Below are positions 1 through 38,047 of a stretch of DNA of 38,047 nucleotides, piece after piece (the first letter of the stretch is position 1; every line of letters starts with the position of its first letter). The stretch lies in the NCBI RefSeq assembly GCF_000474945.1, contig NZ_KI440839.1, positions 1 through 38,047 of the forward strand, in the 5' to 3' direction. The position numbers and the translations under genes were made by a program. The notes beneath the pieces were generated by a model that was given only the letters and a program-made list of their open reading frames with translations, was not told the origin of the DNA and ran no database searches. This DNA comes from Solimonas soli DSM 21787. Its GTDB lineage: Bacteria > Pseudomonadota > Gammaproteobacteria > Nevskiales > Nevskiaceae.

Positions 1-190
1 GCGGGGGGAGGGGCCAGGGGAGGTGGGCGCCTGCATCGCGCACTGAACCCGCATCGCGCGCCGCACCGCCCTCCTCACCCAACCCTCTCCTCCCGCCGGT
101 AGGAGAGGGCTCGATACGCGCGCGGTGCTGTCGTTCCGGCGTCCCCCTCTGCCCGCTCGCGGGCGGAGGGGCCAGGGGAGGTGGGCGCTT
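1..190 (-). repeat. GC-rich palindromic repeat array, reverse orientation
   Basis: One and a half units of the dispersed repeat family of this window, reverse-complemented relative to the copies at 29-33 kb. The AGGGGAGGTGGG end occurs at about 16-27 and again at about 175-186, a period of about 158 bp. Between them lies the hairpin element CCCTCTCCTCCC/GGAGAGGGCT (about 84-111), preceded by CCTCCTCACCCAA. The first 27 bases are identical to the last 27 bases of the window. The array lies just downstream of the hns stop codon. No gene is seen in it. Confidence 0.85.
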
Positions 191-223
191 CTCAACTATT
201 ACCGGCGCGGGCATTCTCGTGTG

Positions 224-529
224 CTAGACGGCAAAACTTTCCCGCTTCTGTCCCTTCGCTTCCGCGTCGGCCAGCCATTTCGGCGTGCGGCCGCGGCCGC
301 TCCAGGTTTCGCCGGTTGCCGGATTGCGATATTTCGCGGCGACCTTGGCGGCCTTCTTTGCGCCGCGCTTCGGCGATTTTTCAAGGCCGAGATCGGCGAC
401 GGTGAGGCCGTACTTTTCCATCTTTTCGCGGATTTCGGCGATCACCTTCTCGATTTCCGCGTGCCGCAGGTCTTCGGCCTGCCGCGTCAATGCTTCGATC
501 TGCTTCAATAGTTCGCTATAGGTGGCCAT
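224..529 (-). CDS. hns: H-NS family nucleoid-associated DNA-binding protein
   Basis: A 101-residue protein with the H-NS family layout. The N-terminal half (about 1-45) is a charged helical oligomerisation region, followed by a basic linker rich in Lys, Ala and Arg (51-66). The C-terminal DNA-binding core YRNPATGETWSGRGRTPKWL lies at 67-86. The GRGR loop is the part that enters the minor groove of AT-rich DNA in this family. The length is shorter than E. coli H-NS (137 residues) but usual for the H-NS/BpH3-type proteins of beta- and gammaproteobacteria. H-NS proteins silence AT-rich, often acquired, DNA, and the neighbouring polysaccharide locus is AT-richer than its surroundings, so it is a plausible target; that link is inference. 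It is a single gene with its own likely promoter at 589-616. Translation starts at ATG 529 after a purine-rich stretch. Confidence 0.93.
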   Translation of the reverse strand: MATYSELLKQIEALTRQAEDLRHAEIEKVIAEIREKMEKYGLTVADLGLEKSPKRGAKKAAKVAAKYRNPATGETWSGRGRTPKWLADAEAKGQKRESFAV

Positions 530-892
530 GCTTTTCTCGTTTTAAATGCTGAATGACGCCGGATTATGCGGCCGGCTCGCGGGAGCGGATTCTAAACCGG
601 AATTTGCGAGTTTCAATCGCGCAGCATCGAAATAACATTGGGCAAGGCAATATGCCGATCCGGCTCCTCACTTTTAATGCAATGCCCGCGTCAGACATAA
701 TCGGTCGATAATTGAATCAGCGGAATATCGGCGCTGAAAAAATAACCGGCGAAGGCCACGGCCATCGGCCGCCGCTCGACGAACTGTCACCAAGCGCGAA
801 CACATTCACCTTGCAGCGGCACAAACGCATGGGATTCAGACCGCCGAGCGTTTAGTATTCCCGCCGCACTCGCCCCTTCCCCTTCCAGAAAC
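530..892. other. Intergenic region between hns and manB
   Basis: A 363-bp divergent intergenic region with no convincing gene. It is more AT-rich than the flanking genes. It holds the likely hns promoter at 589-616. I could not pick a confident promoter for the rightward manB-manC-gmm operon, although the transcript must start in this region or further upstream. Confidence 0.6.
589..616 (-). promoter_or_regulatory. Sigma-70-like promoter of hns
   Basis: On the minus strand a TTGAAA -35 box (611-616) is separated by 16 bp from a TAGAAT -10 box (589-594), about 60 bp upstream of the hns start codon. Both hexamers differ from consensus at one or two positions. Predicted from sequence only. Confidence 0.55.
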
Positions 893-2275
893 ATGCCCCT
901 GCCTCTCAGCTGCTTCAAGGCCTACGACATCCGTGGCCGTGTTCCGGACGAGCTGAACGAAGACATTGCCTACCGCCTCGGGCTCGCGTTCGCGCAGCGC
1001 TTCCAGTCTCGGCGCGTGGCGCTCGGCCGCGACATCCGCCACTCCAGTGCGTCGCTGCTCAACGCACTGGCGCACGGGCTTGCCGCGCGCGGCGTCGAGG
1101 TGCTCGATCTCGGTCTGTGCGGCACCGAAGAGGTCTACTGGGCGGCGCAGCAGGCGGGCATCGACGGAGCCATCGAGGTCACGGCCAGCCACAATCCCAT
1201 CGATTACAACGGCATGAAGCTCGTGCTCGGCGGCGCGATCCCGGTGTCGGGCGATTCGGGCCTGCACGATCTGCGCGAGCTGACGGCGGCCTCGACGGCC
1301 ACGGCGCCGCAGGGCCCGGCACCGATGCGCGCGGCAAGCTTTCGCGAAGGCCTGGTCCAGTTCCTGTGCCGCCATACGCCGGCGCCGGGCGGCAAGCGCC
1401 TGAAGATCGTCGTCAATCCGGGCAACGGCGCCGCCGGCCCGCTGGTGGAGGCACTGGCACCCCACCTCCCCTTCGAGCTGATCAGGATCCACTTCGAGCC
1501 GGACGGCAGCTTCCCGAACGGCATTCCCAACCCCCTGCTGCCGGAAAATCGCGGCGCCACGGCCGAGGCGGTGCGGCGCCACGGCGCCGATTTCGGCGTG
1601 GCCTGGGACGGCGACTTCGACCGCTGCTTCCTGTTCGACGAGAACGGCGGTTTCATCGAGGGTTACTACATCGTCGGCCTGCTGGCCGAGGCCTTGTTGC
1701 GCGAGCATCCCGGCCAGAAGATCGTGCACGACCCTCGCCTGACCTGGAATACGGTCGACGTGGTCGGCAAGGCGGGCGGCGTGGCCGTGCAGTCGAAGAC
1801 CGGCCATGCCTTCATCAAGGAGCGCATGCGGCGCGAGGATGCGGTCTACGGCGGCGAGATGAGCGCGCATCACTACTTCCGCGATTTCGCCTATTGCGAC
1901 AGCGGCATGCTGCCGTGGATTCTCGTCGCCAAGCTGGTGGCCGAAACCGGCAAGCCGCTGTCCGCGCTGGTCGGCGAGCGCATGCGCCTGTATCCGGCGA
2001 GCGGCGAGATCAACCGCGTCGTGCCCGATGTCAAGACCGTGATCGCGGCAATTCGCGGCCAGTACGAGAGCGGCGGCACGGTCGACACGACGGACGGCTT
2101 GAGCATCGAATTCCCGGACTGGCGCTTCAACCTGCGCGGCTCGAACACCGAGCCGGTGCTGAGGTTGAACGTGGAATCCCGGCACGATGTTGGCTTGATG
2201 AAACGCCGTACCGAGGAATTGCTGCAGGCCATCGACCGGCTTGGCGGCGCCGCGCAGGGAATGGCGCACGCGTAA
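893..2275 (+). CDS. manB: Phosphomannomutase / phosphoglucomutase
   Basis: A 460-residue member of the alpha-D-phosphohexomutase superfamily (ManB/CpsG/AlgC type). It should convert mannose-6-phosphate to mannose-1-phosphate, the substrate of the next gene, manC, and may also act on glucose-6-phosphate. All four active-site loops are visible: the phosphoserine loop TASHNP (97-102, Ser99), the metal loop DGDFDR (239-244), the sugar-binding loop GEMSAHH (321-327) and the phosphate-binding loop RGSNTEP (415-421). Length matches the 456-residue E. coli CpsG. The protein is cytoplasmic. It is the first gene of a rightward manB-manC-gmm operon, about 100 bp before manC. No strong ribosome binding site precedes the ATG at 893, which is nonetheless the start giving a normal N-terminus (SCFKAYDIRG). 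Confidence 0.95.
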   Translation: MPLPLSCFKAYDIRGRVPDELNEDIAYRLGLAFAQRFQSRRVALGRDIRHSSASLLNALAHGLAARGVEVLDLGLCGTEEVYWAAQQAGIDGAIEVTASHNPIDYNGMKLVLGGAIPVSGDSGLHDLRELTAASTATAPQGPAPMRAASFREGLVQFLCRHTPAPGGKRLKIVVNPGNGAAGPLVEALAPHLPFELIRIHFEPDGSFPNGIPNPLLPENRGATAEAVRRHGADFGVAWDGDFDRCFLFDENGGFIEGYYIVGLLAEALLREHPGQKIVHDPRLTWNTVDVVGKAGGVAVQSKTGHAFIKERMRREDAVYGGEMSAHHYFRDFAYCDSGMLPWILVAKLVAETGKPLSALVGERMRLYPASGEINRVVPDVKTVIAAIRGQYESGGTVDTTDGLSIEFPDWRFNLRGSNTEPVLRLNVESRHDVGLMKRRTEELLQAIDRLGGAAQGMAHA

Positions 2276-2378
2276 ACTGAAGCCCTGCGGGCCGCCACGC
2301 CGACTGACGCACAAACGTCAGGCGCGGGTTCCGCTAATTTGGGGCGCTTGGCGGAACGATGGTTAAATGGGGATTTCA

Positions 2379-3812
2379 ATGAACATGATGAACACCACGG
2401 CGAAGATCCTGCCGGTGTTGCTGGCGGGTGGCTCGGGCACGCGCCTGTGGCCGCAATCGCGGGAGCAGTACCCGAAGCAGTTCCTGAACCTGATCGACGA
2501 CAAGTCGCTGCTGCAGAACACCGCGCTGCGCGCCGCGCGCATTCCCGGCGCGCTGCCGCCGCTGGTGATCTGCGGCGATCAGCACCGTTTCATCGCCGCC
2601 GAGCAGCTGCGGCAGATCGGCATCAAGGACGCCACCATCATCCTCGAGCCGGCGGGCCGCAACACGGCGCCGGCCGCCGCCGTCGCCGCCCAGTTCGCCA
2701 AGGCCAGGTACGGCGAAGACACGCTGGTCTTCCTGATGGCCGCCGATCACGCCGTTCGCGACGTGGAGGCTTTCGTGCAGAGCGTGGTGACGGCATCGAG
2801 CGCAGCGAGCCTGGGCAGCATCGTGACCTTCGGCATCGTGCCCACGCGCGCCGAAACCGGCTATGGCTATCTGCGGCGCGGCGATGCGCTGGGCAACGGC
2901 GTGCACCAGGTGGCGCAATTCGTCGAGAAGCCCAATCTCGACACCGCGCAGAAGTACCTCGCCGAAGGCTGCTACCTGTGGAACGGTGGCCTGTTCCTGT
3001 TCCGCGCCGATACCTTCCTGCGGGAACTGGCGCAGTTCGAGCCCGGCATTGCCGAGCACGCCGAGCTGGCGTACACGCAAGGCAAGCACGATCTCGACTT
3101 CGTGCGCCTGCACGCGGATAGTTTCCAGAACTGCCGCAGCGATTCCATCGACTACGCGGTCATGGAAAAGACCGCGCGCGCCGCGCTCGTGCCGCTCGAC
3201 GCCGGCTGGGACGACGTCGGCAGCTGGGAATATCTCGCCACCCTGCCGCCCACCGATGGCCGCGGCAATGTCGTGCGCGGCGACGTGCTGCTGGAGGACG
3301 CGCACAACAACCTCGTCAGCGCGCATTCGCGGCTGGTGAGCCTGGTGGGCGTCAAGGACCACGTGGTCGTGGAGACCGCGGACGCCGTCCTGATCGCCCC
3401 GCGCGACCGCACGCAGGACGTCAAGAAGATCGTCCAGAAACTGAAAGAGTCAGGTCGTGGCGAAGCGCAGGCCCATCCGCGCGTCTACCGCCCCTGGGGC
3501 TGGTACGAAACCATCGCCCTCGCCGGCCGCTTCCAGGTCAAGCGCATCATGGTCAAGCCGGGCGCCAAGCTGTCCCTGCAGATGCATCATCACCGCGCCG
3601 AGCACTGGATCGTGGTGTCCGGCACCGCGCAGGTCACTTGCAATGACAAAGTCTTCCTGCTCGGCGAGGACCAGTCCACCTACATCCCGCTCGGCAACAA
3701 GCACCGGCTCGACAATCCCGGAAAAATTCCGCTGGAGATCATCGAGGTGCAGACGGGCAGCTACGTGGGCGAAGACGACATCGTGCGCTTCGAGGACATT
3801 TACGGACGATGA
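2379..3812 (+). CDS. manC: Mannose-1-phosphate guanylyltransferase / mannose-6-phosphate isomerase
   Basis: A bifunctional type II enzyme of about 477 residues (ManC/CpsB/AlgA/XanB type). The N-terminal nucleotidyltransferase domain makes GDP-mannose from GTP and mannose-1-phosphate and carries the signature GGSGTRLWP (17-25) and a FVEKPNL sugar-binding motif. The C-terminal cupin domain (about 365-477) isomerises fructose-6-phosphate and mannose-6-phosphate and carries QMHHHRAEHW (about 401-410). The start at 2379 is chosen because GGGGA lies five bases upstream; an in-frame ATG at 2367 has no such site. The gene overlaps gmm by four bases (ATGA). With manB it takes fructose-6-phosphate to GDP-mannose, the precursor for Gmd and Fcl encoded nearby on the other strand. 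Confidence 0.95.
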   Translation: MNMMNTTAKILPVLLAGGSGTRLWPQSREQYPKQFLNLIDDKSLLQNTALRAARIPGALPPLVICGDQHRFIAAEQLRQIGIKDATIILEPAGRNTAPAAAVAAQFAKARYGEDTLVFLMAADHAVRDVEAFVQSVVTASSAASLGSIVTFGIVPTRAETGYGYLRRGDALGNGVHQVAQFVEKPNLDTAQKYLAEGCYLWNGGLFLFRADTFLRELAQFEPGIAEHAELAYTQGKHDLDFVRLHADSFQNCRSDSIDYAVMEKTARAALVPLDAGWDDVGSWEYLATLPPTDGRGNVVRGDVLLEDAHNNLVSAHSRLVSLVGVKDHVVVETADAVLIAPRDRTQDVKKIVQKLKESGRGEAQAHPRVYRPWGWYETIALAGRFQVKRIMVKPGAKLSLQMHHHRAEHWIVVSGTAQVTCNDKVFLLGEDQSTYIPLGNKHRLDNPGKIPLEIIEVQTGSYVGEDDIVRFEDIYGR

Positions 3813-4285
3813 GCCTGGATGCGTCGAGCAGAACACTGCTGCCGCGACCAGAGTGGCTGAAGATTGTCGAGCACACGCCGCTCGTCTCCATTGATCTCAT
3901 CATTCAGGATGCCGAAGATCGTGTCCTGCTTGGCTGGCGCAACAACGAGCCGGCGCGCGGCACGTGGTTCGTTCCCGGCGGCGTGATTCGCAAAGACGAG
4001 ACTCTGGATGGCGCGTTTCAGCGGATCGCCAAAACGGAGATCGGATTGACGCTGCAACGCGGCGAAGCGCGCTTCGTGGGGGCCTTCGAGCACCTTTATA
4101 CGAACAACTTTGCAGAGATAGCCGGCATCACGACGCATTACGTGGTGCTGGCGCACGCGCTGCGTGTATCAACACTGCCGCTTCAGCCGGCCGATGCGCA
4201 GCATCGCGAATGGATGGGCCTCACGCCGGCGGAACTGTTAGACCATCCTCTGGTTCACGAAAACACGAAGGCGTACTTTCGCTGA
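3809..4285 (+). CDS. gmm: GDP-mannose mannosyl hydrolase (NUDIX)
   Basis: A 158-residue protein matching Gmm/WcaH. It hydrolyses GDP-mannose (and GDP-glucose) to GDP and free sugar by displacement at the sugar carbon, unlike usual NUDIX enzymes. The diverged NUDIX box typical of this subfamily is at about 57-80 (PGGVIRKDETLDGAF, then AKTEIGL), lacking the canonical REXXEE core. Other family motifs are GTWFVPGG, FEHLY, ITTHYVVLA and the C-terminal VHENTKAYFR. The start codon overlaps the manC stop (ATGA), so translation is probably coupled. It likely tunes the GDP-mannose pool feeding polysaccharide synthesis. It ends only 10 bp from the end of the convergent fcl. A decayed second copy lies at 5281-5498. 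Confidence 0.93.
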   Translation: MSLDASSRTLLPRPEWLKIVEHTPLVSIDLIIQDAEDRVLLGWRNNEPARGTWFVPGGVIRKDETLDGAFQRIAKTEIGLTLQRGEARFVGAFEHLYTNNFAEIAGITTHYVVLAHALRVSTLPLQPADAQHREWMGLTPAELLDHPLVHENTKAYFR

Positions 4286-4295
4286 CCGGGCGCAC

Positions 4296-5237
4296 TCAGC
4301 GGCGGAACCGCTCCTGATTCTCGATGAACCAACGATAGGTCTCCCGCACGCCGTCCCGCAGACCGATGCGCGCTTTCCAGCCGAGTGACGTCAGACGGCT
4401 CACGTCCATCAGCTTGCGCGGCGTTCCGTCCGGCTTGCTCAGATCCTGCGTAATCGCGCCTTCGAAGCCGACCACGTCACGAATCAGCTCGGCCAACTCG
4501 CGGATCGTCACGTCATCACCGACACCTACATTCACGAACTCCTCGTCCGAATAGTTCTCCATCAGGAACACGAGCGCATCGCCGAGATCATCCACGTGCA
4601 GGAACTCGCGGCGCGGCGTTCCCGTGCCCCACATCACCACCTCGCTGTCGCCCCGTTCCTTCGCTTCGTGGAACTTGCGAATGAGCGCCGGCATCACGTG
4701 CGAGTTCTCGAGATGGAAGTTGTCGCCCGGCCCATAGAGATTGGTCGGCATGGCCGAAATCGCGTCGAAGCCATATTGCCGGCGATATGCCTGGCACATC
4801 TTGATGCCGGCGATCTTGGCGACCGCGTACCACTCGTTCGTCGGTTCCAGCGGCCCCGTCAACAGGCAGCTCTCCGGCATCGGCTGCGGCGCGAGCTTGG
4901 GATAGATGCATGAAGAGCCCAGGAACAGCAGCTTCTTCGCGCCATGCTTCCAGGCCGAATGGATGACGTTGGTCTGGATGGCAAGGTTGTCGCGGATGAA
5001 CTCCGCGGGATACGCGTTGTTGGCATGGATACCGCCGACTTTGGCCGCTGCCAAGAACACATAGTCCGGTTTCTCGGCCGCGAAGAACGCGTCTACGGCG
5101 CCTTGGCTGGTGAGATCGACCTCAGCATGCGTGCGCAGTAACAGATTATTGAAGCTCTTCCGCTGCAGAGACCGCACGATAGCGCCACCTGCCAAGCCAC
5201 GATGCCCAGCTACATAAATCTTTGCCGCGAAATCCAT
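4296..5237 (-). CDS. fcl: GDP-L-fucose synthase
   Basis: A 313-residue short-chain dehydrogenase/epimerase of the Fcl/WcaG family. It epimerises and reduces GDP-4-keto-6-deoxymannose (the Gmd product) to GDP-L-fucose with NADPH. Visible are the Rossmann motif GHRGLAG (11-17), KVGGIHANN (66-74), the GSSCIYP catalytic serine region (107-113) and the YAVAK Tyr/Lys pair (Tyr137, Lys141). Start: the frame stays open upstream to 5345, but GGAG six bases before the ATG at 5237 and the normal N-terminus [14 protein letters not shown] favour 5237. It is on the same strand as gmd but separated from it by 372 bp holding a gmm remnant, whereas gmd and fcl usually lie close together. Confidence 0.94.
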
Positions 5238-5280
5238 CATCCACTCCATGATCTTTTGAAGCAATGCACAACAACTAACA

Positions 5281-5498
5281 TTGATTGGAAAAGGCGTATG
5301 CGAGCATCTCCACGACGATAACACTGCAGGCGAGCCTTGCATCACGGCGCACTAAATGGCGCCGCGTTTGGACTCAGAGTGCGGAACCTGAAAGCACTAG
5401 GGCCGCCAGACCAGCACGGCGACCTACGCCGCTATACACCCACCGGAGTCTTGAACAACCCGGCAGTGCATCAAAACACCAAGGCCTACTTCCGGTAA
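5281..5498 (+). pseudogene. Remnant of a second GDP-mannose mannosyl hydrolase gene
   Basis: The plus strand between fcl and gmd reads as the last third of a Gmm protein split over two frames. From 5281 the frame gives [14 protein letters not shown] then AGEPCITAH, matching the family's LLGVFEHLYDDN and ITTHYVVL. After a stop at 5353-5355 the match continues in a second frame as AAFGLRVRNLKALGPPDQH, then TPTGVLNNPAVHQ and NTKAYFR, ending at TAA 5496-5498. The intact gmm here has PADAQHREW, HPLVHE and NTKAYFR at the same places. A one-base deletion near 5355-5363 would explain the frame change. No start or NUDIX box remains, so this is a dead fragment. Assignment rests on motif comparison by eye. 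Confidence 0.72.
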
Positions 5499-5609
5499 GA
5501 CCTCTCCCCGAAAGAGTCTCCTGGCACTACGCGCCGCCTTCTACCAGGAGTGGCGACGGCTCTTACCCTCCTGCGGAAGGCGCGCGCGCACTGGTGAAAT
5601 GGGTCGGCC

Positions 5610-6722
5610 TCACTCGTGAAAATCAAATGCCTGAAATCCCGCCAGCTTCACCATGCTGTCCCGCTTGGCGCTCTTCAGATCCTCGCGGACCATCTCGCTG
5701 ACCAGTTCCTCGAACGTGATCTTCGGCACCCAGCCCAGTTTCTGCTTGGCCTTGGTCGGATCGCCCAATAGCGTTTCTACCTCGGCAGGGCGGAAGTAGC
5801 GCGGATCCACCGCAACGATCTTCGTTCCCGGCTTCAGCTTCACCTCCGGATTCGTGACCGCCGTCACAATACCCACCTCGTCCACGCCGCTGCCCTTCCA
5901 CTCCAGCGCAATACCCAATTCCGAGGCCGCGCGGTCCACGAACTGGCGCACCGAATACTGCACGCCGGTCGCGATCACGAAGTCTTCCGCAACCTCCTGC
6001 TGCAGCATCATCCACTGCATCTCCACGTAGTCTTTAGCGTGACCCCAGTCGCGCAACGAATCCAAGTTGCCTAAGTAAAGGCAGTCCTGCAGGCCAAGTG
6101 CGATACGCGAGATTGCGCGCGTGATCTTACGCGTCACGAAGGTCTCGCCGCGCAGCGGCGACTCGTGGTTGAACAGGATGCCATTGCAGGCATACATGCC
6201 GTAGCTCTCGCGGTAATTCACCGTGATCCAGTAGGCGTACATTTTGGCCACCGCATAGGGCGAGCGCGGATAGAACGGCGTGGTTTCCTTCTGCGGAATC
6301 TCCTGGACTAGGCCGTAAAGTTCAGAGGTGGAGGCCTGATAGAACTTGGTTTTCTTGTCTAGCCCAGCAATGCGGATCGCCTCCAGCAAGCGCAGGGCGC
6401 CGAGCGCGTCGGTGTCCGCCGTGTACTCCGGCGCCTCGAAACTCACCGCCACATGCGACTGTGCGCCAAGGTTGTAGACCTCGTCCGGCTGAATCTGCTG
6501 GACTAGGCGAATCAGGTTGGTGGAGTCGGTCAAATCACCGTAATGCAGCACGAACTTGCGACCGGTCTCATGCGGGTCTTGATACAGGTGATCGACTCGG
6601 TTGGTATTGAACAGCGAGGCGCGGCGCTTGATGCCATGCACTTCGTAGCCCTTCGACAGCAACAGTTCGGCGAGATACGAGCCATCTTGGCCGGTCACAC
6701 CCGTAATCAAAGCACGCTTCAC
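5610..6722 (-). CDS. gmd: GDP-mannose 4,6-dehydratase
   Basis: A 370-residue Gmd enzyme that converts GDP-D-mannose to GDP-4-keto-6-deoxy-D-mannose, the first step to GDP-L-fucose. The Rossmann motif GVTGQDG lies at 8-14, the catalytic STSELYG at 131-137 (Thr132, Glu134) and the YAVAK pair at 156-160. [16 protein letters not shown] (32-47) and [16 protein letters not shown] are family hallmarks. Length equals E. coli Gmd (373). The start codon is GTG at 6722, preceded by a strong AAGGAG eight bases upstream. It works with fcl downstream on the same strand. Expression is probably from its own promoter in the gene-poor stretch upstream, though I could not fix one with confidence. Confidence 0.96.
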
Positions 6723-6862
6723 TCAGAAATCTCCTTTCAAAAAACGAAAAACAAATACCGATGTCCGGCAGACCGCACCGGCTCATAAGCTCGGCAACCG
6801 ATTTTAGACGAATGCAATATCCCTACCTAGGATGCCGCTCACGTCAGGCCTGCTCGCCATTT

Positions 6863-6880
6863 CCCTCTCCTGGGAGAGGG
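6863..6880. repeat. Isolated hairpin of the GC-rich repeat family
   Basis: CCCTCTCC and GGAGAGGG form a perfect 8-bp inverted repeat with a two-base centre. This is the core of the hairpin seen in all the repeat arrays of the window, here alone and without the flanking conserved parts. It is probably a worn or solo copy, 141 bp upstream of gmd. Confidence 0.5.
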
Positions 6881-6929
6881 TCTCCGTCCTTGAAAGCTGC
6901 CCCCTGCTTCTGCTTACAGACGGTATGGC

Positions 6930-7183
6930 ATGAATGCAATCAGCTACATCGCCGCGCGCGAGAACCCCGCCGCAACCATGGACTAAGCCCGTCAGGATCG
7001 GACTCCCGTCATCGTTACGCGCAAGCGTGAGCAGAGACTGTCGCAATGCTCTCGTTTGAAGAGTATGAGGTCCTGCAGGAGACTGTCTATCTACTCCAGC
7101 GCCCAACCGATACCAAGCAGCTCGTGAAAGCTACCAAGGCCTTGGAGGCACGGCGGAAAGAAACGGAAATCGACCCCAAGGGC
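6930..7183 (+). pseudogene. Decayed YefM/Phd-family antitoxin gene
   Basis: From ATG 6930 the reading frame gives MNAISYIAARENPAATMD, then TAA at 6984-6986 where the family has a Lys or Arg codon, then TPVIVTRKREQ. After two extra bases near 7035-7045 the match resumes in another frame at 7046 as MLSFEEYEVLQETVYLL, then LVKATKALEARRKE. YefM antitoxins have the pattern (M)xxISYSEARxNLxxTM, PxxITRxxxxxVVMxSLEEYxxLxETxYLL in the same order. So the gene carries one nonsense change and one frameshift. The second frame stays open to 7357, but homology fades after about 7183. No YoeB-like toxin is visible downstream. It is a relic of a toxin-antitoxin module. Confidence 0.75.
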
Positions 7184-7695
7184 ATGCCGGCAATTCTGAG
7201 CCATCTAAAAATGCATCGAATGCCTATCGGTAGCTCAACATTAACGGCAAGCATCGAATCACCCACACTGCGAGCATCTCATCATCCACACCTGCCCTCG
7301 ACGCAATCTTCATCCTTCAGCGGCGCTCTAACACTACTAAGCGCCGTCTTTCTCTGATACCCCCCAACAGAGGCGAAGTGGCTAGCTTCCCTTCTCAAAC
7401 AAATAGGAAAAGAAAATTATACTTGAGCCAGATATATGCAGAGATACTCTTAAAAAAACTTAATGATAGTTTGGCACGAACCTAGCCGTCACGGCATCCT
7501 CTCCAATTAAACCCAGATCCCTATTTCAAGGCGGTTAGTAAAAACGCACCGGAAGGCCGGCCAGAATGCGCCCCCCAGGGCAGAGAGATATTAATGACGC
7601 TCGCAGCTCAATTTCGAACAGCTAGCCGGCATTAGCGAAACGCTTCTTGACTTTGAAGCTGCCCCAGATCGACTACATTTTCTGGCCTTGATATC
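7184..7695. other. Gene-poor AT-richer stretch between the antitoxin relic and fkbM
   Basis: About 500 bp with no intact gene. Composition is clearly lower in GC than the gmd side. At 7601-7726 (+) a short frame reads QLNFEQLAGISETLLDF and then HFLALISKI. This loosely resembles the C-terminal DUF4351 segment of Rpn/transposase-like proteins (pattern LxxEQLExLxEALLDF), but it has no start and may be chance. The region looks like a junction where mobile or toxin-antitoxin DNA has decayed. Confidence 0.4.
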
Positions 7696-7720
7696 GAAAA
7701 TTCGATCCCATTGGAATCGA
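7696..7720 (-). terminator. Likely intrinsic terminator of the polysaccharide operon
   Basis: Reading the minus strand just after the fkbM stop codon, TCGATTCC and GGGATCGA can pair over eight positions (one U-G wobble) around a three-base loop, followed by AATTTT. This is a short-stem intrinsic terminator candidate 8 bases past the last gene of the locus. Confidence 0.45.
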
Positions 7721-7727
7721 GATTAAC

Positions 7728-8480
7728 TTAAACGGATAGAAAACGGTTTCTAAATAGGAAATCGGCTTGCACAGAATGGCCTGCGGAATCATAAGAGATA
7801 TTTTGAATGCCAACAAACAAAAATCCTCTTTCGTCAAGCCAACGAATCACCGATGACGCCAGTGCTTGATCCGTATAAAGCTCCACGAATGAGCATTCAG
7901 CATAAATATATTTAAATTTAGGCAAAAGATCCGCGCAAGCCATCAAAGCTTGCAATTCAAAGCCTTGGACATCCAGTTTGAGTAAGGCATTGCGGCTTAT
8001 CTCCGACGGCGTCAGAAACATCGATAACGGTGCCACCTGCACCGTAATCGTATGAACTTCATGTGTACCCGGAAAGAGTTCGTTTTGGCGGGGTGCGATG
8101 GGGAGAAGGGAGGAAGAGTCATCTCGCCCCGAAACATGAAAGGAAGTGCCTCCTCGTTCCGGTCCAATAGCGAAGCGATGCAATATCGCCGATTTATCTG
8201 CGGCAAAGATCGCCTCATAGATCGAGGCAGGATGCGGCAGAGGTTCAAAAGATATAATTCTCGCGCCTGGAAATAACCAGCGAGCCACAAGAGAAAACTG
8301 CCCACGATTGGCGCCTATATCAATCACTAACGAGCAATCAAGAGCGGCAAGACATTGGCAATGCTCGGTTGCTGCGGCGACCCCATGCCGAAATAAAACT
8401 ACACGGAACGTTCTATTTCGCAATACCGCAATCAACTTTCTAGCTCGATGAATCAATAAACCGATCTTTAGTCTTTTCAA
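7728..8480 (-). CDS. FkbM family methyltransferase
   Basis: A 250-residue SAM-dependent methyltransferase of the FkbM family. The SAM-binding motif I VIDIGANRGQFS lies at 52-63, FEPLP follows at 79-83 at the end of strand beta-2, and LLKLDVQGFELQAL in the middle of the protein is the family hallmark. FkbM enzymes O-methylate sugars or other hydroxyl groups, so it probably methylates one sugar of the repeat unit; the target cannot be told. It starts with TTG at 8480, preceded by GAGG six bases upstream. It is the last gene of the leftward polysaccharide operon, 84 bp after wcaF. It has no counterpart in the E. coli colanic acid locus. GC content is low, as in the next several genes. Confidence 0.87.
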   Translation of the reverse strand: MKRLKIGLLIHRARKLIAVLRNRTFRVVLFRHGVAAATEHCQCLAALDCSLVIDIGANRGQFSLVARWLFPGARIISFEPLPHPASIYEAIFAADKSAILHRFAIGPERGGTSFHVSGRDDSSSLLPIAPRQNELFPGTHEVHTITVQVAPLSMFLTPSEISRNALLKLDVQGFELQALMACADLLPKFKYIYAECSFVELYTDQALASSVIRWLDERGFLFVGIQNISYDSAGHSVQADFLFRNRFLSV

Positions 8481-8564
8481 AAGGCACCTCGACTTTTGGC
8501 ACCGCTAATAGTCGAATAACTGACTCGTACTCACCCCGCTTACTCTTGGTTAGATACAATTTTA

Positions 8565-9116
8565 CTAGCTCTTCCAACGTGTTTTGACGATGCCGCAAGG
8601 GTTCCCGGCATAAACCATGCCGGCGGATGCGTCCTGAGTCAAAACGGATCCGGCGCTAATAACTGCCTCGCGACCCACGGTTACCCCTGGGCCAATAAAC
8701 GTCGCCGCTCCGATCCACGCCCCGTCCTCAACGAGGATAGGCTCATTTCTATACGGCATAGTTACAATGCGGTAATTATGATTTCCAGTACATAGGAATG
8801 CTCGTTGAGATATACAGCAGTTGGCACCAATAGAAATCCTATCCAAGTTCAAAAGAAATACTTCCTCGCCAATCCAGACGTCGTCACCAACGAAAAGCTT
8901 CCATGGCATGTGAATATTGACTCGCGGCTTTATGACGCATCCGCTACCAATCCGCGCACCAAATAGGCGAAGTAAAGAACATTTTATCTTACTAGGCCAT
9001 GGAATTGATGTTAAAAAGAAAACTCGTTTTGTAATATACCAGATAGCTTCGAGCATAAGCGGCGCGCCGCGATCGAATGGCGATGCATCAAAATCTGAAA
9101 GTCTTACTTGCGTCAT
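8565..9116 (-). CDS. wcaF: WcaF-like sugar O-acetyltransferase
   Basis: A 183-residue left-handed beta-helix acetyltransferase of the maltose/galactoside acetyltransferase class, closest in layout to WcaF (182 residues in E. coli). It begins with the family start MTQVRLSDFDASPFDRG and includes GARIGSGCVIKPRVNIHMPW. Hexapeptide turns run through VGDDVWIGEEV, GNHNY and GAWIGAATFIGPGVTVG. It should use acetyl-CoA to acetylate a sugar of the lipid-linked repeat unit at the cytoplasmic face. The frame is open to 9242, but the ATG at 9116 avoids overlap with the preceding gene and gives the family N-terminus. It sits 16 bp after the wcaE-like gene, the same order as in E. coli. Confidence 0.88.
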   Translation of the reverse strand: MTQVRLSDFDASPFDRGAPLMLEAIWYITKRVFFLTSIPWPSKIKCSLLRLFGARIGSGCVIKPRVNIHMPWKLFVGDDVWIGEEVFLLNLDRISIGANCCISQRAFLCTGNHNYRIVTMPYRNEPILVEDGAWIGAATFIGPGVTVGREAVISAGSVLTQDASAGMVYAGNPCGIVKTRWKS

Positions 9117-9132
9117 TCTTATAAGGCTAAAG

Positions 9133-9888
9133 TTATCGAAAGCTAGATAATATGCGCAGGCCCACCGTGGATATGCCGCGTTTAAAGAAACTCCTGGCGC
9201 GTATCCAGAAAGGGAGGCCAAGGACATCACGCTGAATTGCATATGGCTCCATGAATAGGCGCCTAGGGTTGCGGTAAGAAGTGTCCCCTACTCGAAATTT
9301 AACGAGTGGCATGTTTGTATAGCTCTCGTGGCTTCTTCGTTTGACAAGCTGAGCGGCCAGATAATAATCCCCACAAATTCGATAGCGCAGATCGTATGGT
9401 TCATCTTTAACAAGTTTAGTACGATAATAAGTAGCTTGCTGATTAGCGGGCACGCCATGCCAGATATAGCTGTTCGAAGACCGCGCTAACCGAGTTATCG
9501 AACGACCGCTGGGAAGAATTAATTCGGCAGCACCGAATAAGACGTCCGGCGCTTCAGCCAACAAAATTTCCGCAACAGTTCGGAGAGTGTTAATTGAAGG
9601 CAACACATCGCCAGCATTGAGAAAGACGAGGTATTCACCGTTCGCAAGGGCTGCGCCCTTGTTCATAGCATCATATATTCCTTCATCTTTTTCACTAAGC
9701 CATGAAAAATTAGATATAGTTACGCTACGAAGATATTCAACCGAGCCATCAGTAGAAGCGCCATCAATAACAATCCACTCGTAGTTATTGAACGTTTGCC
9801 GCCGAAGGCAATCGTGGACATCGATCAATCCCTTCCTATCATTGAAGGATACTGTGATCACGCTAATTATATGTTTCGACATATTCAT
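9133..9888 (-). CDS. wcaE: Glycosyltransferase family 2, WcaE-like
   Basis: A 251-residue GT2 enzyme with the GT-A fold. The N-terminus has the strand SVITVSFNDRKGL, then WIVIDGASTDGS with the first acidic nucleotide-binding residues, SEKDEGIYDAMNKGAALANGEY, and the metal-binding region FLNAGDVL. These features, the length (248 in E. coli WcaE) and its place between wzy and wcaF support the WcaE assignment. It should add one sugar to the undecaprenyl-linked repeat unit on the cytoplasmic side; donor and linkage cannot be told. The start ATG overlaps the wzy stop by four bases (ATGA), so the two are translationally coupled. There is no transmembrane segment. Confidence 0.86.
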   Translation of the reverse strand: MNMSKHIISVITVSFNDRKGLIDVHDCLRRQTFNNYEWIVIDGASTDGSVEYLRSVTISNFSWLSEKDEGIYDAMNKGAALANGEYLVFLNAGDVLPSINTLRTVAEILLAEAPDVLFGAAELILPSGRSITRLARSSNSYIWHGVPANQQATYYRTKLVKDEPYDLRYRICGDYYLAAQLVKRRSHESYTNMPLVKFRVGDTSYRNPRRLFMEPYAIQRDVLGLPFWIRARSFFKRGISTVGLRILSSFR

Positions 9889-11165
9889 GAAAAACCAATT
9901 ATCCCCCGCTTATTCTTAAATTTAAGGGGCGATTCGTTTTGAGTCTGCCGATCATTATCGAGAACACAGCAGAAAAAGCCCCAAAAGAACCAGAATGTCG
10001 ATAAAGCAACCAGAAATCCGCCTAATGACATCGCAACACTGCATAATATACAGAACGACCAAGCTGCAGATTTTTTGCTTCTAGCCTCGGCGCCTAATAA
10101 TTTCATTTTCCATATTAGAATTGAAAACGGCAACATCATAATGAGCAGGCCAATAATTCCGTGCCAATGCATCATCCCGACGAAAGAGTTATGAATATGT
10201 ACCGTAGCGTCGCCGGCATGTATTCCGGATGAAAGTGTTGGTGTTCCCAAGCCAAATATGGGACTTTCTTTATATTCTTCCAGCCCTGCTGTTGTTGTAT
10301 TGAATCTTGTTCGAACAGAAATATCACTTCCAATAGATTCGGGGTTTATGGCATTGGCAGCAATTGTGATAACTATTATTCCCAGAAGAATTAATATTCC
10401 GGGAATGAGACTTCGGACTCTGGAAAGCATCTTAACTGGATAATAACCCAAAATTGCTAAGCCAAATATCAACCAACTCGTTCTGGAGTAAGTGAAATAA
10501 GAAAATATTGCGCCAAAGAATAGGAATAAAATTTTAAATTTCTTGTCATTGCTAAGAAAAAGCAATGGCAACGTTGCGGCAATCACAATACCGCTATAAG
10601 AAGGTTCGTACCACACAGAATACGCGCGATTTGCGCTAGCCCAACCGGAAAAGACGGTGATTCGTGTGGCTGATGTGTCTGGAGGACTACGAAGGAACGA
10701 AAAAAATTCTGGCAGGTCGTAAACCTGCGCGAAATATGTATAGATGCCATAAATGAATAATCCGGAATGAATATTAATCATCAAAAAAACCGGATCAACA
10801 CGACGCCGCATTGATTCCGTGTAAAATGCATACCCAACAAGTCCGCAAAAAAATAGTACGCCATAAAAAAGGGACTGGCGAATGTTGGTGGCCACCAAAG
10901 CCGCGTCGGCGGTAAAAAATGATACAAAGGAGCCAATTAAAAAAAGAATACTAAGTGCGGCCGGCCACTGAGCGAAGCGAGCACTTTTTCCCTTGGTGAC
11001 GAGACTAAGAATTACAAATCCTACGGAAGTTAAATAAGCTGGGATTCTTACAGATACGACGGAGGAGAATAGTAGCGTGCTATTAAGTAAGGGGATCGCT
11101 AGCAAAGCCAGCAAAAGAAATGTGTACGGTTTCTTACGCACGACCGCGCCCGATTGCCTCACCAT
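9885..11165 (-). CDS. wzy: O-antigen/exopolysaccharide polymerase (Wzy-like)
   Basis: A 426-residue very hydrophobic protein with about ten to twelve predicted transmembrane segments. The large loop region (roughly 160-200 and 270-320) includes SGWASANRAYSVWYEPSYSG and GLGTPTLSSGIHAGD, and the segment after it reads HIHNSFVGMMHWHG, as in the O-antigen ligase/Wzy superfamily. It should polymerise flipped repeat units at the periplasmic face of the inner membrane. Its place between wcaC and wcaE is that of wcaD in E. coli, whose product is the colanic acid polymerase. The start is uncertain: ATG 11165 overlaps wcaC by 32 bases, and GTG at 11141 is an alternative. It is AT-rich compared with the flanking housekeeping genes, as is usual for polymerases. 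Confidence 0.85.
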   Translation of the reverse strand: MVRQSGAVVRKKPYTFLLLALLAIPLLNSTLLFSSVVSVRIPAYLTSVGFVILSLVTKGKSARFAQWPAALSILFLIGSFVSFFTADAALVATNIRQSLFYGVLFFCGLVGYAFYTESMRRRVDPVFLMINIHSGLFIYGIYTYFAQVYDLPEFFSFLRSPPDTSATRITVFSGWASANRAYSVWYEPSYSGIVIAATLPLLFLSNDKKFKILFLFFGAIFSYFTYSRTSWLIFGLAILGYYPVKMLSRVRSLIPGILILLGIIVITIAANAINPESIGSDISVRTRFNTTTAGLEEYKESPIFGLGTPTLSSGIHAGDATVHIHNSFVGMMHWHGIIGLLIMMLPFSILIWKMKLLGAEARSKKSAAWSFCILCSVAMSLGGFLVALSTFWFFWGFFCCVLDNDRQTQNESPLKFKNKRGIIGFS

Positions 11166-12342
11166 ACGCCTGCTTGTACATGGTCATCATGACCCCGCCA
11201 CTAAAACGCCTCAGTGCCTTTTCACTTAGCATTTTCCTATTGAAAATGGAAGGCCGGCTTTTAACACGCTCCAGAAATGAATTTAGGTCCGCCAGTGGAT
11301 GCGAATCTACACCACCTAATACAGCTCGAGCAGCTGGACTATCAACCGCCAAAACAGTAACACCACACGCCATTGCTTCTGCCATCACCAGACCAAATGT
11401 ATCTTTTTTTGAACTAAATATAAGGTAATCACAAGAAAATAGGATTTCAGCCAGAGTCTGTCTATCCGTCAGAGTGCCGTGATTAATGACGTTGGGATTG
11501 AAAAAAGGAGAATTTTGTCCAACGGTATGAAGAATAACATTACCGCCCCCCAATAGCTTATTGATTAGTTCATGATCGGTTTTCGTGGGATCTGATAAGT
11601 CCTTGGCTATAACGATAATATGAACCCGCGTATTATCGCGCTGCTTATTAGTTTCCCAATTAATTCTCCGGACACTTTGCTCAAAATCAAAGTCAAGGCC
11701 ATTAGAAATCACCTTTACTTGCTCCGTGGGGAAAACAGTTTTGAACATGTCAGCTACAAACGGAGTCGGTGCTACGATAGTCATCATTGGGATTAGCGGT
11801 GCTAGTGTTTTTTGCTTGTACCTTCTCATCGAGGCCGACACATCGATCATGGCTGGCGGATAATTTTTCTGTGTCGGGCATTTTCCGCACCCAACGGTCC
11901 ACCGCATACAGTTTTCGATAAAAGCACACCTACCTGTAAGCAACCAAAAGTCATGCGCCGTCCAGACGATTGGTTTCTGTGAGACACGTAATTGCTTGCT
12001 CAACCAGCCGAGGGGTAAATAGTAGCTGTGCGTGGCGTGTAAATGGATTACATCAGAATGCTTGATGGCTGCCTCAAATGAAACTGCTCTATCTCCGTAG
12101 GGAGGCAAAACCTCTACTCCAGCAATTCGGTGGGCGATAAAATTGGTCATCGCTCCAATTTTGCTGCCGAGTTGCCGCGCTCCGGGGATATGGGCCTCTT
12201 CCGGCGATCTTCCGGCACCCGGGCCGTATCCATAGAAGAATTCGCTTTTATCGCCCGCTTGCATTAAGCGACGGTGCAAATCGAGACCTACTTGAGCGGC
12301 GCCACCTTCGGCGAGCCTAACATTGACATGAGTTACTCGCAT
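11134..12342 (-). CDS. wcaC: Colanic acid-type glycosyltransferase WcaC
   Basis: A 402-residue GT4-type enzyme closely matching WcaC. The N-terminus VTHVNVRLAEGGAAQVGLDL corresponds almost word for word to the E. coli protein (NVRLAEGGAA), as do VWTAHDFWLLTGRCAF and GCGKCPTQKNYPP, which carry four conserved cysteines. The C-terminal donor-binding half has FSSKKDTFGLVMAEAMACG, the E-x7-E like signature of GT4. It transfers a sugar to the growing lipid-linked repeat unit in the cytoplasm. It overlaps wcaB by ten bases upstream and wzy by 32 downstream, which argues for tight co-translation. Start at ATG 12342. Confidence 0.91.
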   Translation of the reverse strand: MRVTHVNVRLAEGGAAQVGLDLHRRLMQAGDKSEFFYGYGPGAGRSPEEAHIPGARQLGSKIGAMTNFIAHRIAGVEVLPPYGDRAVSFEAAIKHSDVIHLHATHSYYLPLGWLSKQLRVSQKPIVWTAHDFWLLTGRCAFIENCMRWTVGCGKCPTQKNYPPAMIDVSASMRRYKQKTLAPLIPMMTIVAPTPFVADMFKTVFPTEQVKVISNGLDFDFEQSVRRINWETNKQRDNTRVHIIVIAKDLSDPTKTDHELINKLLGGGNVILHTVGQNSPFFNPNVINHGTLTDRQTLAEILFSCDYLIFSSKKDTFGLVMAEAMACGVTVLAVDSPAARAVLGGVDSHPLADLNSFLERVKSRPSIFNRKMLSEKALRRFSGGVMMTMYKQAYGEAIGRGRA

Positions 12343-12887
12343 GGTGGACTGCAGGATTCCAATTTTAGCGGAATAGTACGTGCGGGATTGCCGACTGCCA
12401 TGTGATACGGGGGCACATCCTTAATTACGACTGCGCCAGCTCCGATCACCGAATGATCCCCAATCTCAATGTCACCGATGATTGCGGCGTTAGCGCCAAT
12501 TTCCACATAATTTCCGATTCTGGGAGATTTTTGTTGGCGCCCATATTGGTCCAGCTTGCAACCAATCGTGATGCAATGACGAAGGCGGCAATAATCACCG
12601 ATTACGGTGTTTTTATTCACAACAATTGCGTAGGCATGATCCACGATAAGACCTTTTCCAATTGTCGTCGCTGCGGGCAACTCGAATCCGAACCAATATT
12701 CAGTTAATAATCGATAAATAACCAATACTGGAAGCGCCCACAGTGAGTGCACCCAAAAGTGTTTCCTATGAACGGACGCCGCGTGAGCCAGTCGATAAAA
12801 GACAATCAGTGGCAACTTTATGTTGCCGTGATTACGCTTTACGTCTTCTGCAATCAGATTGAAAACGTTCATGATAAAGTTCATCAT
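12333..12887 (-). CDS. wcaB: WcaB-like serine O-acetyltransferase family acetyltransferase
   Basis: A 184-residue acetyltransferase of the serine acetyltransferase-like hexapeptide family. Matches to WcaB include LWALPVLVIYRLLTEYWFG, ATTIGKGLIVDHAYAIVVN, RLRHCITIG and IGNYVEIGANAAIIGDIEIG. It probably acetylates a sugar of the repeat unit. The frame is open to 12938, but the ATG at 12887 overlaps the stop of the GT2 gene in the ATGA manner seen throughout this operon, so that start is chosen. The wcaB-wcaC order is the same as in E. coli. It is the second of three acyl-transfer enzymes in the locus, with WcaF and the membrane acyltransferase at 19728-20807. Confidence 0.89.
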   Translation of the reverse strand: MMNFIMNVFNLIAEDVKRNHGNIKLPLIVFYRLAHAASVHRKHFWVHSLWALPVLVIYRLLTEYWFGFELPAATTIGKGLIVDHAYAIVVNKNTVIGDYCRLRHCITIGCKLDQYGRQQKSPRIGNYVEIGANAAIIGDIEIGDHSVIGAGAVVIKDVPPYHMAVGNPARTIPLKLESCSPPCE

Positions 12888-13606
12888 CGGATAGCGCTGC
12901 GCGCGCGATAAAGCCAGTACCAAAGCTCTCGACGCCATGCAGGATCTGACAGATGTGTGCGCTGTGCACGGCGTGCCTCTCCGAGTGAACGTACAAGCTG
13001 ACGCGAGCTGACCCCGGTACCCGCCATTACTGTAACCACGCCCCGAAAATGCCGCGCACGCAGATCGGATTTGCGAAGAAGAAGCTCATAGTCGAGGGCG
13101 ATTTTGTATGTTTCGTCATACTGTCCAAAGCGGCAAAATAGCTCGCGCGCATGAAACGCCGCTGGATGGGGAATGCACATCCGGCGGCGTAATTTTGACG
13201 GATTGAAAACTTCTCCGATCACTTGCCCGTCGTGAGGTCCACCGTCGAACTTGAGTTGGCCGTAAATCACGTCCCACCCCTGCTGTAGTTCTGCGCTGGC
13301 ATGTGCCATCACGTCGGGAGATGCAAGGACATCGTCGGCCCCAATGAAAAGAAACCAATCACCGGATGCTTTGTCGATCGCTTTATTCCAAGCATGCGCG
13401 ATGCCCCGATCCTTCGCCGACTCCCAATAACCGATATGAGCCGCCCATTGCGTGAGAATATCGGCTGTACCGTCAGTAGAGCCGCCATCCATAATAATCA
13501 ATTCTTTGTTGTTATATGTTTGCTCGACGAAGCTCTTAAGGCAGCGCTCTATGGTGTTGGCCCCGTTGAACACAGCCACTATCGTGGTGATGCGTGGCCC
13601 CATCAT
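12884..13606 (-). CDS. Glycosyltransferase family 2 (in the wcaA position)
   Basis: A GT2 protein of about 240 residues. It shows ITTIVAVFNGANTIERCL, LIIMDGGSTDGTADI, KDRGIAHAWNKAIDKASGDW and FLFIGADDVL, the usual GT-A donor and metal sites, then an LDYELLLR segment further on. It occupies the position of wcaA, directly before wcaB, but by sequence it resembles WcaE-type GT2 enzymes at least as much, so I leave the symbol empty. The ATG at 13606 overlaps the stop of the glycoside hydrolase gene (ATGA) and is preferred to the upstream frame to 13660. It adds one sugar of the repeat unit; the linkage is unknown. Confidence 0.86.
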   Translation of the reverse strand: MMGPRITTIVAVFNGANTIERCLKSFVEQTYNNKELIIMDGGSTDGTADILTQWAAHIGYWESAKDRGIAHAWNKAIDKASGDWFLFIGADDVLASPDVMAHASAELQQGWDVIYGQLKFDGGPHDGQVIGEVFNPSKLRRRMCIPHPAAFHARELFCRFGQYDETYKIALDYELLLRKSDLRARHFRGVVTVMAGTGVSSRQLVRSLGEARRAQRTHLSDPAWRRELWYWLYRARSAIR

Positions 13607-15297
13607 GGCTTGTTTTTCACGCTCAATGGCTTGAGGATCCAATTGCTTTGAAATTGGCATGCTATGAAATAAATTCCACTTATCGTGTTAGCTGGGATTT
13701 TCAGCTGGCCGTCAGCGGTGATCTTTAGCGGAGTCGGCGCGGCGGTGAGGCCGTCTATCTTCAACGTATCACCAGCGCGAGCGGATAATGCAGATTCGAC
13801 ATGTACGTCGAAAAATCCTGGGTCGGCAATACGCGCAAATATTGGGCTCCCGCTCAGCTGCGGTAGCGCACCCGAAAGCGGACGGCCCATCATGTCTTCC
13901 CAATTACCCAGCGACTCCGGCAATTTCGGCGTGGGTGCGCCGGCAGGTGCCCAGGCGGTAAGAACACTATGATCCGGGGTGCGATAGACCACCATCTCCG
14001 TTGTCGAACCGGTGTCCAATCGTCTGCTGTCAATCGCTGGCGAGAGCCAGCGGACCACGTTGGCGAACGCAGCATAGGCTGGCTTGGGGGTTCCATCAGC
14101 ATGGACGACGGAAAATTCGCGCACGCCCGCTTGCTGCGAATTAAAGCGAAGGCAGAAGTAAAGGAGAGCGTCGATCTTTTCGGCACGCATCAACGCCAGC
14201 GAACGGGTCAAATATTGTGCTTGCACAAGTTCGCTTACCGGCGGTTGCCAGCCGCCCGCCGCAGTCGTCCATCCCCATTCACTCATATAGATCGGCATCT
14301 CTGCATGGCCCGTCTCGACAAGAAACGCTTTGATCTCGCGGATCTTCTGTATAAATTTTCCTTCCGGCGCCGTCCCCTCAACGTAAGGATGAATGGAAAG
14401 TCCGTCTATATGGTCGAAAAAGCCAAGTCGCTGATAGCGCCGCAGGCGGTCGACATCCAGATTGGCGAAGGTTGGGCCAATAATCTTAGTCGATGGCCGG
14501 GCAGTCCTGATGATGTCCGCAATCGTGATGAGCATTTTCACGAGATCGGCTTCATTGCCTTGCCAAGCGTATTCGGGCTCGTTATATATCTCGAAATACG
14601 GCGCAAATGGTTCGATGTCGTTTGCGAACATCGCCACTAGTTCCTTGAACTTGTCCCAGTCTTTGGGCGCCGCCAGCTTCTTTGTTCTAGTCGTGCTCGG
14701 GTCAGATGTAAGCCAATCTGGTAGCCCATACGCTAATGTGCCAATGAGCTTCATACCTTGATAATCGCCACGCTTGCGGCGCTGACTGATTATCCTTCCA
14801 TCCTTGTCGAGTCTATAGTCACGCAGGTTCCATATTTGCCGTGCCCATGTGGAACCCGCTTTCAAAGCCTGTTTGGGATCTCCATGCACGGTCCAGATTC
14901 CAAATGGAGAATGAGGATCCGCAGAAGCTGCCTGCCCAATTACAGCCGCTGTGGTGCTCCAAGATCCTGCTTGCCCTGTGACCTGAGCGTCGATTGCATA
15001 ATAACCGCGCTGAGGCAAGTTCAGAATCACGTTGGGCGCGGGTAACGCCGGCAGAGCCAAGTTAACAGTTTTGCCATATTCGTCTTTCACCGTTAACGCC
15101 AACACCTTGGCACCAGCTATCGCAGGGGTTATTTCGACGCTGGATCGTTCAGCTGTGAAAATGTTGTCCTTTTCGCTGCTTTTAAAGGCAATAGCGCTGG
15201 ATCTATCGCGTTGAGGCTGCACCGCTGCGACGTCGAACGACAATAGCGCTGCCAGCATAGCCACTAATATGCGAAAACAGCGCTGGACGTTGATCAT
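13603..15297 (-). CDS. Secreted clan A glycoside hydrolase, PslG/GH39-like
   Basis: A 564-residue protein with an N-terminal signal peptide (hydrophobic stretch about 8-25, likely cut near DVAA). Domains in order: a small beta-rich N-terminal module (about 30-125), then a (beta/alpha)8 barrel (about 130-420) with acid/base Glu240 in FEIYNEPEYAW and candidate nucleophile Glu340 in IYMSEWGW, then a beta-sandwich tail. The two glutamates in NEP and SEWG contexts are typical of clan GH-A, as in GH39 and PslG. Such enzymes in exopolysaccharide operons trim the polymer in the periplasm or release it. The start at 15297 overlaps the GT4 stop by four bases (ATGA); the frame also stays open to 15414. 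Substrate unknown. E. coli colanic acid genes have no equivalent. Confidence 0.83.
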   Translation of the reverse strand: MINVQRCFRILVAMLAALLSFDVAAVQPQRDRSSAIAFKSSEKDNIFTAERSSVEITPAIAGAKVLALTVKDEYGKTVNLALPALPAPNVILNLPQRGYYAIDAQVTGQAGSWSTTAAVIGQAASADPHSPFGIWTVHGDPKQALKAGSTWARQIWNLRDYRLDKDGRIISQRRKRGDYQGMKLIGTLAYGLPDWLTSDPSTTRTKKLAAPKDWDKFKELVAMFANDIEPFAPYFEIYNEPEYAWQGNEADLVKMLITIADIIRTARPSTKIIGPTFANLDVDRLRRYQRLGFFDHIDGLSIHPYVEGTAPEGKFIQKIREIKAFLVETGHAEMPIYMSEWGWTTAAGGWQPPVSELVQAQYLTRSLALMRAEKIDALLYFCLRFNSQQAGVREFSVVHADGTPKPAYAAFANVVRWLSPAIDSRRLDTGSTTEMVVYRTPDHSVLTAWAPAGAPTPKLPESLGNWEDMMGRPLSGALPQLSGSPIFARIADPGFFDVHVESALSARAGDTLKIDGLTAAPTPLKITADGQLKIPANTISGIYFIACQFQSNWILKPLSVKNKP

Positions 15298-16553
15298 GAG
15301 GACGTTCTTGCTCTCAGCATGGCTTCGTAAATTCGGCAGTACGCCATTGCCACGTCGATATCTCTTAACTGCCGTTCGGCAGTTTCTCGGCTTTGACGGC
15401 GCAACGAGTCGCAATCTGCATCCAGTAGCGACACGATTCCTGCAGCCAAGTCACTCGCGTCGAAGGGCTGTGCGCGATAGCCGTTGTAGCCGTTCCGGAT
15501 CAAGTCCTTGAAGCCGCCAATGTCAAAAGCGGCGCAAGGCGTACCGCAGGCTAAAGCCTCAACCATGGTATTGGGCAGGTTGTCTTGCATTGAAGGGGCA
15601 ACGAAAACATTTGCAGCAGAATAAGCTAGTGCCAGCGTCTGCTCTTCGCTCACGTTGCCTAAGTAGTGGGTGGGCAAACCGCCTAGTTGCTCGTTATCCC
15701 GCGCCGCATTGCCAAATACCAGCAACCGCGCCCCGCGCACTTTAAGATCTTCCGCTCGTGCTGAGAGAGCCGCGCGCAGATACTTGTAACCTTTGCGCGG
15801 ATCGTCGGTGCTAGATGTAGCGCCGAACAGCAGCAGTGGGCCGCCCGGTTCTAGGCCAAGCTGTCGGCACGCCTCGGCACGAGCTGTAGGCCGGTAAAGA
15901 TCCAGATCGATAGCATTAGCAATCGTATGGCTCGGCTGATGGGCCATCAATGCACTCCGATTCGCGCATTCTTGCAACCAGCGGCTTGGGCAGATCAGAT
16001 GAAGAGTCTTGTTCTGCCAGCGCCGCTGCTTAAGCGCGTAAATCTTTGCATCCCAGTCAATACCCCGCAAAGTCGGTGGGCGATTGCTTGCGAAATAGCC
16101 GGATTCCCAGCGCGCTCCCAATGCGTCTTCTTCGTAATGCGCCGCACCGGTAAATGCCCACATATCATGGAGCGTCCAAGCGACCGGCGCACGTAGTTGA
16201 GCGATCTCGCCGATCGACAACGTTCCCAAGCCAATCCAGTGCAGATTCACAATATCTGGCTTGGCGCGATTGGCCCAGAATCCCAGTCCGCTGGGCGCGA
16301 GATTGAGCGAATGGCGAATTCGATTGCCATCCTTCTGTAGCGCACTCAATCGATCTTCCACCCAGCCATACGCCCGGCTAGGGAGCTTGCGTATCCCGTG
16401 CAACGGTGCATGAACGTGCTCGTCTTGTGATCGCTTGCGGACCACCAGCATCTGGCTATCGATGCCAATCTTTCTCAGACCTGCATGCAATCGATGCGCT
16501 GCCCGCGCAGCGCCACCCTGGACGTCGAAGTGGCTGACATGCAGCACCTTCAT
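15294..16553 (-). CDS. Glycosyltransferase family 4
   Basis: A 419-residue GT-B fold enzyme. The acceptor half starts MKVLHVSHFDVQGGAARAA, with VAWTLHDMWAFTGAAHY resembling WcaC. The donor half has LLLFGATSSTDDPRKGYKYL and VAPSMQDNLPNTMVEALACG with the GT4 E-x7-E signature, followed by TPCAAFDIGG. It transfers a hexose or deoxyhexose to the lipid-linked intermediate. It lies directly after the pyruvyltransferase fusion gene with a four-base overlap; in E. coli the pyruvyltransferase gene wcaK is likewise followed by a GT4 gene, wcaL. Sequence similarity to WcaL itself is not evident, so this is positional only. Confidence 0.87.
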   Translation of the reverse strand: MKVLHVSHFDVQGGAARAAHRLHAGLRKIGIDSQMLVVRKRSQDEHVHAPLHGIRKLPSRAYGWVEDRLSALQKDGNRIRHSLNLAPSGLGFWANRAKPDIVNLHWIGLGTLSIGEIAQLRAPVAWTLHDMWAFTGAAHYEEDALGARWESGYFASNRPPTLRGIDWDAKIYALKQRRWQNKTLHLICPSRWLQECANRSALMAHQPSHTIANAIDLDLYRPTARAEACRQLGLEPGGPLLLFGATSSTDDPRKGYKYLRAALSARAEDLKVRGARLLVFGNAARDNEQLGGLPTHYLGNVSEEQTLALAYSAANVFVAPSMQDNLPNTMVEALACGTPCAAFDIGGFKDLIRNGYNGYRAQPFDASDLAAGIVSLLDADCDSLRRQSRETAERQLRDIDVAMAYCRIYEAMLRARTSS

Positions 16554-18919
16554 ACAAGAGTTTCAGCGGAAACAGGCAGCAAGGATGCGATATTCGTGTC
16601 AAGCACCGATTCCAACTTTAAATCCGGTGCGGCGCGTCGCTGTCGTGCCGCAAGTAGCGGCCCCAAGGCGTCAACAAGAAAATCCGCCGATACGTCGAGA
16701 AAAGAGCGAAATGCAACGTCGGCACTTGCTGCGAGTGCCTGCACTTTGCCCTTGCCCAATGTGTAGTCGATGGCGACGGCCGGCACTTGTAGTCCAAGCG
16801 CGAACACCAACGAGTGATAGCGCATGGCCAGAACTGCGTCTGCACCTGCGAAGACGCGCGCATAGTCCAGCGGAGTAAGTTCAGGGCCAAGCAGGGATAA
16901 ATCCATCCGGGATCGCAGATGCGGACGCTGGCGTAACAATCTGCGGTAATACCAGCGATCGTCACTACCGAAGTGATTCGTGCACATCGGCAAGGGCACT
17001 ACGGTGAGATCGTTGTGTGTGGCCAATAAGCGCTCTAGCGCGTCCAGGATGGCGCCTTCAAAGCGGCGATTGGCGTCAGCTACAACTTTTCCGGAAAGGT
17101 GTGCACCGTATTGCTGCGCGGGAAAATCACGCAGGCCGAGTATAAGTTGGCGCCCGACTGGTCGTTCAGCTGGTTGTACCTGCTCGCGAATGGCGGCCAG
17201 CCAAGTGAATGCTGGATCCTCCGCAACGTGATCTGTCGCGTCGCTAACCACAACGCCAATTTCGTGCGCAGATTCTTTCGACCGCGGGTCGCGATAAATG
17301 CGGAGACTGGCCTGATTGAGCAGGCGCGCAATGTCGCGATTGCGGTACGTTCCACCGAAGGGGCCAAGGCCGCAGCCCAGCGTCGCTGTGGGCACGCCAG
17401 ACGCGACCGCACGCTCGAACAGCACACGCATGTCGGCGATCTCGTCGATCGCCATTAACGGCCCACCTCCAAAGAACAACCCAGCAAAGTGATCGATGTT
17501 GGTCAGTGCCTGTTCAACGGTCACGATCTCGGAGCCGGTCAACTCCTCCATCTGGTCACGCGTAATTTGGCTGATATAGGGATATAAGGACACCACTGCG
17601 AACTGCACCGATCCGAGCTTTCGCCGCAGTGCCCGAATAAGTCCGGCCAGTATCGCTTTGTCTCCGAGCGTCTCAGTGCCATACCAACCACAGATGAGAT
17701 AACGCTTGGCCTCTCCTACATCACGGTGGAGATTGTAGGCAGGCGAATCCGATTTACGAATACCTGTGAGTTGCGAGATGCGGCGGTCGTAGCGCCGACG
17801 TGCCACCATTGATTTTGCCAAAGAAAGAGCTTTACTCGTCCCAGGAATACCGAGGCTCTTAAATTTAGCGAGCGCCTTGCCCGCGGCTCGCCGCGCCAGC
17901 TCGTCACGCGGTGGAATGCCAACATAGTCATGGGCGCAGTCATCGCACTTGTTGGTGATGATGTCCTGCAGGTGTGGTTGCTCACTGAAGAAGACTGCTT
18001 GGCTGTCGTCTTTGTGAATAGTGCCGAGTGTCTTGCTCTGCACAGCACAGTACAGCAGCTCACCATGAGCGGTAATGGTTGCGCCCCGATGTTGCCAGTC
18101 GCAGCCGGCGCGGCGCGATGCACCATTAACAAGTTGGCCGATCAATGAGCGGTAGAAAAACTTCTGTGCATCGCCAGGCTCGTAGTGTTCAATGAGGCCA
18201 TGAAGGAACTCGGCGATGTGGAACCGTTCAAAGTTAGTCAGCGCATAGGGGTCACGGAGATTTTCTGTATAGAGCCGCTTGTGCGGAATCCCGAGCCGAT
18301 ACTTTACATAGAGGTTCTGCTCGTGGCAGTAGTCGAACAAGTCAGCAAGTCCATAGACGTTCTCCTTGATGATGGTGCAACCGATGCGTAATGCATCGAC
18401 TTCCGGTGAATGCTTGCAAAAATCGATAACGTGTTGGGCGCGCGCAAAATTGCCAGGCTTTCCACGCACGCGATCATGCATTTCGCCAAAACCATCGAGC
18501 GAAACCATAACATCGAGCCGAGCACCGTAACGATGCGCAATGCTCCCCACTTCTCCAATGCGTTGTATCACTTCCCTGTAACGGTACGCATTAGTGATCA
18601 ACGCAATAGACTTGAGCTTAGGTAGCTCATCGAACAACACTTGCACTAGTGCAGCCAAGTCCTTGCGCAGCGTGGGTTCACCGCCATTAAGTCCGACAGT
18701 GGCCACTTCAGAGTAAAGCGGATTGCGCAGCCCTATCCGGAGTTGATCCGGAGTAATGTCTTCGGATTTTTTGTTCTCCCAAATGCGGCACATCTGGCAC
18801 TGAGAGTTGCAGATGTCGATCACCGGAAATTGGATGACGATCGGCTTCTCGAGTGCCAAAGGCCGCTGTTTGACGAGAAGCGATAGTTGCTGCAGTCGGC
18901 TGGACAAGGCAAAGGACAT
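16550..18919 (-). CDS. Radical SAM/SPASM-like - polysaccharide pyruvyltransferase fusion protein
   Basis: A 789-residue two-part protein. Residues about 25-340 form a radical SAM enzyme: the [4Fe-4S] motif C37-x3-C41-x2-C44 (CNSQCQMC), GGEPTL at 79-84, VSLDGFGEMHD, and a C-terminal cysteine group C273, C291, C325 and C328 like a SPASM/twitch auxiliary cluster. Residues about 405-789 are a polysaccharide pyruvyltransferase (WcaK/CsaB family): CGWYGTETLGDKAIL (410-424), FFGGGPLM, TLGCGLGPFGG, and MRYHSLVFALGLQVP near 725. The second half should add a pyruvate ketal from phosphoenolpyruvate; the first may do radical chemistry on the same sugar or on the nucleotide-sugar. One continuous frame without stops supports a real fusion. 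It is coupled to the GT4 gene by ATGA overlap and follows the PhyH gene by nine bases. Confidence 0.88.
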   Translation of the reverse strand: MSFALSSRLQQLSLLVKQRPLALEKPIVIQFPVIDICNSQCQMCRIWENKKSEDITPDQLRIGLRNPLYSEVATVGLNGGEPTLRKDLAALVQVLFDELPKLKSIALITNAYRYREVIQRIGEVGSIAHRYGARLDVMVSLDGFGEMHDRVRGKPGNFARAQHVIDFCKHSPEVDALRIGCTIIKENVYGLADLFDYCHEQNLYVKYRLGIPHKRLYTENLRDPYALTNFERFHIAEFLHGLIEHYEPGDAQKFFYRSLIGQLVNGASRRAGCDWQHRGATITAHGELLYCAVQSKTLGTIHKDDSQAVFFSEQPHLQDIITNKCDDCAHDYVGIPPRDELARRAAGKALAKFKSLGIPGTSKALSLAKSMVARRRYDRRISQLTGIRKSDSPAYNLHRDVGEAKRYLICGWYGTETLGDKAILAGLIRALRRKLGSVQFAVVSLYPYISQITRDQMEELTGSEIVTVEQALTNIDHFAGLFFGGGPLMAIDEIADMRVLFERAVASGVPTATLGCGLGPFGGTYRNRDIARLLNQASLRIYRDPRSKESAHEIGVVVSDATDHVAEDPAFTWLAAIREQVQPAERPVGRQLILGLRDFPAQQYGAHLSGKVVADANRRFEGAILDALERLLATHNDLTVVPLPMCTNHFGSDDRWYYRRLLRQRPHLRSRMDLSLLGPELTPLDYARVFAGADAVLAMRYHSLVFALGLQVPAVAIDYTLGKGKVQALAASADVAFRSFLDVSADFLVDALGPLLAARQRRAAPDLKLESVLDTNIASLLPVSAETLV

Positions 18920-18928
18920 ATGATCGAC

Positions 18929-19741
18929 CTAAAAGTCTACGAGCGAGCGGCCGATTCGGTTAACGATACGACGCGCAATATTCTTTTTGCGTGGTGGTTC
19001 GTAGGGCCGCGAAAAGCGCCGCTGCAAGGCAGAGGGATGGCCGCCGCGGACGACAATCGGCGCGCCGCGGGGCACATAGATTTCGTCAAAACTTTGGTAT
19101 GACGCTCGATACACCAGACGCAATGACTCCGTATGGGCTTCGTCACTGCCATGCACGACAAGTTGGTTAAAGATAAGCACATCGCCCGGATCGAGCGTAA
19201 TGAACTTGGCTTTGTCGGTATCTAGGTGGCTGACGTCCGCGCGATCATGATGTGTTTCGCCCTTCACGCGGTGCCACTTTAGGAAACCGCCCTTATGCGT
19301 GCCTGGAATAATCTTCAGCGCACCGCCGGTTTCTGTGACTGGGTCGATCGCCATCCAGGCAATGAACTTAAGCGGTTCGTCGGGTCGCGAAATAAAATCT
19401 TGGTGAAAAGGTACGCCGTTTTTTTTGCCCTTTGGCTTATACACCATGCTGTTCTCGTACAGCAGGATATCTGGACCGAGCACAGTCGTAAGAGCTTCGA
19501 GAATATCCGGATTACGTGCCAGCGCTTGGATTTCGGGATGTCGCTGGAAGAGATCGTAGAGCACGCCTTGATCAGCACGATGCCGAAGGTAGTATCTGGC
19601 GAACGGGTCTTCAAGGCCGATTTCAGCGTACTTCACAATCTCTGTGAGCAGCTTGCGCATCGCCGCAAGTGTGTTCTCGTCGAACACCTTGCGTAGCACT
19701 ATGAAGCCATCGGCTTCGAAATCATATTCACGGTTTGGCAT
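18929..19741 (-). CDS. Phytanoyl-CoA dioxygenase (PhyH) family oxygenase
   Basis: A 270-residue Fe(II)/2-oxoglutarate-dependent oxygenase of the PhyH family. The jelly-roll facial triad is visible: H113-Q-D115 in VPFHQDF and H197 in LVVHGSD, with R208 placed to bind 2-oxoglutarate. GDVLIFNQ and GALKIIPGTH are also typical. Family members hydroxylate small molecules; in this locus the substrate could be a sugar, a lipid carrier part or an acyl group, which I cannot resolve. The ATG at 19741 is preceded by CAGG and gives a normal N-terminus; the gene overlaps the acyltransferase end by 14 bases. The frame open to 19846 is not needed. It lies directly before the radical SAM-pyruvyltransferase gene, suggesting a joint tailoring step. 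Confidence 0.86.
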   Translation of the reverse strand: MPNREYDFEADGFIVLRKVFDENTLAAMRKLLTEIVKYAEIGLEDPFARYYLRHRADQGVLYDLFQRHPEIQALARNPDILEALTTVLGPDILLYENSMVYKPKGKKNGVPFHQDFISRPDEPLKFIAWMAIDPVTETGGALKIIPGTHKGGFLKWHRVKGETHHDRADVSHLDTDKAKFITLDPGDVLIFNQLVVHGSDEAHTESLRLVYRASYQSFDEIYVPRGAPIVVRGGHPSALQRRFSRPYEPPRKKNIARRIVNRIGRSLVDF

Positions 19742-20807
19742 AGGAAACCTGAGGCAGTAGTTTTTCAAAAAGCATGCGCCAAAAAGCCTTTCTATGCTCG
19801 GTGACCAGAGCCAATAGAAGGGTAAAAGCGAAGATGGCAACGGCACTGATAGCAGTGACTGCCAAATTTATAGAAAATAATCCAAACGCTGAGAAAAGAA
19901 CGATGATAGGAACATGAAACAAATACAGCGAGAAGCTTGATCCGGCAAAATATTGAATAATATGCCTGAAACGCAGGAGCGAGTCGCTTTTATCCAACAT
20001 GCACCAGCATACAATTCCGACGATCGAGGGAACGCATGCATAGTAGAAGAGGAACCAACAATGTTGCCCTGCCGGAAGGAACTGATAACCCATACCCCAG
20101 ATATCAATGAACGCTCTAAATGACGGGGGCATCACGATTGCAATAAGAAGCAGAATTGAGGCGACCAGTATCAAGTACCGCTCGTTTTGCAAAGACCTCC
20201 GAACCGATGCTTGCCTTCTGTATAGGTAGACTCCAGCAAGCCATATAGGAAACAGCAAAATAATTTTCCATCCAGAGATAAGCAGCGAAATCCCAAGAAG
20301 TAGGATGCGTTGCCTACCCCGGAAGTAGGTATGCACGCCATAGATTATGTAGTACCAAAACTCGTATGCCAGCGTCCACATCGGGCCGTTGCTGAGCCAG
20401 CGTATGCTTGCGAAACTGTTTTCATGTAGAAAACTGCTGACAAAAATAAAGTCAACCAATGCGCGTGCGGAGAACGGGTCCACATATTCGAGGTATTTCG
20501 ATACATCGACTTGACGGCCAGAGAAATCTAAAATAAAAGTTAACGCAATGGCCGGAACATAGACCGAGTAAAGTCGCACTATTCTCGCAATAAAGTAGTC
20601 TCGAAATGTTTCGTGCTTATGCTCGGAAACGAAAGCAATGAGATAACCGCTCAGCACGAAGAATATTGCAACTCCCAGAAATCCAAATGGGGCGAAGCGA
20701 TGCTGCGGGACCGTCGGAAATGCAAAATGTCCATAGTGCGCGAGAAACACCATCATCGCGGCAATCCATCGTAAAAAATCCAGCCTGACCGATAGATTCC
20801 GGTCCAT
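19728..20807 (-). CDS. Acyltransferase family 3 membrane protein (OafA-like)
   Basis: A 359-residue integral membrane O-acyltransferase with about ten transmembrane helices. The N-terminal RLDFLRWIAAMMVFLAHYGH carries the conserved Arg and catalytic-type His of the family. GVAIFFVLSGYLIA, RIVRLYSVYVPAI and FSLYLFHVPI are other family motifs. Such proteins transfer acetyl or similar groups to sugars across the inner membrane. It probably acetylates the repeat unit or the polymer, beside WcaB and WcaF. The start ATG is one base after the wzx stop, with GAGG upstream within the wzx end. Confidence 0.89.
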   Translation of the reverse strand: MDRNLSVRLDFLRWIAAMMVFLAHYGHFAFPTVPQHRFAPFGFLGVAIFFVLSGYLIAFVSEHKHETFRDYFIARIVRLYSVYVPAIALTFILDFSGRQVDVSKYLEYVDPFSARALVDFIFVSSFLHENSFASIRWLSNGPMWTLAYEFWYYIIYGVHTYFRGRQRILLLGISLLISGWKIILLFPIWLAGVYLYRRQASVRRSLQNERYLILVASILLLIAIVMPPSFRAFIDIWGMGYQFLPAGQHCWFLFYYACVPSIVGIVCWCMLDKSDSLLRFRHIIQYFAGSSFSLYLFHVPIIVLFSAFGLFSINLAVTAISAVAIFAFTLLLALVTEHRKAFWRMLFEKLLPQVSYAKP

Positions 20808-20808
20808 A

Positions 20809-22152
20809 TCAGTGCCTCAGGAGAATTAGGGATCTTAGCTTGATCTTCGCCATTGGACGCATGGGCCTACATACGAAGTCGAACACCAAGTACGCAACGG
20901 ATAGCGAAGTCAGGGTGGCAACAGCAGCGCCAACAGCACCGTACCGTGGGATCAGGATGAGATTGAGCACCACGTTGACTGACGCACCTATAAGATTGCG
21001 GAAGAGATTCAGCCGGACCTTTCGTTCCGCCATAATCCATGAGCCTGAACCCAAGCCCAGAGACATGAATAGGCCACACCAGATCTGAATGACGAGAATG
21101 GTGGCTGACTCCGCATAGCTGGCGCCATACAAAAACTTGATTGCAGGGGCGGCGAGGAATTGCACGATGGCAATAACCAGATAAGCGAGCCCGACCAGCA
21201 TCGTCATCAACTTCTGCAGTTCGCGCATGTAATCTGCGGGGCGCTCAGTCTTGATGCGGACAATAGCGGGAAATGATGATGAAATCAGTGCCATGGGCAC
21301 AAAGTACCAAGCCTCCGATAATCGCGCCGCTACGGCGAAGATGCCGGCCGCTTCTGGGCCATCAAGCTCGCGCAGCATGACCTGATCGAGTCGCATGAGC
21401 AGTAGGCCACTGAAGCCAGCGAAAATTTCGGGCCACGACTCCTGAAGTAGCCGTGCGCTAGTGCTCGCTTCGAAGGCCAGGCGCATCTTGATCAGATGAT
21501 GCCTGTGATAAATAAGAACGAGCGCCAGACTGGAGGCCGCGAAGTCCAGCAGCATGACCCACACGAAGGAGGACAAGGGTGCTTGGAAATAGAGCAACAC
21601 GAGCTTCACACCCGACGTCGCGAAAAAGGCTAGGCTGCGCGCCATTACGACCGGCTTAGAATTAACCCGTGATTGAAATAACAAATCGATGCTATCGGTC
21701 ACGCTGAAGAGAATCTGAGAGCTGACGATAGCGACAATCCATCCGTCGCCCCATCCGCTAATCCACTGCACACCTACTGCGGCCGAGTAAGCCACCACAG
21801 CGCCAGTAAGTCGCATCGTCCACATAACGGCGAGAAAGCGGCTTGCATATAATTCGTCTTTGGCGTGCTCCACCAGCTCGCGCACGAAGATCCGATCCAG
21901 TCCTAACTTGGCGAAGATCGCGAAGATGCCGGCATAGGCGATTGCAGAATTAAGTCGACCGAAGTCTGCGGGGCCAAGGTATCGGGCCATCCACACACCG
22001 ATCAGCAGCGCTGCCGTAAGGCGGATCATCTGCTCGCCCATCATCCAAGCCGCATTCGACAGCATTTTTTGTGCTGAGGGCCGATTTGAGAGCTTGGCGA
22101 ATATGCGTTGCATGGACATCTGAAGTAAGCGCAGGATGGCGTCCTTTTCCAA
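20809..22152 (-). CDS. wzx: Wzx-type polysaccharide repeat-unit flippase
   Basis: A protein of about 447 residues with twelve or more hydrophobic segments, of the MOP/polysaccharide transporter family. MLSNAAWMMGEQMIRLTAAL and VWMARYLGPADFGRLNSAIA near the N-terminus and PRYGAVGAAVATLTS near the C-terminus are typical Wzx signatures. It flips the undecaprenyl-linked repeat unit to the periplasm for Wzy. It is the first gene after a 371-bp gap that carries a good promoter, so it probably heads a sub-operon reaching to fkbM. The start is uncertain: the longest form begins with TTG at 22152, and in-frame ATGs at 22119 and 22113 are equally plausible; none has a clear ribosome binding site. Confidence 0.9.
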   Translation of the reverse strand: MEKDAILRLLQMSMQRIFAKLSNRPSAQKMLSNAAWMMGEQMIRLTAALLIGVWMARYLGPADFGRLNSAIAYAGIFAIFAKLGLDRIFVRELVEHAKDELYASRFLAVMWTMRLTGAVVAYSAAVGVQWISGWGDGWIVAIVSSQILFSVTDSIDLLFQSRVNSKPVVMARSLAFFATSGVKLVLLYFQAPLSSFVWVMLLDFAASSLALVLIYHRHHLIKMRLAFEASTSARLLQESWPEIFAGFSGLLLMRLDQVMLRELDGPEAAGIFAVAARLSEAWYFVPMALISSSFPAIVRIKTERPADYMRELQKLMTMLVGLAYLVIAIVQFLAAPAIKFLYGASYAESATILVIQIWCGLFMSLGLGSGSWIMAERKVRLNLFRNLIGASVNVVLNLILIPRYGAVGAAVATLTSLSVAYLVFDFVCRPMRPMAKIKLRSLILLRH

Positions 22153-22523
22153 GCATGCAAATTGTCGGCCTATGAATCGGCCGTTGCCACGATCATTGGC
22201 CCTTTGTATCCATCGGAGGAGTAATCTTATGCATCTTCATAGACTCCATATCCGTGAAAACGAGCCAAACATCGTCCCATTGAATTGGCACACGGATAAA
22301 GCGCCCCAAAGAAGCTGAGGTTTTGCACCAGCGACGGTTGGAGAACGAGCCTGACAACGGTGACTTAGCAGAGTCGACACGTGGATCTTGCCGGGCTGTA
22401 TATCTAATCAGATGCTTTTTGCCAATTCGGAAAATACGGCAACTCAGGGTCGATAATAAATCCCTTCCCTTGCAGCATGGGAAATTATCGTCGGCAAAAA
22501 ACGTTAATGAATAGCTCGGAGCC
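22153..22523. other. Gap between wzc and wzx
   Basis: A 371-bp stretch without a convincing gene, in an operon whose other genes mostly overlap or abut. A minus-strand frame runs through it from inside the wzc end (22193-22591), but its product resembles nothing I recognise. The gap holds a likely promoter at 22397-22425, about 245 bp before the wzx start, so a long 5' leader is possible. I see no JUMPstart/ops element. Confidence 0.5.
22397..22425 (-). promoter_or_regulatory. Internal sigma-70-like promoter before wzx
   Basis: On the minus strand TTGGCA (22420-22425) and TATACA (22397-22402) are separated by 17 bp. The -35 box matches consensus at five of six positions and the -10 at four of six, with ideal spacing. 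It would drive wzx and all the tailoring and glycosyltransferase genes downstream. Prediction only. Confidence 0.5.
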
Positions 22524-24791
22524 TTAAGTGGAGTCCGGCTTCGACTTATAGCCATAACTCGAGTAACCGTATGCATACCCATATGCGCCATAGCCGTAGC
22601 TGCCGACGCGAGCGCCGACTTGATTGAAGATCATCCCGCGGACCTTGACGCCAGCCTGTCGCAAACGCCGCACGGTCTCTTCGATGGCGCGCATCGGATG
22701 TTCTGCAGACTTGAGCACCACCATCGTCGTACCGGCAAGGCGGCCTATGATCGCGGCGTCCGTCACCGGCAATACTGGAGGCGTATCGACGAGTACATAG
22801 TCGTATTTCGCGGAGAGGTCACGCATCAGCTGCGCGAAGCGATCGTGCATGAGGATTTCGGAAGGGTTCGGCGGGCGCGTACCGCCAGCGATGAAATCCA
22901 GATTCTGGACTGCGGTTTTTCTGATGATCGCTACCTGCTCCGCCGTGCCTGTGATGTACTCGCTAATCCCCGGCTTTTGCTCCGTATTGGCATACTTGTA
23001 CAAATGGCCGCGGCGGAGATCGGCGTCGAGCACGATCGTGCGCTTCCCTGAGAGCGCCAGCACCGCGCCGAGATTGATTGATACGAAGCTCTTTCCCAGC
23101 CCTGCGATCGGACCGGTCAGCATGATGATGTTGTTCGGGGCCTCCAGCATCGCGAAGTGCAACGACGTGCGCAGGCTGCGCAACGCCTCGATCGCGAGTT
23201 CGGTACCATCCAGGGCAGCGAGAATCTGGCCTTCAGCTGCCTTCTGCTTAATGCGCCGCATTAATCGCCGCTGTACGGGCGAGTATGGGATCGAGGCGTA
23301 GGTTGGCAGGCCCAGTACGCGCTCCAGTTCTTCCGGACGGTCCACACCGCGCAACAGCGCTCGCATGGCGAATACCGTCATCGTGCCGATGAAAGCGCCG
23401 CATATAAGACCAAACACGGCTATGAGCTTCTTTTTTGGCTTTGCCGGACTCAAAGGCATCAGAGCACGATCCACGATGCGAACATTGCCCACGGTACCGG
23501 CTTTGGTGACCTGGAGTTCCTGCGCAGAATTCAGCAATGCCGTATAAAGCTGCGTGTTCACATCAAGATCGCGCATCAGGCTCAGTACTTCTTGCTGTGT
23601 CTCTGGAAGCGTGGCCACCCTTTTTTTCAGGGACTCCTGCTCGCGCTCCACGCCGGCGATCTGCTGATTCAACGAAGTCACGACAGGGTGCTGCGCCGTA
23701 TATCGCAGCAATGCCGCATCACGCTTCTGCATGAGGTCCAGACGCTGCGTTTCGAGCTCGACAGACTGTTGCAGGACGATTTGCGTCTCCTGCTGCACGT
23801 CCACCGACCCCTTCTTCAGCTTGTAGGTATTGAGCTTGGCCTGTGCTTCATCGACCTTGGCTCGCAGATCCGGCAATTGCTTTTTCAGGAAGTCCAGCGA
23901 TTGCGCTGCCTGAGCCGAGCGTCGCTCGACGTTCTGGCTCAGATAGGCATCCTCAACGGCATTGACGAATTGCGCCGAAAAGTGCCGATCATTGTCTTCG
24001 AACTGCAGATTGAGCATGCCGGAGTCGCGGGGTTGCTCGTTTACCGTCAGTCTCTCATTGAGATCCCCCAGGAGCGTCTGCAGAGCAACACGTGTCACCG
24101 TGAAACGGGTGCCCGGACGGGCGTTCAGCTCCTGCACGAAGATCGAGACCGGACCATCCGGGGTTTCCACACTCGCGCGGATGCCGGCCTTGCCCTGCAG
24201 CACAAGCTCGCCGTCCCCGTTGTTCAAAGCATAGTCGCCGTCCTGTCCCACGGTCAGCGTAAAGCCCAGGTCGTACCAGTTTTCCGGGAAGTCCAGCGCG
24301 GTGATCCGCACGCGCTCTCCGCCCCAGGCAAAGCGCCGCAGTCCCAGGGGCGCGGGTGCGGGTGCCGACAGGCCCGTACGGCGCCGCACGATCGCCTTGC
24401 CGATAACGGGAAAATAGTTCGGCTCGACGCGGATGTAGAGCTTGAGATTGTCGATTACCGAGCCCAGCACCATATTGCTCTTGATCAGCGCAATCTCGGC
24501 CGGAGCCTCGGTGGGCGGAGATCCGATCAGAGATGAAAGCTGGTCCACCGACGAGCCCAAAGCGCTCTTTTCCTTCTCGACCTGCACGAGCCCATCGGCC
24601 TGGTAAATGGGCTGGGCCGTGAGCGCATAGATCACGCTTAGCAGCGTAGTGGCCACCGTGATCGCGAGCACGATCCATTTGCCGCTCCACACAATATCGA
24701 GCAGCTCGCGAAGGTTGATTTCTTCGTCGTCCCTTGTCAGCGGGCCGGTGAGGTTCGGAGTTTGATTCTGATCGTTCACGATAAAACGCAT
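22524..24791 (-). CDS. wzc: Wzc-like polysaccharide co-polymerase and tyrosine autokinase
   Basis: A 755-residue inner-membrane protein. Transmembrane helix 1 lies at about 37-60, a long periplasmic Wzz-type region with coiled coil at about 290-400, and helix 2 at about 456-477. The cytoplasmic BY-kinase domain has a Walker A-type motif GPIAGLGKS (560-568), Walker A' TIVLDADLRRG (585-595) and Walker B YVLVDTPP (665-672). The C-terminus has eight tyrosines between 732 and 748 alternating with Gly and Ala, the autophosphorylation cluster. It controls polymer length and assembly with Wza and Wzy. The usual partner phosphatase Wzb is not encoded in the window. It begins four bases after wcaI ends. 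Confidence 0.95.
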   Translation of the reverse strand: MRFIVNDQNQTPNLTGPLTRDDEEINLRELLDIVWSGKWIVLAITVATTLLSVIYALTAQPIYQADGLVQVEKEKSALGSSVDQLSSLIGSPPTEAPAEIALIKSNMVLGSVIDNLKLYIRVEPNYFPVIGKAIVRRRTGLSAPAPAPLGLRRFAWGGERVRITALDFPENWYDLGFTLTVGQDGDYALNNGDGELVLQGKAGIRASVETPDGPVSIFVQELNARPGTRFTVTRVALQTLLGDLNERLTVNEQPRDSGMLNLQFEDNDRHFSAQFVNAVEDAYLSQNVERRSAQAAQSLDFLKKQLPDLRAKVDEAQAKLNTYKLKKGSVDVQQETQIVLQQSVELETQRLDLMQKRDAALLRYTAQHPVVTSLNQQIAGVEREQESLKKRVATLPETQQEVLSLMRDLDVNTQLYTALLNSAQELQVTKAGTVGNVRIVDRALMPLSPAKPKKKLIAVFGLICGAFIGTMTVFAMRALLRGVDRPEELERVLGLPTYASIPYSPVQRRLMRRIKQKAAEGQILAALDGTELAIEALRSLRTSLHFAMLEAPNNIIMLTGPIAGLGKSFVSINLGAVLALSGKRTIVLDADLRRGHLYKYANTEQKPGISEYITGTAEQVAIIRKTAVQNLDFIAGGTRPPNPSEILMHDRFAQLMRDLSAKYDYVLVDTPPVLPVTDAAIIGRLAGTTMVVLKSAEHPMRAIEETVRRLRQAGVKVRGMIFNQVGARVGSYGYGAYGYAYGYSSYGYKSKPDST

Positions 24792-24794
24792 TCG

Positions 24795-26111
24795 TTATCG
24801 GCCGGCAGGGCCTTTGTTGTTTCCCTGCATCCTGACTTGCGATGCGGGCGCCGGAGTCGCTGCTGCAGCTCCTCGGATCAAATGAGCCAGTTCTCTTTCG
24901 AAACGGCCGAGAATCGCATCCTGATCGAGGCGGGTCTCCGCGTACAGGCGCGCATTTTTTGCAAGCTGCTGGCGAAGTTCGGAATTTTCCGCCATTTTTT
25001 TCAGCGCCGCTATCAGAGAATCGCGATCTTCGGGCGGCACCACCAGACCCGTCCGGGCGTCCTGAACCGCTTCGAACAGCGCCGTTCCCGGTTCGGCGGT
25101 GACCAGTGCCGGACGCCCGGCAGCGAGAATGTTGGTCAGCTTGGACGGCATGACCAGATCCGCCGCATGGGCGCGCTGGATCACCAGGTGAATATCCGCA
25201 GAAGCCAGCATCTCATTGAGTCGCTCCAATGGCTGCAGCGGCAGGAAATGCATGTTATGCAAACCGCGCTGCCGTGCCTGATCGCGCAATTCCTCTGCGT
25301 CGGAGCCTGAGCCCACCATGGCGAACTTGAAGCGTGGGTCATCGAGCAATTGCTCCGCGACATCCAGCACCAGCGGCAGTCCCTGCTTGCGGCCCATCGC
25401 ACCGGCATACATGACCAGCGTCTGCTCTGGCCCGACACCCAGTTCGCGACGGAAGGTGTTGTCGCTCGGGCTCGGTCGAATCCCGCGCACATCGCTCCAG
25501 TTAGCCAGCTCAATCACATGCTTCTCGTCGGCGCCCTTGGCAACGGCGCGGCGACACATGGCCGGGGTGATCGACGACACCCTGGTGGCCGAACGGAGCA
25601 GGCCGGTCTCCATCTTCAGCAGCAGTTTTCCAATTACCCCGCCTTTAAGCATCCCCAGGCCGAGCGCGGCATCGACCTGGAAATCCTGGATGTGATAGAC
25701 CCACGGAACACAGCGCAGACGACTGATCAGCCTCGGCCAGACGCCGGAAAAGAGTGGTGGGCAGACGGCAATGATCACGTCAGGCTTCTGACGGCCGAAC
25801 AGCACGCGCAGCCATGATGCGCTGCTCGCCGCAACCAGACTCAGGTCGACGAGGATGCGCCGCAGCGACGTGACGCGCCCATCCTTGGGGATGTAGTGCG
25901 GCACGCGGCTCACGGTTACGCCACGCCAATTCTCCTGGTGATAACCCAGTCGATAGCCGGTTGCCAGTTTCCATTCCGGGTAATACGGAAAGCCCGTAAT
26001 CACCTGCACGTCATGACCACGCGCGGCCAGCCACGCCGCCATCTCTCCCGTGTATTTTCCGATGCCGGTCTTCTCGGGGAAGAAGTTGCCGGCATGAATC
26101 AAAATGCGCAT
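24795..26111 (-). CDS. wcaI: Colanic acid-type glycosyltransferase WcaI
   Basis: A 438-residue GT4 enzyme matching WcaI: it starts RILIHAGNFFPEKTGIGKYT, where the E. coli protein has SPELTGIGKYTGEM, followed by VITGFPYYPEW, VYHIQDFQVDAALGLGML and HAADLVMPSKLTNILAAGRP. In colanic acid synthesis WcaI is thought to add fucose early in repeat-unit assembly, which fits GDP-fucose production here; the exact sugar is inference. It is a cytoplasmic or membrane-associated protein. The C-terminal 20 residues are a low-complexity Ala/Pro tail beyond the usual length (407 in E. coli). It lies between wza and wzc, 68 bp after wza. Confidence 0.92.
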   Translation of the reverse strand: MRILIHAGNFFPEKTGIGKYTGEMAAWLAARGHDVQVITGFPYYPEWKLATGYRLGYHQENWRGVTVSRVPHYIPKDGRVTSLRRILVDLSLVAASSASWLRVLFGRQKPDVIIAVCPPLFSGVWPRLISRLRCVPWVYHIQDFQVDAALGLGMLKGGVIGKLLLKMETGLLRSATRVSSITPAMCRRAVAKGADEKHVIELANWSDVRGIRPSPSDNTFRRELGVGPEQTLVMYAGAMGRKQGLPLVLDVAEQLLDDPRFKFAMVGSGSDAEELRDQARQRGLHNMHFLPLQPLERLNEMLASADIHLVIQRAHAADLVMPSKLTNILAAGRPALVTAEPGTALFEAVQDARTGLVVPPEDRDSLIAALKKMAENSELRQQLAKNARLYAETRLDQDAILGRFERELAHLIRGAAAATPAPASQVRMQGNNKGPAGR

Positions 26112-26179
26112 CTCTCGGGTATCCGATTTCCGTTGGCTCGTAGCGCTACGTCGATGCGCGATTTGCGTATCCCCTTTGC

Positions 26180-27361
26180 CTAGTTCCCGCCGAGATTGTC
26201 GACGGTATTCACAATGACGGCCGTGCTGAGCAGGCCCTGCAGGGTCGGCAGGATTTGCGACAGCGCACGGTTCCAGCGGCCGATCGGCGCCTCCGCCACA
26301 TAAACGATGTCGTTGCCCTGCAACTCGAATTTTTGTGCCAACAGCAGCGCGTCCGGATGACGCGAGTCCAACTGGTAAATCTTCGGATCCTCGAAGTCGC
26401 CACGGATAATGTAGATACGACGCGCGTTGGCCGACAATTGATTGATACCTCCGGCCGCAACAAGGACTTTGGCGAGATTCGCGTCGCCGTGACTGACTTC
26501 CACCAACGCCGGCCGTATGACTTCACCGAGCACGAAGAGCACGTCATGCTTGAGCGGCGGAACGATCACCACGTCGCCGTCCTGCAGAATGAAGTCTTCG
26601 CGCACATCGCCCGTCTTCAGCATCTTTTCAACGTCGACGACGTATTGGACGTCGCCGCGCTTCAAGAGGACGTGTTTCAGATCGGGATATTCGGCGGTGC
26701 TCGTCTGAATCTGCGCCGCGGCCGTCGTGATCGCCCGCGGATCCTGCTGGCCTCGTAACTGGAGGATCCCTCCTGAAGCAGAGATCGCCGCGATCAAGGT
26801 CAGCGGAACGTCGGTGATCGGCTGATAGCCCGGCTTCTGCACCTGGCCCGTCACCATCACGCGCTGACTGCGGAAGTCGGCGACTGCAACGACGACCTGT
26901 CCGGTTTTCAAGTACGTCGAGAGCGCCTTGATGACCCGCGCCTGAGCTTCGGCCGGAGTTGCGCCCGCCACTGGAACATATCCACCAAACGGCAGATAGA
27001 CCGTGCCGTCGTCGTAGACCGTGAAGCCATCGTCGGTATTGCCGTTGACGATACGCGCATCGCCGGGCGAATTGAAAATGACGACGGACGGCACGGAGAT
27101 CTTCAAAATGTCGTTCGGCTGAATCCGGTACCGATAGGTCGAACGATCACTGCTCGGCAGCGTGGCCGGCGCATTCGCGGCCGCGTCAGCCTGCGTTTTC
27201 ATGTTCAGCAGAAGATCCGGAGTCAGCGTCAGGACCTCCGGCTCCTTGTTGCGCTCGAGCGAACCGGAATTGTATGGCGCGGACATACCCGCGCAGCCGG
27301 ACAACAGGATTCCGAGCAGGCAGGCACCAATAAACGCCGCGCGCCGCAGGAGCAGCTGCAT
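26180..27361 (-). CDS. wza: Wza-like outer membrane polysaccharide export lipoprotein
   Basis: A 393-residue lipoprotein: signal peptide with lipobox LLSGC, the lipidated cysteine being C23. The polysaccharide export domain follows (IQPNDILKISVPSVV), then SLBB-type repeats (VMVTGQVQKPGYQPI and VLFVLGEVIRPALVEV). The C-terminus (NRALSQILPTLQGLLSTAVI) could form the amphipathic helix of the outer membrane barrel. It forms the export channel with Wzc. Start: the ATG at 27361 has GGAG six bases upstream and leads directly into the signal peptide, so the longer frame to 27421 is rejected. Confidence 0.94.
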   Translation of the reverse strand: MQLLLRRAAFIGACLLGILLSGCAGMSAPYNSGSLERNKEPEVLTLTPDLLLNMKTQADAAANAPATLPSSDRSTYRYRIQPNDILKISVPSVVIFNSPGDARIVNGNTDDGFTVYDDGTVYLPFGGYVPVAGATPAEAQARVIKALSTYLKTGQVVVAVADFRSQRVMVTGQVQKPGYQPITDVPLTLIAAISASGGILQLRGQQDPRAITTAAAQIQTSTAEYPDLKHVLLKRGDVQYVVDVEKMLKTGDVREDFILQDGDVVIVPPLKHDVLFVLGEVIRPALVEVSHGDANLAKVLVAAGGINQLSANARRIYIIRGDFEDPKIYQLDSRHPDALLLAQKFELQGNDIVYVAEAPIGRWNRALSQILPTLQGLLSTAVIVNTVDNLGGN

Positions 27362-27482
27362 ATGATCTCCGTGAAACTGGGTTTTCTTACAACTCTGCAC
27401 GCCTGACGAAGCGATGGTCAACTATTCCTGCCATCCGGGCGAGGCCTCCGAGATGCCGCCCATACCGCTTCGAATGCCCTCT

Positions 27483-28280
27483 TTAATAAGCTTTCTCGTC
27501 ACCCCGAAGCGCGCACAGGACGGTCAGCCAGACGAGCTTGAAATCCATTGCCAAGCTGACGTTGCGGCAATAGAAAAGGTCGAAGCGAATACGATGCGTC
27601 ATTTCGCGCACGCTGCGCGTCTCTCCCCGGCAGCCCGAAATTTGCGCCAGCCCCGAGACGCCGGGCTTCACCATGTTGCGCAAACCATATCCCGGGACCA
27701 CGTCCTTGAACACCGTATCGAGCTCCGGTACGTGAGGCCGCGGCCCTATGACCGACATGTCGCCCCATAGCACGTTGATGAACTGGGGGAGCTCATCGAG
27801 ATTGGAGCGCCGGAGAAAAGCGCCAACTCTGGTCACCCGGCAATCGTTCTTCTTGGCCTGAACGAAGCGCGCCTCGGGATCGTAGGTCATTGTCCGGAAT
27901 TTCAGGCAGGTAAAGGCCCGCCCGTCCACGCCCACTCGCTTCTGACGAAAAAACACGGGGCCACGTGAATCGATGCGAATCGCCAGACCGATCAGGAGGA
28001 ACAGCCAGACTCCCGGAAAGAGCAGGAAAGCGGCGGAAAACAGAAGGTCGAATGCCCGCTTGCCGAGTCGGGGGTAGAGGCCATTGACGCGAGCCCGCAC
28101 CGCTGCAGACGCGTCCGCGCCACTGTCATCAACGCGAACGTGACGATCTGCTTGTTCCAGCCGTCCAACCGGGACCTCGACGCGAAACCGCGTCTCGAAG
28201 TCCAACTCGCGAGCCTGGAGCGGGCCGGGCGCCGGTCCACCTTCCATGCGATAACCCCTCATCTTCGTTACGGTCGCCAC
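27483..28280 (-). CDS. Undecaprenyl-phosphate sugar phosphotransferase (priming enzyme)
   Basis: A protein of up to 265 residues of the bacterial sugar transferase family, short form: one hydrophobic segment (about 76-103) and a C-terminal catalytic domain with KFRTM (127-131), [19 protein letters not shown] (Asp162-Glu163 catalytic pair) and IGPRP (178-182). It transfers a hexose-1-phosphate from a UDP-sugar to undecaprenyl phosphate, starting each repeat unit. It lacks the four extra N-terminal helices and CoA-binding-like domain of WcaJ; instead there are about 70 charged residues of unknown role. Start: GTG 28280 is the longest; ATG 28247 with AGGGG seven bases upstream is a good alternative. 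It is the first gene of the polysaccharide locus. Confidence 0.91.
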
Positions 28281-28352
28281 TGACCGCAGCGCTTTTTCTG
28301 GAATCCCTGGATAGAGCCTCCTGCCCTATCCCCCTGTAACTGCAGCGCACCA

Positions 28353-28382
28353 GATTCGAGCGTCAGAATGTAACCTCGAATC
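28353..28382. promoter_or_regulatory. Perfect inverted repeat overlapping the locus promoter (likely operator)
   Basis: GATTCGAG (28353-28360) and CTCGAATC (28375-28382) are exact inverted copies separated by 14 bases. The predicted -10 box lies in the spacer and one arm lies in the promoter spacer, the classic arrangement of a repressor site. It also could form an RNA hairpin only if transcription started further upstream. Confidence 0.5.
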
Positions 28383-28395
28383 GTCCATGGTGCAA
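28367..28395 (-). promoter_or_regulatory. Main promoter of the polysaccharide locus
   Basis: On the minus strand TTGCAC (28390-28395) and TACATT (28367-28372) are spaced by 17 bp, each matching the sigma-70 consensus at four of six positions. Transcription would start near 28360, leaving a leader of about 80 bases before the GTG at 28280. The inverted repeat at 28353-28382 surrounds the -10 box. Confidence 0.45.
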
Positions 28396-28458
28396 AGCAG
28401 CATTAAGCATGCCACGCGAGACGGGCCGCGAGTGTGACACCGGCCTCACACCGCCTCA

Positions 28459-28479
28459 TGCCCCTTGTTTAGGGGGGCA
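28459..28479 (-). terminator. Possible weak terminator after secF
   Basis: TGCCCC and GGGGCA form a 6-bp stem around a nine-base loop, six bases after the secF stop codon on the minus strand. There is no T-run after it, so it could equally be an mRNA-end stabilising hairpin. Confidence 0.25.
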
Positions 28480-28484
28480 CCGGC

Positions 28485-29414
28485 TCAGGGCAGCTCGTCG
28501 ATTTCCTTGTCTTTGGCGGGGACCAGATCCTCTCGGGAGATGCCGAGCGCGACGGCGAGATTGGTGGAGACGTAGATGGACGAGTACGTCGCCACGATCA
28601 CGCCCACGATCAGTGCAACGGCGAAGCTGTGGACCGTCGGGCCGCCGAAGATGAGCAGGGCGGTCAAGACCAGCAGCGTGGTCAAGTGGGTGATCACGGA
28701 GCGTAGGATGGTCTGGTTCACGGACAGGTTGACCACGTCCAGGATGTCGCTGCGCCGCTCCGCGATGAGGTTTTCGCGGATGCGGTCGAAGATGACGATG
28801 GTCTCGTTGTTCGAGTAGCCGATCAGGGCCAGGATGGCGGCCAGCGTGGTGATGTCGAACTCGACCTGGAAGATCGACAGAAAGCCCAGCACCATGACGG
28901 CGTCGTGGATCAGCGCGGCGATGGCGCCGACCGAGAATTTCCACTCGAAGCGGAACATGATGTACGCGGCGATGCCCATGAAGGCGAACAGCAGGGCAAG
29001 GCCGCCCTTCTCGAACAGCTCGTCGCCGATCTGCGGGCCGACGAACTCGATGCGGCGCAGGGTGATGCCGTTATCCTCCGCATGCAGGGCCTCGAGCACG
29101 TGCGTGCTGACCTGCGCCGAGCTTTCGGTGCGGTTGGGCGGCAGGCGGATCAGCACCGAGGAAGCGGCGCCGAAGTACTGCACGACGGCACGCTCGTAGC
29201 CGGCCTCGCCGAGATCGTGGCGGACGGTGTCCAGTTCCACGCTCTTCGGATACGCCACCTCGACGAGCACGCCGCCGGTGAAGTCGATGCCGAAGTTCAG
29301 GCCGCGGAAGGCGACGAGCAGGATGGCGGCAGCAGTCAGGACGGTGGAAATCACCAGACCCACCTTGCGCTGGGCCATGAAGTTGATGCTGGGAACGCGG
29401 GCAAAGAATTTCAT
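28485..29414 (-). CDS. secF: Protein translocase subunit SecF
   Basis: A 309-residue SecF: first transmembrane helix about 18-37, the periplasmic start motif FGIDFTGGVLVEV (41-53), then five further helices including VLGFLSIFQVEFDITTLAAI and GYSNNETIVIFDRIREN. With SecD it uses the proton gradient to help Sec-dependent export. The start at ATG 29414 is chosen because it gives the normal SecF N-terminus. The open frame continues upstream only because the repeat array there happens to lack stops in this frame. The gene is normally within a few bases of secD; here 558 bp of repeats lie between them, which may uncouple the two. Confidence 0.96.
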   Translation of the reverse strand: MKFFARVPSINFMAQRKVGLVISTVLTAAAILLVAFRGLNFGIDFTGGVLVEVAYPKSVELDTVRHDLGEAGYERAVVQYFGAASSVLIRLPPNRTESSAQVSTHVLEALHAEDNGITLRRIEFVGPQIGDELFEKGGLALLFAFMGIAAYIMFRFEWKFSVGAIAALIHDAVMVLGFLSIFQVEFDITTLAAILALIGYSNNETIVIFDRIRENLIAERRSDILDVVNLSVNQTILRSVITHLTTLLVLTALLIFGGPTVHSFAVALIVGVIVATYSSIYVSTNLAVALGISREDLVPAKDKEIDELP

Positions 29415-29544
29415 TGGAAGGCCTGGCCGGTTAGCGCGCTGGTGCGAGGCACGCTGTCTCTTCTGATCTGAGCCTTCCCCGCCCTGCGGCGGAGAGGATG
29501 GGGTGAGTCTGATGGGCACGTTCGCGGCGAGGCTCGATCGGGCG

Positions 29545-29958
29545 CCCACCTCCCCTGGCGGGCGCTTGAGCCCTCTCCTCCGCCGGAGGAGAGGGTTGGG
29601 TGAGGAGGCGTGCGTCGCGGTGAGGCTCGATCGGGCTCCCACCTCCCCTGCCCCCTCCTCCCGCACGCGGGCGGAGGGGAATCGCGGGCGCTTGAGCTCT
29701 CTGCTCCGACGGAGGAGAGGGTTCGGTGAGGAGGGGCACGTCGCGCTGAGGCTCGATCGGGCGCCCACCTCCCCTGACCCCTCCCCCCGCGCGCGGGCGG
29801 AGGGGAATCGCGGGCGCTTGAGCTCTCTGCTCCGCTGGAGGAGAGGGTTGGGTGAGGAGGCGTGCGTCGCGCTGAGGCTCGATCGGGCACCCACCTCCCC
29901 TGGCGGGCGCTTGAGCCCTCTCCTCCGCCGGAGGAGAGGGTTGGGTGAGGAGGGGCGG
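29545..29958 (+). repeat. Tandem palindromic repeat array between secD and secF
   Basis: Four units in forward orientation begin with CCCACCTCCCCT at 29545, 29638, 29764 and 29890 (steps 93, 126, 126). A full unit holds two hairpins: CCCCTCC..GGAGGGG, and CCTCTCCTCC..GGAGGAGAGG followed by TTGGGTGAGGAGG. It is closed by a GAGGCTCGATCGGG linker. The first and last units lack the first hairpin. The whole gap 29415-29972 holds no gene. Unit lengths divisible by three make the array open in one frame on each strand. Confidence 0.88.
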
Positions 29959-29972
29959 GGCCAGCATCGCGC

Positions 29973-31826
29973 TCACCAGATCGGGACGTCCTTGAGCGGA
30001 CGCTTGGCGAAACACAGCTGCGCGAGGGCACGCGAGCCGACGATGGCGGTGAACTGCGAGGTGATGATGCCGATGAACAGCGTGATGGCGAAGCCCTTCA
30101 CCGGCCCGGCGCCGAGCGCGAACAGCACCACGGTGCCGATCAGCACGGTGACGTTGGCGTCGGCGATGGTCAGGAAGGCGCGCTCGTAGCCGGCCTCGAT
30201 CGCATGATGCGGCTTGCTGCCGTTGCGCAACTCCTCGCGGATACGCTCGTAGATCAGCACGTTGGCGTCGACCGCGATACCCATGTGCAGCACCACGCCG
30301 GCGATGCCGGGCATCGTCAGGGTGGCCTGCAGGATCGACAGCACGGCGACCAGCAGCACCAGGTTGAGCAGCAGCGCGCCGACCGCGAAGAAGCCGAACA
30401 CGCGGTAGTAGAACACCATGAACACCGCGACCAGGGCGAGGCCCAGCGCTGCCGCGGTGAAGCCCTTGCGGATGTTGTCGGCGCCGAGGCTCGGGCCGAC
30501 GGTGCGCTCCTCGACGATGTCGACCGGCGCCGCCAGCGCGCCGGCCTTCAGCAGCAGCGCGAGGTTGTGCGCCTCCTTGCTGCCCAGGCCCGTCGTCTGG
30601 AAACGCTTGCCGAACACACCGCGAATGCTGGCGACGGAAATGATCTCCTCCACCTCGCGGTGCTCGCGGATCGCCTCGCCCTTGGCGTTGTGCGTGGTGA
30701 CGACCTCGCGCTCCTTGAACAGCACCGCCATCGGCTTGCCGACGTTCTTTTCGGTGAACGCGAACATGTTCTTGGCGCCGGTGGCGTCGAGCGTCACGCT
30801 GACCGCCGGGCCGCCGTCCTGATCGACCGTCGAGGCCGCGTCGACGAGATTGTCGCCGCCGGCGATGATCTCGCGCTTGAGCAGATACGGGATGTGCGTG
30901 TCGCGCGTATAGAACAGCTCGGTGCCGGCCGGGATCACGCCGGTCGCCGCCGCCGTCTGCGCATCGCCTTCGGCCACCGCGCGGTACTCCAGCGTCGCCG
31001 TCGCGCCGAGGATTTCCTTGACGCGCGTGGTGTCCTGGATGCCCGGCAGTTCGACGACGATGCGGTTCGCGCCCTGACGCTGCACCAGCGGTTCGGCAAC
31101 GCCGAGCTGGTTGACGCGGTTGCGCAGCGTGGTCAGGTTCTGCTGCACGGCGAAGTCGACGATGCGCTTGGCTTCCTTCTCCGACAGCGAAATCTGCAGG
31201 GCCAGCGGGTTGTCGGCCGGCGACGTCACCTGGTACTCGGCGAAGTTCTTGGTGATCAGGCGCTGCGCGGCGTCGCGGCGCTCGCCGTCGGCGAATTCGA
31301 GGATCGCCGCGCTGTCGGTCTGCCGGCGGCCGGTGTAGCGGATGTCTTCCTTGCGCAGCAGCGCCGGCACTTCGGTGACGATGCGGTCGACCGCCTTCTT
31401 GCGGACCTCGTTGATGTCCACTTCGAGCAGGAAGTGCACGCCACCGCGCAGGTCGAGGCCGAGGTTCATCGGCTTGGCGCCGAGCGCGCGCAGCCAGCCC
31501 GGCGTCTTCGAGGCCAGATTCAGCGCGACGACGTAACGGTCGCCGAGCTTCTCCTTGAGCAGGTCCGCCGCGCGGAGCTGCTGCTCGGCGGCGTCGAAGC
31601 GCACCACCCACTGCCCGTTCTCGATGCCGCTGGCGCGCGGCACGAGCTGGCCGTCCTTGAGATCGGCGGCGACGGTGTCGCCCAGTTCGGCCGGCAGCGG
31701 ATCGCCGCTGGCGAGCGAGATCTGCACCGACGGATCGTCGCCATACAGATTGGGCGCGGCGTAGACTAGGCCAAACAGCAGCGCCACCACCAGCAGCACG
31801 TACTTCCAGGTCGAGTAGGGTTTCAT
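29973..31826 (-). CDS. secD: Protein translocase subunit SecD
   Basis: A 617-residue SecD: N-terminal helix (about 8-24), the conserved NLGLDLRGGVHFLLEVD beginning at 121, a large periplasmic P1 region, and five C-terminal helices with GIAVDANVLIYERIREEL. It forms the SecDF complex that aids protein export. Length equals E. coli SecD (615). The start at ATG 31826 gives the usual short cytoplasmic N-terminus. It follows yajC by 57 bp, the usual order yajC-secD-secF, but a repeat array separates it from secF. Confidence 0.97.
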   Translation of the reverse strand: MKPYSTWKYVLLVVALLFGLVYAAPNLYGDDPSVQISLASGDPLPAELGDTVAADLKDGQLVPRASGIENGQWVVRFDAAEQQLRAADLLKEKLGDRYVVALNLASKTPGWLRALGAKPMNLGLDLRGGVHFLLEVDINEVRKKAVDRIVTEVPALLRKEDIRYTGRRQTDSAAILEFADGERRDAAQRLITKNFAEYQVTSPADNPLALQISLSEKEAKRIVDFAVQQNLTTLRNRVNQLGVAEPLVQRQGANRIVVELPGIQDTTRVKEILGATATLEYRAVAEGDAQTAAATGVIPAGTELFYTRDTHIPYLLKREIIAGGDNLVDAASTVDQDGGPAVSVTLDATGAKNMFAFTEKNVGKPMAVLFKEREVVTTHNAKGEAIREHREVEEIISVASIRGVFGKRFQTTGLGSKEAHNLALLLKAGALAAPVDIVEERTVGPSLGADNIRKGFTAAALGLALVAVFMVFYYRVFGFFAVGALLLNLVLLVAVLSILQATLTMPGIAGVVLHMGIAVDANVLIYERIREELRNGSKPHHAIEAGYERAFLTIADANVTVLIGTVVLFALGAGPVKGFAITLFIGIITSQFTAIVGSRALAQLCFAKRPLKDVPIW

Positions 31827-31883
31827 CGTCGTTCGGGTCTTGCGCCGCGGCCGGCCGTCGACGGCCGGCGCGGCGTCATGAAC

Positions 31884-32219
31884 TTACTGCGCCTTCAGCG
31901 TGCCCTTGGGCAGGACGCTGGTGATGGCGGACTTCTGGATCTTCGCCTGCACGTTGTCGGCGATCTCGACCGTCACGAAGGTCTCGCCGAGGCCGACGAC
32001 CTTGCCGGCCAGGCCGCCGGAGGTCACCACTTCGTCGCCCTTGGCGATCTTGGCGAGCATGTCGCGCAGTTCTTTGTTGCGCTTGCTCTGCGGGCGGATC
32101 AGCAGGAAATAGAACAGCGGAATCATCACCAGCAGCGGCCAGAAAGCGCCGAGCAGGCTCTGCGGAGAAGCGGCACCGGCCTGCTGCGCGAAAGCGGGGC
32201 TGATCAGGAAATCCAACAC
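31884..32219 (-). CDS. yajC: Preprotein translocase accessory protein YajC
   Basis: A 111-residue single-span inner membrane protein of the SecDF-YajC complex. The hydrophobic helix is at about 24-43, followed by the family motif LIRPQSKRNKE and the small beta domain GDEVVTSGGLAGKVVGL. The GTG at 32219 is taken as start because GGAG lies six bases upstream and the product MVLDFLISPAFAQ has the normal N-terminus. The frame extends far upstream only through repeats. In gammaproteobacteria tgt and queA usually precede yajC; here repeats and a DUF559 gene do. Confidence 0.95.
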   Translation of the reverse strand: MLDFLISPAFAQQAGAASPQSLLGAFWPLLVMIPLFYFLLIRPQSKRNKELRDMLAKIAKGDEVVTSGGLAGKVVGLGETFVTVEIADNVQAKIQKSAITSVLPKGTLKAQ

Positions 32220-32233
32220 GAAAAACTCCAATG

Positions 32234-32249
32234 GCGCTCGAAAGAGCGC
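32234..32249 (-). promoter_or_regulatory. Hairpin in the yajC leader
   Basis: GCGCTC and GAGCGC form a perfect 6-bp stem around a four-base loop, ending about 15 bases before the yajC start codon, just ahead of the GGAG ribosome binding site. It may affect translation initiation or mRNA ends; function unknown. Confidence 0.3.
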
Positions 32250-32381
32250 GGGATTATGCCGCATGTAGGGGCCGGTTGCCCTTGCCGGATCGCGCCGCGC
32301 TTCGAGCCTCCGGCGCGCGCGTTGGGAAGGTGGATGAGGGGCGGCGGATGGAACGATCACGCCACGGCGCGCGACGCAACG

Positions 32382-32760
32382 CCCACCTCCCCTAACCCCT
32401 CCCCCCGCAAGCGGGCGGAGGGGGATCGAGAGAGATGAGCGAGGCGCTTCGAGCACTCTGAGCCCTCTCCTCCTCTGGAGGAGAGGGTTGGACGAGGAGG
32501 CGGATGCGGCGCGTGATGCAGTGCAAGGCGCACGACGCAACGCCCACCTCCCCTGGCCCCTCCCCCCGCAAGCGGGCGGAGGGGGATCGAGAGATATGAG
32601 CGAGGCGCTTCGAGCACTCTGAACCCTCTCCTCCTCTGGAGGAGAGGGTTGGGTGAGGAGGCGGATGCGGCGCGTGATGCAGCGCAAGGCGCACGACGCA
32701 ACGCCCACCTCCCCTAACCCCTCCCCCGCAAGCGGGCGGAGGGGGATCGGCTCTGGAAAG
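32382..32760 (+). repeat. Tandem palindromic repeat array upstream of yajC
   Basis: Forward-orientation units start with CCCACCTCCCCT at 32382, 32543 and 32704, an exact period of 161 bp; the third is cut after its first hairpin. Each unit has the CCCCTCCCCCCGC..GCGGGCGGAGGGG hairpin, a GAGCGAGGCGCTTCGAGCAC linker, the CCCTCTCCTCCTC/GAGGAGAGGG hairpin and GGCGGATGCGGCGCGTGATG. Near-identity of successive units, including linkers, points to recent tandem duplication. No gene is seen between 32250 and 32811. Confidence 0.88.
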
Positions 32761-32811
32761 CGCCCCGCGTCGTGAAGCGCTGCACACCGCCGCCGCCGCG
32801 AACATCCAACA

Positions 32812-33183
32812 ATGAAGGCGATGACCATCAGGACCCGCACCCGTCGCGCCCGGGAACTCCGGCGGAACGCCACGTCTGCCGAGCAGCGTCTGTGGTTCGC
32901 GCTGCGGCAGCGCTACGGTCCGCAGTGCAAGATCCGCCGCCAGCATCCGATCGGCACCTGTATCGCCGACTTCGCCATCCCCGCGCATCGTCTCGTGATC
33001 GAGATCGACGGCGGACAGCACGCCCTGCACGGCGACGCGGACGCCCGGCGAACGGCGGCGCTGCGCGACCGCGGCTATCGGGTCATCCGCTTCTGGAACA
33101 ACGAGGTGATGGAGAACCTGGATGGCGTCATGGAGGCCATCGAGCTGGCCTTGGCGGAGGACGCTGGCACCCACCTCCCCTGA
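32812..33183 (+). CDS. DUF559 endonuclease-like protein (Vsr/PD-(D/E)XK fold)
   Basis: A 123-residue protein of the DUF559 family, related to Vsr mismatch endonucleases. Visible are RELRRNATSAEQRLWFALR (14-32), the nuclease core Asp53 (CIADFA) with Glu64 and Asp66 (IEIDGGQHA), and YRVIRFWNNEVMENLDGV, all typical. Biochemical function of the family is not settled; DNA nicking or repair is inferred from the fold. Its last codons, ending in THLP and the TGA stop, lie within the repeat that begins at 33170, and another repeat array ends about 50 bp before its start. ATG 32821 is an alternative start. It is a lone plus-strand gene between minus-strand operons, which suggests insertion together with the repeats. 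Confidence 0.87.
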   Translation: MKAMTIRTRTRRARELRRNATSAEQRLWFALRQRYGPQCKIRRQHPIGTCIADFAIPAHRLVIEIDGGQHALHGDADARRTAALRDRGYRVIRFWNNEVMENLDGVMEAIELALAEDAGTHLP

Positions 33184-33440
33184 CCCCGCAGGCGGGCGGA
33201 GGGGAACCCCGTGCTCGAAGCTCGGCGCGGTGCGGCGTTCGAGCCCTCTCCTCCTTTGGAGGAGAGGGTTGGGTGAGGAGGAGGCCACCTCGCCGCGATG
33301 CTCGATCGGGCACCCACCTCCCCTGGCCCCTCCCCCCCCCCGCGCCGCGGGCGGAGGGAACCCCGTGTTCGAAGCTCGGCGCGGCGCGGCGTTCGAGCCC
33401 TCTCCTTCCGGCGGGAGGAGAGGGTCGGGTGAGGAGGCGG
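33170..33440 (+). repeat. Palindromic repeat array between DUF559 gene and ugd
   Basis: Two forward-orientation units starting CCCACCTCCCCT at 33170 and 33313, a period of 143 bp, each ending in GGGTGAGGAGG. The linker here (CCCCGTG, then GAAGCTCGGCGCGG) differs from the linkers in the other arrays, while the two hairpins are the same. The first unit contains the stop codon of the DUF559 gene. The array ends about 15 bp before the ugd stop codon. Confidence 0.87.
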
Positions 33441-33454
33441 TTCGGCGGTGCGGC

Positions 33455-34789
33455 TCAGGTGGCCGGCACGGTGCGGCGGCCGATCGACTTGTAGTAGAAG
33501 CCGGCGGCGGCCGGCACCGCCGGGTCGTAGAGGTTGCGGCCGTCGAAGATGGCCGGGGTGCGCAGCAGCGTCTTGAGCACTGCGAAGTCCGGGCTGCGGA
33601 ACACGGCCCATTCGGTGACGATCGCCAGCACGTCGGCGCCTTCGCAGGCCTCTTCCGGCGAGCCGACGAGCGCGAGGTCGGGGCGCTCGCCGTAGATCGC
33701 GCGGGTATTGTCCATGGCGACCGGATCGTAGGCGCGCACCTTGCCGCCGGCGGCCCAGATCGCCTCGATCAGCACGCGGCTCGGCGCCTCGCGCATGTCG
33801 TCGGTGTTGGGCTTGAAGGCCAGGCCCCAGATGGCGATGGTCTTGCCGCGCAGGCTGCCGAGATACTGCTCGATGCGGTCGAACAGCACGTGCTTCTGGG
33901 CGTCGTTGGCCAGCTCGACGGCCTTGAGCACCTGCAGGGTCTGGCCCAGCTCGGCGCCGGTGCGCATCAGCGCCTTGACGTCCTTGGGGAAGCAGGAGCC
34001 ACCGTAACCGGCACCCGAGTACAGGAAGTGGAAGCCGATGCGCGGGTCCGAGCCGATGCCGCGGCGCACGCTTTCGATATCGGCGCCGACCTTCTCGGCG
34101 AGCAGGGCCAGTTCGTTCATGAAGCTGATGCGCGTCGCCAGCATGGCGTTGGCGGCGTACTTGGTGAGTTCCGCCGACTCGACGTCCATGGCCATCACGC
34201 GGTCGTGGTTGCGGTTGAACGGCGCGTAGAGCGCGCGCATCAGCTCCAGCGAGCGCGGGCTGTCGGTGCCGATGACGATGCGGTCCGGGCGCATGAAGTC
34301 CTCGACGGCGGCGCCCTCCTTGAGGAATTCCGGATTCGAGACGACATCGAACGGCAAGTCGGCGCCGCGCTTCCTGAGTTCGGCGGCGAGCGCGTTGCGC
34401 ACCTTGGCCGAGGTGCCGACCGGCACGGTCGACTTGGTGCAGACGACGCGGTACTCCGATATGTGCTGGCCGATGGTGCGCGCCACGGCGAGCACGTATT
34501 GCAGGTCGGCCGAGCCGTCTTCCTGCGGCGGCGTACCGACGGCGATGAAGACGATCTCGCCGTGGTCGACACCGTGCTTCGCATCGGTCGTGAACTCGAG
34601 CCGGCCGGCCTTGGCGTTGCGCACCAGCAGCGCCTCGATGCCCGGTTCGTAGAACGGGCAATGGCCGGCTTTCAGGGTGGCGATCTTGGCCGGATCGACA
34701 TCGATGCAGACCACGTGGTTGCCGACATCGGCGAGACAGGCGGCGGTGACGAGGCCGACGTAGCCCGAGCCAAAAACGGTGACTTTCAT
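33455..34789 (-). CDS. ugd: UDP-glucose 6-dehydrogenase
   Basis: A 444-residue UDP-glucose/GDP-mannose dehydrogenase family enzyme that oxidises UDP-glucose to UDP-glucuronate with two NAD. Rossmann motif GSGYVGLV is at 7-14, TKSTVPVGT at 118-126, catalytic Cys266 in GGSCFPKD (263-270), and [17 protein letters not shown] in the C-terminal domain. The DGSADLQYV segment favours UDP-glucose rather than GDP-mannose as substrate. The start at ATG 34789 gives [12 protein letters not shown]; the frame open far upstream overlaps the epimerase gene and is rejected. It lies 50 bp after the UDP-glucuronate epimerase gene, in one operon. It would supply uronic acid for the polysaccharide. Confidence 0.95.
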
Positions 34790-34839
34790 TCTTCTGAGCC
34801 GGTTATCAGGTATATGGATGCCGAGACGGGAACCGCGAT

Positions 34840-35847
34840 TCAAACCTTGTAGTACTGCCGGTACCATCGCACGAAGCTGGCCAGACCGTCCTCGATCGGC
34901 GTCGCCGGCTCGAAGCCGACATCGCGTCTCAGGTCGCTGACGTCGGCATAGGTGCGCTGCACGTCGCCCGGCGCCATCGGCTTGAACACCTTCTGCGCCG
35001 GCCGCCCGGTCAGCCGCTCGAGCACTTCGATGAAGTGCAGCAGCCGGACCGGCGAATGATTGCCGATGTTGTAGAGCCGGTACGGCGCGCGGCTGCGCCC
35101 GGCCACCGGCGGATTGCCGGTCCAGCTCGGATCGCGCTGCGGCACGTGGTCGAGCAGCCGCACGACGGCCGAGGTGATGTCGTCGATGTAGGTGAAGTCG
35201 CGCTCCATGTCGCCATGGTTGTAGACCTCGATCGGCTTGCCCTCGAAAAGCGCGCGCGTGAACGAGAAGTACGCCATGTCCGGCCGGCCCCAGGGGCCAT
35301 ACACCGTGAAGAAGCGCAGGCCGGTGGCCGGAATGTCGAACAGATCGCTGTAGGCGTGCGCGAGCGCTTCGTTGGCTTTCTTGGTCGCGGCGTAGAGGCT
35401 GACCGGGTGGTCGGTCGTATCGCTGACCGCGAACGGCACCTTGGTGTTGGCGCCGTACACCGAGGACGACGAGGCAAACACCAGATGCCGTACCGGCTGC
35501 GCGCGGCAGGCCTCGAGCACGTTCATGAAACCGCTCAGATTGCTGTCGACGTAAGCCTGCGGGTTCTGCAGCGAGTAGCGCACGCCGGCCTGCGCGGCCA
35601 GATGCAGCACGACGTCCGGCTTTTCCGCTGCGAAGGTGCCGAGGACGGCCGCCTTGTCGGCCAGATCGGCGTGCACGAAGCGGAAGTTCGCGCAGGGCCG
35701 CAGCTGTTCGAGGCGCGCCTGCTTGAGCGCCGGATCGTAGTAGTCGTTGAGATTGTCGAAGCCGACCACCGTCTCGCCGCGTTCGAGCAGCGCCCGGGCG
35801 CAGTAGAAGCCGACGAAACCGGCCGCGCCGGTGAGCAGAACCTTCAT
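34840..35847 (-). CDS. UDP-glucuronate 4-epimerase-like NAD-dependent epimerase
   Basis: A 335-residue extended SDR. The Rossmann motif GAAGFVG is at 7-13, [17 protein letters not shown] (30-46) is the hallmark of UDP-glucuronate 4-epimerases (Cap1J/LspL type), SSSSVYG at 126-132 and the catalytic YAATK pair at 152-156. It should interconvert UDP-glucuronate and UDP-galacturonate, using the product of ugd downstream. The start ATG 35847 gives the normal N-terminus. If active in the polysaccharide pathway, galacturonic acid could be part of the repeat unit; that is inference, since the two genes are separated from the main locus by the sec operon. Confidence 0.9.
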
Positions 35848-36033
35848 GAAGACGAGGACGGTGTGCGGAGCGCGCGAAGTTTACCCGAAGCATCGGCGGC
35901 TCATCCGCGCGTGGGTCGGCGCCCGCCGCCGACTCGCAAAAAATGGCAAGCGCCATGAGCTTTTCAGCCAGTCCCGCCGCGCGGCACGCGTGCTAGCCTT
36001 TGCGCCCCGAATTCAGCCCCCCGGACCACGATC

Positions 36034-37776
36034 ATGGCGAGCTATCAGGCGCCCCTCAAGGAAATCAATTTCGTTCTGAACCAGGTGCTTCGCGTCGGCC
36101 GCCTGGCGCAGCTGCCCGGCTACGAGGAAGCGACGCCGGAGACGCTGAGCGGTCTGATCGACGAAGCGGCCAAGCTGATCGAGAAGGAACTGGCACCGCT
36201 CAATGCCAAGTCGGACGCGCAGGGCTGCGTCTACAACGGCGACCACACCGTCAAGGTACCGGACGGCTTCGCCGAATTCTGGAAGGCCTACGCCGAGGCC
36301 GGCTGGATCGGCATCATGCAGAAGCAGGAGTACGGCGGCGCCGGCCTGCCCTACACGCTCGGCAAGGTCATCGAAGAGCTGCTGTGCTCGGCGAACGTGG
36401 CGTTCGCCCTGTACCCGGGCCTCACGCAGGGCTGCTTCGAGGCGATCGCCGCCAATGGCAGCGACGAGCAGAAGCAGACCTACCTGCCGAAGCTGGCGAC
36501 CGGCGAATGGTCGGGCACCATGTGCATGACCGAGCCGCAGGCCGGCTCGGACCTCGCCGCCGTCAAGACCAGGGCCACGCCGCAGGCCGACGGCTCGTAT
36601 CTGCTCGAAGGCAGCAAGATCTTCATCACCTCCGGCGAGCACGGCATGGTGGACAACATCGTCCACTTCGTCCTCGCCCGCCTGCCGGACTCGCCGCCCG
36701 GCATCAAGGGCCTGTCGACCTTCGTCGTGCCGAAGTTCCTGGTCAACGCCGACGGCACGCTCGGCGCGCGCAACCCGGTCAAGTGCGTGTCGATCGAACA
36801 CAAGATGGGCATCCACGGCTCCTGCACCTGCACGATGTCGTTCGAGAACGCCCGCGGCTGGATGGTCGGCGCGCCGAACACCGGCATCCAGAACATGTTC
36901 GTGATGATGAACCTCGCGCGCATCATGGTCGGCTACCAGGGTCTCGGCCAGTGCGAACTCGCCACGCAGAACGCCGTCCGCTACGCGCTCGAACGCAAGC
37001 AGGGCAAGGCCTTCAACGGCGGCGAGGTCATCGCCCATCATCCGGACGTGCGCCGCATGCTGCTGCAGATGAAGGCGATCACCGAAGGCGCGCGCGTGCT
37101 CGCCTATGAGACGGCGATGCACGTCGACGCCTCGCATCACGCCGCCGACGCCGCGGCCCGCGAAGAAGCGCAGGACTGGGTCGAGCTGAACACGCCGCTG
37201 GTCAAGGCCTTCCTCACCGACTCGGCCGTCGAACTCGGCTCGATGGCCGTGCAGGTCTACGGCGGCCACGGCTTCATCCGCGAGCACGGCATCGAGCAGA
37301 TCGTGCGCGACTCGAAAATCCTCTGCCTCTACGAGGGCACCAATGGCATCCAGGCCATGGACCTCGTGCGTCGCAAGCTGATGCTGCACGGCGGCCGCCT
37401 GCCGAAGCGCTTCTTCGCCGCGGTGCGCGCCGATCTCGAGCACGCGCCGGAGTTCATCGCCGGACCGCTGGGCAGGGCGCTCGCCGAGCTCGAAGCGACG
37501 ACGACCTGGGTGCAGAACTCGTACAAGCTGACGCCGGACGATGCCGCCTTCGGCTGCGTCGATTTCCTGCGCGCGTTCGCGCTGACCTATCTCGGCTGGA
37601 ACTGGCTGCGCATGGTGCGCGCCGCCGAATCCGCCGGCGACGCGACGTTCGCCGCGAACAAGCGCGCCACCGCCCGGTTCTTCGCGACGCGCCTGCTGTC
37701 GCAGGTGCCGAGCCTGCTCGCCAACGTGCGCGAGAGCGCCGCCGAAGCGATGGCGGCCGACGTCACGGCGTTCTGA
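36034..37776 (+). CDS. Acyl-CoA dehydrogenase (large, DmdC-like)
   Basis: A 580-residue FAD-dependent acyl-CoA dehydrogenase of the long subfamily with an extra C-terminal domain, as in 3-methylmercaptopropionyl-CoA dehydrogenases. Visible are GWIGIMQKQEYGGAGLPYT, CMTEPQAGSDLAAVKTRA (FAD/substrate binding), EHKMGIHGSCTC, VQVYGGHGFIRE and the catalytic base Glu434 in LYEGTNGIQAMDL. It should introduce a trans-2 double bond into an acyl-CoA; chain preference is unknown and the true DMSP pathway role cannot be assumed. It is a single plus-strand gene, divergent from the epimerase across 186 bp and unrelated to the polysaccharide genes. Confidence 0.95.
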   Translation: MASYQAPLKEINFVLNQVLRVGRLAQLPGYEEATPETLSGLIDEAAKLIEKELAPLNAKSDAQGCVYNGDHTVKVPDGFAEFWKAYAEAGWIGIMQKQEYGGAGLPYTLGKVIEELLCSANVAFALYPGLTQGCFEAIAANGSDEQKQTYLPKLATGEWSGTMCMTEPQAGSDLAAVKTRATPQADGSYLLEGSKIFITSGEHGMVDNIVHFVLARLPDSPPGIKGLSTFVVPKFLVNADGTLGARNPVKCVSIEHKMGIHGSCTCTMSFENARGWMVGAPNTGIQNMFVMMNLARIMVGYQGLGQCELATQNAVRYALERKQGKAFNGGEVIAHHPDVRRMLLQMKAITEGARVLAYETAMHVDASHHAADAAAREEAQDWVELNTPLVKAFLTDSAVELGSMAVQVYGGHGFIREHGIEQIVRDSKILCLYEGTNGIQAMDLVRRKLMLHGGRLPKRFFAAVRADLEHAPEFIAGPLGRALAELEATTTWVQNSYKLTPDDAAFGCVDFLRAFALTYLGWNWLRMVRAAESAGDATFAANKRATARFFATRLLSQVPSLLANVRESAAEAMAADVTAF

Positions 37777-37787
37777 GTCGACGGCGA

Positions 37788-38047
37788 GCCCTCCTCCCCG
37801 CGGGAGGAGAGGGCTCGAAGAAACGCGCCGCACTTTCATCACCGTCCCCCTCCGCCCGCCCGCGGGGGGAGGGGCCAAGGGGAGGTGGGCGCCCGCGTCG
37901 CGCGCCGAACCCGCATCGCGCGCCGCAACGCCCTCCTCACCCGACCCTCTCCTCCCGACGGGAGGAGAGGGCTCGAAACCGCACGCCGCGCTCTCAACAC
38001 CGATTCCCCTCCGCCCGCTCGCGGGGGGAGGGGCCAGGGGAGGTGGG
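37788..38047 (-). repeat. GC-rich palindromic repeat array, reverse orientation, at window end
   Basis: At least one and a half units in the same orientation as the array at 1-190. The copies of GCGGGGGGAGGGGCCA start at 37862 and about 38021 (period about 159 bp; the second reads CCAGGGG where the first has CCAAGGGG). Hairpins CCTCCTCCCCGCGGGAGGAG and CCCTCTCCTCCCGACGGG/GGAGAGGGC are clear. The array begins about 12 bp after the acyl-CoA dehydrogenase stop and runs to the window edge. Confidence 0.86.

Follow-up and report, generated by a model that had tools for sequence, protein, structure and literature searches.

A Twitch-type radical SAM half fused to a polysaccharide pyruvyltransferase half in a colanic-acid-like gene cluster of Solimonas soli

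The stretch of DNA that was analysed, referred to here as the window, comprises 38,047 nucleotides of Solimonas soli DSM 21787 (NCBI RefSeq assembly GCF_000474945.1, contig NZ_KI440839.1, positions 1 to 38,047). The window contains a gene cluster that resembles the colanic acid genes (Table 1). The place of wcaK-wcaL is occupied by a module built around a fusion gene, which, judged by its position, appears to hold the position that wcaK has in the colanic acid cluster. As in the E. coli wzxC-wcaK-wcaL arrangement, the neighbours of the fusion include a wzx and a GT4 gene. A similar cluster is found in a genome of the same genus, with no pyruvyltransferase-like ORF in that stretch.

Table 1 Features of the fusion gene and the surrounding cluster in the window.
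Feature	Coordinates	Strand	Length
Fusion protein, Twitch-type radical SAM half and polysaccharide pyruvyltransferase half	16550..18919	minus	789 aa
N-half, residues 1-356: radical SAM core and putative Twitch auxiliary cluster site	17852..18919	minus	
C-half, residues about 405-789: pyruvyltransferase domain	16553..17707	minus	
GT4 glycosyltransferase, overlapping the fusion gene by 4 bp	15294..16553	minus	
PhyH-family oxygenase, directly upstream of the fusion	18929..19846	minus	
Acyltransferase_3 family, probable O-acyltransferase	19728..20807	minus	
Wzx-type flippase (Polysacc_synt)	20809..22152	minus	
Protein without Pfam match, inside the inserted module	13603..15414	minus	603 aa
GT2 glycosyltransferase, WcaE/WcaA-like (weak)	12884..13660	minus	
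Colanic-acid-like core: fcl, gmd, FkbM methyltransferase, WcaF-like, WcaE-like, O-antigen-ligase/Wzy_C-family, WcaC-like, WcaB-like	4296..12938	minus	
Wzc, WcaI-like GT, Wza, WcaJ-like priming transferase	22524..28280	minus	

A first-pass annotation, made from the sequence alone, had described the fusion gene as one uninterrupted frame, and this description is borne out: the ORF begins with ATG and contains no internal stop. The domain search proposed in that annotation places both families above their Pfam cut-offs, with Radical_SAM (PF04055) at residues 33-169 (E 5e-10, 40.2 bits versus a cut-off of 29.5) and PS_pyruv_trans (PF04230) at residues 418-719 (E 1.4e-20, 74.8 bits versus 25.3). 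Both profiles also match all 16 members of alignment A1, window included, at E 0.1 or better. The AlphaFold2 model of the fusion protein has a pLDDT of 83.5 and a pTM of 0.83 and is weak at residues 37-51, the cluster loop, where the pLDDT falls under 50. Among the 50 Foldseek matches listed for this model are GT-B-type enzymes, with SkfB and BlsE as the radical SAM matches; these 50 include neither 5ax7 nor 6x1l, both pyruvyltransferases of solved structure. Both domains are real and apparently intact, and their pairing is conserved over several phyla.

The fusion was read at 23 loci, including the window, in Pseudomonadota, Cyanobacteriota, Desulfobacterota, SAR324 and Bacteroidota, and across these distantly related bacteria it recurs within gene clusters for surface polysaccharides. 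Azohydromonas lata, a non-pathogen, is one carrier of the module. No close relative of the radical SAM half was found unfused in the genomes searched, and the fusion is absent from 60 relatives drawn for the window. Two doubts raised in the first-pass annotation, that two genes had been joined by a frameshift or misassembly and that the fusion might be missing from all relatives, are settled by these loci. Because independent assemblies carry the fusion in one frame, the join is not the product of a frameshift or misassembly; a sequencing or assembly artefact, in favour of which no point was found, is refuted by the shared architecture at 23 loci from independent assemblies in several phyla and is vanishingly improbable. 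The distance matrices of the two halves are strongly correlated (r 0.91 over 20 loci, with 0 of 5000 permutations as high), and N-half identity among the 20 members extends down to 32%. This 20-row set consists of the 23 loci minus L013, L016 and L019. L013, with its N-terminus in another frame, was left out of alignments A1, A2 and A3, and L005, which is close to L017, was left out of A2 and A3. Contig-end fragments (L018, L020) were excluded from the counts, so were repeat reads of loci already included (L001, L002, L021, L023-L038, L104-L106), and some loci carry two labels (L022 and L039-L041 are L047-L050; L042-L046 are L051-L055; L069 is L094; L089 is L095). An apparent inner TAG in the G470 match, from the genome of L016, sits immediately ahead of the ATG; the frame of L016 is unbroken.

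Beyond these loci, no plasmid matched the fusion at 1e-20, phages yielded one record only (21.4% identity over 37% of the query), and none of 12 pattern matches in viral contigs was confirmed. The Yersinia alsatica gene, used as a DNA query, had no match in E. coli genomes, and PADLOC returned weak viperin matches only (4e-5 and 2e-4). A 726-aa frame (G1313) among the distant matches encodes a GT2-like protein that carries a radical SAM/Twitch-like half, and is other than this fusion. In agreement with the first-pass statement that no characterised enzyme is known to have this pairing, no description of a radical SAM and pyruvyltransferase pairing was found in the open-access literature searched, by title and start of abstract. 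Both halves belong to known families; their cross-phylum fusion is not described in that literature.

In the N-half, C37, C41 and C44 of the CX3CX2C motif, the GGEPTL motif (residues 79-84) and four later cysteines (C273, C291, C325 and C328) all lie where they had first been reported. The seven cysteines and the GGE are invariant in 20 of 20 fusions. In a 17-row alignment, the radical SAM cysteines with GGE are present in 16 members and the auxiliary cysteines in all 17, the single miss being L013, the locus with its N-terminus in another frame. The later cysteines had been likened to a SPASM auxiliary domain, an assignment that is rejected here: PF13186 is matched by only one of 16 members (E 0.02), and of the seven-cysteine SPASM motif CX9-15GX4C-gap-CX2CX5CX3C-gap-C the window protein has the first four cysteines only. 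The spacing, C273-X12-G-X4-C291-X33-C325-X2-C328 (cysteines in 20/20, Gly in 19/20), is that of a truncated SPASM domain with cysteines for one auxiliary cluster. Based on these residues, the auxiliary domain is assigned as a predicted one-cluster Twitch domain, and SPASM is ruled out; the curated Twitch model NF033640 scores 43.2 bits, under its cut-off of 170. In addition, S140, R152 and T182, each present in 17 of 17 members, align with the SAM-contacting Ser211, Arg223 and Thr251 of SkfB.

SkfB, a Twitch sactisynthase, is both the best PDB sequence match (1.4e-12) and the best structure match of the N-half, which when searched alone matches SkfB, anSME, BlsE and MoaA among the 50 structures listed. 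The C-X33-C spacing of the fusion recurs in SkfB (CX33CXC), whereas the CX2C of the fusion differs from the CXC of SkfB. SkfB also acts on a peptide and carries a peptide-binding domain before its core, in contrast to the only about 25 residues that precede the core in the fusion. Another parallel is BtrN, a Twitch-type radical SAM enzyme that dehydrogenates an aminocyclitol and that, in the portions of PMC6231123 and PMC9012708 consulted, combines a radical SAM core with one auxiliary cluster site that has four cysteines; those portions mention no fused partner for BtrN, and BtrN is missing from the 50 N-half structure matches listed. BlsE, a cytosylglucuronate decarboxylase, is a structure match of the N-half (TM 0.63/0.68; profile E 4.2e-8) and is presented in the available part of PMC3715490 as a sugar-acting radical SAM enzyme. 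Its own substrate differs in being a nucleoside sugar acid, and the BlsE equivalog TIGR04466 is far from reached (31.2 and 33 bits versus a cut-off of 400). Distant homologues of the N-half also exist on their own, as Twitch-like radical SAM proteins encoded in open frames of 307-454 aa (E about 1e-30 to 1e-15), with CX3CX2C and CX9-15GX4C in 12 of the 12 for which cysteines were listed; no pyruvyltransferase-like ORF lies nearby in the 13 stretches read.

Since four cysteines can fully ligate the auxiliary cluster, as in BtrN, a two-electron oxidation is favoured for the N-half. We tentatively propose, by analogy, that this reaction may convert an alcohol to a ketone or be an oxidative step that results in decarboxylation or epimerisation, an assignment that is well short of even chances. 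The consulted part of PMC6231123 cautions that, in this subfamily, predicting function from sequence clusters is difficult. A redox-neutral epimerase, which would invert one hydroxyl and so create the diol geometry needed by the pyruvyltransferase, is an unlikely alternative to which two observations could be fitted: the radical SAM epimerase EpeE (8ai4_A) is a structure match of the N-half, at rank 49, and C181, a non-ligand cysteine conserved in 17 of 17 members and in 19 of the 20-row set, could act as the hydrogen donor. However, C181 is replaced by Ser in the fusion L047, and it may be oriented away from the substrate because it precedes T182, the residue aligned with the adenine-contacting Thr251 of SkfB.

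In the C-half, R543, R597, R700, H702 and K725 align with R148, R207, R306, H308 and K328 of CsaB, residues addressed by mutagenesis and docking in the accessible part of PMC10435577; R148, R306, H308 and K328 form the PEP site and R207 belongs to a loop. All five are invariant in the 20 fusions, eight cyanobacterial CsaB proteins and E. coli WcaK (8 of 12 CsaB loci were used; L059, L063 and L066, for which another frame was picked, and L064, which has a long extra N-terminus, were excluded from the profile and from this comparison). The pyruvyltransferase domain of the first-pass annotation stands. With the ketal-pyruvyltransferases WcaK, CsaB, WbbZ and Pvg1p the C-half shares PF04230 and, in the PEP site, the R-x-x-x-S, R-x-H and K residues. 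Its description as WcaK/CsaB-type holds only in the sense of a distant relative: the fusion differs from that group in its attached radical SAM half, in the NxGD motif named in PMC10629545, which is TxGD in 20 of 20 fusions and has Asn in 8/8 CsaB proteins and in WcaK, and in scores far under the equivalog cut-offs (CsaB TIGR03609, 70.2 of 213.1 bits; WcaK TIGR04006, 32 of 727.1 bits). Orthology to CsaB or WcaK was rejected on these scores and the NxGD change. A profile of the C-half found no pyruvyltransferase in the PDB, the best match (E 0.15) being a chance one.

The place of the CsaB acceptor residue F16 is taken by an invariant Thr415, and both Thr415 and Thr417 of the fusions differ from all eight CsaB proteins and WcaK compared. 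Because the Asn of NxGD is changed to Thr and Thr415 stands at the F16 place, the fusions may use a different acceptor or even transfer a different group. These two threonines, together with the fact that close homologues were never found apart in the genomes searched, would be explained if the N-half acted after transfer, on the pyruvyl group or the carbon bearing it, and turned the ketal into another linkage, for example a carboxyethyl ether or a carbon-carbon bond, leaving no plain ketal. This order of events is nevertheless improbable: no sequence feature points to the pyruvyl group as substrate, and the sugar-acting structural relative BlsE works on a sugar, as far as the available part of its report describes.

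A member of one GT4 family comes after the fusion at 21 of the 23 loci. A Wzx family lies within three genes upstream at 14/23, and a GT2 family occurs at +2 to +4 on the same strand at 13/23; at L016 the stretch read around the fusion contains neither GT4 nor Wzx. Of 19 GT4 partners, 16 have WcaC as best match, two have WcaL and one has neither, and the window GT4's own match is weak (5e-6); on these comparisons, the partner is no clear WcaL orthologue. Over 13 loci, the N-half co-diverges with GT4 (r 0.81) and with Wzx (r 0.81), and the C-half does so at r 0.90 and 0.75, respectively. As a specific link, the co-divergence with GT4 is weakened, since the N-half tracks Wzx to a similar degree.

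From the domain make-up, catalytic residues, conserved fusion, GT4 neighbour and colanic-acid-like setting, all read from the sequence, we infer the reactions of a bifunctional exopolysaccharide-tailoring enzyme, in which two active enzymes would act on one glycan residue. This reading is modestly favoured, and confidence in it is slightly lowered because the Wzx control matched the GT4 co-divergence. The GT4 enzyme would add the side-chain residue that becomes modified, and the likely substrate of the fusion is the product of this adjoining GT4, probably in the form of a lipid-linked repeat unit that has yet to be exported from the cytoplasmic side. The C-half would transfer PEP-derived pyruvate as a ketal to two hydroxyls of the side-chain residue. 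In the N-half, SAM bound on the CX3CX2C cluster might yield a 5'-deoxyadenosyl radical that abstracts a hydrogen atom from that side-chain residue, with the auxiliary cluster accepting the second electron of a two-electron oxidation. It is unlikely that the glycan is modified by the pyruvyltransferase half alone and that the radical SAM half is structural, regulatory or the maker of a small-molecule precursor: fusion alone is no proof of a shared substrate and conservation of the N-half is not activity, but the seven cluster cysteines and GGE are invariant in 20 members whose N-half identity falls as low as noted above.

A radical SAM enzyme that works on a polysaccharide repeat unit, oxidising or rebuilding the sugar or the attached pyruvyl while its fused half adds pyruvate, could produce an undescribed residue, a prospect that we rate somewhat below even. 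Radical chemistry would enter exopolysaccharide tailoring if the glycan is indeed the target of the radical half, and the fusion with its GT4 would, if this is true, be a transferable module by which EPS clusters of different phyla gain a residue in one step. As the fusion nearly always adjoins one GT4 family, there is a direct way to look for its substrate and product. Finally, a PhyH-family gene directly upstream of the fusion, as in the window, is also present in L012 and L019.

The fusion is encoded in one frame without interruption, and both of its domains score over the curated Pfam cut-offs. Residues 33-169 match Radical_SAM (E 5e-10), and residues 418-719 match PS_pyruv_trans (E 1.4e-20). 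The reading of an uninterrupted 789-residue frame with both domains, made in the first-pass annotation, is thereby confirmed. The fusion is the sole match to PF04230 at E 0.001 in the window's own genome. Among the 25 of 34 NCBIfam matches listed, every one falls below its cut-off; the best are those with CsaB (70.2 of 213.1 bits) and with assorted radical SAM families.

Residue conservation was compared in two sets, of seventeen and of twenty fusions. The cysteines C37, C41 and C44 are kept in 16/17 (the miss is L013, a Shewanella locus) and 20/20 fusions, GGE is kept in both sets, and C273, C291, C325 and C328 are present in 17/17 and 20/20. These last four had been proposed as SPASM-like auxiliary-cluster ligands; the cysteines themselves hold up as invariant, but the domain type does not. 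Because the last three cysteines of the seven-cysteine SPASM motif, as given in the accessible part of its description, are missing and PF13186 matches 1/16 members (E 0.02), the auxiliary domain is, judged from sequence, a Twitch domain. Residues S140, R152 and T182 align with residues that contact SAM in SkfB, according to the available excerpt on that enzyme.

In the pyruvyltransferase half, R543, R597, R700, H702 and K725 align with CsaB R148, R207, R306, H308 and K328, for which the available part of PMC10435577 reports a role in PEP binding or activity by mutagenesis or docking. All five are invariant in 20 fusions and have equivalents in eight cyanobacterial CsaB proteins and WcaK. The His-to-Lys spacing is 23 residues in the fusion. 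It is 20 in WcaK and in the single cyanobacterial CsaB for which it was taken, and 20 likewise in P. alvei CsaB. In the NxGD motif, as excerpted from PMC10629545, the Asn is replaced by Thr417, and Thr415 stands, on our reading of the alignment, at the place of F16, an acceptor residue of CsaB in the portion of the source available. The earlier assignment to the WcaK/CsaB type holds in part: the domain and its PEP-site residues agree with it, but the two threonines count against plain membership.

AlphaFold2 models have a pLDDT of 83.5 and pTM of 0.83 for the whole fusion, with segments 37-51 and 211-224 below pLDDT 50, and 83.8 and 0.85 for the N-half alone. The best 50 Foldseek matches of the whole model are mostly UDP-GlcNAc 2-epimerases and other GT-B-type enzymes, and include SkfB and BlsE. 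The GT-B-type group probably matches the C-half; UDP-GlcNAc 2-epimerases are likewise reported, in PMC10629545, to dominate structure searches with WbbZ. The N-half alone retrieves SkfB, anSME, BlsE (TM 0.63/0.68) and MoaA. BtrN is absent among the best 50 matches of the N-half, and the pyruvyltransferases 5ax7 and 6x1l among the best 50 of the whole model.

Coordinates of the fusion gene and of other features (L numbers denote loci in other genomes)
Feature	Location	Strand	Remark
Fusion ORF	window 16550-18919	-	789 aa
PhyH-type oxygenase	window 18929-19846	-	upstream of fusion
PhyH-type oxygenase	L012:9134-9928		upstream of fusion
PhyH-type oxygenase	L019:1387-2211		upstream of fusion
Phosphomannomutase	window 893-2275
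UDP-glucose/GDP-mannose dehydrogenase domain	in window ORF 33455-35956
Low-GC genes	window 7728-12938		six genes
603-aa protein	window 13603-15414	-	in inserted module
GT4 remnants	L019:4600-6200		frame-broken
Frame-shifted fusion	L013:10123-12270		Shewanella sp. HN-41
GT2-like/radical SAM frame	L111:4712-6886	-	724 aa
ABC-transporter ATPase	L049:12177-13448		ABC_tran and sub-cut-off Wzt_C match (one member scanned)
ABC-transporter ATPase	L049:15985-17265
ABC-transporter ATPase	L050:5844-7091
ABC-transporter ATPase	L047:5563-6807

A scan of genome contigs gave 18 loci encoding relatives. Sixteen align with the query over the greater part of its length, with 45-56% identity in the best segments; the remaining two are fragments at contig ends. 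Hosts of the 16 are Azohydromonas, two Aeromonas, Yersinia, Shewanella, Symbiopectobacterium, Zooshikella, Plasticicumulans, Saccharospirillaceae, Chromatiales, SAR324, Desulfobacterales, a Bacteroidia MAG and three cyanobacteria. The fusion lies in one frame in 15 of these; at the exception, L013, a 728-aa frame adjoins a 95-aa piece and the N-terminus lies in another frame, through real decay or sequencing error. With six further fusions found by the N-half profile over whole genomes (L047-L050, L094, L095), the total is 23 loci, window included, most in one frame, so the join is not peculiar to the window. Long frames (762 aa or more; counts include the centre genome) occur in 2/398 genomes from the window's phylum, 4/292 from the phylum to which the Microcystis MAG belongs, 1/369 from the class and 2/148 from the order of A. 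rivuli, and, again at phylum level, 1/247 for the Desulfobacterales MAG and 2/247 for the Bacteroidia MAG; none was found in 60 other relatives of the window (0/60). The family is rare, and its sparse, cross-phylum occurrence suggests horizontal transfer.

Strong matches to the N-half profile (E no higher than 1e-79) all fall in frames of 762-834 aa apart from L013, and weaker ones (about 1e-30 to 1e-15) in frames of 307-454 aa, with one exception of 726 aa from a genome that shares its phylum with the Desulfobacterales MAG (L111). There a radical SAM half whose cysteine tail is Twitch-like ends a frame whose start, read by eye, is GT2 glycosyltransferase-like; it was rejected as a further copy, being of this other kind, and is possibly another radical SAM/glycan-enzyme fusion. 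In that phylum 29/247 genomes match the profile at 1e-15, distantly except for the centre genome. The profile of the pyruvyltransferase half found a matching ORF in 0/13 stretches around stand-alone proteins; glycosyltransferase-like genes are present in some stretches read around such matches. The open-access PMC literature, in the portions available, yielded no description of the pairing, and 'radical', 'fusion', 'fused' and 'bifunctional' never occur in a pyruvylation review (PMC6801904).

One GT4 glycosyltransferase family lies downstream of the fusion at 21/23 loci, directly after it in 20 and behind one methyltransferase-family gene at L047. A four-base overlap joins 10 of 15 pairs compared, including the window's. 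Frame-broken GT4 remnants at a Xenococcaceae MAG locus (L019) reflect real decay or sequencing error. Pairwise distances over 20 loci agree at 0.91 for N-half/C-half, 0.91 for C-half/GT4 and 0.79 for N-half/GT4 (0/5000 permutations each). Because a Wzx flippase control over 13 loci gives similar values (N-half 0.81, C-half 0.75, GT4 0.64; 0, 0 and 2 of 5000 permutations), much of this agreement is common to neighbours generally; C-half/GT4, at 0.90 over the same 13 loci, exceeds the control by a modest margin. Immediately upstream of the fusion the gene differs between loci (flippase, PhyH oxygenase, hexapeptide acetyltransferase, sulfotransferase, methyltransferase, unknowns); a PhyH-type family is directly upstream in three distant loci. 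Members of a divergent subgroup have genes of an ABC-transporter ATPase family near the fusion and, within five genes, none of the Wzx family; there the enzyme may modify chain ends. At L016 (= L104, the Bacteroidia MAG) an intact fusion lies beside very long ORFs (997-1809 aa), with no GT4 in the stretch read and no Wzx nearby; a different use is possible.

On the best reading, the fusion would be a bifunctional tailoring enzyme for the sugar set by GT4: the C-half would use PEP to form a pyruvate ketal on that sugar, and the N-half would perform radical chemistry on it. Oxidation would be the preferred N-half reaction, by analogy, because four cysteines can fully ligate an auxiliary cluster, as in BtrN, whose cluster is a proposed electron acceptor in the available parts of PMC6231123 and PMC9012708.

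For twelve window ORFs the best matches among the colanic acid proteins of E. coli are cpsB, gmm, fcl, gmd, wcaF, wcaE, wcaC, wcaB, a second wcaE-like GT2, wzc, wcaI and wcaJ. The E. coli order is wzxC-wcaK-wcaL; in the window, wzx is followed by acyltransferase, PhyH, fusion and GT4. The likeness to wcaK-wcaL is positional: similarity of the fusion to WcaK is weak (23% over 278 residues, 3e-8), and 19 GT4 partners compared are mostly closest to WcaC (16; WcaL 2, neither 1). Among 10 same-genus genomes, G003 is the sole one with a WcaC-like match at 1e-60. One stretch of it carries wcaJ-, cpsG-, cpsB-, wzx-, GT2-, wcaB-, wcaC-, wcaE-, wcaF-, wcaI-, gmd-, fcl-, wza- and wzc-like ORFs, with a single 309-aa ORF between wzx and GT2 and no match to the pyruvyltransferase profile; set against it, the fusion module has the look of a side-chain cassette that was swapped in. 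For the 603-aa protein in this module, Pfam, NCBIfam and PADLOC gave no match at E 0.001. The six low-GC genes of the window have a GC of 0.42-0.48 versus 0.66-0.68 at the window's ends, pointing to acquired DNA.
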